Source: Niabella agricola (GTDB lineage: Bacteria; Bacteroidota; Bacteroidia; Chitinophagales; Chitinophagaceae). Taken from it: DNA of 64,000 nucleotides. Shown here in pieces: positions 1 to 64,000 of the stretch. The stretch's first letter is position 1. Each line of letters opens with the position of its first letter. The notes beneath the pieces were generated by a model that saw only the letters and a program-made list of their open reading frames with translations, did not search any database and had not been told where the DNA came from. Location of the stretch: NCBI RefSeq assembly GCF_021538615.1, contig NZ_JAJHIZ010000003.1, positions 1,116,001-1,180,000 on the forward strand. Reading direction: 5' to 3'. A program made the position numbers and the translations under genes.

Positions 1-3000
1 GAAAGGTCAAAACCATTCCAGTCGGCCCCCATGTTAACACCAAATGTATAGCGGGGCTGTTTATTTCCTATTTTGATAAGATCTCCATGATCCTCCAATG
101 TATTTTTCCCGTTGTTTACGATACCATCCCCGTTTACATCAATGAACTTCAGATCGCCGGCCATTAATTTCGACCAGTTGCCCGGTGCTCCCAGCCGCTG
201 CTTGTTTACAAAATCCTGGTTCACCGTTTTCTGGTATTCGGCGGCTTCGGCATCGGTTTTAAAATATCCGCCGATCTTGTATCCCCAGATCTCTCCCAGC
301 TCCTGTCCTACATAGTAATTGCTCAACAGGTTTTGCGGGTTATCAAAACGGGTAATCTTTGCCTTGTAATCGCCAATACCTACACTTACATTATAGTTAA
401 AAGGTTTGCCCGCTACTGATACATGATCGTTCCAGGCCACTAATAGTTCCCAGCCCCTTGTTTGCATGTCGCCGGCGTTGGTCTTGGGAGATGCTTCTCC
501 GTAGACGGCCGGCAGGGTCTTCCCGGGGATGAGCATATCCAGCGTATTGCGTACATACCAGTCGTAGGTAACTGCAAGCCGGTTATTTACCATACCAAGG
601 TCTACACCAAAATCAACCGACTTTGAGCGCTCCCAGGTGAGGTTTTGTACAATCGGCTTAGGAACAGCAAGGGACTGACCCTTTGCACCGTTGAAAATAT
701 AGTTCATGGTTTCGCGGCGCATCGTAAGAATATATCCGTAAGGATCTGCCTCCTGTTGGTTGCCAAGCGATCCGTACGAAGCCCTTAATTTGAATTCATT
801 GACTGCTCCTTTTAAGGCATTCCAGAAGGGCTCCTGGCTCACCCGCCAGCCTCCGGATATAGAAGGGAAAAAGCCAAAGCGCTGGCCCTTGGGGAAACGG
901 GAAGATCCGTCATAGCGGCCGTTAAACTCCAGCAGGTACTTTCCGTTAAAATCATAATTTAGTCTTGAAAAATACCCCTGCAAGGCCCATTCTTCTGCTT
1001 GCCCATCGAGTGTTGCCTGCCCGGTAGCCAACCGGAAATCATTTAGGTCTTCGGAGAGCAGGTCGGTATTTCTTGCTGAGATCTGTTTGAACGTGCGCAG
1101 TTCCTGGTTATAACCAGCCATGATCTTAAAGTTGTGATCGCCTATTTTTTTTCCGTAACTGCCAAACAGGTTTACCGCCTGATATTGCACGAGGTTGGCG
1201 GATTCCGCCAGGTAATCATTTCCCACAAAACTGATCACCCCGGGATTAATAGACCAGGGAGCCTTTGTTCTGCGCTGCATGGTGGAATAGGGATTAAACG
1301 TGTAGGAGTAGTTTCCTGTGATCTCCATTCCTTTAATGGGCTTAAAAGTGGCGCCTACCAGGTTAATCAGCTCCATCCGTTTTTCATCTCCCTTGGATTT
1401 GCCATGGAAAAGATCGGCAAAAATGCCATCGCCGATGGAATAGCTGTTCAATCCCGAGCTGTAGGTTGCGGTACCATCCGGGTTCAAGGGCACATAGGAA
1501 GGCAGGGCATGTACCGTAATGGATACAAAATTGCTGTTCCATCCCCAGCCCGGGTACGTATACTTATTGGTATTGAAATAGGTATTGGTAAACAGTTCCA
1601 GTTTGTCGGATAAACGGGCCGTGATCTTAGCCCTGAAATTATACGAAGTGTATTGATCCTGATTGATCTGCATCATCCCGTCTTTCCCGTACGCCCTTCC
1701 GGAAATCAGGAAGTCGATCTTTTCCGAACCACCGGTAATGGTAAGCGCATGTTCCCTGGACGGCTGCCAGTCGCGGAACATGGTATGCCACCAATCCGTG
1801 TTTCCATAATACATATACTGATCTTTACCGTTGCGGTTGGTGATCACTACATTCGGCAGGGATTTGTCGGTTTGTCGCTTTTTCAGCTCTTCATAATCTT
1901 CTTCCGTATAACGGGTATAGGTGTTGCCTGTAGCCCGTAAAAAAGCCTCGTCATTCAGCTTTGCCGAGGTATAGCCATCGGTAATAAAATCGGTACGGGT
2001 GGTTAGACCGGCCCAGCCAAAATTGTTGGAATAGTTCACCGTCATCTTACCCCGCTTTGCTTTCTTGGTGGTCACCAGGATCACCCCAAATGATCCGCGA
2101 GCCCCATAAATAGCCGCAGAGGCGGCATCTTTCAGTACGCTGATGTTTTCCACATCCCGCGGGTTGATGTTATTAAGGTTTCCCGGTACTCCGTCGATGA
2201 GGATGAGCGGCGCGCCTCCGCCGTTAATGGAAGTATTGCCCCGGATATTGAAACTTCCTTCTGCCCCTGGTCTTCCGGTGTTAAAATTGATGTTCACGTT
2301 CGGAATGGCGCCCTGTAAGGCCTGTGAAATATTGGCCACCGGCCGGTTTTCCAGCGCCTCGGCTCCTACCTGACTTACAGCCCCGGTAAGGTTCACCTTT
2401 TTCTGCGTTCCATATCCAACCACGATCACCTCGTCCAGCTTATTCTCTTCTTTCTTTAGCACAACGCGGAAATCGCGCTGCGTCTTTACAGTTATTTCCT
2501 GTATCACATACCCAACCGTAGAGACGATCAGCACGGCATTTTCATCCTTTACATTTAACGAAAAACTTCCGTCCTCCCCTGAGGAAGTACCATTAGCTGT
2601 TCCTTTCTCGATAATGCTGACACCGGCCAACGGACTGCCGTTTTCATCCGTTATATGCCCCTTTACCTGCAGCGCTGCAATACCTGCAGGCTGACCGATG
2701 ATCACCACCAGGCCGTTATTCATTTTTTTATACGAATAACCGGTCACACCTAATAGTTGCTCCATTACATAATCGATGGTTGCATTTTTTGCCAACAGAT
2801 CAATCTTTTTGTTATTCAGACCGAGTTCATCCGTATAAAAGAACCGGTACTCATACCGGGATTGGATCTTGTTCAGGATCGCTGATATCGAGGTGTTCTT
2901 TACCTCCATGGTGATCCTGCTCTGGGATATACCATTGATTGAAAATGCCTGGAAGGACGTGGCAAGCAGCACAACAAAACTGAGCTTCATCAACAATAGA

Positions 3001-3056
3001 TATTTGATAATCAAATGCCCTGGCATAGCACTCCCAGGGCAATCACTTTTTTTCAT
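1..3056 (-). CDS. SusC/RagA-type TonB-dependent receptor with N-terminal STN domain, C-terminus beyond window
   Basis: Outer-membrane active-transport receptor for a glycan or similar nutrient; about 1018 residues are visible and the C-terminal barrel end lies off the left edge. The start at 3056 follows an A-rich leader. In order I read a hydrophobic signal segment (about 20-40), an STN domain (about 45-115), a carboxypeptidase-regulatory-like domain (about 120-205), the SusC box VIVVGYGTQKK, a plug with the INPRDVENISVLKDAASAAI stretch, then the barrel. STN domains are the contact point for FecR anti-sigma factors, and a FecR and an ECF sigma gene lie directly upstream on the same strand. 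I infer trans-envelope regulation of this receptor. The partner susD would lie outside the window. Substrate is unknown. Confidence 0.93.
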   Translation of the reverse strand, partial: MKKSDCPGSAMPGHLIIKYLLLMKLSFVVLLATSFQAFSINGISQSRITMEVKNTSISAILNKIQSRYEYRFFYTDELGLNNKKIDLLAKNATIDYVMEQLLGVTGYSYKKMNNGLVVIIGQPAGIAALQVKGHITDENGSPLAGVSIIEKGTANGTSSGEDGSFSLNVKDENAVLIVSTVGYVIQEITVKTQRDFRVVLKKEENKLDEVIVVGYGTQKKVNLTGAVSQVGAEALENRPVANISQALQGAIPNVNINFNTGRPGAEGSFNIRGNTSINGGGAPLILIDGVPGNLNNINPRDVENISVLKDAASAAIYGARGSFGVILVTTKKAKRGKMTVNYSNNFGWAGLTTRTDFITDGYTSAKLNDEAFLRATGNTYTRYTEEDYEELKKRQTDKSLPNVVITNRNGKDQYMYYGNTDWWHTMFRDWQPSREHALTITGGSEKIDFLISGRAYGKDGMMQINQDQYTSYNFRAKITARLSDKLELFTNTYFNTNKYTYPGWGWNSNFVSITVHALPSYVPLNPDGTATYSSGLNSYSIGDGIFADLFHGKSKGDEKRMELINLVGATFKPIKGMEITGNYSYTFNPYSTMQRRTKAPWSINPGVISFVGNDYLAESANLVQYQAVNLFGSYGKKIGDHNFKIMAGYNQELRTFKQISARNTDLLSEDLNDFRLATGQATLDGQAEEWALQGYFSRLNYDFNGKYLLEFNGRYDGSSRFPKGQRFGFFPSISGGWRVSQEPFWNALKGAVNEFKLRASYGSLGNQQEADPYGYILTMRRETMNYIFNGAKGQSLAVPKPIVQNLTWERSKSVDFGVDLGMVNNRLAVTYDWYVRNTLDMLIPGKTLPAVYGEASPKTNAGDMQTRGWELLVAWNDHVSVAGKPFNYNVSVGIGDYKAKITRFDNPQNLLSNYYVGQELGEIWGYKIGGYFKTDAEAAEYQKTVNQDFVNKQRLGAPGNWSKLMAGDLKFIDVNGDGIVNNGKNTLEDHGDLIKIGNKQPRYTFGVNMGADWNGFDL

Positions 3057-3497
3057 ATTTTTGTTTTAAGGATGAGATAGAAAAAATGATTGCAGATCCT
3101 GCAATTATGTACTGTCTTTCGATGGGGAATGTTCCAGCATTTCCCATTTTTTTTTAAGCATTATGTTGTACCGGTCATAGTATTTATTTTATTAAGGTTT
3201 GATTTAATTTAAAAGTACTCCGGATATCCGGAGGCAAGTTTCAGGGACCGAAAAGGCTTTATTGGGGATGTGCGGGCGAAGGTAATATGGATTATCTGAA
3301 TTCACATCATCCGGAAGCGCGCTTAAAAATTATTTAATATGGCAGGCCCCTCTCTTTCCTTATATACCTTCTCTTATGCAAAAGCGTTCCCCACAGCAGC
3401 TTTAAATCCAGTGCTGCTGTACATTACAGGCATCATGCAAAGTGCATCAGACCGGTCTGTTGCAGACATATCCGCAAACTTGCCGCCGTTCGAAACT
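3057..3497. other. 441-bp intergenic region between fecR and susC
   Basis: No gene is supported here. It must contain the leader and probably the promoter of the SusC receptor. A 7-bp perfect hairpin (ATTGCAG, loop ATC, CTGCAAT) sits at 3089-3105, in the susC leader. A second hairpin with a T-run on the plus strand is listed separately. The rest is AT-rich without recognisable repeats. Confidence 0.6.
3122..3155 (+). terminator. Hairpin followed by T-tract, plus strand, upstream of susC
   Basis: ATGGGGAATG (3122-3131) pairs with CATTTCCCAT (3138-3147) with one mismatch and a 6-nt loop, followed by nine T residues. This has the form of an intrinsic terminator for plus-strand transcripts, although no plus-strand gene lies upstream. 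It could stop antisense transcription out of the receptor gene, or it could act as a leader structure on the minus strand. Confidence 0.4.
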
Positions 3498-4532
3498 CTA
3501 ATAAAAGGTCACCACCTCTTTTTCGATTTTATATCTGATGCCTGCAGACAGTTGTAGTGACTGTAATACGTCTTCAAGCTTATCGTTTTCAAATGTTCCA
3601 CTGAAGGTTTGAGTAATGGGCTTATTCCTGCACACTATTCTTATATTATACCACCGCTCCAGTACCGGAATGATCTGCTCCAGATGGTCTTTATCAAATA
3701 CCAGTTTATTGTTAACCCATTCGGTTTCCGACACAAAAGAATCCACTGGGTTGGAGTTTACTGCCAGCAACTCAATCTGAGGAAGATGCGCCTGTTCCCC
3801 ATTTAATGATTGCACAGGGTAAGTATTTTGAATCACCAGTTTTTCTCCCGGCGCCAGCATAATTTTTTTATCTTTTGCGTGCTTCAGGCTAACCTGAACA
3901 GCCCCTCTTATCAATGTAGTTTGCGTACTCGGTTCGTTTGCATAACTCCGTACATTAAATGCAGTTCCCAGCACTCTTACGTCAATATTTTTTGTATGCA
4001 CGATAAACGGGCGTTTTGAGTCGTGCACCACATCAAAATAGGCTTCTCCGGTTAATTCCACCTCCCTTGTATCCCGGCCAAATAAAGCGGCATAGGCCAG
4101 GCGGCTGTCTGCATTAACCCAAACCTTTGTACCATCGGGAAGTACAATATTGGTTTTGTTCCCCTTCCTGGTAGCCACTACGTTCGGTACGGTATTACCA
4201 GCGTCCCTGCTGCGGTAATAGCCGATGCCCGTCAGCACCAGGATCAGCACCGCTGCCGCGGCACCCAGCCACCGGTTGATCTGAAAACGCCGTCCCCCCT
4301 TCCTTTTCCGGGCAATCTTCTGATGCACCTGGTTGATGAATTCATCCACTGCTTTTTCGGGAACCGTCTCCGCGTATGAGGTAGGAACCGTCATCAACTC
4401 CTCCAGGGCCAGCGAAAACAACTGGTCATCGGGATGCTCTTTCAGAAGCTGCCCCAACTCGATCTGCTCCTTCAAAGTGAGTTCACCTGCACTTCTTTTG
4501 CCTAATAGTTCCAATAACCGGTCGTTATCCAT
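3498..4532 (-). CDS. FecR-family anti-sigma factor
   Basis: Inner-membrane anti-sigma/sigma regulator of 344 residues. The N-terminal cytoplasmic part (about 1-80) would bind the ECF sigma factor, a single membrane segment follows basic residues (about 88-107, LGAAAAVLILVLTGIGYYR), and the periplasmic part carries the FecR domain (VLPDGTKVWVNADSRLAY, then the EVELTGEAYFDV motif) and a C-terminal STN-like DUF4974 region ending in IEKEVVTFY. Known FecR proteins relay the transport state of an STN-bearing TonB receptor to the sigma factor. The gene lies 65 bp downstream of the sigma gene and 441 bp upstream of the SusC receptor, the usual order. Confidence 0.95.
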   Translation of the reverse strand: MDNDRLLELLGKRSAGELTLKEQIELGQLLKEHPDDQLFSLALEELMTVPTSYAETVPEKAVDEFINQVHQKIARKRKGGRRFQINRWLGAAAAVLILVLTGIGYYRSRDAGNTVPNVVATRKGNKTNIVLPDGTKVWVNADSRLAYAALFGRDTREVELTGEAYFDVVHDSKRPFIVHTKNIDVRVLGTAFNVRSYANEPSTQTTLIRGAVQVSLKHAKDKKIMLAPGEKLVIQNTYPVQSLNGEQAHLPQIELLAVNSNPVDSFVSETEWVNNKLVFDKDHLEQIIPVLERWYNIRIVCRNKPITQTFSGTFENDKLEDVLQSLQLSAGIRYKIEKEVVTFY

Positions 4533-4597
4533 ATAAAGCCTTCGCCTTTATATAGTGTGTTTTTTAAGGGCAAACCCCTAAACGAACGATGTTTTTT

Positions 4598-5185
4598 TTA
4601 AGAAGACCCGGTTTTTTTTGAAAAAAAATTGTTCCGGTACTCAGGGAAAGCAGCCTGAAGACTTAAGGAAAGCGCCCTTAATGCGATGGTCATCTGTGCT
4701 TCCACAGTTTTTACAGATATATCTAAAATGCTGGCCACCTCGCTGTACTTGAGCCCCTCGTCTTTTATCAGCCGGAAGATCAGCCGGCACCGGGGCGGCA
4801 ATTTGCTAATGGCTTCTGCAATATATTTTAAACTTTCCTCGCTGAGAATCTTCGAATCGGATTTGGTGTAGGCCATCGCCAGTGATTCGCCCAGATCGCC
4901 ATAATGAATCCGTTTCTTTTTGGATAATTCTGCCAGGCAGGAATATTTTACCGCCCGGTATAAATAATTGGATAAATTATTGATAGCAGGAAGTGTTTTT
5001 TTATTTTCCCAGATCTGCACGAAGATGTCCTGGATTACCTCTTCGGCAAGTGCTCGGTCGTTGAGAATGGAATTTGCAAAAGATAACAACCCGGGATAAT
5101 AATAGCGCATCAGTTCATTGAATGCATGCTCATCATTTTCCCCGGAGATCAGCCCGATCAGATATGGCAATTGCTCTTTTTGCAT
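4598..5185 (-). CDS. ECF RNA polymerase sigma factor (Bacteroidota SusC/FecR type)
   Basis: Sigma-70 family factor of 195 residues when started at the ATG at 5185. Region 2 is seen in FNELMRYYYPGLLSFANSIL and VIQDIFVQIWENK, region 4 in AISKLPPRCRLIFRLIKDEG and SEVASILDISVKTVEAQMTI, the helix-turn-helix that reads the -35 box. An open frame extends upstream to 5371, but that extension overlaps the preceding DUF3037 gene and does not look like sigma sequence, so I chose the internal ATG. It is expected to drive the downstream FecR/SusC unit when released by FecR. Confidence 0.93.
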   Translation of the reverse strand: MQKEQLPYLIGLISGENDEHAFNELMRYYYPGLLSFANSILNDRALAEEVIQDIFVQIWENKKTLPAINNLSNYLYRAVKYSCLAELSKKKRIHYGDLGESLAMAYTKSDSKILSEESLKYIAEAISKLPPRCRLIFRLIKDEGLKYSEVASILDISVKTVEAQMTIALRALSLSLQAAFPEYRNNFFSKKTGSS

Positions 5186-5292
5186 CAGCTGGCTAAAATA
5201 GGCAATATACGGTAAACCCAAAAAAGAAGCCGAACGGTTCCAGGCATAGTCATCAACCTGGATGCTTCCCGTGGCAACCTTTACTTCCTTTC

Positions 5293-5679
5293 TTATAAAA
5301 CAAATCTTTTGAGCAACAGGTCTACCACTCCATCCATAACCAGCGCCTTTCCCGGGTGCACTTTCGAACATTGGATCATGGTACTGCGTGTAGCGGTAAG
5401 CCAGCGAAAACGGGAAGGCGCATCCAATAGAGCAATCCCCGACCCTGATTTTGGATCGCCGGCGGCAATTTCCCTGAACGCTCTTAAATTGCTTTCAATA
5501 CATTCCAGATCGATTTCGGGGTGAACGCAATGCAGCTTTTCCCGGTTTATTGAAATCAGGCTTTCCAAATACCTTGTTTTTTTACAGAACGCGATCACCC
5601 CAACATTGATAAATTCTTCACGTTCTACCCGTGGCACTACACGGATCACCGCATACTCATATACCAGCAACTCTTGCAT
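5293..5679 (-). CDS. DUF3037 domain protein
   Basis: A 128-residue protein with the typical DUF3037 start (YEYAVIRVVPRVEREEFINVG) and the conserved VGVIAFC segment. The molecular function is not established. Its start codon lies inside the 3' end of the HipA-like kinase gene (23-bp overlap), which implies co-translation. DUF3037 genes next to a HipA-like kinase are a recurring arrangement in bacteria (recalled, not checked here). The protein is soluble, with no signal peptide or membrane segment. Confidence 0.85.
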   Translation of the reverse strand: MQELLVYEYAVIRVVPRVEREEFINVGVIAFCKKTRYLESLISINREKLHCVHPEIDLECIESNLRAFREIAAGDPKSGSGIALLDAPSRFRWLTATRSTMIQCSKVHPGKALVMDGVVDLLLKRFVL

Positions 5680-6442
5680 CCAGCGCCGTTTTTAAAAAAG
5701 TGGAAGAATGATTTAACCGCCAGGTGAGAAATTTCAAATACACTTCGCGTGCTGCTTCAGGATCACCAAGTGTTTCTTCATACATCAGCCACTCCATCGG
5801 GATCGCATTTACAACTTCATGCAGCCGCTGCTCTGTGAGCACGCTTCTGCAAAAAGCATCCGCGGCTTCCAGCTCCGAAGCATTTTTCAGCAGCACATGA
5901 TCTTTTATAAGCGGAAAGCTGCTTTTCATCTGTTCAGGCCAGCTTTCCCAGTTATGATGAAAATACAGACAGGCGCCGTGATCGATCAGCCAGAGTTCAC
6001 GGTGCCATAATAACATATTTGTGTTTCTTACCGTTCGATCCATGTTCGTGAGGAAGGCATCCAGCCATACAATTGTTGAGGCCAGGAGCGGCGCTACTTC
6101 GGTAACCGCGGGATCAAAGGTAACCGAGCCGCTCAGGTAATGCAGGGCCAGGTTCCAGCCCTCGCTGGCCTTTAGCAGGTCCTGGATCTCTTCGTCGCCC
6201 TCAGTACGACCGAATGCTTCGTCGAGATAGGCGAACACCAGTTCGGGTACTTTCAGTTGCAGCAGACGGGCCACCTCTCCGCCGATGAATTCAGCCACCA
6301 GCGCCTTTACACCCTGGCCGGCGCCCCTGAATTTAAGAGCGTATAAAAAACCATCATCAGCTTCCGCGATGGCGGGCAGCGAACCGCCTTCACGCAGTGG
6401 TGTCACGTATCGGGTTACCTGTACAGAACGGATATCGGGCAT
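5657..6442 (-). CDS. HipA-like protein kinase
   Basis: A 261-residue protein of the HipA-like kinase family, shorter than the roughly 440 residues of HipA. Kinase features are visible: a candidate nucleotide-binding lysine in YALKFRG (K37), a catalytic loop with D135 and N140/N142 in NMDRTVRNTNML, and a metal-binding D154 in LWLIDHG. HipA kinases phosphorylate translation-related targets such as glutamyl-tRNA synthetase, but no hipB-like DNA-binding partner gene is present here. The partner appears to be the overlapping DUF3037 gene downstream. The true substrate is unknown, and toxin activity should not be assumed. Confidence 0.82.
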   Translation of the reverse strand: MPDIRSVQVTRYVTPLREGGSLPAIAEADDGFLYALKFRGAGQGVKALVAEFIGGEVARLLQLKVPELVFAYLDEAFGRTEGDEEIQDLLKASEGWNLALHYLSGSVTFDPAVTEVAPLLASTIVWLDAFLTNMDRTVRNTNMLLWHRELWLIDHGACLYFHHNWESWPEQMKSSFPLIKDHVLLKNASELEAADAFCRSVLTEQRLHEVVNAIPMEWLMYEETLGDPEAAREVYLKFLTWRLNHSSTFLKTALDARVAGI

Positions 6443-6658
6443 AAATGCAGATCAAATTTGGATCAAATGTAGCTAATCTCCTTCATTTGCTGATTGGGCA
6501 ATCAAAAGCAGGGCCAACCGCGCCTGATACCAAAACGGGCTGTGCTGCAGTTTGCTTTACAATATTTACCGTGCAGTTCGGATAAAATATATTTCCCGGG
6601 CTGTTGCACCATGGTTCTGTTTTGCGTTATACCCGGGAAACATGCTTACGAATACATT

Positions 6659-7399
6659 ATGAAAAAAGGATACCTGGCGATCATTGCCCTTTGCTGTGCG
6701 GCAATGGCTTGCCAAAAAAACGCTGGAGAAATTGAAAAAAACGACGCTAAAGAGCCCCCGGTATTAAAACTATGGGCTGGCGCCGATTCCACGGTTCCGC
6801 TCGCAAGCCTGAAGCTGACCGGAAGCGCCTTTACTGTTTCCAACGATCATCCAGAAATTGCGCAGGTGACTACCGACGGTCATCACCTTACGATCCGCTC
6901 TCATAAACCAGGTAAGGCAACCGTTTTATTGAAGAATGAGCAACAACAACAGTTTAAAGTGCTGGTATGGCCTATCGATATGCTGAGTGACTACCCCGGG
7001 AATTGGGTTTCGGTAGCAAAAGACGGCATGAAAAGTTATGTTACGGTAAGAACCGGCGACCAGAAGCTTACGGATTCATTGTACCAGGCTTTATCGCTGA
7101 AGCTGTATGATAACGGGGTTTCCGGAACATTCCGGTATGCTTTCACCACCGGACAATTTCGTTTTACAGCAACAAAAACCGCCCATGGTATTAAAGAAGG
7201 CACCTGGACCTATGACAGACTCCGGCTTACATTAAATTATACCGATGCAAAGGAACTATACCAGGTTATCCCGGTGCAATCTATTAACGTTATTGAGTTG
7301 CGGAGCGTGTTAACAGAAGCGCTGCAACAACAGTTTCCAGATGCCGGTATTACCGAAGTATCCACCCATCAATATCTTGCCTACCAGCGATTTCTTTAG
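6659..7399 (+). CDS. Predicted lipoprotein, unknown function
   Basis: A 246-residue protein. The frame is open from 6494, but the ATG at 6659 begins a clear lipoprotein signal (MKKGYLAIIALCCAAMACQK, lipobox AMAC with Cys21), so I start it there. The middle contains an Ig-like segment (about 40-100; DHPEIAQVTTDGHHLTIRSHKPG resembles a BIG_2-type bacterial Ig fold), followed by a region with beta-strand character. It should be anchored to the cell envelope. I do not recognise a specific family. Confidence 0.75.
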   Translation: MKKGYLAIIALCCAAMACQKNAGEIEKNDAKEPPVLKLWAGADSTVPLASLKLTGSAFTVSNDHPEIAQVTTDGHHLTIRSHKPGKATVLLKNEQQQQFKVLVWPIDMLSDYPGNWVSVAKDGMKSYVTVRTGDQKLTDSLYQALSLKLYDNGVSGTFRYAFTTGQFRFTATKTAHGIKEGTWTYDRLRLTLNYTDAKELYQVIPVQSINVIELRSVLTEALQQQFPDAGITEVSTHQYLAYQRFL

Positions 7400-7457
7400 C
7401 TTTCTGTTACTTTTGAGCTACTATTTATCATTTTAAATGAATACAGTTCATTCCTGC

Positions 7458-7853
7458 ATGAAAAAAATACAATACCTGCTGCTGGTATTGACCCTTTCTG
7501 TTGCTGGATTGCCGGCGTGTAACAGGAAGCATCATGCCGCAAGAGCAACAATTACCAAAGACCATCTGCCCATACAGTACCAGGGCTTATTAATGCCCGG
7601 CTCCCTACGTTTAAAAAACGATTCGGTTTTCATGGCCTTATATCCTTCCGCGACTCTATATTACCTCGACTTAAGATTGAAGAGCAGCACCCGTTATCAC
7701 ACCGTATTAAAGCAGGCCGTGCGAGCCAATGCTCCTGTACATGCCTGGGTTTTTATAGAAAATAAAAGCCCGGTAGAAGTCGCTAAAATTGAGCCCGCCT
7801 CCGGGTATGAACTCAAAAAGTGGAATAAGACCTGGATCACGCCGCAGCGTTAA
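7458..7853 (+). CDS. Small predicted lipoprotein, unknown function
   Basis: A 131-residue protein. An ATG at 7437 is in frame, but the ATG at 7458 directly begins a lipoprotein signal peptide (MKKIQYLLLVLTLSVAGLPAC, with lipobox Cys21), so the later start is preferred. The mature part is about 110 residues with no recognised domain. It follows another lipoprotein gene on the same strand by 58 bp and may be co-transcribed with it. Confidence 0.65.
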   Translation: MKKIQYLLLVLTLSVAGLPACNRKHHAARATITKDHLPIQYQGLLMPGSLRLKNDSVFMALYPSATLYYLDLRLKSSTRYHTVLKQAVRANAPVHAWVFIENKSPVEVAKIEPASGYELKKWNKTWITPQR

Positions 7854-7985
7854 AACCGTGCTATTCCTGTTCTTCATTTCGGCGGAGTGAATTACAGCGC
7901 TGTTCCGGAAAGATTAAGAAGCAGCAACGGAATGCTTATTTTTACATTCAGTTTCACCGACGATTTAAATTCCTGAAGGGAACGT

Positions 7986-8549
7986 ATGAAGCTCCTTTTT
8001 CATCACATTGAACAATACTACCCGCTAAGCGTCACTGCCCGGGAAGCGCTTGCCGAAAACTTTGAGGAGCGGGTATTGGCAAAAGGAAAATTCCTGATCA
8101 CAGAAGGCCAGGTATGCAAACAACTTTACTTTTTGCAACAGGGCGCATTACGGGGTTATATCAATGTGGATGGAAAAGAGCTCACCAACTGGTTTGGGTT
8201 TGAAGCGCATTTTATTACATCCTTTCACAGCTTTATCACACAGCAACCCAGCATGGAGAACATTCAACTTTTGGAAGGCTGTATATTATGGAGTATATCA
8301 AAAGAACAACTAACCCGCCTGTTTGACACCCATCATGAAATAGAACGCCTGGTACGGATCATTTATGAACAATACTATATCCGGCTGGAAGAACGTTATG
8401 TAAATGCCCAGTTGCGAACAGCCACCGAACGCTATGCACACCTGATGGAGGAAGCGCCGCATATCCTGGAACGCGTACCGCTGGGACAGATCTCTTCTTA
8501 CCTCGGTGTCAGTCCCGAAACACTTAGCCGGATCCGGAGCCGCTTTTAA
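7986..8549 (+). CDS. Crp/Fnr-family transcriptional regulator
   Basis: A 187-residue regulator. Residues about 25-115 form the cyclic-nucleotide-binding-type beta-roll (KGKFLITEGQVCKQLYFLQQGALRGY), followed by the long dimerisation helix (about 115-140) and a C-terminal helix-turn-helix (LGQISSYLGVSPETLSRIRS). No Fe-S cysteine cluster is visible, so oxygen sensing as in E. coli FNR is not supported and the effector is unknown. A purine-rich GAAGGG lies just before the start. An FNR-like palindrome immediately downstream, in front of the YiaA-type gene, is a plausible target. Confidence 0.93.
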   Translation: MKLLFHHIEQYYPLSVTAREALAENFEERVLAKGKFLITEGQVCKQLYFLQQGALRGYINVDGKELTNWFGFEAHFITSFHSFITQQPSMENIQLLEGCILWSISKEQLTRLFDTHHEIERLVRIIYEQYYIRLEERYVNAQLRTATERYAHLMEEAPHILERVPLGQISSYLGVSPETLSRIRSRF

Positions 8550-8564
8550 CAATTCAAGGAAGGC

Positions 8565-8584
8565 TTTTTGACATTTGTCAAAAA
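8565..8584. promoter_or_regulatory. Palindromic Crp/FNR-like operator
   Basis: A perfect 20-bp dyad: TTTTTGACA, a 2-bp centre TT, then TGTCAAAAA. The core TTGAC-N4-GTCAA resembles the FNR box TTGAT-N4-ATCAA. It lies between a Crp/Fnr gene and the next gene, with its centre about 42 bp upstream of the start point predicted from the -7 box at 8604-8611. That is the usual position for direct activation. An imperfect second dyad (GACA-N5-TGTC) lies at 8587-8599. Confidence 0.6.
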
Positions 8585-8603
8585 AAGACATTGTGTGTCC
8601 TTA

Positions 8604-8611
8604 TAGATTTG
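8604..8611 (+). promoter_or_regulatory. Candidate -7 promoter element of the YiaA-type gene
   Basis: TAGATTTG matches the Bacteroidota -7 consensus TAnnTTTG and lies 20 bp before the ATG at 8631. No good -33 TTTG is found at the usual 17-23 bp spacing. This would fit an activator-dependent promoter using the palindrome at 8565-8584. Confidence 0.5.
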
Positions 8612-8630
8612 TGCTCATAAAATAAGAATT

Positions 8631-9086
8631 ATGAAACAAACGCAACAACCATCCAATGCTTTTATCGCCGCCTCCTGGTTTGCCCTGCTAACCGGTGTAA
8701 CGGCTTATATTATCGGTTTGTGGAATGCCGAAATGCAGCTAAATGAAAAAGGCTACTATTTTACCGTGTTAATGTTCGGACTTTTTTCCGCCATATCTGT
8801 ACAAAAAGCGGTTAGGGATCAACTGGAAGGTATTCCGGTTACCAATCTCTATTATGGCATTGCCTGGTTTACAACCGTCCTGTCCATTGTTTTGCTGACG
8901 GTTGGATTGTGGAATGCCACGCTTACAAAAAGTGAAAAAGGATTTTATGCCATATCCTTTACCCTCAGCATTTTTGCGGCTATTGCGGTACAAAAAAATA
9001 CGCGGGATAGCCGGGCGGCCTTTTCTGATGATTCAAAATCACATACCCCAGACGCAGCGGCTTTTTCCAGGAATGAGCCTTTTTAG
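8631..9086 (+). CDS. YiaA/YiaB-type inner-membrane protein
   Basis: A 151-residue membrane protein with two copies of the YiaAB two-helix unit. Each copy has a hydrophobic helix, a GLWNA turn, a short EKG(Y/F)Y loop and a second hydrophobic helix ending in a conserved AVQK-type motif (SVQKAVRD and AVQKNTRD). Four membrane segments are predicted at about 10-30, 43-60, 78-98 and 106-124. The biochemical role of the family is not established. Position after the Crp/Fnr gene and its palindrome suggests regulation by that protein. Confidence 0.87.
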
Positions 9087-9127
9087 ACAATTTGTTTGAA
9101 TGTATACCACTAACCCCTCCAAACACC

Positions 9128-9153
9128 GGGCGACAGCACTGTCGCCCTTTTTT
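9128..9153 (+). terminator. Rho-independent terminator after the YiaA-type gene
   Basis: A perfect inverted repeat GGGCGACA-GCAC-TGTCGCCC (9128-9147) followed by six T residues. It lies 41 bp after the stop codon of the YiaA-type gene on the same strand. Confidence 0.85.
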
Positions 9154-9162
9154 GCAGGACAT

Positions 9163-9193
9163 AAAAAAAGCCGTAACATCGTTACGGCCTTTT
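9163..9193. terminator. Bidirectional terminator between convergent genes
   Basis: The inverted repeat GCCGTAAC-ATC-GTTACGGC (9170-9188) is flanked by an A-tract on the left (9163-9169) and T residues on the right. The hairpin is therefore followed by a U-run in both directions. It mainly serves the minus-strand outer-membrane protein gene ending at 9213, with the first hairpin covering the plus strand. Confidence 0.8.
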
Positions 9194-9212
9194 CCCTTCA
9201 CAATCATTTTAT

Positions 9213-9893
9213 TTAGAAAAACACACCGAGACGCAATGCCCAACGGTTCAACGCTACTTTATCATCCTTCCAGTCTTTGTTTCTGGTAATATCGGTAAAT
9301 CCGTTTTCAAAACCCAGTCCAAAATACAGATCCGTTTTTTCTGCAAGCCGGTATTCACCACCCGCCCCTAAAAGCAGCCCCATATTCAATTTATTGGTCT
9401 TGCTCATTGCATTTACATTGTCTTCAGATTTGTCTCCTGAAGTGTAATCTAACCGGGAGCCGATCAGCGCCCCCATGTACGTACCAAATTGTCCCCACCA
9501 GCGGAGACCGTTGATATCATTGGTCTTTAGTTTTACACTCAGCGGGATCTGCAGATACTGCAGTTTCAATTTATACTTCTGGTTGTCGTTGCCGGAGTAC
9601 AATCCTTTTGAAGCATCTTTGATCAGGATGGAGGAAGATGCATGTGCAACTTCCAAACCCGTTGCGAAAGCGCCGCGCGTATCCGAGAACTGCACATCGG
9701 CCATCAGCCCATAGTTCACACCAAAACCGGAACCATCTTTTTCCAGGCCGTTTTCAAGAGGGCGCAGGGTATTTACAAATACGGGATCAACCTTAAATCC
9801 CAAACGTACAGGGCGACCATAAAAACTTCTTTGTGCAAACAGGGTCATTCCTGTAAACACGCAGGCCATTGTTAGCAATAAAGATTTTTTCAT
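9213..9893 (-). CDS. Outer-membrane beta-barrel protein (porin/OmpA-barrel type)
   Basis: A 226-residue protein starting at the ATG at 9893, where a signal peptide begins (MKKSLLLTMACVFTGMTLFA, cleavage after AQ). The frame is open to 9938 but the extra residues are not signal-like. The mature part shows alternating beta-strand patterns (LQIPLSVKLKTNDI, GLLLGAGGEYRLAEKTDLYF) and ends in an aromatic residue (LRLGVFF), as barrel proteins do for BAM recognition. It fits the small barrel family common in Bacteroidota (PF13568-like). No specific substrate can be assigned. Confidence 0.8.
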   Translation of the reverse strand: MKKSLLLTMACVFTGMTLFAQRSFYGRPVRLGFKVDPVFVNTLRPLENGLEKDGSGFGVNYGLMADVQFSDTRGAFATGLEVAHASSSILIKDASKGLYSGNDNQKYKLKLQYLQIPLSVKLKTNDINGLRWWGQFGTYMGALIGSRLDYTSGDKSEDNVNAMSKTNKLNMGLLLGAGGEYRLAEKTDLYFGLGFENGFTDITRNKDWKDDKVALNRWALRLGVFF

Positions 9894-9934
9894 TTTTACA
9901 AAATTTGCGCAAAAGTAGGTATTTTGAGATGAAA

Positions 9935-10085
9935 GCACTAAATTCTCAACGCTAAATACAAAGAGCTAAATTCTAAAAGCAAAATCTGGCTGTGGATGGA
10001 GCATTGAAAAATATCAGCATACAAATAACAAGAACCAAATGAAGCACTAAATTCTAAATACTAAAATCTGATCGCCGATAACTGA
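9935..10085. repeat. Degenerate AT-rich intergenic word repeats
   Basis: The spacer contains several copies of related words such as CTAAATTCT, GCTAAATTCTAAAAG and CACTAAATTCTAAATACTAAAA. Similar words recur at 20060-20130. No coding potential or terminal repeats are seen. The origin is unknown. Confidence 0.5.
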
Positions 10086-10095
10086 TGGCTATATT

Positions 10096-11112
10096 TTAAA
10101 TAATATTTACTTCCGGGTGCAATTCCACACCGTACTTTTTCATCACCGAATCGATTACCTGATTGCACAACTCAAGGATCTCACTGCCGGTGGCTTTCCC
10201 GTAGTTTACCAGTACCAGGGCTTGTTTTTCATGCACCCCTGCGTCGCCCTTCCGGTAGCCCTTCCATCCGGCCTGCTCAATGAGCCAGCCTGCCGCCAGC
10301 TTCATGCTTCCGTCTTCATTTTCATAGGCTACCAGTTCGGGATTGACGGTTTTCAGTGCCTCATATTTCGCCCGGTCGACTGAAGGATTTTTAAAAAAGC
10401 TTCCGGCATTTCCAATCACTGCTGGATCCGGAAGTTTTGAAGAGCGGATATTGATTACGGCCCTTGCTATGGCCTGTATCGAAAGTTCTGAAACACGCAA
10501 TCGCTCCAACTCCTGGCGTATGGCACCGTACTCAATATTAAATACGGGTTTTGTCCGGAGGCGGTAGGTTACATCCGTGATCACAAACTGATCCCGGTAT
10601 GTATTCTTAAAAACACTTTCCCGGTATCCAAATGCACATTCTTCATTGGAAAATATGCGGGTATATCCTTCATGTCGGTGTACCGCAGTCAGCTCCTGGA
10701 ATACATCCCGGATCTCCACGCCATATGCACCAATATTCTGCATCGGGGAGGCGCCCACACAACCGGGGATCAATGCCAGGTTTTCTACTCCTGCATATTG
10801 ATGTTCCAGGCAATGCATTACAAACTGGTGCCATACTTCCCCTGCGCATACTTTTACAAAAATAAAATCGTCATCCCTGCTTAACACTTCGTACCCCAGC
10901 AACTCATTTTTTATAACCAGCCCGTTATAGGGCTCCGTTAAAAGGATATTACTTCCTCCTCCGATCACCAGTGTGGGTAATGTTCGCTTTTCAGCCCATT
11001 CAAGCGCTTCCTTTAATTCGGCAACGGAAGTTGTTTGAACAAAATACCGGGCCTCAGCCTGAATACCAAAACTGTTATAGGGTTTTAAAGAAAAATGATC
11101 TAAAATTTCCAT
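10096..11112 (-). CDS. murB: UDP-N-acetylmuramate dehydrogenase (type I MurB)
   Basis: Cytoplasmic FAD enzyme that reduces UDP-N-acetylglucosamine enolpyruvate to UDP-MurNAc with NADPH in peptidoglycan synthesis; 338 residues, the normal length of type I MurB. The FAD-binding motif is VIGGGSNILLT (about 49-59), the substrate domain carries FGYRESVFK (about 161-169), and the catalytic serine lies in GNAGSFFKNP (S238). The C-terminal glutamate region is seen in GDAGVHEKQALVLVN. The Tyr loop and extra domain of type I are present. It is divergent from the oxidoreductase gene, with about 36 bp between start codons. Confidence 0.97.
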   Translation of the reverse strand: MEILDHFSLKPYNSFGIQAEARYFVQTTSVAELKEALEWAEKRTLPTLVIGGGSNILLTEPYNGLVIKNELLGYEVLSRDDDFIFVKVCAGEVWHQFVMHCLEHQYAGVENLALIPGCVGASPMQNIGAYGVEIRDVFQELTAVHRHEGYTRIFSNEECAFGYRESVFKNTYRDQFVITDVTYRLRTKPVFNIEYGAIRQELERLRVSELSIQAIARAVINIRSSKLPDPAVIGNAGSFFKNPSVDRAKYEALKTVNPELVAYENEDGSMKLAAGWLIEQAGWKGYRKGDAGVHEKQALVLVNYGKATGSEILELCNQVIDSVMKKYGVELHPEVNII

Positions 11113-11148
11113 AGCTTTAAACTATTGCAAAGTAACATTATTCTTTTT

Positions 11149-11823
11149 ATGGGAAAAAAAACCGCAGCAATCATCGGATCCGGAGGTCTTATCGGATCGC
11201 ATTTGCTAGAGGAACTCGTCCGCGATCCGGAATATGGAAGGGTAAAAACACTGGTGCGATGGCCGTCGGAACCGATACACGCCAAACAGGAAATAAAGCT
11301 GGTTGACTTCAATGACGCCGAATCGCTGCTGCTGGCTCTCATAGATGTGGATGTAGTGTTTTGTGCGATTGGCACCACCCTTAAAAAAATGGGCGGCGAT
11401 AAAAAACGATACTGGCAAATTGATCATGATATCCCGCTGCGGGTATGCAGGATGGCGCAGGAAACAGGCTGCCGGAAAATGGTACTGGTATCTGCTGTAG
11501 GTGCCAACAGCAGCAGTCGTAACTTTTATCTGCAACTGAAAGGAAAAACAGAAGCAGATCTTATTGCTTCCGGTATGCCCTGTTTGCATATTATGCAACC
11601 GGCCCTGTTACTGGGTAACAGAAAAGAAAAGCGACGGATAGAAGCCATCAGCCAGCGGATCATGAAGCCCGCATCGGCTTTATTTTCCGGTTCCTGGACC
11701 AAATACAAAGCCATTGAAGCAAACGATGTGGCCCGGGCAATGATCGGCGCAGCAAGGCAGGAACAACCGGGTGTATACCGGTATACATTTAATGAGATGC
11801 AGGCCCTTGCCAGAACTGTATAA
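11149..11823 (+). CDS. NAD(P)-binding Rossmann-fold oxidoreductase (NmrA/HTATIP2-like)
   Basis: A 224-residue atypical short-chain dehydrogenase/epimerase-like protein. The dinucleotide-binding glycines are in AAIIGSGGLIGSHLLEEL, VDVVFCAIGTT marks strand 4, and VLVSAVGANSSSRNFYLQLKGKTE gives the YxxxK-like position (Y-L-Q-L-K). An ATG at 11125 is in frame but lies only 13 bp from the murB start; the ATG at 11149 begins just before the first beta strand and is preferred. The substrate is unknown. Confidence 0.85.
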   Translation: MGKKTAAIIGSGGLIGSHLLEELVRDPEYGRVKTLVRWPSEPIHAKQEIKLVDFNDAESLLLALIDVDVVFCAIGTTLKKMGGDKKRYWQIDHDIPLRVCRMAQETGCRKMVLVSAVGANSSSRNFYLQLKGKTEADLIASGMPCLHIMQPALLLGNRKEKRRIEAISQRIMKPASALFSGSWTKYKAIEANDVARAMIGAARQEQPGVYRYTFNEMQALARTV

Positions 11824-12044
11824 AAGGAAAACAGCAACCAGAGTCCTTTACAGCGAGCCGTGTTCAACAGCGCTTTTTTATGCAATATGGCATTGCGGAT
11901 GCCGAAATCTGCAAACTTCAATTGTGTTATCCGCCGCCAGTGAAAATCAAACAAGCCGGCGCTTCTAAGGCAATACGACCATACCGGCCAGCGCCCACCT
12001 TCAAAAATCAATTATTGGTTCTTAAAATTGGTGTAACTTACAGT

Positions 12045-12635
12045 ATGAACTGGGATGTGCAAACCTTCTCTGCGGCCGCCTTGGGCATTGCATTGGCCGC
12101 CTGCTGCGGTTTCAGGGTTTTTGTACCCATGCTGGTGGCCGGGCTTGCTGGGCGGTTCGATCTCTTTCACTTCTCTGAAAGTTTCCTCTGGCTTTCTTCT
12201 ACGCCTGCATTGGTGGCATTAGGCATTGCCACGGTCTTCGAAATTGCCGGCTACTATATTCCCTTTATCGACAATATCCTGGATACCATTGCAACACCTT
12301 TAGCCGCGGTTGCCGGTACCCTGCTGGCCACCTCGGTGATCCCAATTGAAAACGACTGGATGAAATGGATCATTGGTATTATTGCCGGTGGCGGCGGTGC
12401 CGGCCTGATTGCTTCAGGAACCGGTTTGTTGCGGCTGCTGAGTAGTAAAACAACACTGGGTATGGGCAACAATGTGGTGGCCACCGGTGAAAATGCCGCT
12501 GCCGTAGGCGGGTCGATTCTAAGTTTCCTGATACCGGTTATCATGGCAGTATTGTTCGTCCTGTTCTTTATCTGGATCATCAAAAAAATGATCCGGAAGA
12601 TTCGTGGCAAGCCACTAGTAGCCGGAAAACCCTGA
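12045..12635 (+). CDS. DUF4126 membrane protein
   Basis: A 196-residue protein started at 12045; the frame is open from 11880, but the upstream residues are not membrane- or signal-like. It shows the DUF4126 pattern: ALGIALAACCGFRVFVPMLVAGLAGR, then EIAGYYIPFIDNILDTIATPLAAVAGTLL, glycine-rich membrane segments and a C-terminal hydrophobic helix followed by basic residues. About four or five membrane segments are predicted. Function is unknown. Its last 21 bp overlap the 3' end of the convergent mnmD gene. Confidence 0.85.
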   Translation: MNWDVQTFSAAALGIALAACCGFRVFVPMLVAGLAGRFDLFHFSESFLWLSSTPALVALGIATVFEIAGYYIPFIDNILDTIATPLAAVAGTLLATSVIPIENDWMKWIIGIIAGGGGAGLIASGTGLLRLLSSKTTLGMGNNVVATGENAAAVGGSILSFLIPVIMAVLFVLFFIWIIKKMIRKIRGKPLVAGKP

Positions 12636-13307
12636 CACAGCAGTAGCTCGTACGACTTCCCTTTTTCCGGGCGGCCCCTTGAGTTTCTCTACAGCAAACC
12701 CGACCTCAGCCAGGGTTCTACGCACTACGGATTTGGAACAATACGTAACCAGTACCCCGCCATCTCTCATATGGCTTCGTATTTTTTTGAAAACTCCAGG
12801 CGTCCATAGTTCAGGTTGATCATCCGGCGCAAACGCATCAAAATAACAAATATCGTATACGCCCTCCGGCTGATATTCCAGTAAATCTGCCCGAATTTTT
12901 TGCAGCAGCAGGCGCTCCCCGATTGGTACTTCACGGTTCCAGGAAGCCGTCATCAATTGCTGATATATACCAGTGCTCCCGGCAAATGTATCGTAATTAA
13001 GCCGGCCGTAAACCATCGCCGGCAACGGGTACCGGTCGATACTTGTATAACGGGTGTAAAGCTGTGGCATACTTAAAGCCAGTACAGTCAGCAAGGCATT
13101 TAACCCTGTACCGAAACCAATCTCAAGTATGTTAAGTTCTGCTGGCTGGTATTGTTCCAAATAATATTTCAGGCCATTTTCAATGAACACCTGCATCGAC
13201 TCTGTGAAAGCTCCCCGTGTTGAATGAAAACTGATCGTTGTTCCGGAGATCCCCACACTATCGGAGCCATCACCGGAATGAATAATATGATAATCCGCAG
13301 GCTCCAT
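12615..13307 (-). CDS. mnmD: tRNA 5-methylaminomethyl-2-thiouridine methyltransferase MnmD
   Basis: A 230-residue stand-alone MnmD, corresponding to the N-terminal half of E. coli MnmC. It performs the SAM-dependent methylation of nm5s2U34 to mnm5s2U in certain tRNAs. The SAM-binding motif is ILEIGFGTGLNALLT (about 60-74), the family signature SVGISGTTISFHSTRGAFTES-like region is near the N-terminus, and the catalytic-site motif YFDAFAPDDQPELWTP is at about 154-169. No FAD-dependent MnmC1 half is fused. Its start codon overlaps the stop codon of the upstream phosphoesterase gene (TAATG), indicating coupling. Confidence 0.93.
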   Translation of the reverse strand: MEPADYHIIHSGDGSDSVGISGTTISFHSTRGAFTESMQVFIENGLKYYLEQYQPAELNILEIGFGTGLNALLTVLALSMPQLYTRYTSIDRYPLPAMVYGRLNYDTFAGSTGIYQQLMTASWNREVPIGERLLLQKIRADLLEYQPEGVYDICYFDAFAPDDQPELWTPGVFKKIRSHMRDGGVLVTYCSKSVVRRTLAEVGFAVEKLKGPPGKREVVRATAVSGFSGY

Positions 13308-15157
13308 TAATTGCTGATTTGTAGTACGACTATCTTCCCATCCATGGTTGTTATGGCTATTTTGTGGTCGTTGATAAACTGAAGATCATGCACCAGGCAA
13401 TTGGCTACTTTATGCACCCACACGGTAGCGCCGGTTTTGCGGTCAAATGCGGCAATTACGCCTTTATCGCTAAAGGCATATACCCGCCCTTTCTGCTCGG
13501 TGATTGTTGAAGGGTTGAGTTCATAGTTAAATACATTTTCTGTTTTCCAGACAACAACAGCGCTATCGGCTTTAGTATCTACACCCACCAGGTGTCCTTG
13601 CATGGTTTTGGCAAATACCAGTTTTTTATCTGCCGACAGCCCCATTGACTCCCGCACCCAGTGCTCATTCCAGCGGTGTTTCCAGATCAGCTTGCCGGTG
13701 GTAGCATCCAATACCGTCATATACCGGTCTGGCGCCACCATAAAAATGCGGCCAAAAGCAGTAACCGGCAAACAGGATGCCGGCGAAAGCATCCGGTTGC
13801 TGTAGCCGTCCCGGAAGACCCATTCTGCCTTCCCGGTTTTGCTACTGAGGGCATACAATTCGTTACCCCAACTACCAAAGATCAGTTTACCTTCTGTATA
13901 AAGCGGAACCGCTTTTACAAAGTTTTTTATAGCATCATATTCCCATATTGCTTTCCCATCCGATAACCGGAGTGCCCTGAACTTACCTTCGGAAGATCCC
14001 ACAAACACAGCTCCATTTCTTATAACCGGCGTAGCAACGATCGATTTTGCGGTAGGCACGGACCAAAGTAAAGAACCGTTGTCTGCATTCAAACAATAAA
14101 TGGTGCCATCCGTTGAAGGGATGACGATCCTGTTTTTTTCTATAGCTGGAGCTGCGTAGATCTTTCCGCCTGTTACAAACCGCCATACTACCCGGTTGGC
14201 ATCCGGATCAATGGCCAGCACCCTCCCGCGGCTGTCGGGCGTAATGATCCGGTTTTTATACAATACGAACCCATTCCCGATATCCGAAGAATCCTGGTAG
14301 CGCCAGATTTCTTTTACCTGAGGATAGCGCTGGTTTATTGCATACGATGGCCGGAACCAGCTACGTGTATCCCTTTCCAGGTGATGATCTTTTAATACCA
14401 CGGCAGCCCACTCTTTTTTTGTTTCCATCCCCGGCTTCCGCTCGCGGTAAGTGGCACGTCCGTTTTCGATGGTGATGATATTGTAGCCCCCGATGCTATC
14501 TTTTGCCCGCAGGTTCGAACGTCCCATTACACCAGGTATCCCTTCAAAATCATACCGGCGATTCTGATGGCCATGGCCGCACATGTAAAGCTGTATATTG
14601 TGCTTTTTCAACCGGTCGGCGATCTCGTACCAGTTGTTTAACGAAGAATCCAGGGGATAGTGATCTACAAATATCACCGGCTCCCTTGCAGGAATGGTGG
14701 CAAGCACTGAATCTAACCATACGATATTACCGTATGGCACCTGTCCCGGACTCATTTTCATATTGGGACCGCAGTTGGCGCCCAAAAAATGAATGCCCCC
14801 ATAACTGAAGGCAAATACTTCATTGCCAAATACGCGGTTAAAGGTATTAGTGCCACTCTCGGACCAGTTGTCGTCATGATTACCCGGAACGATGTACCAG
14901 GGCTTGTTCAGTGAGTCCAGAATTTGTTTCGCCAGTTTTATTTCTGCATCCGCTCCAAACTCGGTGATATCGCCGGAAGCGATCACAAACCGAATATCCG
15001 GATTGGCATTGATATCTTTTACGGTTCGCCGGAGATCTTCGTCGGCGTTATTGGAACCGATATGCAGATCAGAGATCTGGGCAAACTGAAAGGAGGCCTG
15101 GGCAGCAGCCAGTTTTACAAAAAAGCAGCAAAGAACAATACAAAGAATTCGTTTCAT
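13307..15157 (-). CDS. Exported metallophosphoesterase fused to a PQQ-type beta-propeller
   Basis: A 616-residue secreted protein: signal peptide (about 1-19, ending LAAAQ), calcineurin-like metallophosphoesterase domain (about 22-255) with all metal motifs (ISDLHIG, SGDIT, GNHDD, VDHYP, GHGH), then a C-terminal domain of repeated PQQ/WD-like blades (about 290-616; WRFVTGGKIYAAPAI, LWSVPTAKSIVATPV, IWEYDAIKNFVKAVP, VWVHKVANCLVH). The propeller probably serves binding or scaffolding rather than PQQ redox chemistry. The likely location is the periplasm or surface. The substrate is unknown. It is coupled to mnmD downstream. Confidence 0.9.
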   Translation of the reverse strand: MKRILCIVLCCFFVKLAAAQASFQFAQISDLHIGSNNADEDLRRTVKDINANPDIRFVIASGDITEFGADAEIKLAKQILDSLNKPWYIVPGNHDDNWSESGTNTFNRVFGNEVFAFSYGGIHFLGANCGPNMKMSPGQVPYGNIVWLDSVLATIPAREPVIFVDHYPLDSSLNNWYEIADRLKKHNIQLYMCGHGHQNRRYDFEGIPGVMGRSNLRAKDSIGGYNIITIENGRATYRERKPGMETKKEWAAVVLKDHHLERDTRSWFRPSYAINQRYPQVKEIWRYQDSSDIGNGFVLYKNRIITPDSRGRVLAIDPDANRVVWRFVTGGKIYAAPAIEKNRIVIPSTDGTIYCLNADNGSLLWSVPTAKSIVATPVIRNGAVFVGSSEGKFRALRLSDGKAIWEYDAIKNFVKAVPLYTEGKLIFGSWGNELYALSSKTGKAEWVFRDGYSNRMLSPASCLPVTAFGRIFMVAPDRYMTVLDATTGKLIWKHRWNEHWVRESMGLSADKKLVFAKTMQGHLVGVDTKADSAVVVWKTENVFNYELNPSTITEQKGRVYAFSDKGVIAAFDRKTGATVWVHKVANCLVHDLQFINDHKIAITTMDGKIVVLQISN

Positions 15158-15218
15158 TATAGCAAGATAGGCAAGATCCGTATAACAGCAAATCCGTCCT
15201 TCAAAAAATCAATATCAA

Positions 15219-15926
15219 TTATTCGTTAAGCAGGAGCCGGCTGAGGTCTTCTACGGTCATCAGCAAGTGATCCGGCCCGTGTTCCAGCAGTTCGGCCTCG
15301 GTACCGTACCCGTACAATACACCGGCAGTTGCGACCCTGTTGTTTTTTGCTCCTATAATATCATATTTCCGGTCGCCCACCATCAGGGTCTTTTCCGGAT
15401 CCAGCTGATGCAATGACAGGGTGTATCGGATCAGTTCTGTTTTATCCGTAAGGGTATTGTCAAGCCGGCTGCCCGTAACCTGCTCAAAAAAAGGCTCCAG
15501 GTCAAAATGGGTAACGATCCTTCGTGCAAATACTTCTGGTTTTGAAGTAACCACAAATAGCCGGTATTTTTTTGCCAGCCCGTTTAACATGATGCTTATA
15601 CCGGAGTAAACCTGGTTTTCGGCCCATCCTTTTTCACTGAAGTATTCCCTGTAAAAGCGCACGGCCCTGTCCGTATCCTTATCGGTAAGGGCATAGCGGG
15701 TACTAAAGGTGTGATGCAACGGAGGTCCGATAAATCGCGACAGTTCGTCCGGATGCGGCTCCTCGATTGCCATTTTCTCCAGCGCATATAACACGGAATT
15801 GATGATTCCGGTTCCGGAATCGGTTAAAGTACCATCCAGATCAAAGAAAATATTTTCCCGGCCTGTGTGCCCGGAAACCGGACCTGCCATAGCACCGCGC
15901 TGTTCATCTGTAAGTATATCCCGCAT
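15219..15926 (-). CDS. HAD-superfamily phosphatase (phosphoglycolate-phosphatase-like)
   Basis: A 235-residue cytoplasmic HAD hydrolase. Motif I is FFDLDGTLTDSG (nucleophile D29), motif II is VVTSKPE, the motif III lysine lies around TDKTELI, and motif IV is MVGDRKYDIIGAKNN. The helical cap sits between motifs I and II, as in the Gph/PgmB type. An alternative start at M13 (15890) is possible, since the conserved domain begins near residue 25. The specific phosphate ester is not identifiable. Confidence 0.9.
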   Translation of the reverse strand: MRDILTDEQRGAMAGPVSGHTGRENIFFDLDGTLTDSGTGIINSVLYALEKMAIEEPHPDELSRFIGPPLHHTFSTRYALTDKDTDRAVRFYREYFSEKGWAENQVYSGISIMLNGLAKKYRLFVVTSKPEVFARRIVTHFDLEPFFEQVTGSRLDNTLTDKTELIRYTLSLHQLDPEKTLMVGDRKYDIIGAKNNRVATAGVLYGYGTEAELLEHGPDHLLMTVEDLSRLLLNE

Positions 15927-16111
15927 CTCTGGTTTGTTTGATTATCGATCGTAACAGCGCTAAGATAGTAAATGGTGCGGAACCCGCATATCGGCCTGCC
16001 GCTATAAAAATATTTCTCTCCGATTTCCTGCTTCTTGCTACCTTACAACAGCTGATCGTATTATTATTGACAAGGTGTATAACAAGCTTCGTAAAATCCA
16101 AAAACAACGTC

Positions 16112-16735
16112 ATGAGCATTATCGCACAATTAGCTACATCCATGGGGCGCAACGATGAAGTGCCCAACCAGGAACTGGCAACACAAATAGCAATAACAAA
16201 TAATAAAAAAGCCGTCCGGGAGCTTGTGGAAAACCTGTCCAATAAAAACAAAGACATTCAGCACGATTGCATCAAAACCCTGTATGAGGTCGGCAACTTG
16301 AAGCCCACCCTCATTGCACCCTATTTTAGTGACTTTATCCGGCTCCTTGGCAGCAAAAACAACCGGCTACAATGGGGCGCCATGGCGGCACTAAATTACA
16401 TTGCCGCTGAAAATTCCAAGGCGGTCTTCCAGGCCCTTCCGGCAATGGCGGCCGCGGCGGAGGGCGGCTCCGTAATTACAAGAGATCATTTTGTAGCCAT
16501 CCTCATCCGGCTATGTGCGGTAAAGCAATATGCAGCTGGTGCATTTAGCCTCTTAAATGAACAATTAGGCTATTGCCCTGCCAACCAGTTGCCCATGTAT
16601 GCAGAAAATGCTGTATCTATTATTAACGAACACAATAAAGCAGCCTTTATTCAAACGCTTTCAGCGCGGCTGAACGATTTTGAAAAAGAAAGCAAACGGA
16701 AACGCGTGGAAAAAGTATTAAAAAAAATCAGATAA
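16112..16735 (+). CDS. HEAT-repeat-like protein of unknown function
   Basis: A 207-residue soluble, mostly helical protein started at the ATG at 16112. The frame is open from 15938, but the upstream part overlaps the promoter region of the divergent HAD gene. Helical repeats such as ELVENLSNKNKDIQHDCIKTLYEVG and FIRLLGSKNNRLQWGAMAALNYIA look like HEAT repeats, and the C-terminus is rich in lysine (KESKRKRVEKVLKKIR). No catalytic motif is seen. A role in protein binding is inference. Confidence 0.75.
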   Translation: MSIIAQLATSMGRNDEVPNQELATQIAITNNKKAVRELVENLSNKNKDIQHDCIKTLYEVGNLKPTLIAPYFSDFIRLLGSKNNRLQWGAMAALNYIAAENSKAVFQALPAMAAAAEGGSVITRDHFVAILIRLCAVKQYAAGAFSLLNEQLGYCPANQLPMYAENAVSIINEHNKAAFIQTLSARLNDFEKESKRKRVEKVLKKIR

Positions 16736-16812
16736 GCGGTAGCTACTTTAAAAAGAAAAATGAAGCACTGCAGCAAACACAATTGAACGTCATAAATCTG
16801 CTGATTAATCCG

Positions 16813-16820
16813 TACCTTTG
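16813..16820 (+). promoter_or_regulatory. -7 promoter element of ssrA
   Basis: TACCTTTG exactly matches TAnnTTTG and lies 29 bp upstream of the mature tmRNA 5' end. The same octamer occurs in the rplU promoter in this window. A clear -33 TTTG is not seen; TTGA at 16783 is a weak candidate. Confidence 0.6.
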
Positions 16821-16849
16821 TATGCTGATTTTTGAATGAACAACCGCCA

Positions 16850-17224
16850 GGGGGCGTTTGGTTTTGACAGCGTAGATCTTTGAAGGTAGAAGCATGCCGG
16901 GCGTTGTGTAATTAGCCCGTAAATCTGAATACTCAAACTATAAATGGCAATACTCAGTATGCCATGGCTGCCTAATCAGTGATTAAGTAGTCATTAGGGC
17001 CGCGTTGAGCCGGTTGTTCTGTTACCACGCTCCGCCGCCGACTCATCAAACAAAAACAGGATGCTGCTGCAATAGGCTGTGCCTGTAGCAAAAGACGCAT
17101 ACAGCTAAGCGTTTCATTGGTTTGTCCTTTTCCGGTGCTGCGCCGACAAATAATATAAGGAATAAGCATGTAGAAGGCCTTTGGAGGATATGTTTGGACA
17201 GGGGTTCGACTCCCCTCGCCTCCA
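16850..17224 (+). ncRNA. ssrA: Transfer-messenger RNA (tmRNA)
   Basis: One-piece tmRNA of about 375 nt. The 5' end GGGGGCG pairs with CGCCTCC at 17217-17223 to form the acceptor stem (one G-U pair), followed by discriminator A. The T arm and loop are AGGGG-TTCGACT-CCCCT, and GGTTTTGACAG follows the 5' strand as in other tmRNAs. The CCA end is not encoded. The tag reading frame starts at GGC 16946 and ends at TAA 16973-16975, encoding GNTQYAMAA, which has the expected hydrophobic YAxAA ending recognised by ClpXP-type proteases. It rescues stalled ribosomes. No gene is supported within this span on the other strand. Confidence 0.95.
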
Positions 17225-17232
17225 CAAATTAG

Positions 17233-17267
17233 ACCCAAGTTTCTGAAAATCAGTTTCTTGGGTTTTT
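17233..17267 (+). terminator. Rho-independent terminator of ssrA
   Basis: ACCCAAG (17233-17239) pairs with CTTGGGT (17257-17263), with an inner CTGA/TCAG helix around an AAA loop, followed by a T-run. It begins 9 bp after the tmRNA 3' end. Confidence 0.85.
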
Positions 17268-17504
17268 ATTACCTTACCGACCTGTAAGTCATGTATTGAC
17301 CATAATGTAAAAAATGGACGTAAGGGTATTACAACAAAGAGCAGGGCGATTATATTTTTTAACCGGCAAGAGCCAGCCATCTATTAGAGGAACCCTCCGG
17401 GGTATAGAACACTATTCAAAATGAATATTCCTCTTGAGCAGCTTGCAGCGCAAACAAGACCGGATTGCCGGAAAAGCGTTGGCACATCGGTGGCATCCGT
17501 CACG

Positions 17505-18620
17505 TTATCTCGCGCGGTTTAGCACCTCCCAGTTATCTCCCTGTTTTTCATTCTCGGTAATGAGTACATCAACACGGACCGACAACACGCCGTCAGCCTG
17601 CCTCCGGATCCAAACCGAACCCGAAAGCCGGTCATCCACATTCACCCCGCCCTCCTGGTAACCATGTGCTTCATAATAGTGCGCCAGTTGCGTAAGCTCC
17701 CTGGCAAACCGGGTACTGCCTGTAAGGGATTGCAATAGTGTAAGCAATAATTCTTTTTTTGCAGCAACGCTGCTGGTATCAGTGTTGCTATGGGGAATGC
17801 CCACTTCAAAATCGAGCTGGGTATTATCACAACCCGATAAACTGGCGGTGATACTGGTATCTCCGGCGCGTTTTTTCTCTTCCAGTGTTTCGGTAAAATT
17901 ATGCTGGTTGATGCTGCGTTTCCGTATCACGGTTACCGGCCCTTCAAAGAAAATATATTTATCCTTCTGTTTCCCAAGCGTGCAGTTGGTAAGATAGCTG
18001 GTTTCATAAAGGTTGCCGTCTTTATAAACAAAACTGAAATCATGCGGTGGCGTTTCATTAGCATCCGGATAGGTCCGGAAGTTTTTTGAAAGTGAAACAG
18101 TTAGCACATCTTTATCAAACCGGTAATCTGAAATGATGTTATAAGAAAATGGCGCATATGTTAGTATGGAATGCCGCTGGGCGTACCGGAGGCTGTCCTT
18201 CATGATATAATAATCCAGCTGACTGTTGGTTTGTGCACTTCCTCCCAACATCCCCTCCGATTCTCTCCGGACTATGTAATCCGGAATCCGGTCTCCGTTC
18301 AGATCTTCTCTGGCAACAATAGAGTAGTAAACTGTATAAGGCATCCCCTCTTCTTCCAGCGCAATAAAGAAAGGCAGGCTGTCAAGGTTCAGCTCCTTAT
18401 ACCGGCCATCCGGCGCCTCACTCATTACCAACCCCTTTATAAACTGATAGGACGTGGTAGCTGTATCCAGTGTCTGTTTTAATAACCGGGGGGACGATGG
18501 CACTGCAACAACGGTATCCTTTTTGCTTACCACCGGTGCGGCCTGCTCCTCCTCCGTATTGCAGGCAATGAGGAACACGGTCAGGCAAAGGGCCATTGCT
18601 TTTCCCAGGTTTGATTGCAT
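17505..18620 (-). CDS. Predicted lipoprotein, unknown function
   Basis: A 371-residue protein when started at the ATG at 18620, which begins a lipoprotein signal (MQSNLGKAMALCLTVFLIAC, lipobox Cys20). The frame is open to 18695, but that would overlap rseP. The central part contains EDLNGDRIPDYIVRRE, an FG-GAP/EF-hand-like calcium-binding turn found in VCBS-type proteins, within beta-rich sequence. The C-terminus (about 270-371) is helical then beta-rich. No family is recognised with certainty. It ends the minus-strand run dxr, rseP, lipoprotein. Confidence 0.7.
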   Translation of the reverse strand: MQSNLGKAMALCLTVFLIACNTEEEQAAPVVSKKDTVVAVPSSPRLLKQTLDTATTSYQFIKGLVMSEAPDGRYKELNLDSLPFFIALEEEGMPYTVYYSIVAREDLNGDRIPDYIVRRESEGMLGGSAQTNSQLDYYIMKDSLRYAQRHSILTYAPFSYNIISDYRFDKDVLTVSLSKNFRTYPDANETPPHDFSFVYKDGNLYETSYLTNCTLGKQKDKYIFFEGPVTVIRKRSINQHNFTETLEEKKRAGDTSITASLSGCDNTQLDFEVGIPHSNTDTSSVAAKKELLLTLLQSLTGSTRFARELTQLAHYYEAHGYQEGGVNVDDRLSGSVWIRRQADGVLSVRVDVLITENEKQGDNWEVLNRAR

Positions 18621-18657
18621 TTGTTGCAGGATTATGATTTCCCAATAGCGGCAGGCC

Positions 18658-20013
18658 TTATTTAAAAAGCCTGAAAATATCAAGCCCCAGCGCATAGGCC
18701 ATTAGTCCCAGCAATAACACCATACCTACCATTTGGGCATATTCCATAAATTTATCGCCCGGCTTCCGTCCGGTGATCATTTCGTATAAGGTAAACAGCG
18801 CATGGCCGCCATCAAGCGCCGGTATCGGCAGCACGTTCATAAAGGCCAGGATGATGGAGAATAAACCCGTCATGGTCCAGAAGCGCTCCCAGTCCCAGGA
18901 TCCGCCAAAGGTTTTACCAATGCTGATCACACTACCCAGGTTATCGCTTACCGCATGTTCTTTTGATGTGAACAACAGTTTGATGCCCTCAATATATTCC
19001 AGCAACCGGTTCACGCCATATTTAATTCCGGCGGGGATGGACTCCAGGAAACCGTATTCTTTCTTTTCAAAACTGATGAACTTTAAAGCAGACTGGGTGC
19101 TGTATCCCACTTTCCCGGCATCATTCAGTTTAGCTCCAACCTGTACCGTGTCTGTATTATTGCGAAGCACAGTAAGGGTAACCACCTGGTTCTTGTAGTT
19201 TTTTACCCGCTTTGCAAAATCGCTATAATACAATGCCGGCACCCCGTTAATGCCAACGATGCGGTCGCCTTTTAGCAACTGGCCGGAAGTAAATTTCGCA
19301 ATGGACTCATCTACGCTGTCTACTACATTGGGAAAACGCACAGAAACAAAATTCTTTAGCTGGTTACGGCTCAGTTCTTTCAAAAATCCGGGAGGAAAAT
19401 TGATCATCGTATCCTTACCATCTCTTGTTACGCTAAGCGTATTTTTTTCGCTCAGCAGCAGCCGTTTGGGCAGTTCGTCAAAATATTTCAGCTCCTGCCC
19501 ATTCACCTTCGTTATGATGTCACCGTCCCGTAATCCTACTTTCAGCGCCATGGAATCGGCGGCAATTCCATATTTCATATTAGCCACCGGCAATTTTTCC
19601 TCTCCCCATACAAAAAGGATCATCGCAAATATGATCAGTGCCAATACAAAGTTGATGATCACCCCAGCTAACATAATGATCAGGCGCTGCCAGGCGGGCT
19701 TTGAACGGAACTCCCAGGGCTGTGCCGGCTGTTTCATGGCTTCCTTGTCCATGCTTTCATCGATCATACCACTAATCTTCACGTAGCCGCCGAGAGGCAC
19801 CCAACCGATACCATATTCTGTTTCTCCTATTTTCTTTTTCCAGAGGGAGAACCAGGGATTAAAGAACAGGTAAAATTTTTCAACGCGGCAGCCAAACCAT
19901 TTGGCCGTAATAAAATGTCCAAACTCGTGTAAAGCAATCAGAATGGAGAATGACAATATAAACTGACCTATATTGGCACCAAGGGCCGACCAGTTAAATG
20001 CTAATAAAACCAT
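18658..20013 (-). CDS. rseP: RIP zinc metalloprotease RseP (site-2 protease)
   Basis: A 451-residue inner-membrane intramembrane protease. The zinc motif HEFGH is at residues 29-33 in the first membrane helix, a PDZ domain lies in the periplasmic loop (about 200-290, with KGDRIVGINGVPALYYSDF), and the second active-site motif NVLPIPALDGGH is near the C-terminus, followed by a last membrane helix. In characterised species it cleaves anti-sigma factors and signal-peptide remnants. Length and order match the family. It lies downstream of dxr, an arrangement conserved in many bacteria. Confidence 0.96.
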   Translation of the reverse strand: MVLLAFNWSALGANIGQFILSFSILIALHEFGHFITAKWFGCRVEKFYLFFNPWFSLWKKKIGETEYGIGWVPLGGYVKISGMIDESMDKEAMKQPAQPWEFRSKPAWQRLIIMLAGVIINFVLALIIFAMILFVWGEEKLPVANMKYGIAADSMALKVGLRDGDIITKVNGQELKYFDELPKRLLLSEKNTLSVTRDGKDTMINFPPGFLKELSRNQLKNFVSVRFPNVVDSVDESIAKFTSGQLLKGDRIVGINGVPALYYSDFAKRVKNYKNQVVTLTVLRNNTDTVQVGAKLNDAGKVGYSTQSALKFISFEKKEYGFLESIPAGIKYGVNRLLEYIEGIKLLFTSKEHAVSDNLGSVISIGKTFGGSWDWERFWTMTGLFSIILAFMNVLPIPALDGGHALFTLYEMITGRKPGDKFMEYAQMVGMVLLLGLMAYALGLDIFRLFK

Positions 20014-20049
20014 GTATTATTAAGATATATCATTTATTAAGATGGCAAA

Positions 20050-20140
20050 GATAGGGTGATAAAATTCTAAACGCTACATTCTAAATTCTAAGCCCTAAAT
20101 TCTAAAATATCAAAATCCAAATATCAGGTATCAAATTTAA
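20050..20140. repeat. Degenerate AT-rich intergenic word repeats
   Basis: The dxr-rseP spacer contains ATTCTAAACGCTACATTCTAAA-like words and CCCTAAATTCTAAAATATC, closely similar to the spacer at 9935-10085. No ORF, hairpin or mobile-element end is seen. Confidence 0.5.
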
Positions 20141-20173
20141 AATAACCGGCGCAGGGCAACAATTAACAATTGC

Positions 20174-21328
20174 TTATAACCGGATGATGTCGGCCGCCAG
20201 GGTGCGGGCTTCGGCATCGCTTTCAAAATAATCGGACAGTGTGGGTTGTTGTATATGTATTACCTGTGCCATTACTTTTTCGATCACATCGGTCATTTCC
20301 AGGAATCCGATCCGGTTCTTCAAGAACGCGTATACCGCAATTTCGTTTGCGGCGTTCATGATACAGGGCAGGTTTCCACCGGTTTCCAGCGCTTCCATGG
20401 CCAGGGCCAGGTTGCGGAATGTTTTCAGATCGGGTTCTTCAAACGTAAATGTATTCATCCGCTTAAAATCAAAGCGTGGGTGGTCATTCAGGATCCGCGA
20501 CGGAAATCCCATGGCATACTGGATGGGCAACCGCATATCCGGCAACCCGATCTGCGCTTTGATGCTGCCATCCTCAAATTGCACCATGCTGTGAATGGCA
20601 CTTTGCGGATGAATAAGCACATCGATCTGATTGGGCTTCAGGTTAAAAAGCCATTTTGCCTCAATCATTTCCAACCCTTTGTTCATTAAGGTAGCAGAGT
20701 CGATGGAGATCTTGGCCCCCATTTCCCAGTTAGGATGCTGGAGGGCATGCTCTCTTTTAACATTAACGAGGTAGTTGGGCTTCCGTCCGATAAATGGTCC
20801 GCCTGAAGCTGTGAGGTATACCTTTTCGATCTTATTGCGGGTTTCCCCGATCAGGCACTGGAAGATTGCGGAGTGCTCGGAATCTACCGGGATGATGGGT
20901 ACACGGTTGTCCACCGCCATTTGCATCACTATATCCCCCGCAACTACGAGGGTTTCTTTATTAGCCAGGGCAATGGCCTTTCCATTCTCTATCGCTTTAA
21001 TGGTTGGCTTAAACCCGGCAAAGCCCACAATAGCCGCCAGCATCAGGTCGTATACATCCATGCCGGCCACTTCTTCCAATGCATCTTCACCGGCAAAGAC
21101 CTTAATATCTGTTTTTGCCAACGCGTCTTTTACAGCGCCATATTTGTTTTCATCGCCGATGACAACAATATTCGGGTTATACGTCAGCGCCTGTTCAATC
21201 AGCAACTGATCATTTGAAAACGCCGTTAATACTTCTACAGAAAACTGATCCGGGTTCTTTTCTATGACATCCAAAGCCTGCTTTCCGATAGAACCGGTGG
21301 AGCCAAAAATGGCGATTCGTTTTATCAT
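20174..21328 (-). CDS. dxr: 1-deoxy-D-xylulose-5-phosphate reductoisomerase
   Basis: A 384-residue cytoplasmic enzyme of the MEP isoprenoid pathway that converts DXP to MEP with NADPH. The N-terminal NADPH motif is IAIFGSTGSIGKQALDVI, the metal/substrate site is PVDSEHSAIFQCL, the catalytic loop is around TASGGPF, and the HPNWEMGAKISIDSATLMNKG signature is complete. An upstream in-frame ATG (21343) exists, but the ATG at 21328 (MIKRIAIFG) matches the family start. The absence of mevalonate genes in the window is not informative. Confidence 0.97.
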   Translation of the reverse strand: MIKRIAIFGSTGSIGKQALDVIEKNPDQFSVEVLTAFSNDQLLIEQALTYNPNIVVIGDENKYGAVKDALAKTDIKVFAGEDALEEVAGMDVYDLMLAAIVGFAGFKPTIKAIENGKAIALANKETLVVAGDIVMQMAVDNRVPIIPVDSEHSAIFQCLIGETRNKIEKVYLTASGGPFIGRKPNYLVNVKREHALQHPNWEMGAKISIDSATLMNKGLEMIEAKWLFNLKPNQIDVLIHPQSAIHSMVQFEDGSIKAQIGLPDMRLPIQYAMGFPSRILNDHPRFDFKRMNTFTFEEPDLKTFRNLALAMEALETGGNLPCIMNAANEIAVYAFLKNRIGFLEMTDVIEKVMAQVIHIQQPTLSDYFESDAEARTLAADIIRL

Positions 21329-21409
21329 ACGTTCGTCTCCCATTTACTTTTCTAGTGTTCTTTTCTTAAGGCGGCTAAGATAGGGGCTGTTTCAAGAATA
21401 AAAAAATGC

Positions 21410-22906
21410 TTAATTCCGGAGCCATTGCGTCAGGCCTTCGGCGATTTTGCGGTCGTTGCTCAAACGGGGTACTTTATTCTGTCCCCCCAGTTTTCCAATA
21501 GAGCGCATATAATCGATAAACCCGTTTTTCTTTACAGGCGTAATGATCAGCTGCTGCAGAATATTCCCCGAAATCAGGTCATCATAATAGGAGTTCTTTT
21601 CCCGGAGATACTGATCTACCTTTTGCGAAAAATGCTGCAGATCTTCCGGCTCATTTTCAAATTCAACAAACCACTGATGGTACGATTTCCCAGCATCCGA
21701 ACTTACATATGGGGCCACGGTAAATTCCGTAATATGTATATTGTGTTCTTTGGCTGCCCGCAACAGGCTGTATTCCACTTCCTCCCCGATCACATGCTCT
21801 CCAAAGGCCGAAATAAAATGCTTGGTACGCCCTGTAACCACCAACCGGTAAGGATTCACTGACACAAATTTTACCATATCTCCGATATCGTATCCCCACA
21901 AACCCGCATTGCTATTGATGATCAGCGCATAGTTCACTCCTGTTTCCACTTCTCCCAGCGATAGCCGCCGCGGGTTTTCCTTGCCGATGTCCTCTGCGGG
22001 GATAAACTCAAAAAAGATGCCGCTGTTGGTATTGAGCAATAATCCCGGTTCGGTTTGCGTATCCTGGAAAGCGAAAAATCCCTCGGATGCCGGAAAGGTT
22101 TCGATACCGTCCACTTTCCGCCCGATACTTTGAAATAATTTTGCCTGATAGGGTTCAAAATTCACTCCGCCGTAGACCATTACCGAAAAATTCGGGAACA
22201 GCTCCCCAACAGGCTTACCGGACCGCCGGATCAGCTCATCAAAGTACATTTGCATCCATGGTGGAATACCGCTGATCAATGTCATATCCTGCCGGATGGT
22301 TTCGTCTACGATTTTCCCCAGCTTGGTTTCCCAATCTTCAATGCAATTAGTTTCATATTCCGGAAGCTGGTTTTTCCGCAGATACCGGGGTACATGATGG
22401 TTTACAATACCGCTCAAACGGCCGGTAGGAATACCGCCTACCCGCTCCAAAACCGGCGAACCGCTTAAAAAAATCAGTTTTCCATCCGCAAAAGCGGTAT
22501 TCCCGGTTTCCGCCATATAACATAATAAGGCGTTCCGCGCCCCGTTGATATGGTTGCTGATCGATTCTTTGGAAATCGGTATATACTTGGTGCCGCTTAC
22601 CGTACCAGAGGTTTTGGCAAAATACAGCGGCTGCCCCTTCCAGAGTACATTGTGCTTACCAGCCTTTATTTCTTCAATGTATGATTTGAGCTCCTCGTAA
22701 TTGCGGACAGGAACAGCTTGCCTAAATTGTTTGTAATCATTAAGTTCCGAAAACTTATGCTCTTTCCCAAACTGGGTGGGCCTCGCCGTTTTAATCAGGT
22801 ATTTCAGAATATTTTCCTGGTCTTCAACCGCCGTCTGCATTCCTTTTTTAATATTTTTGGAAACAATCGATGCAAAGGGCTTGGCCAGGAAGGATTTGAA
22901 TTTCAT
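21410..22906 (-). CDS. GH3-family acyl-adenylating enzyme
   Basis: A 498-residue member of the GH3 auxin-responsive-promoter family within the ANL adenylate-forming superfamily. The nucleotide-binding loop is at about 97-110 (AKTSGTVSGTKYIPIS). Middle motifs include VYGGVNFEPYQ and ALIINSNAGLWGYDIGDMVKFV, and the C-terminal subdomain begins around VVTGRTKHFISAFGEHV. Plant members conjugate amino acids to acyl substrates. The substrate of the bacterial members is generally unknown. No neighbouring gene points to a pathway. Confidence 0.9.
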   Translation of the reverse strand: MKFKSFLAKPFASIVSKNIKKGMQTAVEDQENILKYLIKTARPTQFGKEHKFSELNDYKQFRQAVPVRNYEELKSYIEEIKAGKHNVLWKGQPLYFAKTSGTVSGTKYIPISKESISNHINGARNALLCYMAETGNTAFADGKLIFLSGSPVLERVGGIPTGRLSGIVNHHVPRYLRKNQLPEYETNCIEDWETKLGKIVDETIRQDMTLISGIPPWMQMYFDELIRRSGKPVGELFPNFSVMVYGGVNFEPYQAKLFQSIGRKVDGIETFPASEGFFAFQDTQTEPGLLLNTNSGIFFEFIPAEDIGKENPRRLSLGEVETGVNYALIINSNAGLWGYDIGDMVKFVSVNPYRLVVTGRTKHFISAFGEHVIGEEVEYSLLRAAKEHNIHITEFTVAPYVSSDAGKSYHQWFVEFENEPEDLQHFSQKVDQYLREKNSYYDDLISGNILQQLIITPVKKNGFIDYMRSIGKLGGQNKVPRLSNDRKIAEGLTQWLRN

Positions 22907-23010
22907 TGCATTAATTCATTTTTTCGATGCTGCCGGCGTACCGGAACCACAAATATAATGCTTGTTAAGAGAGAAGGGATCGATAAAGGAAGATATATTT
23001 AAAGGTTCTG

Positions 23011-23041
23011 TTTGCAAAATTAAAAAATCTCCTTACCTTTG
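23011..23041 (+). promoter_or_regulatory. Promoter of rplU-rpmA
   Basis: A -33 TTTG at 23011-23014 and a perfect -7 TACCTTTG at 23034-23041 are separated by 19 bp, the Bacteroidota sigma-ABfr consensus layout. The start codon follows 19 bp after the -7 box, implying a very short leader. Confidence 0.85.
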
Positions 23042-23060
23042 CCGTCCTAATTTTTAGACA

Positions 23061-23360
23061 ATGATAGCAATTATTAAGGTGGCCGGTCAACAATTTAAAG
23101 TTGAAAAAGATCAAACTCTGTTTGTGCCACATATCGAAGGCAATTCCGGTGACGCTGTGAACCTGGAAGTTTTACTGGCCCACGTTGATGGAACGTTATC
23201 TGTCGGCGGTAATGTTGCCACTAAAGTAAGTGCAGAAATTGTAGACCACGTTAAAGGGGATACAGTGATTGCCTACAAGACAAAAAGAAGAAAGGGCTTT
23301 CACAAAAAGAAAGGGCACCGTACCGCTTATACAAAAATTAAAGTAACGAATATCGCTTAA
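23061..23360 (+). CDS. rplU: 50S ribosomal protein bL21
   Basis: A 99-residue 50S subunit protein, near the usual 103 residues. It shows the family start MIAIIKVAGQQFKVEKDQ and the RNA-binding C-terminal signature KTKRRKGFHKKKGHRTAYTKIKV. It is followed 92 bp later by rpmA, the universal rplU-rpmA order. A strong promoter lies directly upstream. Confidence 0.98.
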   Translation: MIAIIKVAGQQFKVEKDQTLFVPHIEGNSGDAVNLEVLLAHVDGTLSVGGNVATKVSAEIVDHVKGDTVIAYKTKRRKGFHKKKGHRTAYTKIKVTNIA

Positions 23361-23452
23361 TAAAAGCGTTCATTTAAATTGAATAGTAAACGGGCTGATG
23401 TATGATCATCCTGTGAGCTTTTTAATCGTATCAACTTTTAAACTCGTAAAAA

Positions 23453-23713
23453 ATGGCACATAAGAAAGGAGAAGGTAGCGTTAAAAACGGCCGTGATTCA
23501 GAAAGCAAGCGTCTTGGAGTGAAAATCTTCGGAGGACAGCCTGCGATTGCCGGTAATGTTATCATTCGTCAGCGTGGCACCGTTTACCATCCTGGTAAAA
23601 ATGTAGGCGTTGGAAAAGATTTCACCCTGTTTGCTTTGTCTGATGGTATCGTTGAATTCAGAAAAGGAAGGAAGAACAGAACCTTTGTTTCTGTAAGCGA
23701 AGCCCAGGCGTAA
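23453..23713 (+). CDS. rpmA: 50S ribosomal protein bL27
   Basis: An 86-residue 50S protein near the peptidyl-transferase centre. It begins [24 protein letters not shown] with no N-terminal cleavage extension of the Firmicutes type, and contains the conserved [23 protein letters not shown] core split over the middle of the protein. The '[11 protein letters not shown]' form replaces the more usual GGGSTRNGRDS. Confidence 0.98.
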
Positions 23714-23754
23714 TGATGCTTTTTGCTGTGACTGAATAAATTGTGGAAAAAAAA

Positions 23755-23783
23755 TTTGGCGGCATTAAATAATTGTATAATTT
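23755..23783 (+). promoter_or_regulatory. Candidate promoter of the H1-like gene
   Basis: TTTG at 23755-23758 and TATAATTT at 23776-23783 are separated by 17 bp, fitting the Bacteroidota promoter layout. This gives the H1-like gene its own promoter and a leader of about 40 nt. Confidence 0.5.
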
Positions 23784-23828
23784 TACCGCCGATAATCCAT
23801 TATTTACTAATCATTAAATTCAAAAAAA

Positions 23829-24044
23829 ATGGCAGTTAAAAAAGCAGCAGCAAAGAAAGCAGCTCCTAAAAAAGCAGCAGCAAAAAAAGCAGCTCCTAAA
23901 AAAGCAGCAGTAAAGAAAGCGGCTCCTAAAAAAGCAGCAGCAAAAAAAGCAGCTCCTAAAAAAGCAGCAGCAAAAAAAGCGGCTCCTAAAAAAGCAGCAG
24001 CAAAAAAAGCAGCTCCTAAAAAGGCAGCAGCGAAGAAAAAATAA
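23829..24044 (+). CDS. Histone-H1-like lysine/alanine/proline-rich repeat protein
   Basis: A 71-residue protein built almost only of Ala, Lys and Pro: after MAV it repeats the decapeptide KKAAAKKAAP six times (one copy has V for A) and ends KKAAAKKK. The DNA is a 30-bp tandem repeat. Such sequence resembles the C-terminal tail of histone H1 and the bacterial H1-like proteins (HctB/AlgP type), which bind DNA non-specifically. A nucleoid or RNA-binding role is therefore likely but inferred. A separate promoter and a terminator frame it as a single-gene unit. The repeat could vary in copy number between strains. Confidence 0.85.
   Translation: MAVKKAAAKKAAPKKAAAKKAAPKKAAVKKAAPKKAAAKKAAPKKAAAKKAAPKKAAAKKAAPKKAAAKKK
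23835..24035 (+). repeat. 30-bp in-frame tandem repeat
   Basis: The coding sequence of the H1-like protein consists of about 6.7 copies of a 30-bp unit that encodes KKAAAKKAAP. Copies differ by a few silent changes (AAA/AAG, GCA/GCG) and one GCA-to-GTA change. Confidence 0.9.
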
Positions 24045-24072
24045 GAATCTCTTTTCAAAAAGAAATTCAAAG

Positions 24073-24097
24073 GCCTTCCGGATGGAAGGCTTTTTTT
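24073..24097 (+). terminator. Rho-independent terminator after the H1-like gene
   Basis: GCCTTCC (24073-24079) pairs with GGAAGGC (24084-24090) around a GGAT loop, followed by seven T residues. It lies 28 bp after the H1-like stop codon and just before the PolX-like gene. Confidence 0.9.
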
Positions 24098-24125
24098 ATT
24101 GCGCCTGCTTTCCTACTTTGCAGTC

Positions 24126-25808
24126 ATGAACAACAGTACCATTGCCAGTCATTTTGAATTGCTGGCCAAATTAATGGATATCCACGGCGAGAATGCGTTT
24201 AAGGCCAAAACCTACTCAATCGCCGCCTTCCATATCGAACGACTCGAAGAACAGCTAACAGCAATGGACCGCAGCAGTTATGCGGGGATCAAAGGGCTGG
24301 GTGCGTCCGTGGCCGCAAAGATCATTGAATTGATGGACACAGGGAAAATGAAGGTCCTGGAAGATCTTTTGGCCGATACGCCTCCGGGAGTTACCGAAAT
24401 GCTTGAGTTGAAAGGGCTGGGGCCCAAAAAAATCCATGTCATCTGGAAAGAGATGGGGATCATTTCTGTGGGCGAACTAGAATATGCCTGTATCGAGAAC
24501 CGACTAACGCGTTATAAAGGGTTTGGGGAAAAGACCCAGGTAAAAATATTAGAATCCATCAATTTTTATACGCAGCATAAAGGGCATTTCCTTTATGCAC
24601 AGATCCATGAGCTCTTTCCCTCTATTCAAAACTATCTTGAAAAGCTTTTTGGAACTGATAAGGTATGGAATACCGGTAATTACTACCGGCAGCTGCCTAC
24701 CCTGCATGAGCTGGAATTTATTATAGCAGACCAGCTGGACACCATTAAGCAAAAGTTTCAAACAGCCTATCCTCCCGAACTGCTGGAAGAAACAGACCAA
24801 AGTGTTCTCTATAAATTAAACAACGGGCTTCGCCTCCGGGTATATGCTGTTCAGGAGCGCATTCCCCAGTTTTTATTTACCACTTCTTCATCACCAGAGT
24901 TCTCGGCGGCTTTCCTGCAACGGTTTTATCCCGGCAATTTTGAATCTACTGCTTTCAACAGTGAATCCGAGATCTTTGAAAAAGCAACACTCCCCTATAT
25001 CCCCGCCTGTTTACGTGAATCTGTTTCCATAATCGACCATGCTGCGAAGAATGAGCTCCCCCAACTGATCCAGGTTAGCGACATCAGGGGAATCGTGCAC
25101 AATCACAGCACCTGGTCCGATGGGCTCTTTACAATAGAGGAAATGGCCAAAGCGCTGATCGATAAAAAAATGGAGTACCTGGTCATCTCCGACCACTCCA
25201 AATCGGCGGCCTATGCTAATGGGCTTACCGAAGAACGTATTATACAGCAGCATCAGGCCATCGATATGCTGAATGAAAAGCTGGCGCCCTTCAAAATTTA
25301 TAAAAGTATCGAGTGTGATATCCTTGGCGACGGCAGCCTGGATTACAGCAATGAAGTACTGGCCACATTTGACCTTGTGATCGCTTCCATACACAGCAAC
25401 CTGTACATGAACGAAACAAAAGCTATGGAGCGGCTGATAAAAGCCATAGAAAACCCCTATACCACGATCCTGGGCCATCTTACCGGTAGGCTGTTGCTGA
25501 GCCGCAACGGCTACCCTATTGATCATAAAAAAATTATTGACGCCTGTGTGGCCAACCAGGTGGTTATCGAGATCAATGCCAATCCGCATCGCCTCGACCT
25601 GGACTGGAGTTGGATTTCATATGCGATGGACAGCGGCGCCTTACTTTCTATTAACCCCGATGCCCACACCATTGAAGGGTTTGACGATATCCGGTTTGGC
25701 GTGATTGCCGCACAAAAAGGCGGGCTGACACCGGCCTATAATTTAAGCAGTTTTCCGTTACCTGCATTTGAAGATTTTATCACAAAAAGGAAGGCAGCAA
25801 TCCGTTGA
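24126..25808 (+). CDS. PolX-like protein: HhH plus PHP domain, with degenerate polymerase active site
   Basis: A 560-residue protein with the layout of bacterial family-X DNA polymerase: helix-hairpin-helix region (about 1-145, GIKGLGASVAAKI and LKGLGPKKI), nucleotidyltransferase-like region (about 150-300) and C-terminal PHP phosphoesterase domain (about 320-560). PHP metal ligands are visible: HNHS (H325, H327), D332, SDHS (D356, H357), ECDI and NPDAH. By eye, the polymerase motifs are lost. The usual Gly-Ser is G184-N185, the D-x-D is E195-x-E197, and the third Asp position reads Arg238 in GLRLRVY. I infer a nuclease or phosphatase acting on DNA rather than an active polymerase. The start at 24126 fits the family; the frame is open from 24099. 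Confidence 0.88.
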   Translation: MNNSTIASHFELLAKLMDIHGENAFKAKTYSIAAFHIERLEEQLTAMDRSSYAGIKGLGASVAAKIIELMDTGKMKVLEDLLADTPPGVTEMLELKGLGPKKIHVIWKEMGIISVGELEYACIENRLTRYKGFGEKTQVKILESINFYTQHKGHFLYAQIHELFPSIQNYLEKLFGTDKVWNTGNYYRQLPTLHELEFIIADQLDTIKQKFQTAYPPELLEETDQSVLYKLNNGLRLRVYAVQERIPQFLFTTSSSPEFSAAFLQRFYPGNFESTAFNSESEIFEKATLPYIPACLRESVSIIDHAAKNELPQLIQVSDIRGIVHNHSTWSDGLFTIEEMAKALIDKKMEYLVISDHSKSAAYANGLTEERIIQQHQAIDMLNEKLAPFKIYKSIECDILGDGSLDYSNEVLATFDLVIASIHSNLYMNETKAMERLIKAIENPYTTILGHLTGRLLLSRNGYPIDHKKIIDACVANQVVIEINANPHRLDLDWSWISYAMDSGALLSINPDAHTIEGFDDIRFGVIAAQKGGLTPAYNLSSFPLPAFEDFITKRKAAIR

Positions 25809-26067
25809 ATTTGTTCCAAAATTCAGGGTTTAACGGTCCAGGTATGCCGGCCACGGCGGGTTGGATCCGTTTTATACTCTGTGATCCATTGACCATTCAC
25901 TATTTATTATTTCAGGTTTGAAATTCAGCTTCTCGTGTTTCGTGTCTGATTTCTGGCTTCTGGTTTTTGGTTTTTGATCCCATCAGGATACGTATCACCA
26001 TCTTATTCCCACATTCTCACATTTTCAAATTCTCCGCTTCCGCATTCACTATTTTTCATCGGTTATT
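25809..26067. repeat. Intergenic spacer with degenerate word repeats
   Basis: Between convergent genes, this 259-bp spacer contains text-like repeated words on the plus strand: CGTGTTTCGTGTC, TTTCTGGCTTCTGG, TTTTTGGTTTTTG, ACATTCTCACATTTTC and two copies of the CATTCACTATTT word. No ORF or clear terminator hairpin is seen. Confidence 0.5.
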
Positions 26068-29000
26068 CTAAATTTCCAACGGACTGATCAGTGGCAGCCT
26101 CACAAAGAAAGTAGTGCCCACTCCCAGCTCGGTCTCAAACCAGATCCTGCCATTTGCTTTTTCCACAATACCCTTGCACATAGCCAGCCCCAGACCAGTA
26201 CCGGAGCTTTTGGTAGTAAAATTAGGCGTAAAGATTTTACTGCGCATGGCTTCACCGATGCCCGATCCATTATCCGTAACACTGATGGTTACCGCTCCGC
26301 CTTCCACCGATTCTTTTACTGTAATAATGCCTCTTGCATTTTTTTCACAGGCATCAATGGCATTTACAAAAAGATTGGTGAACAAGCGGTTCATCTGGGT
26401 TTTATCGGCCCGGATCGCAACCTCTCCCGGCAGCAAGTGCCAGTGGAATTCGACATCAGGATTTTTACTGTAAATGCTCGCCAGCGGCTGCAATACCTCA
26501 TGCAAATCAAAGATCATTTCATTCACATGGTTGATATTGGCAAACTGCGAAAAATCAGCAGCGATCTTTGAAAGATAGTCGATCTGCTCTACAAGGGTTT
26601 TTGCAACATTAGAGGTGAGCTGCTGCACGTTGGAACTATTTTCAGCAATTGCTTTCTGAAGGTACTGGAGGCTGAGCTTCATGGGCGTAAGCGGGTTCTT
26701 GATCTCATGAGCAACCTGCCGTGCCATTTCCCGCCAGGCTTCCTCACGCTCCGATTTTGCCAGGATGTCGGCACTTTTCTGCAACTGCGAAACCATCTTA
26801 TTATATTCCTTTACCAATTGCCCGATCTCATCATTCCGCTCCCATACAATTTCCTCATTAACACGGGAAAGACTGATCTCCTTCATTTTATTACTGATCA
26901 CCGTAAATGATCCCGTAATACGGTTGGTGATCAGCAGGGCCAGCAGCCCGGTTAAAAGAAATATGAAAGCGTACAAATTGATCAGCGTGATCAGGAAATT
27001 AGAAATTTCCTGGTTGAGCTCCTGCTGCGAGGCAAAATAGGGAATGCTGAGATATGCATACGGAGCTGCACTGTTTGCTCCTACCGGAGCATAGATCGTA
27101 TTGTAAGAAAGCTCCGAAACACGCTCCCGCTGAATATACTGCGCTCTGCGCAGCCTTAACAGGCTATAAAAGGCCCGGGGCGACATCCGGGTGCTCAAAA
27201 CACCCTGGCTATACACTTCGGCCTGACTGGTAGCTCTTAACTCACCGGTAAAATCATACACGTTTACATCCAGCCCGTGAATATCCGATACTTTTTTTAT
27301 AATGGCATTAAATGCATTGGCCTGGAACAAGTCTTCAGCTGACGATCCGCCGGCCGATATGGTTCTCAGTGTATCGTGCAGGTTGATCTCATTCAGCATG
27401 ATATTCATCGTTCTGCTCAGCCGATCATTATTCGACTCCTCAAACCGGTTTACAAAGAACGAAATGGTTGCCGCTCCCACCACAACGAAGGCCAGCACAT
27501 TGATCAGGATGAATGTACCATGGATCTGGCTGCGGATCGTTGGGAAAAATGTTGAGTTACGAAGCAGTTTTTTGTTCATGAATGCCCCCAGCATGATCAT
27601 CAGTACATTGATCAACGCCACCAGGAACAGGAACGAACAAAAAAGATAAGAGAATAAGGTGGTCGCTTCCAGGAACATTTCGCTCTTGCGCGCCATAATA
27701 ATCACCTTGGAAGCACTGGCGCGATACCAAACTTCATTATACCCGGCCCGCTCCCGCAGTTCAACCTTTTTTTGCGGGAACTGCCCCGGTGTAAGCAGGG
27801 TTGTAAATGGGTATTTCTTGGAAACGGAGGAAGAGGTCAGCTGGTTGTTGTGATAGATTGCAAACTGGTACACTGCGGGAATAGAGAACTCGCCCTGTTT
27901 GAACTGCTTAAACAGTTCCGGTTTAATATTGGCGACGGCAAACCTGCGGGGATTGGAAACGATATAGACGGTACCGATAAGCCGGCCGGTTTCAGCGTTC
28001 TGAATGACCCTGCGTGTGATATACGCAAAATTATCAAAGGCCTCCGACTCATAAAAGTACATATCGGGTAAAGAAGTAGACCTCGACCGGTTGGCGATGG
28101 TAGTGTTCAGGGAGGCCACCGTTTGCGGAAATGGATTGAATAACGGGTTGTCGAGACTGTCGAAGATGTACAGGTTGGTTACATAGTTATTCAGGTACCC
28201 GATATAGTTCCGTTGGCGGATACTATCTCTCAAATAGGCATTCTGATCCTCATCATATAAGCGGTGAAAGTTATTCCGGAAATAATTACTATCCAGGTAC
28301 CGGTTCGCAATACTGATCAGCCGCTCACTGGCCGGATCCGTTTGCGTGGCAAGTTTCTGGCAATACAATACCCGCAGATTCATTTCCGCCTTTGTAATTT
28401 CATTCAGCATTAACAGGCACAGGCTGATGGAAAATATAAAGATCCAGAGGACCGTTCCGGATACACTGAATTTTATAAACCGGTTGATGCGCGCTTCCCT
28501 GGTAAAAATAAATGTATAGGCCAGCAGCCACAACAGCACCGGCAAACAAAAAGTAACATCCCTTCCATTGACAAATACGGAGATAGACAACAATCCCAAT
28601 ACGGCGGTCCAAAGATACACCTGCCAGATACGGGTCCGGAAAACGGCGAAAATGTATTTATAAAGCGTTCGGCTGAGATAATAAAAACCCAAGCAAAGAC
28701 AGGCAAGAATCAGGAATCCCACCATTGTAAATACGCTCAGACTGTCGATATTGGTTACATCAAATGAGATCTTCGACTTGGAGATGCTGTCTTTGATCAC
28801 TCCTGCGATACTGAAAGTGGCTGCAATCAGTATTACCAGGCAGCTTATACCTGCTATCCGGGCTATTTTCTTTGAGTAGGTTCCCGGATCAAATGGGCGA
28901 ACCGAAAGACGGTTCCACACAAATACCGCGATCCAGCAAAAAAGCAGGCTATTGATCAGCAGGTCGCCAAATGAGGGCAGGAGAAAACCGGAGCTGTACA

Positions 29001-29913
29001 GGTCCGGATCGAACAACCGGAATTCGGAAAAATTCCAGACAGCGCTCATGATGTACATTCCAACTCTGAATGCCAGCAGGCAGGCCAGCAACAGCCAGAT
29101 CTGCAGCCGGTAATTGGAAGCTGCAAACCGCTTGGCCAGCAACAGGTAGCAGGAAAGAAAAAACAGGAAGAGACCAAGAATTTTTAAAACCACGGAAAAG
29201 GGAGAGTCCTGCGATAGTGTCTTTGGAGCATATCGCCCGTGCATGCCAACCGTTGCAACCGGATCGCCCCCATCCAGTTCCCGGGCAAATTTTTCCTCGG
29301 GCTTTTTTTTCAGGTAAAACACCGGAGCACCACTGATGCCGTGGATCACATGGGCAGTGGGTATAGTGTCAATATCCATAACCTGATCCATTGTCCTGTC
29401 GAAGGGGTAAGAATCTCTCAGATAATCGGTTTGCACAAAAAAGGACGACTTCATCAGCACCAGGCAAAATGCCGTAAAGTCGGGATGATTGGGCACCGGC
29501 TTCCGGATAGCATAATAATAGCCATTCGCCAGCTTAATGCCTTCCTCGTCGCGATCACTGTATAGAAGCTCATCCGAAGGCACCACGAGCCCCGTATTCC
29601 AGAATCGCAGGAACTGTTTATCCTGGTCATTTTTATACAAGTAGAAATAAAAGCGACTGTCGGGCAAATTGGCAAGATCCCGGAGTGATTCCCGCGACTG
29701 GGTCAACCGGTCCATTAAATCACGATTGGCCAACACCTGTTCAAACTGGCGCACCTTTTCTTTTATCTCCTTCTCAAAAATTTTGGTTTGAGCATCCAGT
29801 GAAGTGTTTTTCAGGTAGCTGGAACTCAGCAAAAGCGCCCCTGCGAAAAAAGCCAGGGCGGTCAATAAAAGCAGCAGCTCCCATAGATATTTATTTCTGC
29901 TGCGCCGTTTCAT
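26068..29913 (-). CDS. Large membrane sensor histidine kinase (NtrY-like)
   Basis: A 1281-residue inner-membrane sensor kinase. An N-terminal membrane helix (about 11-32) is followed by a periplasmic part, a block of about seven membrane helices (about 235-500), a second extracytoplasmic region, further helices (about 760-830 and 950-975), a HAMP segment (about 980-1040), the phospho-acceptor domain with HEIKNPLTPMKLSLQYL (H1069) and an HATPase domain (N box NLFVNAIDAC, then DNGSGIG and SSGTGLGLAMCKGI). The HAMP-H-box arrangement resembles NtrY. No response regulator gene is adjacent. Upstream mazG ends 1 bp from its start codon, so the two are probably co-transcribed. Confidence 0.92.
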   Translation of the reverse strand: MKRRSRNKYLWELLLLLTALAFFAGALLLSSSYLKNTSLDAQTKIFEKEIKEKVRQFEQVLANRDLMDRLTQSRESLRDLANLPDSRFYFYLYKNDQDKQFLRFWNTGLVVPSDELLYSDRDEEGIKLANGYYYAIRKPVPNHPDFTAFCLVLMKSSFFVQTDYLRDSYPFDRTMDQVMDIDTIPTAHVIHGISGAPVFYLKKKPEEKFARELDGGDPVATVGMHGRYAPKTLSQDSPFSVVLKILGLFLFFLSCYLLLAKRFAASNYRLQIWLLLACLLAFRVGMYIMSAVWNFSEFRLFDPDLYSSGFLLPSFGDLLINSLLFCWIAVFVWNRLSVRPFDPGTYSKKIARIAGISCLVILIAATFSIAGVIKDSISKSKISFDVTNIDSLSVFTMVGFLILACLCLGFYYLSRTLYKYIFAVFRTRIWQVYLWTAVLGLLSISVFVNGRDVTFCLPVLLWLLAYTFIFTREARINRFIKFSVSGTVLWIFIFSISLCLLMLNEITKAEMNLRVLYCQKLATQTDPASERLISIANRYLDSNYFRNNFHRLYDEDQNAYLRDSIRQRNYIGYLNNYVTNLYIFDSLDNPLFNPFPQTVASLNTTIANRSRSTSLPDMYFYESEAFDNFAYITRRVIQNAETGRLIGTVYIVSNPRRFAVANIKPELFKQFKQGEFSIPAVYQFAIYHNNQLTSSSVSKKYPFTTLLTPGQFPQKKVELRERAGYNEVWYRASASKVIIMARKSEMFLEATTLFSYLFCSFLFLVALINVLMIMLGAFMNKKLLRNSTFFPTIRSQIHGTFILINVLAFVVVGAATISFFVNRFEESNNDRLSRTMNIMLNEINLHDTLRTISAGGSSAEDLFQANAFNAIIKKVSDIHGLDVNVYDFTGELRATSQAEVYSQGVLSTRMSPRAFYSLLRLRRAQYIQRERVSELSYNTIYAPVGANSAAPYAYLSIPYFASQQELNQEISNFLITLINLYAFIFLLTGLLALLITNRITGSFTVISNKMKEISLSRVNEEIVWERNDEIGQLVKEYNKMVSQLQKSADILAKSEREEAWREMARQVAHEIKNPLTPMKLSLQYLQKAIAENSSNVQQLTSNVAKTLVEQIDYLSKIAADFSQFANINHVNEMIFDLHEVLQPLASIYSKNPDVEFHWHLLPGEVAIRADKTQMNRLFTNLFVNAIDACEKNARGIITVKESVEGGAVTISVTDNGSGIGEAMRSKIFTPNFTTKSSGTGLGLAMCKGIVEKANGRIWFETELGVGTTFFVRLPLISPLEI

Positions 29914-29914
29914 A

Positions 29915-30700
29915 TTAATGCGGTTCTGTTTTTATACGGTTCCATAAGGCATCCATTTCTTCCAGCGTTAGTGCGGAAAGCGAGCTGCCGTTTTCTCCCG
30001 CTAGTTGTTCCATCCTGGTAAACCGGTGGATGAACTTCTTATTGGTGCGTTCCAGCGCAGCTTCCGCATCTATCTTCAAAAACCGTGCGTAGTTGATCAG
30101 AGAAAACAATAAATCACCGAACTCTTCCGTTATTTTTTCGGATGCTCCCTGCTCTACAGCTTCCATGAGTTCCCCTGTTTCTTCGGTTACCTTTTCCCAA
30201 ACCTGTGGCGCCGATTCCCATTCAAAGCCTACCTGCCGGGCCTTTTCCTGTAACCGCATGGCTTTTACCACAGCCGGCAGTGAACGGGGCACTCCGCTTA
30301 ATACGGAAGTTTTGCCTTCCTTTAACTTTAGCTGCTCCCAGTTCTTTTTTACATCTTCCTCTGAGCGCACTTCTTTTAAACCGTCAATCGCCTCCTTTGG
30401 CGGATAAATATGCGGATGTCGTTTAATCAGCTTTTCTGCTATGCCGGTCAGCACATCTTCAATCGTAAACTGTTCCTGTTCTGTAGCAATTTTGGAATAG
30501 AAAACAATGTGCAGCAGGAGATCTCCCAGTTCTTCACGGATATCCTTCCAGTTTTCGTCGATAATCGCATCACCCAACTCATAGGTTTCTTCAATGGTCA
30601 TTTGCCGCAACGTATGAATGGTTTGTTTGCGATCCCAGGGACACTGTTCTCTGAGCTCATTCATGATCTGCACCAATCGGTTAAAAGCTTCCTGACTCAT
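29915..30700 (-). CDS. mazG: Nucleoside triphosphate pyrophosphohydrolase MazG
   Basis: A 261-residue all-alpha NTP pyrophosphatase that hydrolyses (d)NTPs to the monophosphate and PPi. It shows the opening signature LREQCPWDRKQT, the metal-binding motifs EETYELGDAI and REELGDLLLHIVFYSKIA in the N-terminal MazG domain, and a second copy (EETGELMEAVEQ, EEFGDLLFSLINYARFL) in the C-terminal domain. Length matches E. coli MazG. The genes of the next unit overlap closely downstream. Confidence 0.97.
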   Translation of the reverse strand: MSQEAFNRLVQIMNELREQCPWDRKQTIHTLRQMTIEETYELGDAIIDENWKDIREELGDLLLHIVFYSKIATEQEQFTIEDVLTGIAEKLIKRHPHIYPPKEAIDGLKEVRSEEDVKKNWEQLKLKEGKTSVLSGVPRSLPAVVKAMRLQEKARQVGFEWESAPQVWEKVTEETGELMEAVEQGASEKITEEFGDLLFSLINYARFLKIDAEAALERTNKKFIHRFTRMEQLAGENGSSLSALTLEEMDALWNRIKTEPH

Positions 30701-30762
30701 ACGCTGATTTTAATGATTGTTTTCCCGGTCAGGGAATCTGGTGGATAAATTTACCGTCTGTA

Positions 30763-31584
30763 CTATTTTCCTGCCTCGGGTTCCGAGAAAAAGCGGTCCA
30801 TAAATAATAGCTGATAATAGATCGCATTTTGCCAGTAGGTTGAGTTATGCGCTCCCGGCCGGGTAATATAATCATGCGGAATATTGCGCAATAATAACTC
30901 CTGATGCAGGTTTTCGTTTACCTTGTAAAAAAAATCCTCGGTACCGCAATCAATAATAATTTTCAATGTTTTGGGTTCGATCAGATACAACATATTAATG
31001 ACGGTATTTTTTTCCCAGCGTTCGGGATCATCTTTGTATTTGCCCAACCGTTTGGCCATATCCCAGTTATTTGGAAAAGGCCGGATATCCACTCCTCCGC
31101 TCATGCTTCCGGTAGCGCCAAACACATCCGGATGTTTTATGGCCAGATAGAGCGCGCCGTGTCCACCCATGCTAAGGCCGGCAATTCCCCTGCCTTTAGC
31201 CGATGCAATGGTAGCATAATTCTTATCTACCCAGGCTACCAGTTCCCCGGAAACAAAGGTTTCATATTGAAAGGAAGGGTCAACCGGGCTATCCCAGTAC
31301 CAGCTACCATATCCCCCATCCGGGCATACCAGGATCATTTGGTACCGGTCTGCACCAGCCAGCGCTCCTTTTACACTGGGCCAGTAAGCATAGCTGTTGC
31401 TGTATCCATGCAGCAGGTACACTACCGGGTACATTTTGGCTTTTGTATAACCATCCGGTAAGATCACCGAGGTTTTAATATTCTTTTTCATAGAAGGGCT
31501 GTACACTTCCAGCGTATCTACTTTTGCTGCCCACAGATTCAAACCCGCCAATAACAGGAGCCCGATAATCAAACACTTTTTCAT
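30763..31584 (-). CDS. Secreted esterase of the alpha/beta-hydrolase (esterase D / antigen-85-like) family
   Basis: A 273-residue exported hydrolase. I start it at 31584, where a signal peptide begins (MKKCLIIGLLLLAGLNLWAA). The frame is open to 31650. The nucleophile elbow is GLSMGGHG (S138), the oxyanion region is VVYLLHGYSNS, an acid candidate is in DCGTEDFF, and the catalytic histidine in GAHNSTYW. Related proteins are acetyl- or feruloyl-esterases and tributyrin esterases. A role in removing acyl groups from polysaccharides is possible but not shown. Confidence 0.9.
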   Translation of the reverse strand: MKKCLIIGLLLLAGLNLWAAKVDTLEVYSPSMKKNIKTSVILPDGYTKAKMYPVVYLLHGYSNSYAYWPSVKGALAGADRYQMILVCPDGGYGSWYWDSPVDPSFQYETFVSGELVAWVDKNYATIASAKGRGIAGLSMGGHGALYLAIKHPDVFGATGSMSGGVDIRPFPNNWDMAKRLGKYKDDPERWEKNTVINMLYLIEPKTLKIIIDCGTEDFFYKVNENLHQELLLRNIPHDYITRPGAHNSTYWQNAIYYQLLFMDRFFSEPEAGK

Positions 31585-31653
31585 TGTTTCGGATGCATTT
31601 AATATTAATACGGACGAATTTATACAAAAAATGGTAAGTACCGGTAACAAATC

Positions 31654-31684
31654 AAAAGGCAGGTGGAGCTGCCACCTGCCTTTA
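31654..31684 (-). terminator. Rho-independent terminator after the polysaccharide deacetylase gene
   Basis: GGCAGGTGG (31658-31666) pairs perfectly with CCACCTGCC (31672-31680) around a 5-nt loop. On the minus strand the hairpin is followed by four T residues. It lies 21 bp past the deacetylase stop codon. Confidence 0.75.
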
Positions 31685-31704
31685 TTTATTCATTGATCCT
31701 GCTA

Positions 31705-32562
31705 TCAGAAGCGTTTTTGATTGATCAATGCTTCTTTTACTCCAGGATATTCTGTAATAACAGCCAGTTCATATCCGGGTTTTGCCTTTAGCTTCCGGAT
31801 GAATTCATGTAGCTTTAGTGAGTCTGCAGACGATTTCCACATCTGGTCGTGCGCCAGTATGACCAGGTTATCGGGTTTCATCGTTTTATTGGAAGCAAAC
31901 AAGTGATCGACCTGCTGGATCAGCTGATCGGGGCTCTGCAGAGCCTGCGAGTTTTTATGATTGAACTGCCACTCCAGATCCCAACCAATAAGCACATATC
32001 CGCCTTTTTGCTGAAGCGAGTCAATCACCGACTTATTCTTCAGCAGATCGGTACGGCTGATGCTGTCGATACGCCAAGCATTGCGGCCAGGGGTACGGGC
32101 GATGGGTTCTTTCAGCATCATCATCGCCTGCGCCCGATTAAAATCGGAAATGACCGAATCGGGGTTTTTATAAAAACCGGTAAACCGGTTTCTCCAGGCA
32201 TGCGAATAGCTGTGGTTAAAAAGCTCGATACCGGGGAAGGTCTGCAATTGCTCCCACATAAGTTTTTGCTCGGGGCTGGCCTTCGTATGCAGCCCGATCA
32301 AAAACATCGTAGCTGGCACTTTCTCCTCTTTCAGAATCGTTAGCAGGTTGCGGGTTCCCAGGTTGGGGCCGTCGTCAAAAGTCATAAAGATCCGCTTCTT
32401 TTTTTCGGGTACTTTTTCCGTTTGGGGATCTTTCAGATTGATTTCCACAGAGTCCGGGATATCAAGATCCGCTCCCAGTTTTTGCCCCTTTGTAGTAGAA
32501 TCATTACAGGAGTGAAACAGCAGGAACAACAGGAAACCCAATAAGCAATAGCATTTCCTCAT
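31705..32562 (-). CDS. Polysaccharide deacetylase (NodB homology) lipoprotein
   Basis: A 285-residue protein when started at 32562, where a lipoprotein signal begins (MRKCYCLLGFLLFLLFHSC, lipobox Cys19). Alternative in-frame ATGs lie at 32610 and 32652. The carbohydrate esterase 4 motifs are FMTFDDGPN (catalytic Asp pair) and ELFNHSYSHAW (H-x3-H metal ligands), with a further WDLEW segment and the LAHDQ C-terminal histidine motif. Family members remove N- or O-acetyl groups from cell-wall or other polysaccharides. The location is the periplasmic or outer membrane face. Confidence 0.9.
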   Translation of the reverse strand: MRKCYCLLGFLLFLLFHSCNDSTTKGQKLGADLDIPDSVEINLKDPQTEKVPEKKKRIFMTFDDGPNLGTRNLLTILKEEKVPATMFLIGLHTKASPEQKLMWEQLQTFPGIELFNHSYSHAWRNRFTGFYKNPDSVISDFNRAQAMMMLKEPIARTPGRNAWRIDSISRTDLLKNKSVIDSLQQKGGYVLIGWDLEWQFNHKNSQALQSPDQLIQQVDHLFASNKTMKPDNLVILAHDQMWKSSADSLKLHEFIRKLKAKPGYELAVITEYPGVKEALINQKRF

Positions 32563-32810
32563 AAAACCAGGATGCCCTTTATGGGCGCTCCCTTTCGTCA
32601 ATAGTTTCATATTTCTTAAAATCAAAGAAATTGTAAAACCAGGCGGTGCCAATGGTGGGGTCAGCTAAGGTCAGAAGTCTCCTAAACAGCAGGCAGACTT
32701 TCCAAATGTGCATTCCATGTTATTTTACAATTCGGGTGTAAAACTAGTCAAAGCACTTATGATTTCAAAAAAATCTTCCAATGATTCCGGTCAAGATCTT
32801 TGCCTGCCGG

Positions 32811-33701
32811 TTAGCGGCCAAAAGTATCATAATTGTCCTGGGCATATTTTTCAAAGCGTTTCAATAACGCTACATTCTTTTGCTCCACCTCCGTAAGCAC
32901 TCCGTCAATGCTGTTGGTTACCGGCACATACCAGTCTACCTGGTCAAAGAACTGCCGCACGCCTTTACTTTTAAACGAATACCCATGCCGTGCAAAAATG
33001 GTATTGCGGATGATCTCCAGGTCCAGCTTCTTTAGGTTTTTGAGTTGTTTTTCAGAAAATTCTTCCGTCGATCCGTTTAACCTGTACACCTCTTCCGAAG
33101 CCGCCCGGTAAACCTTGTTTATAGACGTATCTACCGTTCCATCCTCATTGGTGTAAAGTTCCGTTTGAGTACGTCCGTTTTCATAATCCACATACTCCCA
33201 ATCCTCCGGGAGCATCAGGCTTGCATTGTAGCGAAACGGCTTTTTCACAAGCGTAAACTCTTTTACAGGGTGCTTCACTTCAGCAGTTTTATAGGCCTTC
33301 CATTTCCCTTTAAGGGTGTCGCCTACAATGGAAAATTCAAACCGGCCATCGTGCCGGTCGTTGCCGGGTTCGTCCATCACAAAGGAATATTGACTTCCGG
33401 TAATGGCTAGTGTTCCCTTCATGGGCCGGTCGTTCCCCTTTACCACGCTCCGGCCTTCTACTCCTTCGGCGGTGATCCGGCTCAACCGGATGTTGATCCG
33501 GGCCACATCTTCATAATCCGGCGTTCCGTCGGACATACTTACAAAATCGCCCACCCAGTTACCATAGAGCTCCGTATGCAATTCCGGAGGTAATTCCTGC
33601 ACCAGAGCCGCCGGTTTCCGGTCTTCACCTGGTTTCTTTTTTGAGTTACACGCAAAAAACGGGATTAAAAAAAACAGTACGAGCGAGCCGGTATATTTCA
33701 T
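32811..33701 (-). CDS. YARHG-domain lipoprotein
   Basis: A 296-residue predicted lipoprotein (MKYTGSLVLFFLIPFFACNS, lipobox Cys18). The C-terminal YARHG domain is seen in LEIIRNTIFARHGYSFKSKG and the following FFDQVDWYVP (about 225-265). The central part is beta-rich (TEGVEGRSVVKGNDRPMKGT). YARHG is an extracellular domain of unknown function found in envelope proteins. Its start overlaps the stop codon of the DUF2306 gene upstream by 4 bp (ATGA), so the two are translationally coupled. Confidence 0.88.
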   Translation of the reverse strand: MKYTGSLVLFFLIPFFACNSKKKPGEDRKPAALVQELPPELHTELYGNWVGDFVSMSDGTPDYEDVARINIRLSRITAEGVEGRSVVKGNDRPMKGTLAITGSQYSFVMDEPGNDRHDGRFEFSIVGDTLKGKWKAYKTAEVKHPVKEFTLVKKPFRYNASLMLPEDWEYVDYENGRTQTELYTNEDGTVDTSINKVYRAASEEVYRLNGSTEEFSEKQLKNLKKLDLEIIRNTIFARHGYSFKSKGVRQFFDQVDWYVPVTNSIDGVLTEVEQKNVALLKRFEKYAQDNYDTFGR

Positions 33702-34342
33702 TTTGACTTGATTTTACAGATCAGATATTCGGCAACCAGCCAATTGGGAATCCAACCCAAGCCGGCTACGATTATGTATACGTCCATGGGGGCGGGATGA
33801 AAAAGCTGTACTAAAAGCCATTTCCACAGCCGCAGGGTAATGGCCGATAATGTGAGCGCATAGCTCCGGATCATCATGAACCGGTGCCGCCTGAAATCTC
33901 TTTTCCGGGCGGCCCTCACCGCCTGTAATGTGCACCACCACCATAACACCGATAAGGTGGTAAAGCATAAAACGGCCACCCATCCTCCATTCGCATGCAT
34001 TCCCATTACAAAACCGGTTGGGGCCGAAAAGCACAACACCACTACCACGTATATATATCCCATTGTCCGGTGCAGGTTACGCTGCTTTTGAAGCAGGTAA
34101 GGACTGAACTGGGTAAAGCCCGCTGCCAGGCAGCAGATGGAAGCATAGACGTGCGTATAAAATACCGGGAGATAATACCAGAGGCCTTCTACCTCGGTTT
34201 GTTTTATCTGCAGGAATGCGGCTGTACTCCTGGCCGGAACATAGCGCAGCGTGATCTCCAGCATTAAAAAGCTGAAGAAACCCAACACCAACAGCGCAAG
34301 GAACTGAGCAGTTGTTTTATGTTTTTTTGTTAGCTGCAACAC
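33698..34342 (-). CDS. DUF2306 membrane protein
   Basis: A 214-residue inner-membrane protein with about six hydrophobic segments. The DUF2306 pattern is visible: HVYASICCLAAGFTQFSPYLLQKQRNLHRTMGYIYV, GMHANGGWVA and the basic motif KRDFRRHRFMMIRSYALTLSAITLR. The conserved histidines in LHRTMGY and RHRFMMIR could bind haem or metal, but this is inference. Function is unknown. It is coupled by a 4-bp overlap to the YARHG lipoprotein gene. Confidence 0.88.
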   Translation of the reverse strand: MLQLTKKHKTTAQFLALLVLGFFSFLMLEITLRYVPARSTAAFLQIKQTEVEGLWYYLPVFYTHVYASICCLAAGFTQFSPYLLQKQRNLHRTMGYIYVVVVLCFSAPTGFVMGMHANGGWVAVLCFTTLSVLWWWCTLQAVRAARKRDFRRHRFMMIRSYALTLSAITLRLWKWLLVQLFHPAPMDVYIIVAGLGWIPNWLVAEYLICKIKSK

Positions 34343-34365
34343 GGAAATTTATCGCAAAAATAGCA

Positions 34366-35478
34366 TTATTTCAGGACGCCTTGTTTTTGCAATACCGCCA
34401 TCTGCGCCAATAACTCCAGCATCCCACCCTGGGGCACCAGGTTCTGGGATCTGCCGTCCTTGCCTATCAAACCTTGTGGTGTTTTGTGCGCAATGGCATG
34501 ATCTATGGCAGCCCGGAAGGCTTCCAGGTAGCGTGCATCTCCGTCTACACGCCAAAGACGCAGGAAACCCCTCAATAATACGGCGTTGAACCAGAAATTA
34601 TCTTTTAGCTCCTGGTTCTTCAGAAAATAGGTATCGGCGTCTGCCGCCATTTTTTGAGCAGCAGTAAGATAGGTTGCATTACGGGTGATTTCATAAAAAA
34701 GCACATTGGCTTCAAGCATGGTTCCGGTGTTATAAGAATAAACCCGTTTATCGACTCGCTGCTCCTTTACATTCAAATGATCATAATACAAGCCCAGGGG
34801 CGTACGGAGCCAATGGTTCACCCACTGATATAAGGAAGTCGCCGTTTTTAGATACCCGCGATTGCCCGTTGCTTTGTATAACTGTAGCGCCAGCAGGATG
34901 CCGGGGCCATTGCTGCAGGTGTTCTTTGTACGCGTATCCCCTTCCTGCCAGTAAAGTCCGCCTCCGGAAACCGTATCCAGTCCGGTCATCATAAAACGGT
35001 AGATCCCGGTTGCAGCTTTCAGCCATTTCGGGTCCCTGGAGGTTTCATACTGACGCATGGCGGTAATTCCGATCCATTGATTGTCATCATAAAAACGATC
35101 GCCCCCGCCCAATTCCGGAGGATACGATGCATACCCGGCCGCGGGCGCCCGCGGATCATAGTATTTCCGGATAATGCCGAACGTCTGTTCAACATCTTTG
35201 GCACCCGTTTCCACGAGGGCTCCTACCTGGTAGGCCTCAAAAAGCGCACAGAGCGGCCAGAGATAAGAAGCTTTCCGGTCGCCGGGCCGGGCCGGTACCT
35301 GCTCTGCGTAGTACTGCAACGCCGGCTTATAATAATGTTTTATGATCTGCTCTTTGAGCTGTATGTATTCCTGTGTATAGTTCCGCGGCTGAGCCATTGT
35401 GCTATTTATCCAAAAAAGAAAAATGGCCGGAACCCATCCGCAGTACCAGGAAATTGCATTTCGTTTACGATTCATCAT
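34366..35478 (-). CDS. Glycoside hydrolase family 76 (alpha-1,6-mannanase-like)
   Basis: A 370-residue exported enzyme: signal segment (about 12-29, cleavage after TMA-Q) and an alpha/alpha-barrel with the catalytic Asp pair in FYDDNQWIG (D131, D132), the family hallmark. Further conserved elements are GGGLYWQEGDTRTKNTCSNGP and YSYNTGTMLEANVLFYEIT. GH76 enzymes cleave alpha-1,6-mannan backbones, as in fungal mannan use. The start codon overlaps the 3' end of the methylmalonyl-CoA epimerase gene by 14 bp, an odd functional pairing. No mannan gene cluster surrounds it. Confidence 0.88.
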   Translation of the reverse strand: MMNRKRNAISWYCGWVPAIFLFWINSTMAQPRNYTQEYIQLKEQIIKHYYKPALQYYAEQVPARPGDRKASYLWPLCALFEAYQVGALVETGAKDVEQTFGIIRKYYDPRAPAAGYASYPPELGGGDRFYDDNQWIGITAMRQYETSRDPKWLKAATGIYRFMMTGLDTVSGGGLYWQEGDTRTKNTCSNGPGILLALQLYKATGNRGYLKTATSLYQWVNHWLRTPLGLYYDHLNVKEQRVDKRVYSYNTGTMLEANVLFYEITRNATYLTAAQKMAADADTYFLKNQELKDNFWFNAVLLRGFLRLWRVDGDARYLEAFRAAIDHAIAHKTPQGLIGKDGRSQNLVPQGGMLELLAQMAVLQKQGVLK

Positions 35479-35881
35479 TCGGTTTTGAGCACAATTCCGT
35501 CAGCACTCCATGGGTTGACTTTGGATGTAAAAATGCGATCTGCAATCCTTCCGCACCAGGTCTGGGCGCAGTGTCAATAAGGGTAATGCCTTTTTCCTTT
35601 GCAGCTTGCAACGCTTCTTCAAGATGATCCACCGCAAATGCAATATGATGTACGCCCTCCCCTTTCTTTTCAATAAACCGGGCAACCGGTCCGTCTGCGT
35701 CCATAGATTCCAGCAGCTCGATCTTGGTATCCCCGATCTTAAAAAATGCGGTCCGCACTTTCTGGTCTGCCACTTCCTCTACCCGGTAGCATTGCAGTCC
35801 GAAAACGTCTTCCCAATAGCGAATGCTTTCTTCCAGATTGCGAACAGCCAAACCAATATGCTCGATGTGTGATGGCTTCAT
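35465..35881 (-). CDS. mce: Methylmalonyl-CoA epimerase
   Basis: A 138-residue VOC-superfamily enzyme that interconverts the (R)- and (S)-forms of methylmalonyl-CoA between propionyl-CoA carboxylase and methylmalonyl-CoA mutase. Two beta-alpha-beta3 modules are visible, with metal ligands in KPSHIEHIGLAV, TKIELLE, VHHIAFAV and GVLTELC. Length is typical. The mutase genes are not in the window. It sits between a DUF4249 gene and a GH76 gene on the same strand. Confidence 0.95.
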   Translation of the reverse strand: MKPSHIEHIGLAVRNLEESIRYWEDVFGLQCYRVEEVADQKVRTAFFKIGDTKIELLESMDADGPVARFIEKKGEGVHHIAFAVDHLEEALQAAKEKGITLIDTAPRPGAEGLQIAFLHPKSTHGVLTELCSKPNDES

Positions 35882-35910
35882 TTTTTATCGTTTATATAAC
35901 AATCCGATCA

Positions 35911-36717
35911 TTATTTAATATAGATTTCTTTTTTTTCAAAGGTATTGGCACTGAAATATCCCAATGCGCCGCCCCGGATATTTGAGGCCGGGTTTCCAGG
36001 AGAAGCGCTCTGATTTTGGCCTAACCCACTTTGTGTTAAACTGTACCAGAAGTCATAATTATCTTTACTGATGCAGCGCATTTCCACGCGCAGGTTATCT
36101 CCTTTTTTCAGATCGGAATCTCCATCCCCTGAAAAAATCATCAATTCATAAACCACGTTGCGCCCATCGATCAGTTTGTCATTGGTTACAAAAATGGTAT
36201 TCTCTTTCCGTCCGTCTACAAATTGTGTAAACCGGTATGCATTCCCCTCTCCTGGTGGATCCTTGAACTCCACCGTAGCAATGAGCCGCTGCCGGCCCAC
36301 AAATACCCGGCTGGTGGTGTATAGCGAATCCATTGATACTTTCTGCGGCATCCTGGAGCTGGCTGTAAAAACCTCGTTTCCGATTTTAACCGAAAGCTGA
36401 TAGGTAGCGCCCGGCTTTCCTGAAGCATTGGCCCGGTAAAGCCCGTTGCCTTTATGCTGGAGCAACACGGGCGCCTTGCCTACTTCGGCAATGGTTACAA
36501 AAGCATTCTCAACCCCTTCAAAGACATTGAGATCCGATACATTCAGTGTTTTAGAAACAATTACACTGTAAGAATCGTCGTTATCCGTCAGCGTACCTTC
36601 AATCACATATTTTTTATTGACACTGTTGATGTCTACCTGGATCACTTTTTGACAACCTGTTACCGCTAAAAGTAGAAAGCCAAACAAACCGTAAATAAAA
36701 AAAACGTTTCGATTCAT
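35911..36717 (-). CDS. DUF4249 lipoprotein, partner of the TonB receptor
   Basis: A 268-residue lipoprotein (LLAVTGCQK, lipobox Cys22) with the DUF4249 N-terminal signature VIEGTLTDNDDSYSVIVSKT and the beta-rich Ig-like region following. DUF4249 proteins are typically encoded directly after a non-SusC TonB-dependent receptor, as here (6 bp gap), and may act as its surface-exposed partner in the way SusD serves SusC. That role is inferred from context. Confidence 0.92.
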   Translation of the reverse strand: MNRNVFFIYGLFGFLLLAVTGCQKVIQVDINSVNKKYVIEGTLTDNDDSYSVIVSKTLNVSDLNVFEGVENAFVTIAEVGKAPVLLQHKGNGLYRANASGKPGATYQLSVKIGNEVFTASSRMPQKVSMDSLYTTSRVFVGRQRLIATVEFKDPPGEGNAYRFTQFVDGRKENTIFVTNDKLIDGRNVVYELMIFSGDGDSDLKKGDNLRVEMRCISKDNYDFWYSLTQSGLGQNQSASPGNPASNIRGGALGYFSANTFEKKEIYIK

Positions 36718-36723
36718 GTTACC

Positions 36724-39045
36724 CTAAAATTTAAAATGCCAGGAAATAGACGGCACAAAACGGAAAAGAGAGGTCTGTACGGCTTCCGTTATATCAGTGT
36801 TCTTGTCGTTTTGCTGGAACGTGATGAGGTAAGCATTTTCCCGTCCGTAGGCATTAAACAAACTGAAAGCCAGCTCCGACGATGTATTCTTACGCCGGGT
36901 TTTCAGCTGCCGTGTAGCACCCAGGTCCAGCCGGTGATAAGCCGGCATCCGGTAAGCATTGCGTTTGGTGTAATAAAACACAATTTGCTTATCGATTACA
37001 TATTTGCCACTGGGAAAAGTAACGGCATCGCCGGTGTAATACACCCAATTGGCAGAAAGATTCCATTTTTTATTCAACTGGTAATTGGTAACGATGGCCA
37101 CGTCATGAGTACGGTCCTGCCGGGCATTGTACCATTCCCCGTCGTTAATACCGGCAATCTTTCTCTCGGTTTTAGAAAGCGTATAGCCTACCCAGCCGGT
37201 GAGTCTTCCCTGTTTTTTTTTCAGCAGCAATTCGAGGCCATAGGCTCTCCCGATGCCCGACAACAACTGCGTTTCTATAGCGTCATTGGTATATACATCG
37301 GCTCCAGTGCGGTAATCGATCTGATTCTGGAAAGCTTTGTAATACACTTCTGCAGTGAGCTCGTATCGGTTACCGGAAAGATTTTTATACCAGCCCAGTG
37401 AATAAATATCTACGACCTCGGGTTTGATGCTGTTGGTGCTTGCCACCCATTTATCAGTCGGAAAATTTGCAGCCGAATTGGAGATGAGGTGCAGGTTCTG
37501 GGCGTTGCGGGCATAGGACGCTTTTAACGACGTACTGCTGTTTAGAATAAAACTGGCGGCAAGCCGGGGCTCCAGGTTCCAATAGTTTTTTACCAGTGCG
37601 CCTTTACGGTAGCTTAATGTATCGGTAATCGTACCATTTCCGTCTACTTCATAAAAATCGCCCGGCCCAAAAATGGCAAAGGACGACAGACGCATACCAA
37701 AGGTCAGGTTCAACCAGGAAGCCGCATTCCAGGTATCCGTGGCAAAAACCGCCGTTTCCCAGGAATACCGGTCTTGCAGGTACAGGTTATTATAGCTTGT
37801 TTTGCCAGAGCTGGTGATCTCCCCGGGCGTGATCGTATGATAAATGGAATTAAATCCAAAACGGAGCGAATGGCGTGAGCCGGCATACCATTGAATTTCT
37901 TCCTTCAGGTTCAGATCGCGTATCTGGGAAAAAATATTCAGGTCGTTGTTGGCATTATTGATCGCTATATTATAGTTAAAATCGCTGTAGATGAACGAGG
38001 TATTGGAAAAGAGCCGGTCGTTGAATATATGATTCCAGCGCAGGGTGCCGGTTTTATTTCCCCAATCCAAACCAAATTGCTTTTCAAGTTTCAGCACATC
38101 CCGCCCCAGGTAACCGGAAAGATACAGCCGGTCCTTTTTACCAAGCGTATAATTCATCTTGGCATTCACATCATAAAAAAACAAGCGGGTATTCTTATTC
38201 GTGGAATCGCCCAAAAGCGGCAGGAAGAAATCGGCGTAAGTGCGCCTGCCGGATACCAGGAAGGAAGAGCGGTCCTCCTGTATAGGCCCTTCCACATTGA
38301 GCTTGGCGGATATCAATCCCAAGCCGCCGCTTACCGCATACCGCTGATTATTGCCTTCATTCATTTTTACGTCCAGCACAGAAGAAAGCCTTCCCCCGTA
38401 TTGCGCCGGCATACCGCCTTTATAAACTGTTACATCTTTTACAATATCCGAATTAAACGTGGAAAAGAACCCCATGAGATGTGAGGCATTGTACACATTG
38501 GCTTCGTCGAGCAGGATCAGGTTCTGATCGGTAGAGCCTCCTCTTACATAGAAACCGCTGTTTCCATCTCCGGCAGATTTAATTCCCGGCAGCAACTGGA
38601 TGGCTTTTAAAATATCCCGTTCTCCCAGCAACATCGGAATAGTATTGATTTCCTTCATGGTCAGCCGCTCTACCCCCATCTGGGTACCACGGATGGTGCG
38701 GCCCTTTGTATTGGCGGTTACCTGCACATCATCCAGGTTTACCACCTGGTCCGGCAGCAATACATTTTGTAATTTATTTCCGTCCAGCCGGATGGTTTCT
38801 GTTACCGTTTCATAGCCAACGGCAGAATAGGAAACCGTATAACTTCCCTTTGAAAGTGTAAGCGAATAGAACCCATACTCATTGGAAGTGGTGCCGGCAG
38901 CACCGCCCTGTATCTCTACACTTGCATTGATCAGTGTTTCCCCGCTTGCGGCCGACTTTATGGTGCCGCTAAGGGTAACCTTTTCCTGCGCAAAGGAAAC
39001 CAGGGTGCACAATATGGCGATAAAAAGAATACCTGTCTGCTTCAT
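36724..39045 (-). CDS. TonB-dependent receptor with carboxypeptidase-regulatory-like domain
   Basis: A 773-residue outer-membrane transporter started at 39045 (MKQTGILFIAILCTLVSFAQ signal peptide). In-frame ATGs at 39057 and 39111 are alternatives. Order: CarboxypepD_reg-like domain (about 24-110), plug (about 120-230, with SAGDGNSGFYVRGGSTDQNL and GMPAQYGGRLSSVLDVKM), then a 22-strand-type barrel ending in SISWHFKF. It lacks the SusC signature and is paired with DUF4249, so it probably imports something other than a SusCD-type glycan. The substrate is not identifiable. Confidence 0.93.
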   Translation of the reverse strand: MKQTGILFIAILCTLVSFAQEKVTLSGTIKSAASGETLINASVEIQGGAAGTTSNEYGFYSLTLSKGSYTVSYSAVGYETVTETIRLDGNKLQNVLLPDQVVNLDDVQVTANTKGRTIRGTQMGVERLTMKEINTIPMLLGERDILKAIQLLPGIKSAGDGNSGFYVRGGSTDQNLILLDEANVYNASHLMGFFSTFNSDIVKDVTVYKGGMPAQYGGRLSSVLDVKMNEGNNQRYAVSGGLGLISAKLNVEGPIQEDRSSFLVSGRRTYADFFLPLLGDSTNKNTRLFFYDVNAKMNYTLGKKDRLYLSGYLGRDVLKLEKQFGLDWGNKTGTLRWNHIFNDRLFSNTSFIYSDFNYNIAINNANNDLNIFSQIRDLNLKEEIQWYAGSRHSLRFGFNSIYHTITPGEITSSGKTSYNNLYLQDRYSWETAVFATDTWNAASWLNLTFGMRLSSFAIFGPGDFYEVDGNGTITDTLSYRKGALVKNYWNLEPRLAASFILNSSTSLKASYARNAQNLHLISNSAANFPTDKWVASTNSIKPEVVDIYSLGWYKNLSGNRYELTAEVYYKAFQNQIDYRTGADVYTNDAIETQLLSGIGRAYGLELLLKKKQGRLTGWVGYTLSKTERKIAGINDGEWYNARQDRTHDVAIVTNYQLNKKWNLSANWVYYTGDAVTFPSGKYVIDKQIVFYYTKRNAYRMPAYHRLDLGATRQLKTRRKNTSSELAFSLFNAYGRENAYLITFQQNDKNTDITEAVQTSLFRFVPSISWHFKF

Positions 39046-39107
39046 AAATGATGTCATAAACAACCTCAATTCAACAAAAATAACCGAACTGCGGCAGATT
39101 ATTATTG

Positions 39108-41117
39108 TCAAGCTCCACGAGGCGGAATGATAAAGGATAAGGGCTTTTTAAAAAAATGCCGTACAATGATACGGATCAGCTCGGGATAACGCCGCAACTG
39201 AATGCCTCTTGATTTAACGGCTACGAAAAAAGCCAGAGAAAAACTCACCAGGAAATTAAAGAAACCGATTCCCAGAACACCCAGGAACACCGTTACTAAA
39301 TAACCCGTGGGAATGTTTCCGATACCCAGTCCGTAAACGCCAATGGCCATATTACCGGATGAGATGGTAATATGCCGGATATCGAAGGGCACACCGAATA
39401 TTTTACCCACATTGGCCGCCATTCCCAGGAAAAATCCCAGGCTGATGTTCCCGGCATAGGAACCTGCATTCCTTTCGATAAAACCTGCCCACCAACCCCT
39501 TTTTTTGGCGGAAGTACTGCTGTGCCATCCCGGATGATGAGCCAGCCGGCTGCCGATATTGCTGAATCGCATCTTATTCTGCACGTATCCTGCAATGATA
39601 CCGCTCAAAAACAAAAACACCCCGGTATTGCAGGCATATAACAATGAAAGACTTTGAAAAGGGTGTTGGTCCTGCAGCAGTGTAAAAGCAGCTTTACCGG
39701 ATACCAGCTTTTGCCCCATTAATTGGTGATAGGCCCATGCCAGCAGGTAGGTGCCGGGAAATACGACAATGAGATTTCCCACAAAAGAGGCTGTTTGGCT
39801 CCGGATCACTTTGGCCACCGTAAACGCCAGGCTTTGAAGATCGGGCTGGTCCAGGTGTTTTTTTGAGTCCAGCGAAACCGCCACGGCATTTGCTGTAAAC
39901 GCCGGTTGCTTGGTAGCCAGCGTGGAACCGGTTTGATCAATTAACACAAACCCCGCACTATAGTTGATACTGTACCAGAAACCCTGCCAGAAATAGGCAT
40001 AATGCAGCTTACCAAGGATATTTTTAACAACAGCTACAAAACAGATAATAAGTCCGCCCCACATGGCACTGGCGAGCATATTCAGGTAGTCCCTGCGGGT
40101 GCTGGTAATATACTTGCCGCCCCTTTGCCCCTTGTGTTCCGCAATCTGATATGCAATATAGCCCACCCCCTGCGAAATAAACTGACGAATACTGTTCTTG
40201 AGATTTTCGTTCCGAACCAGCAATTTAAAAAGGTCCACAAAACGGCCGATATCAAAATGATCATCATTATCAATCGTATCTAACAGGATGTGCATGCGTT
40301 CAATGCGCGCGCTAAGGATCAGCAATAAATAACTTTGTCGGATACTGGTGCCCCGCTGGTCCTGGTGCAGCCGGATATAGCGGATCTCATTTTCAATTTC
40401 AAAAAGCGTTTGCTTTAGCTGGTTGACTACTTCCCGGATCTTATACGGATCGGGTTTTTCGTGTTGCTGCAGTTCATGCAACAGACGGCTTTGTAACAGA
40501 AAAGGGTTTTCCGGTATCGAACGAAAAGGAGCAATATAACCGGAGATCTCTTTTTCCAGTCCGTTGTTGGCCACCTGAAAGGATAACACGGTAAGGGCGT
40601 CGATAAGGTGTTCTGTCAAACGCGGATCCTTCGCCTGTAAGGTAAACTGCAGCAATTCAAAAAAACTGATCCAGGTGGCACGCCGGATCGCCTCGACCCA
40701 TATGTGGTCATTTTTCTTATGAAACACCCGGTCGAGCACGTATACAAAATCATCCTTATTCTGTTCTTTAGGGAGCAGTTTATGTTTTAGCTTACCAATC
40801 AGTTCATCCCAAAAACCGCTGCTGAGCGGGATACCACTTTCTGTAAATGCGCCTTCCAGCCGGGTATTGATCAGCTGTACAAGGATCGATTGCTGCAACC
40901 TGGAAACGAGCGTCGGATGCGCCTCCAGGAAAAGAATCATTTCATTCATCCGTGCATCCGCCAGGTGCTGTTCTTTTTTTGGCGGCCGCAGGTCGCCAAA
41001 AAAAGCAATCAGGAAATGAAGGCTTTCTTCTTTTGTACGGATTTCGTAAGCCGATTCATCCTCCAGTACTTTTTCACAAAAGCTTTTTTCTTTTCTTTTT
41101 CGTTTAAATAAATGCAT
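39108..41117 (-). CDS. SpecificRecomb-family (Gcr-like) membrane protein
   Basis: A 669-residue protein matching the family annotated as 'site-specific recombinase' (PF10136, named after gonococcal Gcr). The N-terminal 330 residues are helical and soluble; the C-terminal half has several hydrophobic membrane segments (about 345-365, 440-465, 485-510, 545-570, 585-640) with GIIAGYVQNKMRFSNIG and ERNAGSYAGNISLGFFLGM. No tyrosine- or serine-recombinase catalytic motif is visible, so the recombinase name is doubtful. The role is unknown. It lies just upstream of the TonB receptor on the same strand. Confidence 0.82.
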   Translation of the reverse strand: MHLFKRKRKEKSFCEKVLEDESAYEIRTKEESLHFLIAFFGDLRPPKKEQHLADARMNEMILFLEAHPTLVSRLQQSILVQLINTRLEGAFTESGIPLSSGFWDELIGKLKHKLLPKEQNKDDFVYVLDRVFHKKNDHIWVEAIRRATWISFFELLQFTLQAKDPRLTEHLIDALTVLSFQVANNGLEKEISGYIAPFRSIPENPFLLQSRLLHELQQHEKPDPYKIREVVNQLKQTLFEIENEIRYIRLHQDQRGTSIRQSYLLLILSARIERMHILLDTIDNDDHFDIGRFVDLFKLLVRNENLKNSIRQFISQGVGYIAYQIAEHKGQRGGKYITSTRRDYLNMLASAMWGGLIICFVAVVKNILGKLHYAYFWQGFWYSINYSAGFVLIDQTGSTLATKQPAFTANAVAVSLDSKKHLDQPDLQSLAFTVAKVIRSQTASFVGNLIVVFPGTYLLAWAYHQLMGQKLVSGKAAFTLLQDQHPFQSLSLLYACNTGVFLFLSGIIAGYVQNKMRFSNIGSRLAHHPGWHSSTSAKKRGWWAGFIERNAGSYAGNISLGFFLGMAANVGKIFGVPFDIRHITISSGNMAIGVYGLGIGNIPTGYLVTVFLGVLGIGFFNFLVSFSLAFFVAVKSRGIQLRRYPELIRIIVRHFFKKPLSFIIPPRGA

Positions 41118-41205
41118 CCGTTTCTTTTAACCGGACTCCGGGAACGCCGGGTCATTGCCCTGCCTAAAAATAGTAAAAACTATTTTTGTACAACTACCGG
41201 ATAAC

Positions 41206-42087
41206 TTATGAAATTATTGTTACGGACCAGGTTCTTTCAAAGTGCCGGCCAGGCTCCAATACATTGATGCCCTCCTTCTTGGTAAAATCCTGGCCGGCGC
41301 CTACCGTGTCGGCAATACCGCACCAGGGTTCAATACAAACAAAATCAGCGCCCGGAACTGCCCATATACCCAGATAGGGAAAGCCCTCCCAGCTAAAATC
41401 AAAGCCCTTTCCGGTTTTATCAGAGCGCAACCGCAACTTTCGTGATTTAAGATCTTTCAGCACCACCGCATCTTTTGCAAACAGGCCTTTATTTAAACGC
41501 AGCACATTGGTATCATTGAAAAAGGGAACGGGGTTCTGCGCCAGCAATCCGCCTTCTTCGATGGGCCATCTCCGGGCATCTTCCTTTTCTTCAAACTCAA
41601 GGTAGTATTCCACATAAGCATCGCCTTTAAACAAAGGTAATTTAAATGCGGGATGCCCACCTACGGAAAACCACATATTCTTGCTGCCGGTATTCTGCAC
41701 ATCATAGGTAACGCTTAGGGTCTTCCCTTCAAGCCGGTATCTTAATTTAAGATCAAAGTCAAAAGGATATAATTCCAGTGTATCTGCCGTGCTTTTCAGC
41801 GCAAAAACCAGTTCATCGGCCAGCTGTCCTACCGGCAAAAAATTCATTTCACGTGCAAAGCCATGACGGTTCAGGTGATAGCTGCGTCCTTCAAACTGAT
41901 AGGCATTATCCTTAAGTGCGCCTACAATCGGAAACAATACGGGAGAATGCTTGCCCCATACTACCGGGTCGCCGCTCCACATATATTCCTGACCGGTACT
42001 CCTATCAATCAGACTTTGCAGTTCCGCACCTTTTTCTGAAACAGCGATTTTCAATACACTGTTTTCAATCTGGTATATTTTTGCCAT
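41206..42087 (-). CDS. Aldose 1-epimerase family protein (LacX-like)
   Basis: A 293-residue cytoplasmic protein of the galactose-mutarotase-like fold, LacX/YeaD group. It contains RSTGQEYMWSGDP near the N-terminus, the substrate-site motif FSVGGHPAFKLP with the conserved histidine (about 139-150), and FVCIEPWCGIAD with the catalytic glutamate (about 258-269). Such enzymes interconvert the anomers of sugars. The natural substrate of the LacX group is not established. It ends 100 bp from the sulfatase locus but is probably not part of it. Confidence 0.9.
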   Translation of the reverse strand: MAKIYQIENSVLKIAVSEKGAELQSLIDRSTGQEYMWSGDPVVWGKHSPVLFPIVGALKDNAYQFEGRSYHLNRHGFAREMNFLPVGQLADELVFALKSTADTLELYPFDFDLKLRYRLEGKTLSVTYDVQNTGSKNMWFSVGGHPAFKLPLFKGDAYVEYYLEFEEKEDARRWPIEEGGLLAQNPVPFFNDTNVLRLNKGLFAKDAVVLKDLKSRKLRLRSDKTGKGFDFSWEGFPYLGIWAVPGADFVCIEPWCGIADTVGAGQDFTKKEGINVLEPGRHFERTWSVTIIS

Positions 42088-42187
42088 AGCATGCCAATTT
42101 GAACAATAAACGGAAAATATACCATTTTAGTATCTGTTTTTACAATAAATTCCTGTTTTTCAATGTTTGGCAATTGTAAAAACCAAA

Positions 42188-43618
42188 TTATCTGCTGATA
42201 TCCCAGTTGGGGGGCGCCTTGAATGTTGCTCTTCCCTGTTCGTAGGGCGGCACTTTTTCTGCAGGAATAATCGCCTGATATTTTTTTGATGCATCCATTA
42301 GTGTCTTTACCTGCCCCGGGTAACGGGCGACCAGGTTTTCTTTTTCGTAAGGGTCTTTATCAATAGCAAAAAGCTGGGCTGCTGTTTGCGAAACTGCAGG
42401 TTTGGGCGCCACCAGTTTCCATCCATTCTTGATCAGTGTGCCATTACCGAGATAGAACTCACGGGGATCATTTCTTTGTGCTTTAAGATTTTTCAAAATA
42501 GAAACGCCGTCATAGGGTTGAGGAGGAGGTGTTCGTATACCGGCAATCTCCCGGAGCGTGGGCGCTATATCGATATAACCGGCCACTTGCTCAGAGGTCC
42601 AGCCACCTTTAAACCCGGCGGGCCACCGGATTACTGCAGGTACCCGCACCCCGCCTTCCCACTCCTGGAATTTAAAGCCGCGCAGGGGCTGATTCCGTCC
42701 GCCCTCTTTCTGAGCGGCCCCGTTATCGCTTTGGAATAATACCAGTGTATTTTTTTCGATACCAGCCTTCCGGAGCGCCTCCATGATCCTGCCGATGCCC
42801 GCATCCATTGCGGTAACCATTGCCGCGTAGGTTTGCCGGCGCGTATTTCCTCTTCCCATGGCGCCTTCGTTTCCGGCCGGCTCCTTACCGAAGACCGGTT
42901 TGGAAGGATCAAAGCCATACTGAAGGAGATCCGCTTCTTTCGCCTGAAGCGGTCCATGCGGCGCATTATAGGCGATGTATAAAAAGAATGGCCCATGGTT
43001 TTTATAATTGCCGATGCATCGTACTGCCTCCCCGGTGATCAGGTCCGTAGTATAGCCGGTATCCTTTGATGCTTCCCAGTCGTTATGCCAATCCAGTTCT
43101 CCTTCGCGCTTGTGTGTAAAATAGTCGATGGCGCCGTTGTAGTGCCCATAAAAATGGGTAAATCCCCTGCTCAAAGGAAGGTATTTTCTTTTTGAGTGCC
43201 CCAGGTGCCATTTCCCGATCGCCGCCCGGTTTTTATAGCCGGCCTGAGCCAGCATCTGTGGCAGAAATTCGGCCGCTGTATCTACACCAAAATCCAGCCA
43301 GGGGGCGATCACATTTTCCCGCAATCCGTAGCGTTCCGGCAATCGCCCGGTCATGATACCGGTGCGCGTGGGCGAGCAGATCGGACTAACATAATACCGG
43401 TTCAGGATTACGCCCTCACGGGCCAGCTGGTCGATATGCGGAGTTCGGATCTCACTGCCGTGAAACCCTACATCTCCCCAGCCCATATCATCGGCCACAA
43501 TAATCACTATATTGGGCCGGGACTGCTGGGCCCGGACCTGTAACAGCAGAAAGGAGCAAATGAACAGCATTCCGATATTATGCCTGGTCCTTTCGAAAGA
43601 TGGAATCTTTATATGCAT
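42188..43618 (-). CDS. Secreted sulfatase (arylsulfatase family S1), Cys-type
   Basis: A 476-residue exported sulfatase with active-site motif CSPTRTGIMTGRLPE; Cys81 would be converted to formylglycine. Metal ligands include VADDMGWGD (Asp43/Asp44) and FQSDNGAA; the Lys/His signature GKWHLGH is present. Three in-frame starts exist (43648, 43618, 43570). I chose 43618 because it gives a signal peptide with a basic n-region; it overlaps the regulator gene upstream by 41 bp. It is the last gene of the susC operon. The sulfated sugar it acts on is unknown. Confidence 0.92.
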   Translation of the reverse strand: MHIKIPSFERTRHNIGMLFICSFLLLQVRAQQSRPNIVIIVADDMGWGDVGFHGSEIRTPHIDQLAREGVILNRYYVSPICSPTRTGIMTGRLPERYGLRENVIAPWLDFGVDTAAEFLPQMLAQAGYKNRAAIGKWHLGHSKRKYLPLSRGFTHFYGHYNGAIDYFTHKREGELDWHNDWEASKDTGYTTDLITGEAVRCIGNYKNHGPFFLYIAYNAPHGPLQAKEADLLQYGFDPSKPVFGKEPAGNEGAMGRGNTRRQTYAAMVTAMDAGIGRIMEALRKAGIEKNTLVLFQSDNGAAQKEGGRNQPLRGFKFQEWEGGVRVPAVIRWPAGFKGGWTSEQVAGYIDIAPTLREIAGIRTPPPQPYDGVSILKNLKAQRNDPREFYLGNGTLIKNGWKLVAPKPAVSQTAAQLFAIDKDPYEKENLVARYPGQVKTLMDASKKYQAIIPAEKVPPYEQGRATFKAPPNWDISR

Positions 43619-46600
43619 GCTCTGATAAATATTTTTCAACAAATTCACTAGGGGTTACACCAAACTGAAGTGTAAAACATTTGGTAAAATAAGAGGGCGA
43701 GTTAAAGCCGGTCCGGTATCCGGCTTCAGAAACATTGCATTGACCCGATAACAATAATTTAGCAGCTTCTTTTAACCGGATCACCCGGATAAATTCATTC
43801 GGGCTATTGCCTGAAACCGCTTTTAGCTTCTTATGCAATGTAGAACGGCTCATCGCAACCGCCTTGCTGAGTTCTTCTACCGACAACTGGTAATCATCCA
43901 GCCGCTCTTCAATAATTGCTGTAATCTTTTCAATGAAGATCTTGTCGCTGGGATTATTGTAAAGGGTATCTGCCTCCACAAAGGGGTGAGCGCTGAATTT
44001 CTCTTTCAGGCGGGCTCTTGTCTCCAGCAGGTTCTTGATTGTAGCCGTGAGCTGCTTCCACTTGAACGGCTTCATGATATAGGCATCGGCGCCACTTTCC
44101 AGCGCCTGCAACTCCGCGTCTGTGGTACCTTTTGCTGTAAGCAGCACTACCGGTATATGGCTGCTGCTGATCTGTTCCCTGATCCGCCGGCACAGGGCGA
44201 TACCATCCAGTTCGGGCATCATTACATCAGACAATACCAGCTCGATCTGCCGGGTGTGCAAAATACCAAGTGCTTCTTTTCCATTGATCGCACAACAGGT
44301 ATGATACCCCTCTCCCTTCAGACTGGATGAAATAAAATCCAGCATATTGAGATCATCTTCTACTACGAGGATCGTTGTTCTGCCAGCCTCATCCCCCACT
44401 ATTGTTTCCGCAACCGGCAACGCAGACTCCTCACTGGTTACAACCGTTTCAAAAGGAAGTGTAAGCACGAAGGTTGTAAAGCCGTCCTTCCCGTTTATTG
44501 CCACTAATGATCCGGCATGTTTTTCGGCAAGCGCCTTTGCCAGTGAAAGCCCGATGCCGGTACCGCCGGCATTATTCAGTTGCCCGGTGATATTTGCCAC
44601 TTTATAAAAGGGTTTGAATACGGTAACCAGCTCCGTCTCCGGTATGCCAATACCGTCGTCTTTTACCTGTATAGAAACAGCCCCCTGCCCCCTGGTATCC
44701 GGCTCCTGCTGATGCACACGAAGCTCCACTTCCGATGCCGCAAATTTAAAAGCATTCATCAGCAGGTTATTGAGTATTTTTTGCAATGCCTCCGGATCTG
44801 CATCGATCGTGAAACGGTCTATATCTGTTGTTAACAGGAACCTGATTTTCTTTTGTGCAGCAATGATACCAAAACGGGCGTAAAGCGCCTGCACAAAAGA
44901 GATCAATTCCAGCGGCTCCTTGCGTATGGTATAAATATCACTCTCGATCCTGCGAAAATCGAGCAACTGGTTTACCAGCGATTGCAGGCGTTCGCTATTC
45001 TCCTCCATTACCTTCAAATGCCTCCGCTGATCGCTTTGCAGTCCGGCCTCTTTGAGGTTTTCCAGGGGCGCCATAATCAGTGAAAGCGGGGTTCGTATTT
45101 CATGCGCCATCGTCGTAAAGAAATCCATTTTTTGTTGATAGAATTCTTTCTCCCGCTGTACTTTCATTTTTTCCAGCCGCACTTCATTTTTCCGGATCTC
45201 GCGCCGTTTGTAATAATTGCGTAGTAAAAAAACGGCCGCCACCAACATCACAGCGTACAGGATATAGGCCAGGTTGGTTCGGTAAAACGGGGGCCGAACC
45301 CGAACCGCTACCACTGCCTCCCTATTGTTCCAGTTGCCGTAGATATCGGTTGCCTTAACTTTAAAAGTATATGCTCCCGGGGGCAGATTGGTATAGGTAG
45401 CCACCCGTTGGGGGCCTACATTATTCCATTGTTTATCGAAGCCCTCCATTTTGTAGGCGTATTTTATTTTACCTGGATCTTTAAAATCCAGGAGTGCATA
45501 TTCAAAGCTGATCACCGATTGACTATATGCAAGCTGGATCTTTTGCGTAAATCCGACCAGCTGTTGCAGAACGCTTTTTTTATCCTCCAGATCCGGTTCA
45601 TGATCAAAGATCTTAAAGCTGGTCAGGATCAGGTTACTCTGCAATGTTTCGGTCCGTATTTTTTCCGGGTAAAACGCGTTGAACCCATTGATGCCGCCTA
45701 GGAAAATACGACCATCCCGGGCGCGGTAATAGGCATTGTAATTATAGAGCTTTCCCTGCAGGTTGTTAAGGCCGGTAAACGACCAGACCCGTCCATTCTT
45801 CTTCGAAAAGCGAAGCAATCCGTTGTTGGTTGAAAGCCACAAAAAACCATTATTATCCGGCACGATACCAAAGACCACATTGCTCATTCCCTGGCCTGGT
45901 CCGTACCTCGTACAGATACCCGTCCGTTTATCGAGCCGGTTTAACCCGCCGCCATCGGTACCGGCCCATAGCTGACCCTCCGGATCATCATACAGGGAAA
46001 TGATCTTGTTAGAACTGATGGATGCCGCATGATCTGTTGTACGGAACTGCTGCCATTTTCCGGTTTTAACATCCCTTTTTATAAGCCCATTTTCATAGGT
46101 TGCGATCCACAGGCAGCGGTCGGCATCTTCGTATATTTTATAGATACAGCTGTTATGCAGATCCATATCCGCAACCTTTACAAATTGATTCTTTACCGGA
46201 TCAAAAATATTCAATCCCTTTACTGTTCCCACCCAAACAACACCGCTGCGGTCTTCGTAAATGCTGTAGATACTGTTGGAACTGATACTACCCGGGTCGG
46301 TCGGGTTGTGATGATATTGTGTTACGGCCCCGGTGTTGAGGTCTACTACATTCAATCCTCCGGAAAATGTACCTACCCAAAGCCGGTTATTACGGTCTTT
46401 ATATAAAGCGTGAATATTGGAATAAGAAAGCGGCTGCGTATAGGGAGCGAAGGGGTACTTATAGAACTTTCCGGTGGCCGTTTCAAAATAATTTAACCCG
46501 CCATTCTCCGTGCCCACCCAGAAATTTCCCGGTCGGTCTTCCAGGAAACAGCTTACAGCGCTACCCGATAGCCCATAGCTGTTACCGTTGGGATAATACA

Positions 46601-47672
46601 GCTCAAACGATGCATCTCCGGGTGAAAAATAATTGACGCCGCCAAAATAGGTACCCACCCAGATACCGCCCTGGCGGTCTTCATAAATAGAATAAATGGC
46701 GTTATCGCTGATGGTATACGGATCACCGCGATTATTTTTGTAACTCGTAAACGTGCCCGTAGCCGTATTCAATACATTCAGGCCCTTTTCTGTTGCCACA
46801 TATACCTGCCCGGATAAGGGCTGATATACCGCCCGCACAATATCGTCGCTGATCGACCCGCTACCACCTGTACGAAATACCTGGAAGTGCTGCTCCTGCG
46901 CCACCCATTTATTCAGGCCACCCGAAAGCGTGCCCGCCCATACATTGCCTTCCCGGTCCTTATAAAGCGAAAGAATAAAATTGCTGGACAGGCATCCGGC
47001 CCCGGCTGCGGCCTTATGATGCACAAACCGGTTTGTTGCTGGGTTCAGTACATCAATGCCTTCGCCGAAGGTGCCCATCCAGATATTTCCGCGGGCATCT
47101 TCTACCAGTTTCCGTACCTGGTTTAATGAAAGGCCACCGGGCATAGCACGATAATTGTGTACTTTGCCGCTACGGGGATCAAAGCGGTACACTCCATTGC
47201 TGCGGGTAGCAACCCAGGTTTCTCCATTTGAAGACCTCAGGATATCGAAGATCAGGTCTTGTTTTGCAAAAGCAATGCGTGAAAATTTTTCACGGCTCAG
47301 ATCAAAGGAATAAAGCCCTTCTTCCGTACCCACCCAGAAGGTGGTACTGCTCATCCTGCAAATGGAATGGATCAGGCTGTTGTCCGCATGATCCCGGTCT
47401 TCGCGTACCTGGTAGATCTTAAAGTTATACCCGTCAAACCGGTTCAGTCCATTCTTGGTTCCAAACCAAATATACCCCTGGTCATCCTGCAAAATATTCC
47501 AGACGGTGTTGGAAGACATTCCGTTTCGGACGCTGTAATTTTTAAACAGCAATTGCTGGGCCCGTAACAACGGAGCGCCCAACAACATGACCATGACCAG
47601 GAACCACTGCCCTCCTTTCCTTACGCGACGGCCAGGATGTCCGCTACTGCTGTTATGTAAGGATCCTTTCAA
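43578..47672 (-). CDS. Hybrid two-component system regulator (HTCS)
   Basis: A one-protein sensor-regulator of about 1364 residues. Order: signal segment, periplasmic two-component-regulator propeller repeats (NGMSSNTVWNILQDDQGYIW and WVGTxxGGLN-type blades), Y_Y_Y domain, one membrane helix (AYILYAVMLVAAVFLLR), HisKA with MAHEIRTPLSLIM (H857), HATPase (GGTGIGLSLAKALAEKH), receiver domain with VLSDVMMPELDG (D1149) and C-terminal AraC helix-turn-helix. HTCS proteins bind glycan fragments and activate polysaccharide loci. The start is uncertain: ATG 47741 overlaps the sulfatase gene by 64 bp, TTG 47672 keeps a basic signal peptide (chosen), and ATG 47594 would lose it. It lies inside the operon it probably controls. 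Confidence 0.93.
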   Translation of the reverse strand: MKGSLHNSSSGHPGRRVRKGGQWFLVMVMLLGAPLLRAQQLLFKNYSVRNGMSSNTVWNILQDDQGYIWFGTKNGLNRFDGYNFKIYQVREDRDHADNSLIHSICRMSSTTFWVGTEEGLYSFDLSREKFSRIAFAKQDLIFDILRSSNGETWVATRSNGVYRFDPRSGKVHNYRAMPGGLSLNQVRKLVEDARGNIWMGTFGEGIDVLNPATNRFVHHKAAAGAGCLSSNFILSLYKDREGNVWAGTLSGGLNKWVAQEQHFQVFRTGGSGSISDDIVRAVYQPLSGQVYVATEKGLNVLNTATGTFTSYKNNRGDPYTISDNAIYSIYEDRQGGIWVGTYFGGVNYFSPGDASFELYYPNGNSYGLSGSAVSCFLEDRPGNFWVGTENGGLNYFETATGKFYKYPFAPYTQPLSYSNIHALYKDRNNRLWVGTFSGGLNVVDLNTGAVTQYHHNPTDPGSISSNSIYSIYEDRSGVVWVGTVKGLNIFDPVKNQFVKVADMDLHNSCIYKIYEDADRCLWIATYENGLIKRDVKTGKWQQFRTTDHAASISSNKIISLYDDPEGQLWAGTDGGGLNRLDKRTGICTRYGPGQGMSNVVFGIVPDNNGFLWLSTNNGLLRFSKKNGRVWSFTGLNNLQGKLYNYNAYYRARDGRIFLGGINGFNAFYPEKIRTETLQSNLILTSFKIFDHEPDLEDKKSVLQQLVGFTQKIQLAYSQSVISFEYALLDFKDPGKIKYAYKMEGFDKQWNNVGPQRVATYTNLPPGAYTFKVKATDIYGNWNNREAVVAVRVRPPFYRTNLAYILYAVMLVAAVFLLRNYYKRREIRKNEVRLEKMKVQREKEFYQQKMDFFTTMAHEIRTPLSLIMAPLENLKEAGLQSDQRRHLKVMEENSERLQSLVNQLLDFRRIESDIYTIRKEPLELISFVQALYARFGIIAAQKKIRFLLTTDIDRFTIDADPEALQKILNNLLMNAFKFAASEVELRVHQQEPDTRGQGAVSIQVKDDGIGIPETELVTVFKPFYKVANITGQLNNAGGTGIGLSLAKALAEKHAGSLVAINGKDGFTTFVLTLPFETVVTSEESALPVAETIVGDEAGRTTILVVEDDLNMLDFISSSLKGEGYHTCCAINGKEALGILHTRQIELVLSDVMMPELDGIALCRRIREQISSSHIPVVLLTAKGTTDAELQALESGADAYIMKPFKWKQLTATIKNLLETRARLKEKFSAHPFVEADTLYNNPSDKIFIEKITAIIEERLDDYQLSVEELSKAVAMSRSTLHKKLKAVSGNSPNEFIRVIRLKEAAKLLLSGQCNVSEAGYRTGFNSPSYFTKCFTLQFGVTPSEFVEKYLSEHAYKDSIFRKDQA

Positions 47673-47677
47673 TCCAT

Positions 47678-49087
47678 TTATTTTTTTACTTTCTTTCTTA
47701 TGGCAGTGTCCGGCACTTCTGCATCCACCATCTTCAGCCATTGTTCCAGTTTCTTTTTAAGCTCCGCTGTCTTCTCCGGCATCCGGGCTGCAAGATCTGT
47801 TTGCTCCGAAGGATCGTTCTTCAGGTTGTATAATTCTGTGCGATCCGCTTTGTAGAAATACAATAATTTATAATCACCATCGCGTACCGCACTGCACATA
47901 CGGTTTATCCAACGGCCGGTTTCAGAGGGGTAATGCCAGAAGAACGGCTCACGTTCTGTCATGATTTTTCCCTGCAGCAGGGGTACTATGCTTTTACCAT
48001 CCAGCAGGATATTTTTCCGGTTTTTTGTTTGGGCCAGTTCCAGGAAGGTAGGATAAAAATCAGTGGCCATTACGCGTGTGTCTACTGTGGTATGCGGCCG
48101 GATGGTTGCCGGCCAGCGCGCGATCAGGTTTTCGCGGATACCGCCTTCATACAACCAGGACTTACCGGCCCTAAGCGGCCCATTATTGCCCAGGTGCCAT
48201 ACGCCGCCGTTGTCTGAAAAAAAGATCACGAGTGTGTTTTTATCGATCCCTCCTTTTTTCAGCGTTTCCATAATGGAACCCACACCTGCATCGATCCGTT
48301 CGATCATGGCGGCGAGATAGGGATTGTCCAGGTGATCTGCCTCATGCCGTTCATTCTGCGGGCCAAACAGGGATTCAGCTTTTCCTTCGCCATATTTTGC
48401 ATCAAACTTTGCCTTATACTTTTTCACCAGGGCCTCGGGGGCATCCAGTTTAGTGTGCACGCTATAAAAGGTAAGATAAAGAAAGAAGGGATTTGCTTTG
48501 TTACGCATAATAAATTTGGAGGCTTCACTGCACTGCCGGTCTGTAAGATACTCCCCTTCTTTGCCTGTATCAAAAGTGCTTATTTTATCGTACGGGTAAA
48601 AATAATCTCCATCTGCGATATACTTTGTTTCGGAGCCGATCACCTCATCAAAGCCATGTTGCTGCGGGTTGCCCTTCGGCGCATCGAATTTTGTATCAAG
48701 GTGCCACTTACCAATAATTCCGGTATGGTACCCCGTTGCCGACAATGCCCGGTTAATGGTATAAGACTTTGCCGGATCCAGGTAACGATCGGCATTGTTA
48801 TCCAGGAAATCCGTAATCCGCACCCGGGCCGGGTACTGCCCCGTCATGATGCCGGCACGGGAAGGTGAGCAAATGGGTGCCGCCGAGTAGGCCTGTGTAA
48901 ATCGTGCCCCTTCCCCGGCCAGCTTGTCCAGGTTCGGGGTTTCGTTAAACGTATTGCCATAGCATCCCAGTTCTGCCGATCCCAGGTCATCGGCCATAAT
49001 AAAAATAATATTCGGCCGTTGCTGCGCTTCCGCAACCGCGGTCCACAGGCTTACAACCATTAAAACGAGCCATCTTGTTTTTTTCAT
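47678..49087 (-). CDS. Secreted sulfatase, Cys-type
   Basis: A 469-residue exported sulfatase: signal peptide to about residue 21 (AEAQ), metal site MADDLGSAEL (D33, D34), active-site motif CSPSRAGIMTGQYPAR (Cys73), GKWHLDT and FFSDNGGVWHLGN. The C-terminal subdomain carries WHYPSETGRWINR and LYNLKNDPSEQTDL. It resembles the plus-strand sulfatase at 59230 in its N-terminal region (GCYGNTFNETPNLDKLA against GSYGNTFNETPALDRLA), suggesting paralogues with related substrates. It lies 51 bp after the next sulfatase gene in the operon. Confidence 0.95.
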   Translation of the reverse strand: MKKTRWLVLMVVSLWTAVAEAQQRPNIIFIMADDLGSAELGCYGNTFNETPNLDKLAGEGARFTQAYSAAPICSPSRAGIMTGQYPARVRITDFLDNNADRYLDPAKSYTINRALSATGYHTGIIGKWHLDTKFDAPKGNPQQHGFDEVIGSETKYIADGDYFYPYDKISTFDTGKEGEYLTDRQCSEASKFIMRNKANPFFLYLTFYSVHTKLDAPEALVKKYKAKFDAKYGEGKAESLFGPQNERHEADHLDNPYLAAMIERIDAGVGSIMETLKKGGIDKNTLVIFFSDNGGVWHLGNNGPLRAGKSWLYEGGIRENLIARWPATIRPHTTVDTRVMATDFYPTFLELAQTKNRKNILLDGKSIVPLLQGKIMTEREPFFWHYPSETGRWINRMCSAVRDGDYKLLYFYKADRTELYNLKNDPSEQTDLAARMPEKTAELKKKLEQWLKMVDAEVPDTAIRKKVKK

Positions 49088-49138
49088 CTGTTTATGTTCA
49101 GTGGTTTAAATTTCGAATCTGTTCACAGGCTGATGGGA

Positions 49139-50509
49139 TTATTTCCGCTCAAACGGGATGTCCAGTGTTGCCCCCGGATCTCCCTGTTGTTTCATCCAGC
49201 TTTGCAGCTTTTGGCGATATGCGGCTATCTGCGCTGCATATTTTTTATCGCCGGCCAGGTTGTGCAACTCATAGGGATCGTTTTCAAGGTCATAAAATTC
49301 CATTGCGGGCCGGTGAATATTGCGTTCCACCAGTATTTTATCTTTGGGAGAGGTCTCGGCTTTTTCCTTCCAGCTCACCCAATACGCATTTTTAGGATTC
49401 ATCATATACTTGATGTGATAATTTTTACCGGGTGTGAGATTCAGCAACAACTTATACCGGCCATCGCGAATGCTGCGGATCGGATACGGCGGACCTTCCG
49501 GCAAATTATTATGAATGCCAAAAGCTACATTCCTGGCCTGCTGCGTTTTACCCTGCAGTACTCCCAGGAAGCTGCGGCCGTCCAGGTGTGCAACAGGATT
49601 ACCGCCTGCGATATTAATAAATGTAGGCGTAATATCTTCATATTGTACAATGGCACTGGTAGCTGTTTTGGGTTGTACCACGCCGGGCCAGCGTACGATC
49701 ATGGAACTTTTTTGCCCTGCATCCCAGAGCGTCCATTTGGCACCGGGAAACTGAGCGCCCTGTTCTCCAAGAAAGACAAACACCGTATTATCTTCCTTTC
49801 CTGTTTCTTTTACCGCCTGCATTAGTTCTCCTACCTGGTTGTCCAGCCGGCGCACTTCAGCCAGGTATTTCTGGAATTGTTTTCTTGTAGGCTTGGTATC
49901 TACCCAGTGCGGCGGCAGGATCAGTTTCTCCGGATCAAACTCGGTGGTATCTCCTACCGTCCAGGGCGCATGGGGGTTGATGCTCATTACAAAAAGACAA
50001 AAAGGCGTCTGTTGCCCGCTCATAAAAGCTTTTACGTCGGCCAGCGAATAATCATCTGTGGGCGATACACAGTTGGGCTCAAAGCCTTTAATGATCTCGA
50101 ACGGGAACACTGCCCGGGGCTTTGTGCTATGGTCTTTTCCGGTTAGAGCAACCGTGTATCCCAAACCGGAAAGGTAATGCCCGATACTTTTTAAGGTATC
50201 GTATACCGGTTTGTGATTCTGATAAGATCCATGCCGTACCGGATACAAACCGGTGAACAAAGAGGCGCGCGTAGGCACACACATAGCCTCTGATGCGATC
50301 ATGTTATTGAATTGCATTCCCTGCTCCGCCAGCCGGTCGATATGGGTGGTTTTCAAATTCCGGCCGCCATAGCAGCTGAGCTGCCGTGAATCCAGATCGT
50401 CGGCCATGATCACAACGATATTTGGCTGTTTGCCACCCTGCGCCTGGCTTTTAATAACAATGCCTGTTAACAGCAGTACAAACAATAAGAGCCCCGTTCT
50501 TTTTGTCAT
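49139..50509 (-). CDS. Secreted sulfatase (N-sulfoglucosamine-sulfohydrolase-like), Cys-type
   Basis: A 456-residue exported sulfatase with signal peptide (about 1-23, SQAQ), metal site MADDLDSRQLSCYGG (D37, D38) and active-site motif CVPTRASLFTGLYPVR (Cys77). Compared with its neighbours it has TGKDHSTKP at the GKWH position and LGEQGAQFPGAKWTLW in place of SDNG, features of the sulfamidase/heparan N-sulfatase-like branch. Substrate assignment from such features is tentative. It is spaced 11 bp from the upstream phosphodiesterase gene. Confidence 0.93.
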   Translation of the reverse strand: MTKRTGLLLFVLLLTGIVIKSQAQGGKQPNIVVIMADDLDSRQLSCYGGRNLKTTHIDRLAEQGMQFNNMIASEAMCVPTRASLFTGLYPVRHGSYQNHKPVYDTLKSIGHYLSGLGYTVALTGKDHSTKPRAVFPFEIIKGFEPNCVSPTDDYSLADVKAFMSGQQTPFCLFVMSINPHAPWTVGDTTEFDPEKLILPPHWVDTKPTRKQFQKYLAEVRRLDNQVGELMQAVKETGKEDNTVFVFLGEQGAQFPGAKWTLWDAGQKSSMIVRWPGVVQPKTATSAIVQYEDITPTFINIAGGNPVAHLDGRSFLGVLQGKTQQARNVAFGIHNNLPEGPPYPIRSIRDGRYKLLLNLTPGKNYHIKYMMNPKNAYWVSWKEKAETSPKDKILVERNIHRPAMEFYDLENDPYELHNLAGDKKYAAQIAAYRQKLQSWMKQQGDPGATLDIPFERK

Positions 50510-50520
50510 ATAATCATCTT

Positions 50521-51846
50521 TTATCGGTTTGAAAAAATATCGGGCAAGGCATTGGAGCTACCGCCAATGGATGGTATGCCCAGCAATCGGCAGATCAGCG
50601 GTGCAATATCCAGCATGCGCAGCCGCGCCAGCGCACTGCCTTTTTTAACACCATAACCTGCAGCAATAAACCCGGTAGAGATCTGATCGAAATCGGGATA
50701 ATAACCGTGTGCACCGCCCAATGTTTTATTGCGGATCAGGGGTCCCTTGACGGCATTGCTGGCTACAACTCCTTTTTTCATGGCCAAGGCCAGCGCCACT
50801 TCGGGGTTTGCGCTTATATTCTTAAGCTCTTTCTTTGTTACGATGCGGAACCATTGATCACTTTCGGGTAACCGACGTAACAATTGTTCCACCTGCCGGG
50901 CCGTGACAGCATCACCGGCTTTCTTTGTATATAGAAAGGCGGAGCCACCTGCAGTATAAAACTTTGCCTTCCAATTCTCGCCGCTGATCAGCCCATTCTT
51001 TTCCAGCAGCACATTTGGCGCAAAGCTTTGTGTAGCATCTACAAACCCGTGATCTCCCGTCACAATGATGGTTGTATTTGATGCCTGCCCGGCCTCTTTT
51101 ATCGTGGTTATCACCTGCCCGATCATACTATCAATCAGAGCCACTGCTTCTTTTACTTCCGGGGCATCGCGGCCATGCTCATGCTGGGCATGGTCGGCCT
51201 GTATGAAATGAATGGCCAGCAATGCCGGTTCGTACTGCTTAAATATAAAGGCGGCCATCCGGCCAATGGTACGGTCCACATTCCTGTATTTAAAATCATC
51301 CGCAGTAACTGTTCCGCTACCGGAGGCCGCCATCTGATCCAGCATCTGGACCGGTGTGATGTAAGGCCGGGTTACAGAAAGCTGGTCCGTTTTTTCATCA
51401 CCGTCGGCACGGCGCACCGGAAAATTATAGTCAATGGGAGCTCCAACCGTCACGGGCCACATCACGGCCCCGGATGTAAGACCTGCGTTCTTAACTGCCT
51501 TCCAGAGTGTGGGTGCCCTTATCGCACTGTCTTCCCAATACCAGCGACCCTTTGGCGCTTCAAAAGGGACATTATAATAAATACCATGTTTGCCTGGTGG
51601 CTGACCGGTAACAATCGATGTATGCGAGGGGTATGTTATGGTTGGGAATACGCCAACCACCTGGCGGGCATAAACCCCCTGTTGTTTTAGCTGCTTCAGA
51701 TGGGGAGCAGGCCATGCAGGATCCAGGTAAAATTCCGGCCGGAGCCCATCAATACTGATCAGTACTACATGTTTTGAAGATTGCGCCTTTACCTGCGTTA
51801 TTAGGCTAAAGGCCAATACAACAAAAAATATTCTTTTAATCAACAT
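50521..51846 (-). CDS. Exported NPP-type phosphodiesterase (alkaline-phosphatase superfamily)
   Basis: A 441-residue exported enzyme of the nucleotide pyrophosphatase/phosphodiesterase family. Signal peptide to about residue 22 (VKAQ). Metal and nucleophile motifs: ISIDGLRPEF (D33) and FPTITYPSHTSIVTG (nucleophile T71), then IQADHAQHEHG (D, H) and TGDHGFVD (D, H). It is thus not a sulfatase although it sits among them with gaps of 1 and 11 bp. NPP enzymes cleave phosphodiesters, so a phosphorylated substituent on the target glycan is possible. Some superfamily members are promiscuous. Confidence 0.93.
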   Translation of the reverse strand: MLIKRIFFVVLAFSLITQVKAQSSKHVVLISIDGLRPEFYLDPAWPAPHLKQLKQQGVYARQVVGVFPTITYPSHTSIVTGQPPGKHGIYYNVPFEAPKGRWYWEDSAIRAPTLWKAVKNAGLTSGAVMWPVTVGAPIDYNFPVRRADGDEKTDQLSVTRPYITPVQMLDQMAASGSGTVTADDFKYRNVDRTIGRMAAFIFKQYEPALLAIHFIQADHAQHEHGRDAPEVKEAVALIDSMIGQVITTIKEAGQASNTTIIVTGDHGFVDATQSFAPNVLLEKNGLISGENWKAKFYTAGGSAFLYTKKAGDAVTARQVEQLLRRLPESDQWFRIVTKKELKNISANPEVALALAMKKGVVASNAVKGPLIRNKTLGGAHGYYPDFDQISTGFIAAGYGVKKGSALARLRMLDIAPLICRLLGIPSIGGSSNALPDIFSNR

Positions 51847-51847
51847 A

Positions 51848-53902
51848 TTATTTCTTTATAGGCACTAATTCCACATCATCGATCCACAACCTGGTGCCGG
51901 CGGCTGCCGTTCCAAAATAAAGACCCACCCGGTACATACCATTTTCAGGAATGGCTTCGGATGCAAATTCAAACTGTTCCTTATGCGGTTTTAATTCTAC
52001 TTCCCGGTCAATCACTTTCCCTGCCCCCGGGGCGGTGCTTTCCAGGCGGACGAAGAAGTGGGTGTTTTGTAGCGCGGTTGCCTTCAGTCTTACTAAAAAA
52101 CGTTCGCCCTGTTGCGCTCTAAAGGGCCACAGCATTGAGAGACTCGCAGGCCTGGCGGCAGGCTGCGCTACCGTAATGTATGCCGACCTTTCCCCGGAGA
52201 TACGGCTATTGTCATCAATTGCTATCGAGCCTTTCATTTCTTCCGCACGGTGTACATTCCAACCACCCAGGTTGTCATCAAAACCTCCATTAATATTCCT
52301 GCGGTAGGCCTGCATCCGCACGTTATACTCCCTTGTATCCAGGGGGAAGGCGCCTATCTTACGGGCCCATGCTTCCCAATCGGCATACATGGCTGTTACC
52401 CTCCGGGGATCCGTTCGGCCCAGGTTGTTCATCTCCGTAGGATCTGCTTCCATATCATACAATTGTAACGAGTCCATTGAAAAAGCGGCACCCTCCGGCG
52501 TTTTGGCCACCAACTTCCATTTGCCATTGCGCAGGGCGATATTGGCTTCATGCTCCCAGTAGATCCGGCCACGGTTATTGGACTGACCCGAAAAATGCGG
52601 AAGGAGACTTTTTCCCTCCATCGGATGAATCTTGTGCCCCCGAAAAACGGATGGGTACCGTGCACCTGACACGGCCACACAGGTAGCCATAATATCGGTG
52701 ATATGCCCGTAACCGGAAACGAACTGATCATTCAGGCGGGCGTTGATGCCTTCCGGCCAGTGCACAATCAGCGGTGTGGCAATTCCTCCTTCATGCGTGA
52801 AATGTTTATACTGCTGAAACGGCGTGCTACTCACATTGGCCCAGGGCAGGCGGTAACTTTCAAATGTTTCAGCGGTTCCATCCACCGCCTTGCTTTCACC
52901 ACTGCTGATAAACTCTGCACAGGCGCCGTTATCACTAAGAAAAAAGATCAACGTATTGTCCAGTGCATTGTTTTCTTTCAGCGTTTGCATGATCTTCCCA
53001 ATGCCCTCATCCATGATATCGATCTGCGCGGCGTAGATTGCCATGCGCATGCTCATTTCCTCCTGCTCCTTATCTGTCAGCCGGTCCCATGCGGAAACTG
53101 TGGCGTCTCTCGGCGTACATACAGCCGAAGCGGGGAACAAACCGATCTCTTTTTGTTTTTTAAAACGTTCGGCTCTTATGGCATCCCAGCCTTTTTTATA
53201 CGTTTCCCTGTATTTATCGATCCGTTCTTTAAGCGCGTGCAGCGGCCAGTGTGGTGCGGTATACGCCACGTACATAAAAAACGGGGCTTTTTTTTCGCCA
53301 CGGAAATGATCATTCAAAAAACGCACACTGGTATCGGAGATCGCATTAGTCAGATAAAAATGATCCGGTGCCTTATATTTCCGGTTATCGCTGTAAAGCA
53401 TTGGAGTAAAGTAATTGGCACCACCGGGTATGATACCGAAATAACGGTCGAATCCCCGTTGCCGGGGCCAGCTATCGGTTACTGCACCGTCTATCTTCCG
53501 CTCATTGGTCACATGCCATTTGCCAGTCATGTAGGTACTGTAGCCTGCTGTTTTCAGCACTTCAGCAATAGTGACACATTCGTTGTTCAGGTTATCCTGG
53601 TAAGCCGGACCGGTTCCCAGATCTGCTGCCGCCATCCAGCCCATCCCCGCCTGGTGTGGATAAAGACCTGTCAGCAGCGACGCCCGCGTTGGGCAACATC
53701 TTGCCGCATTATAAAATTGCCGGTAACGGATGCCTTCTTTTGCCAGCTGATCAAGATGCGGTGTTTTAATTTCCCCGCCGTAGGCTCCTATATCGGAATA
53801 GCCCATATCATCTGCCATTATGAGCAGGATATTAGGCTTTACCTGCGCGCCGGCAAACACGGAAACGCCCAATAAAAGTATAAAGACTGAAAAGCGGAAC
53901 AT
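51848..53902 (-). CDS. Secreted sulfatase with C-terminal carbohydrate-binding-like module, Cys-type
   Basis: A 684-residue exported sulfatase, larger than its neighbours. Signal peptide to about residue 20 (FAGAQ), metal site MADDMGYSDIGAYGG (D31, D32), active-site motif CCPTRASLLTGLYPHQ (Cys69 followed by a second Cys), GKWHVTN and FLSDNGACAEF. Residues about 545-684 form a beta-sandwich (NGGFDDNLGGWNVHR, SAYITVAQPAARPAS, RLWIDDVELVP) like CBM4/9 galactose-binding folds, which would hold the enzyme on its polysaccharide. It is the first enzyme after susD in the operon. Confidence 0.94.
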   Translation of the reverse strand: MFRFSVFILLLGVSVFAGAQVKPNILLIMADDMGYSDIGAYGGEIKTPHLDQLAKEGIRYRQFYNAARCCPTRASLLTGLYPHQAGMGWMAAADLGTGPAYQDNLNNECVTIAEVLKTAGYSTYMTGKWHVTNERKIDGAVTDSWPRQRGFDRYFGIIPGGANYFTPMLYSDNRKYKAPDHFYLTNAISDTSVRFLNDHFRGEKKAPFFMYVAYTAPHWPLHALKERIDKYRETYKKGWDAIRAERFKKQKEIGLFPASAVCTPRDATVSAWDRLTDKEQEEMSMRMAIYAAQIDIMDEGIGKIMQTLKENNALDNTLIFFLSDNGACAEFISSGESKAVDGTAETFESYRLPWANVSSTPFQQYKHFTHEGGIATPLIVHWPEGINARLNDQFVSGYGHITDIMATCVAVSGARYPSVFRGHKIHPMEGKSLLPHFSGQSNNRGRIYWEHEANIALRNGKWKLVAKTPEGAAFSMDSLQLYDMEADPTEMNNLGRTDPRRVTAMYADWEAWARKIGAFPLDTREYNVRMQAYRRNINGGFDDNLGGWNVHRAEEMKGSIAIDDNSRISGERSAYITVAQPAARPASLSMLWPFRAQQGERFLVRLKATALQNTHFFVRLESTAPGAGKVIDREVELKPHKEQFEFASEAIPENGMYRVGLYFGTAAAGTRLWIDDVELVPIKK

Positions 53903-53951
53903 TCGTTATTAAAATTTAAAGTTAGACCTTCTTTTGATTCCCGGGTTTAAA

Positions 53952-55640
53952 TTACCACCCAGGATTCTGATTGGCAGTTCCGATATTCGGATTTTGCGTG
54001 ATCTCATCGGCCGGCAGCGGGTACAGCAGGCTTTTGGGCATCTCAATACTCATCTGCGGCGCATTGACGGCAAATTCATTGGTATACTTTTTTGTGGTCG
54101 TATTGTACGTCGGCATCTTTTGCGGGTATTTTGACAGCACTTCTTTAAACTGGTATTCAAACATGGTTTGTGACGGGCTCAGCGGACTGCGCATGCGAAC
54201 GAGATCGAACCAGCGCTGTCCTTCCCCTGCCAGTTCAAGACCACGGTCGTCAAATACCTTCACCCGGAATGCATCTTTGGATATCCCCGGCTCAATATTG
54301 GCCGGCACAGCCCGTTGAATACCATTTGCGTTCCGGGCCCGCGCCCTTACCTTATTGAAGGCTTCAAGCGCTGTTGCAGTGGGTCCGTTCAATTCATTTT
54401 CTGCTTCAGCTTTTATCAGGTAGATCTCTGCAAAACGAATAACAAAAAAATCATTCCCGTTATTACGCCCATCTTTGCCATTGGGATCAATATACTTGCT
54501 GATCAGCGGCGTGGTGATGGTCCCTTCATCTGCCGCAGGCAGGTTGGGATACACAGCATAATATTTTTTTTGGGTAACATTATACCCTTTCTGAAAAAAA
54601 GCGCCTTCGTTACGGTAATCGATGACCTTTATCCCGTTGATCAATGAATCGTAATCACCGGTACGATAATAATCCGCTACCCAGGGCATTACCCGCATAG
54701 AACCATCTCCCGCTCCATTGGGCGGATTGCCACAAACCTGATGCGTATTGGGTGCACCAAAGCGCAATGCAAACTCTGAGCCTGCTGCCGGTTGAGCCCG
54801 GTCCTGCTGATCTACCATAAACCGCACACCGAAGATCACTTCGTTGTAGGCATCATTCTCTCGGTTGATGTCAAACAGGTCTTTGTAATTCGCCAGCAAC
54901 TGGTACTGGTTGCTTTGGATCACTGAATCGGCATAGGTTATAGTTTTCTGATAATAGGTATTTCCATCCTGTCCTTTTAACGCCAGCTGATTGCCATAGG
55001 TTAATGCGGCCTGGGCGTAAATGGCCTGCGCCGCTCCTTTGGATGCACGGCCCAGTTCTGCCACCGGGATGTTTTTTGCCAGGGGCAACAATGCAGCCGC
55101 TCTTTCCAGGTCAGAAAAGATCTGCGTATACACTTCCTGTACTGAGCTGCGCGGCAGGTAGAAATCAGCATCAACATCCGTAGCCTTCAACCGTAGCGGT
55201 ACGCCACCATATAACCGTACCAGGTAATAGTAGCAGAACGCCCTGATAAAATATGCGTCTCCGTAAGCACGTTGTTCCGCCGCGGGATCGAGGTTTTTTG
55301 CATCCAGCTGTGCGATCAGGTCATTGGCACTGCCGATGGTAAAATACAACACGCTCCAAAAACCTGATACATTTACCGAAGTAAGGGTACGATCCGAAAA
55401 AGGCAGCAACTCACCAGACGCAGCGGCATACAAATCATCTGCGGAAAGAAATAACATGGCCATGCCCCGGAATTTAAAGGCATTGGAATTATTCAGGCGC
55501 GCATACAATCCCTTTACTACCACTTCCAGGTCCCGTTCACTGTTGATGGTAGCCGGAGTGGGCACATCGAGCAGGTCTTCCTTTAAGCTGCAGCCTTCTA
55601 ATACAGCGACTGTCAGCAGTAATGCAATAATATATTTCAT
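53952..55640 (-). CDS. SusD/RagB-family glycan-binding lipoprotein
   Basis: A 562-residue surface lipoprotein, started at 55640 where the lipoprotein signal begins (MKYIIALLLTVAVLEGCSLK, lipobox Cys17); the frame is open to 55673. TPR-like helices with the signature DAYFIRAFCYYYLVRLYGGVPL (split over about 125-150) identify the family, and the C-terminal region shows RFAEIYLIKAEAENEL and FDDRGLELAGEGQRWFDLVRM. SusD proteins cap the SusC barrel and hold glycans. It pairs with the susC gene ending 29 bp upstream. Confidence 0.96.
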   Translation of the reverse strand: MKYIIALLLTVAVLEGCSLKEDLLDVPTPATINSERDLEVVVKGLYARLNNSNAFKFRGMAMLFLSADDLYAAASGELLPFSDRTLTSVNVSGFWSVLYFTIGSANDLIAQLDAKNLDPAAEQRAYGDAYFIRAFCYYYLVRLYGGVPLRLKATDVDADFYLPRSSVQEVYTQIFSDLERAAALLPLAKNIPVAELGRASKGAAQAIYAQAALTYGNQLALKGQDGNTYYQKTITYADSVIQSNQYQLLANYKDLFDINRENDAYNEVIFGVRFMVDQQDRAQPAAGSEFALRFGAPNTHQVCGNPPNGAGDGSMRVMPWVADYYRTGDYDSLINGIKVIDYRNEGAFFQKGYNVTQKKYYAVYPNLPAADEGTITTPLISKYIDPNGKDGRNNGNDFFVIRFAEIYLIKAEAENELNGPTATALEAFNKVRARARNANGIQRAVPANIEPGISKDAFRVKVFDDRGLELAGEGQRWFDLVRMRSPLSPSQTMFEYQFKEVLSKYPQKMPTYNTTTKKYTNEFAVNAPQMSIEMPKSLLYPLPADEITQNPNIGTANQNPGW

Positions 55641-55669
55641 GAATTCTTTTTTATACAATGAATGAATGA

Positions 55670-58600
55670 TCACAACCCTAGTTCTAATCCGGCCGAGAAC
55701 GTACGGGGCAGCGGTAACGTACCATAATCCATACCACTGCCAAGCGCATCGCTATCAAACGCATTGATGTTTGGGTCATACCAGGAATAATTGGTAAAGG
55801 TGTAAAGATTTGTAGCAGACACAAATACCCGCAATCCCTGAATGGGCGCCTTCTTTTTCAAATTAAAAGCATATCCCAGGCGCACGGTCTGAATCCTCAG
55901 GAAGGAGGCATCTTCCACCATCCAATCGGGAAACCGCTGCGAAAAGCGAATCGTATTATTGGTGGGGCGGGTATATTGATTGCTGGTGCCGGGGCCGGTC
56001 CAGCGGCGGTCCCAGGCTTCCTGCGTGGCATTGAAATTACCGCTGGTATTGTTGGCACCTACCATCCATTGATTCAGGTTGATAAGCTGGTTGCCCCTGC
56101 TTCCAATAACGTTAATCCCGAATGAAAAATTTTTATAGGTAAACTCATGGCTCATCCCATATGTAAAATCGGGCGCAGGATTTCCGATAATCGTTTTATC
56201 ATCTTCCGTGATCTGCCCGTCGCCATTCACATCTACAAACCGGGTCATACCTGGTTTTGTCTTTCCCTTTTCAGGACCGGCATCCACTTCTTCCTGCGTT
56301 TGGTAAACGCCGTTGGTTTTATACCCCCAGAAAGAAGAAATGGGATAACCGACTTTTGCCACTTGCAGGGGCTGACTAAGAATGATTGCTCCGGCCACCA
56401 CATAAACGCGGCCATAGGTAATACCCAATGATCCCATATCCAATACTTTATTGGAATACTTGGAGAAGTTGGCGGAAATATTCCAGGTAAGTGGCCCTTT
56501 GTTGATTACATTATATGTGGCCTCCATATCAATGCCCTTATTGAGTACTTCTCCTATATTGGTAAACATATCGCTGTAACCGGAGGAGCTGGGTAGGGCC
56601 AGGTTAATGAGCAGGTCGGTTGTATTCTTTTTATAATAATCGATCGAAAAACTCAGACGGTCTTTTAAAAAAGAAAGATCCATACCGATATTCAGCTGCT
56701 TTGTATTCTCCCAGCCCAGGTTTGGGTTTTGAAAATCGCTGAGTACATAGCCGGGTGCAATACCGCTGCCCAGCACCACATAATCGATTCCATATTTTGC
56801 CTGGGTGGCTCCGATGGCCACATTCTCATTTCCGCTGACACCATAGCTGGCGCGGAATTTCAACGTAGAGATTACTTTTTTCCAGGGTTCGAAAAACGCT
56901 TCATTTGACGTATTCCATCCTAGTCCTGCAGCTGGAAAGAAGTTCCATTTATTTCCCGGGGCCAGTCGGGACGACCCGTCCGCCCTGCCCGTTAGTGTCA
57001 CCACATACCGCTGATCATAGGTATAATTGATCCGGCTAAGGAACGACTGCAGTACTTTGGTGCGGGGTCCATTTGTGAGGAATCTCCCGGGCGACAATGC
57101 ACTATTGAAATTATAGTAGGTCATCTGATCCGAAGGAAAATTCATATTCGTTACGCTGGTCGATTTGTTAATCCAGCGCTGATAGGAGTAGCCCGCCACA
57201 ATGTTCAGCGAATGTTTTTGGTCCAGTACTTTCCGGTATGTAAGCAGGTGATCTGCCAGATAGTTTGTATTGGAGTTATCTGCCCGGGTAGCATAGCCGT
57301 TGGGAGCCGTGTTGCCCACAAAAGTACCGCGCGGATAATATACATTCCGGAGCGAGTACATATCGTTCAACCCCGCGCGCAGCGTGTATTTCAAACCCTT
57401 CACAATCTCATAGTCGAGGTTCAGGTTGCTGGTCAGGGTGCGGATCTGCGTTTTATCCTTCACCAATGTAGTTACCAGCACCGGATTATTGGCAAAGGTT
57501 TCGTCAAGATCCCCATCCGCCTCAAAAGGCTCCTGAAGCGGGTTGGTGACCAATGCGCCCATTACCGCTGAAGAGCCCATGATACCGGTCCAGTTGGATT
57601 GCTGACCATAATACCGGTCTGCCATCGAAAAATAATTTTTAATACTGATCTTCAGTTTGTCGTTGACCTGCCGCGAAAAATTGGCGCGGAAGCCGTAGCG
57701 CTTGTACTGTGCATTTTTGATGATGCCCCGCTGGTCCGAATAATTGCCGCTCACCAGATAGTCGTTGCGCCCGTCGCGGCCGGATAAAGCAACCTGGTGG
57801 TCCTGCGACAACGCCGTTTCATAGATTGCATCCTGCCAGTCCATGCTGATGCCGGTTGCCAGTATGGAGTCTATTGCATGTTGGGTATACACCGAGTCCT
57901 TTCCGTCATTCAGGTTGGCTTCGTTTTTATAGGTCATAAAATCGCGGGCACCTAACATTTTTATTTTCCGGGGCAAACGGCTCAGGTCAAATCTTGTGGT
58001 ATAGGTAAGTTTATCACGGCCATTCTTACCCGCTTTGCCCGACTTGGTGGTAATCAATACTACACCATTTGCACCCCTCGATCCGTAAATGGCCGTTGAT
58101 GAAGCATCTTTCAGGATGTCCACGGAAGCAATATCATTCGGATTCAGCGAAGCCAAGGGGTTGGCTGCAGAAATATCCAGCCCTCCATCTACTCCCATAC
58201 CCGCCTTGGTAGCACCATAACTGGATTCAACGGGCTGTCCGTCGATAACGATCAGCGGCTGGTTATCACCGGTCACCGAAGTTTTCCCCCGGATGTTGAA
58301 GGTTACGCCCCCGCCTGGCTCCCCTGTATTGTTGATGATCTGTACTCCGGCCATTCGACCCTGCAACGCTTCGGTTACCGATATGAAGCGATTATCCATT
58401 TCCTTGTCCAGGTTCAGTTTGCTTATCGCACCGGTCACATCGCTTTTTTTAAGCTGTCCGTACCCCACAACCACCACCTCATCCATATCAGACACGGTCG
58501 AATCCAGGGTAATAAATAATTGTGTTTTATTGCGCACAGCCACTTCTACCCGCTTGTATTGTGCATGTGACACCAGTAATACCGCATTTCCGGGAACATT

Positions 58601-58831
58601 GAGGGAAAAGGTTCCGTCGGATTTAGATGTAGTTCCGGCACTGCGGCCTTTTACAATCACCGAAGCATCCGGTACGGGATCACCCCATAAATTTTTTATG
58701 GTTCCCGTTACCCGGATCCGGTTGTCCTGCGCCCCCGCAGTGATGCCTGCCAGCAATATGGCAAACAGGATCAATAGCTGTTTCCGAAAGCCCGGCGTCC
58801 GGCTGTAATTTATTAATACTACAGTTCTCAT
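55670..58831 (-). CDS. SusC/RagA-family TonB-linked outer-membrane protein
   Basis: A 1053-residue outer-membrane transporter, full length for the family. Signal peptide to about residue 34 (ITAGAQ), CarboxypepD_reg-like domain (about 39-115), TonB box region MDEVVVVGYGQLKKSDVTG, plug with RGKTSVTGDNQPLIVIDGQP and SVDILKDASSTAIYGSRGAN, barrel to the C-terminal LPRTFSAGLELGL. No STN domain, so control by an HTCS rather than sigma/FecR is expected, matching the gene downstream. First gene of the locus. The divergent promoter region lies upstream. Confidence 0.97.
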   Translation of the reverse strand: MRTVVLINYSRTPGFRKQLLILFAILLAGITAGAQDNRIRVTGTIKNLWGDPVPDASVIVKGRSAGTTSKSDGTFSLNVPGNAVLLVSHAQYKRVEVAVRNKTQLFITLDSTVSDMDEVVVVGYGQLKKSDVTGAISKLNLDKEMDNRFISVTEALQGRMAGVQIINNTGEPGGGVTFNIRGKTSVTGDNQPLIVIDGQPVESSYGATKAGMGVDGGLDISAANPLASLNPNDIASVDILKDASSTAIYGSRGANGVVLITTKSGKAGKNGRDKLTYTTRFDLSRLPRKIKMLGARDFMTYKNEANLNDGKDSVYTQHAIDSILATGISMDWQDAIYETALSQDHQVALSGRDGRNDYLVSGNYSDQRGIIKNAQYKRYGFRANFSRQVNDKLKISIKNYFSMADRYYGQQSNWTGIMGSSAVMGALVTNPLQEPFEADGDLDETFANNPVLVTTLVKDKTQIRTLTSNLNLDYEIVKGLKYTLRAGLNDMYSLRNVYYPRGTFVGNTAPNGYATRADNSNTNYLADHLLTYRKVLDQKHSLNIVAGYSYQRWINKSTSVTNMNFPSDQMTYYNFNSALSPGRFLTNGPRTKVLQSFLSRINYTYDQRYVVTLTGRADGSSRLAPGNKWNFFPAAGLGWNTSNEAFFEPWKKVISTLKFRASYGVSGNENVAIGATQAKYGIDYVVLGSGIAPGYVLSDFQNPNLGWENTKQLNIGMDLSFLKDRLSFSIDYYKKNTTDLLINLALPSSSGYSDMFTNIGEVLNKGIDMEATYNVINKGPLTWNISANFSKYSNKVLDMGSLGITYGRVYVVAGAIILSQPLQVAKVGYPISSFWGYKTNGVYQTQEEVDAGPEKGKTKPGMTRFVDVNGDGQITEDDKTIIGNPAPDFTYGMSHEFTYKNFSFGINVIGSRGNQLINLNQWMVGANNTSGNFNATQEAWDRRWTGPGTSNQYTRPTNNTIRFSQRFPDWMVEDASFLRIQTVRLGYAFNLKKKAPIQGLRVFVSATNLYTFTNYSWYDPNINAFDSDALGSGMDYGTLPLPRTFSAGLELGL

Positions 58832-58901
58832 AATGACATTTTAGCAATTCAATAAAAAGATAGGGTGCTGAATAGCAGCAATACTTCCTGCAATCGTGGC
58901 C

Positions 58902-58909
58902 GCAATATA
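58902..58909 (-). promoter_or_regulatory. Candidate -7 element of susC
   Basis: On the minus strand the octamer TATATTGC, within GTTGCTATATTGCGG, matches the matching element in front of the divergent sulfatase gene. It fits TAnnTTTG at six of eight positions. Its upstream edge is 21 bp from the nearer operator half-site, and the susC ATG follows about 70 bp later. Confidence 0.5.
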
Positions 58910-58929
58910 GCAACAGCCGATACCTGGCA

Positions 58930-58963
58930 CTGTCATTATTGTAGGGATTGCTGTAACAATTGT
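58930..58963 (-). promoter_or_regulatory. Composite operator upstream of susC (minus orientation)
   Basis: Read on the minus strand: half-site ACAATTGTTACAG (58963-58951), spacer CAATCCCT, half-site ACAATAATGACAG (58942-58930). The two 13-mers start 21 bp apart, two helical turns, as is usual for AraC-type activators binding as dimers in tandem. The first half-site and spacer are almost identical to the plus-strand copy at 59124-59157. Confidence 0.7.
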
Positions 58964-59123
58964 CTTGCAGTTACCGGATCGCCGGTGGGCGCCGGAACAA
59001 CCTTTTAAAACAGGGGTCATCATGTCGTTTCTAAATTGTTTGATAAAAATTATAAAAGTCCACAAATTTAGTAGACTTTTACTTTTATTACCAAGGAAAA
59101 TCAGCCTCAGCACTGTTTTTCCG

Positions 59124-59157
59124 ACATTTGTTACAGCAATCCCTACATTTGTTACAG
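59124..59157 (+). promoter_or_regulatory. Composite operator upstream of the plus-strand sulfatase gene
   Basis: Two identical half-sites ACATTTGTTACAG at 59124-59136 and 59145-59157, 21 bp apart, with spacer CAATCCCT between them. Together with the minus-oriented copy at 58930-58963 this forms an inverted pair; 24 of 25 bases are shared between 58940-58964 and 59123-59147. The likely ligand is the DNA-binding domain of the HTCS encoded in the locus (inference). Confidence 0.7.
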
Positions 59158-59199
59158 CCAGATGGTCGACTTATATGGCGCAGATCGGGGAGAGTTGTT

Positions 59200-59207
59200 T
59201 ATATTGC
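59200..59207 (+). promoter_or_regulatory. Candidate -7 element of the plus-strand sulfatase gene
   Basis: TATATTGC within GTTGTTTATATTGCG, the same sequence as in front of susC. It lies 43 bp after the nearer operator half-site, 22 bp further than on the susC side, and 22 bp before the ATG at 59230. Confidence 0.5.
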
Positions 59208-59229
59208 GTGAAGCAATCGTACAGGTTAA

Positions 59230-60636
59230 ATGCATTTTTCCAGGCTGAAACGTCATATGATCTTTTTCTCTTTATTGTTGTCCTTATATACGGAGGCACA
59301 GCAACGGCCCAATATTATTTTTATCCTCGCCGATGACCTGGGCTATAGCGAACTGGGCAGTTATGGAAATACCTTTAACGAAACGCCTGCATTGGACCGG
59401 CTTGCAACCGAAGGCATGCGGTTCTCCTGCTTCTACGCTGCTGCTCCCGTTTGCTCTCCCTACCGCGTGGCATTAATGACCGGCCAATACCCGGCGCGTG
59501 TCGGCATTACCGACTACCTGCGTCCCCGGGCTGCCAGGCACCTGGATACCGGTTATGTAACGCTTCCTGAACTGTTAAAAATGCAGGGTTATCATACGGG
59601 TATTGTTGGAAAATGGCATTTGTCCGGGTATGTAAAAGAAGGTGCGCCGGAGGAAACGCTCCCAGACCGGCATGGATTTGATGAAGTACTTGTAAGCGAG
59701 AACCGGGGGATTGGTGAAGGCACATATTTTTATCCTTATGATTTCAACCGCGAAATTGTAAAACGGCTGCCGGGAACTCATGAATATATTACCGACCGAC
59801 AAAACCTGGAAGCCCTGGAATTTATAAAGCGGAACCGGAACCAGCCTTTCTTTTTGTTCCTGAGCCATTATGCAGTTCATACAACGGTACACGGCAAACC
59901 GGAACTGGTTCGCCATTTTCAGCGAAAAAAAAATGCGGGTGCCAGTCCGCCAAGCCAACAAAACCCGGAAAACGCCCCTTATAAAAAATGGCCTTCCGGC
60001 TCAAAAGCCACCCGCAATAATCCGCACCTGGCAGCACAGCTCAAAGGGATCGATGATGGCGTGGGTGCCATTGTGCATCTTTTAAAAGAGCTGCAAATCG
60101 ATCGCAATACTCTTATTATTTTTACCAGCGACAACGGCGGTGAAACAACCATTACCACCAATGCACCACTGCGGGGCGGCAAAAGTACGTTATATGAAGG
60201 CGGCATCCGTGAGCCGTTTATAGCCTGGTGGCCCGGAAAAATACAGGCGAACGCCATTTGCAAACAACCACTTGCCAGTTATGATATTTATCCTACGCTG
60301 GCAGCGTTAACCGGTGCCAAAGGCAGGCACCAGCCATTGGACGGCATTTCATTCAGCTCATTGCTACAAAACCCGGAAGGATCTTTGCCTCAACGGGATT
60401 TTTACTGGCATTATCCGCTGGAAAAGCCACATTTCTTAGGCGGCCGGTCTGCGGGGAGCATCCGCAGCGGCGCCTGGAAGCTGATTACTTTTTTTGACGA
60501 CGGACATAAGGAATTATATAACCTGGATGAGGATCCCGGTGAAAAAACCGATCTGGCCGCAGTGTATCCCAGCCGTGTGGCTGCGCTGGATGCCACATTG
60601 CAGCAATGGCAGCAATCTGTAAACGCAACCCATTAA
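59230..60636 (+). CDS. Secreted sulfatase, Cys-type with CSPYR active-site motif
   Basis: A 468-residue exported sulfatase started at 59230 (signal peptide MHFSRLKRHMIFFSLLLSLY, then TEAQ; M10 is an alternative start). Metal site LADDLGYSELGSYGN (D35, D36), active-site motif CSPYRVALMTGQYPAR (Cys75), GKWHLSG and FTSDNGGETT. The tyrosine at the fourth motif position is unusual, Ser/Thr being common, but the Cys, Pro and Arg needed for formylglycine formation are kept. It is divergent from susC and followed by a GH43-like gene 11 bp downstream. Confidence 0.94.
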   Translation: MHFSRLKRHMIFFSLLLSLYTEAQQRPNIIFILADDLGYSELGSYGNTFNETPALDRLATEGMRFSCFYAAAPVCSPYRVALMTGQYPARVGITDYLRPRAARHLDTGYVTLPELLKMQGYHTGIVGKWHLSGYVKEGAPEETLPDRHGFDEVLVSENRGIGEGTYFYPYDFNREIVKRLPGTHEYITDRQNLEALEFIKRNRNQPFFLFLSHYAVHTTVHGKPELVRHFQRKKNAGASPPSQQNPENAPYKKWPSGSKATRNNPHLAAQLKGIDDGVGAIVHLLKELQIDRNTLIIFTSDNGGETTITTNAPLRGGKSTLYEGGIREPFIAWWPGKIQANAICKQPLASYDIYPTLAALTGAKGRHQPLDGISFSSLLQNPEGSLPQRDFYWHYPLEKPHFLGGRSAGSIRSGAWKLITFFDDGHKELYNLDEDPGEKTDLAAVYPSRVAALDATLQQWQQSVNATH

Positions 60637-60647
60637 ATTATTTGATA

Positions 60648-61733
60648 ATGAAACGAACGATTTCGCTATTTTTTCTTTTACTGTCCCTTCAGATCGGGAT
60701 CGCCCAAAATACCACCGCGGTTTCCAATAATCCGCTGCCCGTTCAATTTGGCGACCCATATGTGTTGCACGTAAAAGGAGACCAATATTATATGTACGGC
60801 ACAGGCGGCGGCGCAAAAAAAGGGTTCAGCGCTTATTCCTCAAAAGACCTGGTAAACTGGAAACCGGAGGGACAGATTTATTCCGGAGATAATAAAAACG
60901 GGTGGGGCATCCATTCGTTCTGGGCGCCAGAGGTATATGAACATAATGGTAAATTTTACCTGTTCTACAGTGCACAATGGAAAGAAAACCCAAACAACGA
61001 ACTGGAAAATTTCAAGATCGGTGTTGCGGTTGCGGACAAACCCACAGGACCTTTTGTTGACCTATATGCACGGCCGGTTTTTGATCCGGGCTATCCCCTC
61101 ATCGACGCCAATGTTTTATTTGAACCCGACGGAAAAGTATATCTTTACTATTCCCGCTGCTGTTATAAACACGCCGTTGATAGTGAAATCGCCGACTGGG
61201 CCAGGAAAAAGGGCTGGTTTAAAGAGATCGAAGAAAGCTGGGTATACGGGGTGGAGTTGAAACCGGATTTCAGCGGTGTTATTGGTGAACCCGTCTTGCT
61301 GCTGCGTCCGCCTGTAAAGATGAGCGACCGGCAATCGGAATGGGAAAGCCGCTCCGTTACCTCAAAAGAAGTGAACCGGCGCTGGACCGAAGGCTCCTTT
61401 ATCTTTAAGCATAAGAATCTTTACTATATGATGTATTCTGCCAATTATTTTGGCGGTAAAAACTATGCCGTGGGCTATGCTACCTCCAAAACACCATTAG
61501 GTCCCTTTAAAAAGGCAGCCAACAACCCGGTATTGCAAAAGAATATTGAAAAAGGCGGCATCGTTACCGGAACCGGGCATAACAGCATTACCTTTTCACC
61601 CGATGGCAAACAAATGTATTGCGTTTATCACGCCCGCACCAGCCAGACCGGTGATGAGCGGGTGGTATTTATCGATCCTATGAACATTGATAAAAACGGC
61701 TTGCTGAAAGTAGCGGGCCCCACAACGAAGTAG
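60648..61733 (+). CDS. Secreted glycoside hydrolase, family 43-like
   Basis: A 361-residue exported five-bladed beta-propeller glycosidase, started at 60648 where the signal peptide begins (MKRTISLFFLLLSLQIGIAQ). The three acidic residues of clan GH-F are placed as expected: base D36 in FGDPYV, pKa modulator D153 in LIDANVLFEPDG and acid E248 in RWTEGSFIF. Further conserved parts are SFWAPEVYEHNGKFYLFYS and GTGHNSITFSPDGK. GH43 enzymes are mostly arabinofuranosidases, xylosidases or galactosidases; the subfamily cannot be read by eye. Together with the preceding sulfatase it forms a two-gene unit of the sulfated-glycan locus. Confidence 0.88.
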   Translation: MKRTISLFFLLLSLQIGIAQNTTAVSNNPLPVQFGDPYVLHVKGDQYYMYGTGGGAKKGFSAYSSKDLVNWKPEGQIYSGDNKNGWGIHSFWAPEVYEHNGKFYLFYSAQWKENPNNELENFKIGVAVADKPTGPFVDLYARPVFDPGYPLIDANVLFEPDGKVYLYYSRCCYKHAVDSEIADWARKKGWFKEIEESWVYGVELKPDFSGVIGEPVLLLRPPVKMSDRQSEWESRSVTSKEVNRRWTEGSFIFKHKNLYYMMYSANYFGGKNYAVGYATSKTPLGPFKKAANNPVLQKNIEKGGIVTGTGHNSITFSPDGKQMYCVYHARTSQTGDERVVFIDPMNIDKNGLLKVAGPTTK

Positions 61734-61812
61734 TCTCGCTTTATTTATTCCCGCTGATTTACGCTAAACCGGTACCAGAGGAATCCGCGCCCATCTGCGG
61801 GATAAAAATAAG

Positions 61813-63222
61813 TCATTCGCTTTCTGCGTTATCGCCCTGATCCAGTTGTTTCCGGTCTTTTAGTGGCTGCGGCAGGGGTGCTTTTGTTTGTTTCAACCAC
61901 TGCAACAGGTCTTTCAGCAGCTCGTCGCGTTTGGCTTTATTCCCCGATGCAAGATTATTCCGCTCCCCCTCGTCTGCTTTGAGGTTGTATAACTCGATGG
62001 CATTGTTGTGATCGATAGCCGCATCGCCACCATCCAACAGCCATTCTTCATGATACAGGTGCAGCTTCCAATCTCCTTTCCGGATTACAGTCACCGGTCT
62101 TGAACGAAATACCTGATCCCTCCCACGGATCACCGGCTGATCCAGGTAACCAGGAAAATGCCAGAATAGGGCCGGCCTGCGGGTATATCCTGCGCGCCCC
62201 GTTAGCAGCGGCAAAAGACTCTCCCCATCCAGGTTTGAGACCGCCCCACCTGCCAGTTCAAGAAAAGTTGGGTACAGATCAATATTGATCACCGGCGTAG
62301 CGTTATAGCCCGGTTTTATTTTCCCGGGCCACCAGGCGATAAAGGGTTCGCGGATCCCCCCTTCATAATAACAGCCTTTGTTACCCCGCAGTGGTTCCTG
62401 TGAAGACTCCTGCGTAGCCCCATTATCGCTGGTAAAAATCACCAGCGTGTTTGAGGAAAGTCCTGCAGTTTCCAGGTACTGTTTTACTTTTCCGATGCTC
62501 TCATCCAGATCGTAGACACAGGCTGCATAAAGCGCCTGGCGGGCAGTTAATCCCTGCTTCCGGAACCGTTCGATGCTGGCAGGTCTTGCCTCCTGGGCCG
62601 AATGAATGGCATGATGCGACAGAAACACAAAAAATGGATGTTGCTTGTTTTTCTCCACAAAATTCAAAGCAGCATCTGTTAGGGAAAAGATTCCTTTAGG
62701 GTCCTCCGGTTCATTTCTTCGTTTGTTGGGATTGGGGAGCCGGGTATCCACATAAGTGTCAAATCCCTGAGCCAAAGGGCTGGTAGCGGTTTCTTTTCCC
62801 AGGTGCCATTTACCAAACAACCCGGTTGCATAGCCCTTTGCCTTTAATGCCTCGGCCATGGTAACGATACCCGGCCGGAGACTGTTTGTATTGGGAACCG
62901 GCAGCAGGCGCATCTGATCTTTGGCTCCGCGCGTGGTGCTGCCCACGGCATATACGCCATGCCGGGGCGTATAAAGTCCGCTCATTAAACAGGCTCTTGA
63001 AGGGGCACAGTTGCCTGCAGCCGCATAGGCCTGGGTAAACACCATTCCACTGCGCGACAACCCGTCGATCACCGGGGTTTGAAAGGTCTTGCTGCCTGTA
63101 AAGCCGCAATCCTTATAACCCAGATCATCTGCAAGTATCAATATGATATTGGGGCGGGCCTGTGCTCCGGCTCCAAAGCAAATGCCTGCAAGCAGCAACA
63201 GCCCAATGCCTCTGTAAAACAT
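61813..63222 (-). CDS. Secreted sulfatase, Cys-type with CAPSR active-site motif
   Basis: A 469-residue exported sulfatase started at 63222 (signal peptide MFYRGIGLLLLAGICFGAGA, then QA); the frame is open to 63276. Metal site LADDLGYKDCGFTG (D32, D33), active-site motif CAPSRACLMSGLYTPR (Cys72), GKWHLGK, FTSDNGATQESS and EPFIAWWPGKI. The alanine at position 2 of the motif places it near the N-acetylgalactosamine/iduronate-type sulfatases such as the A-P-S-R branch (tentative). It is convergent with the GH43-like gene, with 79 bp between the stop codons, and lies 86 bp after another sulfatase. Confidence 0.94.
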   Translation of the reverse strand: MFYRGIGLLLLAGICFGAGAQARPNIILILADDLGYKDCGFTGSKTFQTPVIDGLSRSGMVFTQAYAAAGNCAPSRACLMSGLYTPRHGVYAVGSTTRGAKDQMRLLPVPNTNSLRPGIVTMAEALKAKGYATGLFGKWHLGKETATSPLAQGFDTYVDTRLPNPNKRRNEPEDPKGIFSLTDAALNFVEKNKQHPFFVFLSHHAIHSAQEARPASIERFRKQGLTARQALYAACVYDLDESIGKVKQYLETAGLSSNTLVIFTSDNGATQESSQEPLRGNKGCYYEGGIREPFIAWWPGKIKPGYNATPVINIDLYPTFLELAGGAVSNLDGESLLPLLTGRAGYTRRPALFWHFPGYLDQPVIRGRDQVFRSRPVTVIRKGDWKLHLYHEEWLLDGGDAAIDHNNAIELYNLKADEGERNNLASGNKAKRDELLKDLLQWLKQTKAPLPQPLKDRKQLDQGDNAESE

Positions 63223-63308
63223 ATATTCAGTTGTGTATTTGCAAAACAAGGCCGTAAAAATGAATGGATACGGCACGCATCGACGTCCGCAACAACGCGT
63301 ACTTCATT

Positions 63309-64000
63309 TTAATAAAAATCCTCCCGCTTCAATAACCGTTTCTCGAAACCCGGTCCGCTCCAGTACAGCTCGCCGCCTATGCGCTGCTCCTCTTTTTTAA
63401 ACGATAACCGGATTGGATGCAAACCTGCTTTAAGTAAAAGTGTCTGCTGCAATTCCGTGCCAGGAATGTATCTATAGTCTGCATCCAGCAAGGCAATATT
63501 ATGCAGGCGGATAAAAGCTTTTCCCTCCGCCTTTAGATAAAATGTATAGGCTCCATCCGCCGGAACGCGGATATAACCGGTAATAGAGCCTGCGTCGGCA
63601 TTGGATAAAGCGTTTGTTGCGGTCTTCAGGTCAGTGCGGCCCGACTTTACGGCCGGTAACACTGCAACTTGGGGCACCCATAAAAAGGATCCTTTATAAA
63701 GTTGGTAACGGATGCCTTTTTCTGCACCGTTTTCCGGAACTGGCGGAACCGGTACACTGTCGTAGGGGCGCGGTGCTTCTTCGGATCGGATCCGCATTTG
63801 CAGGACTTTTTCTTTAAATCTTTTTTGCAGTTCCGGAAGCTCCGACGCCTGGTTCTGCTTTTCTTTCGGATCCTTCACCACATCATAGATCTCAAAATCA
63901 TCATCACTGTTTTTGATGTCATAACGCACGCCCACATAATCGCCGTCCCGTATAAACTGCATCTGATTGCGCATCCGGTTCCGGCGGCTTTCCTCAAAAT
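63309..64000 (-). CDS. Sulfatase, C-terminal part only, with PA14-like module (5' end beyond window)
   Basis: The C-terminal 230 residues of a protein whose start lies right of the window. The opening part (MQFIRDGDYVGVRYDIKNSD, FEIYDVVKDPKEKQNQASEL) is the typical sulfatase C-terminal subdomain. Residues after about 95 form a beta-sandwich (VPADGAYTFYLKAEGKAFIR, LKAGLHPIRLSFKKEEQ, GGELYWSGPGFEKR) that matches a PA14-type carbohydrate-binding module. The catalytic cysteine is not visible, so sulfatase identity rests on the C-terminal pattern and context. It is the seventh sulfatase of the locus. Confidence 0.82.
   Translation of the reverse strand, partial: FEESRRNRMRNQMQFIRDGDYVGVRYDIKNSDDDFEIYDVVKDPKEKQNQASELPELQKRFKEKVLQMRIRSEEAPRPYDSVPVPPVPENGAEKGIRYQLYKGSFLWVPQVAVLPAVKSGRTDLKTATNALSNADAGSITGYIRVPADGAYTFYLKAEGKAFIRLHNIALLDADYRYIPGTELQQTLLLKAGLHPIRLSFKKEEQRIGGELYWSGPGFEKRLLKREDFY

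Follow-up and report, generated by a model that had tools for sequence, protein, structure and literature searches.

In Bacteroidota, the regulation of glycan loci is usually attributed to glycan and carbon status. In Proteobacteria, sulfatases are controlled by sulfur supply; sulfatase genes under sulfur control would be the feature shared with the locus described here, and the differences are that the regulators there are other ones and that those sulfatases do not belong to a SusC/D locus equipped with a glycan sensor of its own. CymR is an Rrf2-family repressor of cysteine metabolism in Firmicutes, and members of that family also respond to Fe-S, iron or NO.

The closest described operators are those of HTCSs in B. 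thetaiotaomicron: Ravcheev et al. 2013 (PMC3878776) predicted motifs for 16 of the 36 HTCSs of this species. In the main text of that paper, each motif is a direct repeat in which the spacer is not conserved and the sites lie 21 bp apart on average; the authors interpret them as bound by dimers, with two helix turns between the sites. Nowhere in the same main text do the terms Rrf2, cysteine or sulfur appear. The Niabella promoter shares with these operators (PMC3878776, main text) the direct repeat plus spacer, the average distance of 21 bp, the position before susC-like genes and the putative same-face dimer. It differs in belonging to Chitinophagaceae, in a divergent promoter that carries the element twice, in inverted orientation, and in a putative sulfur-regulon palindrome between the copies. 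The palindrome appears to be the new part, and the HTCS part appears to be of a known kind. Among the open-access PubMed Central papers listed, there was no report that glycan loci of this phylum are controlled by sulfur or by Rrf2, which is no proof of absence, and no description of an Rrf2-type sulfur repressor in the phylum.

Gene order and the probable HTCS composites

The window (the whole stretch of DNA that was analysed, 64 kb) is part of a 6.26-Mb Niabella genome in 3 contigs, which was used for the genome-wide scans. On the minus strand, susC (TonB-dependent receptor, 55670..58831) and susD (53952..55673) are followed leftwards, with tight spacing, by the remainder of the gene run (42188..53902): a sulfatase (51848-53902), a phosphodiesterase-like gene (50521-51846), two sulfatases (49139-50509 and 47678-49087), the HTCS gene (43578..47741) and a further sulfatase (42188-43648). 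Judging from the gene spacing, the susC-side genes are probably co-transcribed. On the plus strand are a divergent sulfatase (59230..60636), with the motif CSPYR, and 3' of it a GH43-family gene (60606..61733). C-x-P-x-R is found in all four sulfatases of the susC-side run and in 6/6 sulfatases examined, and is missing from the phosphodiesterase-like gene; the genome as a whole has 27 sulfatase-domain matches. With a SusC/SusD pair, sulfatases and a glycoside-hydrolase-family protein, the locus has the composition of a PUL for a sulfated glycan. Its closest named relatives are in Niabella sp. BIN29 (L004) and N. pedocola (L005), where SusC is 93% identical.

The HTCS carries Reg_prop, Y_Y_Y, HisKA, HATPase_c, receiver and AraC-type HTH domains (Pfam), which bears out the earlier statement, made from the sequence alone, that an HTCS is encoded in the susC-led gene run. 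A periplasmic sensor propeller, histidine kinase, receiver and AraC-type HTH are thus combined in one protein. The HTH is 94-96% identical in three orthologues, while identity in the sensor and kinase parts is 80-86%, one 34-residue piece (91%) excepted.

Two inverted composites flank the susC/sulfatase promoter, each with two 13-bp half-sites starting 21 bp apart, as the sequence-only reading had described. Composite L, on the minus strand, consists of a downstream half-site ACAATAATGACAG (58930..58942) and an upstream half-site ACAATTGTTACAG (58951..58963), with 13/13 and 12/13 columns invariant in the four intact orthologues. Composite R, on the plus strand, has ACATTTGTTACAG as both its upstream (59124..59136, 11/13 columns invariant) and its downstream half-site (59145..59157, 12/13). 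The consensus given in that reading, ACAwTTGTTACAG, is exact in three of the four half-sites, but the fourth (ACAATAATGACAG) has 3 mismatches. A 20-base core including the spacer, CAATCCCT, is identical between the inverted copies (0 expected, 100 shuffles).

With at most 4 mismatches allowed in the two half-sites together, the 64 kb contain two composites with a spacing of 21, both at the promoter. There are none at the remaining spacings from 14 to 40 with the same tolerance, and 100 dinucleotide shuffles of the window gave 0 composites at spacing 21. Lone half-sites are not rare, being commoner than expected in the window (60 vs 33.7, up to 3 mismatches). The composite had been proposed as a search query for a wider regulon, which did not hold up: a scan of the genome with a 22-position form (up to 3 mismatches) gave three matches, two of them at this promoter. 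Composite matches (up to 3 mismatches) occur in 73/294 genomes of the family, but some resemble tandem coding repeats, and we draw nothing from this count. A third tandem of this kind, composite-like and with 21-bp spacing, has two copies of GATTTCAACATTTGTTA and is seen upstream of another susC, at about 6340-6390 of L114 (G000:C2:600357). Within the 51 kb around it there is no HTH match to the locus HTCS, only weak kinase/receiver matches.

To assess conservation, promoters of the window, G297, G298, G303 and G302 were aligned; all but G302 keep SusC and HTCS and are here called intact. In this order, the right composite has 0, 1, 0, 1 and 2 mismatches, and the left composite 3, 4, 4, 4 and 5. 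In the four intact promoters, 48/52 half-site columns are invariant, compared with 101/225 in a background of five stretches (P=5e-11, with columns that are non-independent). The half-sites are conserved in these loci, where the HTCS is kept. The spacers are invariant at only 10/16 columns. The sequence-only reading had taken the identical spacer to be part of the element; however, the two spacers differ in the orthologues and are identical in the window alone, and the aligned orthologues thus rule out spacer identity as a sign of function.

G302, which has the worst left composite of the five, has no detectable SusC, SusD or HTCS in the locus stretch, and the best HTCS match in its genome is 33% identical. 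Its copy of the locus (L091/L129) is decayed: SusC/D, the HTCS and the phosphodiesterase-like gene were not found in the stretch, the divergent sulfatase is reduced by eye to a short remnant, and the promoter elements are still recognisable. G277, a more remote orthologue, keeps the HTCS (77% identical; HTH 86%), yet its best composite has 6 mismatches at 21-bp spacing, which weakens the case for strict composite conservation. G277 also keeps the divergent sulfatase and GH43, and the SusC/D position is filled by other genes (by eye). In relatives further away (L006-L012, with SusC 45-56% identical in the best segment), the 700 bp before susC contain no composite at up to 8 mismatches, except for a lone 7-mismatch match with 20-bp spacing in L010; these loci are uninformative on the motif.

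The earlier statement that tandem sites two turns apart are an HTCS architecture agrees with the predicted, not footprinted, operators in the main text of PMC3878776, which the composites match: they are direct repeats with about 21 bp between half-sites, 5' of susC. It is likely that the locus HTCS reads them and that they are operators of this known kind.

The palindrome between the composites

The promoter also contains a conserved block that the sequence-only reading had missed, AAAAGTCYACAAATTTARTAGACTTTT in the four intact promoters (window 59054-59080). Within it lies the putative palindromic operator AGTCCACAAATTTAGTAGACT (59057..59077, unstranded), common to sulfur-assimilation genes, in which 19/21 columns are invariant in the four intact orthologues. 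Its distance to the right composite is 46 bp, and to the left one 93 bp. The palindrome is set in a longer imperfect inverted repeat (window 59040-59094) with 27-nt arms that are 74% complementary and, in some orthologues, TTGGT/ACCAA-like ends. A terminator or cruciform was set aside as an explanation because the same sequence stands 5' of sulfur genes elsewhere.

With 0 to 2 mismatches, the 19-mer core is found at six places in the genome, including that of the window and one intragenic place. Weaker 19-mer sites (up to 3 mismatches) were discarded, with 14 in the genome vs 26 in the reversed control. The 21-mer (up to 3 mismatches) occurs 6 times vs 2 in the reversed control in this genome, and 78 vs 14 times summed over 17 Niabella genomes. 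Among the matches listed, neighbourhoods were examined at 37 places, which hold 41 sites (L113 is without a site at the threshold). These cover all listed sites of G303, G022, G296, G295 and G299, the window's own genome outside the window, and part of those of G302 (3/4), G300 (4/6) and G006 (2/8). Neighbours were read by eye, with Pfam domains for representatives. Nine of the 41 sites are directly 5' of metY, cysM-cysE, cystathionine lyase or sirohaem/TauE genes, seven are 5' of a TonB receptor of the type found after the cys operon, five are 5' of a PhyH dioxygenase and four 5' of a fatty-acid hydroxylase. A further 12 precede TonB-receptor genes (SusC or others), sulfatase genes or both, and four have unclear neighbours. 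A weaker palindrome (score 18.1) is found 5' of a peroxiredoxin-cysH-cysD-cysN-cobA-cysJ-cysI operon, the gene names of which were taken from Pfam domains. Sites 5' of metY, cysM-cysE, cystathionine lyase, sirohaem/TauE and prx-cysH are what is expected of a sulfur/cysteine operator.

Scores refer to a matrix built from 21 sites outside SusC promoters. The training sites score 22.6-31.2, and the window palindrome, at 30.0, falls inside that range, with the next window position at 10.0; the high score is partly circular, because the sites were found with the symmetrised window palindrome. The locations of the sites are not circular, and neither are the matrix-found sites at cysH in other genera. 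In simulated sequence, scores of at least 16 arise 0.3 times per Mb. The second-best match in the window (36213-36233) is intragenic and is probably due to chance.

A second operator in the genome leads a susC-susD-sulfatase set (L111, L218), and the same is seen by eye in G303 (L118, L220). In G299, a palindrome is 5' of a sulfatase, and the 180 bp scanned there contain no composite. A sulfatase homologue is present within the stretch at 6/37 places, as a raw count. In G277 (L246:8059-8106), two palindromes 27 bp apart are seen in the orthologous promoter, where SusC/D is replaced by other genes.

Candidate promoter boxes were called with the promoter consensus (-7 TAnnTTTG). In 10 of 29 sites outside the locus promoters, a perfect TAnnTTTG begins 33-34 bases past the first base of the palindrome, so that the -33 box falls inside the palindrome. 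In the same set, TAnnTTTG abuts the upstream edge in four sites and lies inside only in three, and 12 have it at none of these places. For the prx-cysH site, the scan gave no such box. In the window, a candidate -7 box, TAAATTTG (59063..59070, minus strand), would place a susC-directed core promoter inside the operator, with a candidate -33 box, TTGG (59091..59094, minus strand; read from the aligned sequences), 20 bp from it. The TTGG position is kept in G297, G298 and G303 and is absent from G302, which is without susC at the locus. TTGG is better evidence than TAAATTTG, because the palindrome partly dictates the latter, and as evidence for a susC core promoter it is modest. In the rightward direction, no TAnnTTTG was seen inside the palindrome. 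A palindrome that overlaps candidate core promoters suits a repressor role.

Candidate -7 regions of HTCS-linked promoters lie further out. TATATTGCG is seen on the susC side at 58901..58909 (minus strand), where 58900-58915 is invariant at 10/16 columns, and on the sulfatase side at 59200..59208 (plus strand), where 59194-59208 is invariant at 15/15 columns in all five promoters; it is 42 bp past the right composite and 20 bp past the left one. As the TATATTGCG pattern at 3 mismatches is no rarer than chance (13 found vs 8.9 expected), it is conservation that argues for this box. Given its distances from the composites, the palindrome is not an obvious block to these outer promoters.

An Rrf2-family protein as candidate reader of the palindrome

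Four Rrf2-family genes are present in the genome, one of which (L106:2112-2519) is 2.3 kb before the cysH operon. Its product belongs to the Rrf2 family (PF02082, E 1.2e-33) and is similar to B. subtilis CymR 2y75 (E 8e-13), but is not filed as CymR because its score is under the equivalog cut-off of NCBIfam (64.8 vs 195 bits). CymR of Firmicutes is a cysteine-metabolism repressor (PMC2869319, abstract). The Niabella protein resembles it in family, in sequence and in its putative cysteine and sulfur gene targets. It differs in being under the cut-off, in the phylum, in the palindrome found here, and in putative targets that include SusC/D and sulfatase genes.

An rrf2 gene is found within 1.5 kb in 15 of 30 cysH loci of the family, and 14 of these 15 have a site (score at least 8) between rrf2 and cysH. 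Sites with scores of 10 to 18 are also seen directly 5' of rrf2 in 6/16 Niabella rrf2 loci, which would suit autoregulation. In G296 and G300 (L086-L090, L102-L105), several reading frames, those of rrf2 and cysH included, are interrupted, probably by assembly errors.

Co-occurrence of palindrome and rrf2 was examined in 100 genera with one genome each, taking E below 1e-50 as an Rrf2 orthologue (61 genera with, 39 without). The mean number of palindromes is 2.97 with an Rrf2 orthologue and 0.31 without (P=1.5e-10), and the reversed control gives 0.36 and 0.44, respectively. At least two palindromes are present in 38/61 genera with the orthologue vs 2/39 without. Restricting the comparison to cysH-bearing genera gives 3.24 palindromes with Rrf2 (n=50) vs 0.44 without (n=9; P=3e-4). 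Among the cysH loci, the site is missing in 5/6 from genomes without an Rrf2 match, and 23/28 from genomes with one score at least 11 (P=0.001). G189 is the only one of 17 Niabella genomes without an Rrf2 match; its cysH is present (78%) and has no palindrome (best score 4.4), and the palindrome count of the genome is at background level (1 vs 3 in the control). G037 is the exception, with a site at cysH and no rrf2 detected; since its genus mate G128 carries rrf2, the gene was possibly missed. This evidence is an association, from which we infer that the Rrf2 protein may bind the palindrome.

Two proposed inputs and their alternatives

Taken together, we consider it probable that this is a two-input promoter, with HTCS activation by glycan and Rrf2-type repression relieved by sulfur shortage. 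The HTCS, its sensor engaged by glycan, would bind the composites, one per direction, and activate susC and the divergent sulfatase. The palindrome would belong to the sulfur/cysteine regulon of the cell as an operator for the Rrf2-family protein whose gene is close to the cysH operon; this protein, when bound, would cover the candidate susC-directed core promoter in the manner of a repressor. When sulfur is scarce, the repressor would leave, so that SusC/D, sulfatases and HTCS are made at an initial level, and HTCS would then amplify expression if glycan is present, so that the two signals would be combined at one promoter.

The promoter might instead be under HTCS control only, with a palindrome that has no sulfur role here. 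The HTCS-type architecture and the conservation of the composites are in keeping with this, as is the position of the palindrome away from the composites and off the HTCS-linked promoter boxes. We regard this as rather improbable, since the palindrome is invariant at 19/21 columns vs 101/225 in the background, matches the sulfur-gene operator, precedes other sulfatase or SusC genes, and is kept in G277 and G302 despite the replacement or loss of SusC/D there. That another AraC-type protein or an HTCS paralogue reads the composites seems very unlikely: two of the three composite matches in the genome are this promoter, and the composite is best kept where the locus HTCS is kept, although HTCS-like proteins are numerous in the genus (12 matches at E 1e-100 in G303) and a similar 21-bp tandem precedes another susC with no HTH match to the locus HTCS within 51 kb.

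The remaining alternative accepts the palindrome as a sulfur-regulon operator, but supposes that something different from this Rrf2 protein reads it, or that it serves activation in place of repression. Association is not binding, Rrf2 proteins have other signals, the genome has four Rrf2 genes, of which this one misses the CymR cut-off, and G037 does not conform. Against this stand the co-occurrence over 100 genera, the adjacency of rrf2 to cysH with sites before rrf2 itself, the joint absence of rrf2 and of the cysH site in G189, and the overlap with candidate core promoters, and we consider the alternative unlikely.

Beyond this promoter, we lean towards a reading in which sulfated-glycan loci of Niabella, and perhaps of Chitinophagaceae more widely, belong to a sulfur regulon under an Rrf2-type repressor of cys/met and SusC/D-sulfatase genes. 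The glycan sensor (HTCS) and sulfur status would then decide jointly, with the glycan as a source of both sulfur and carbon. If so, the locus would be a joint carbon and sulfur acquisition system, and sulfated glycans would be predicted to serve as sulfur sources. The palindrome would also mark, at the sequence level, the members of the family's sulfur regulon, among them outer-membrane receptors and oxygenases with no assigned substrate.

Several further genes are associated with the palindrome or with the cys genes. In L110:4537-6131, L117, L098 and L125, it is 5' of a fatty-acid hydroxylase gene, with a small ORF first in three of the four; the two are possible new members of the sulfur regulon. 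In L108:57-2059, L116, L121, L094 and L096, it precedes a PhyH dioxygenase gene followed by a short-chain dehydrogenase gene, which are candidates for organosulfur scavenging. The cys cluster at L106:13834-17433 encodes two fusion proteins, in each of which a sirohaem-synthase-like NAD-binding domain is joined to a sulfite-exporter domain of the TauE/SafE type.
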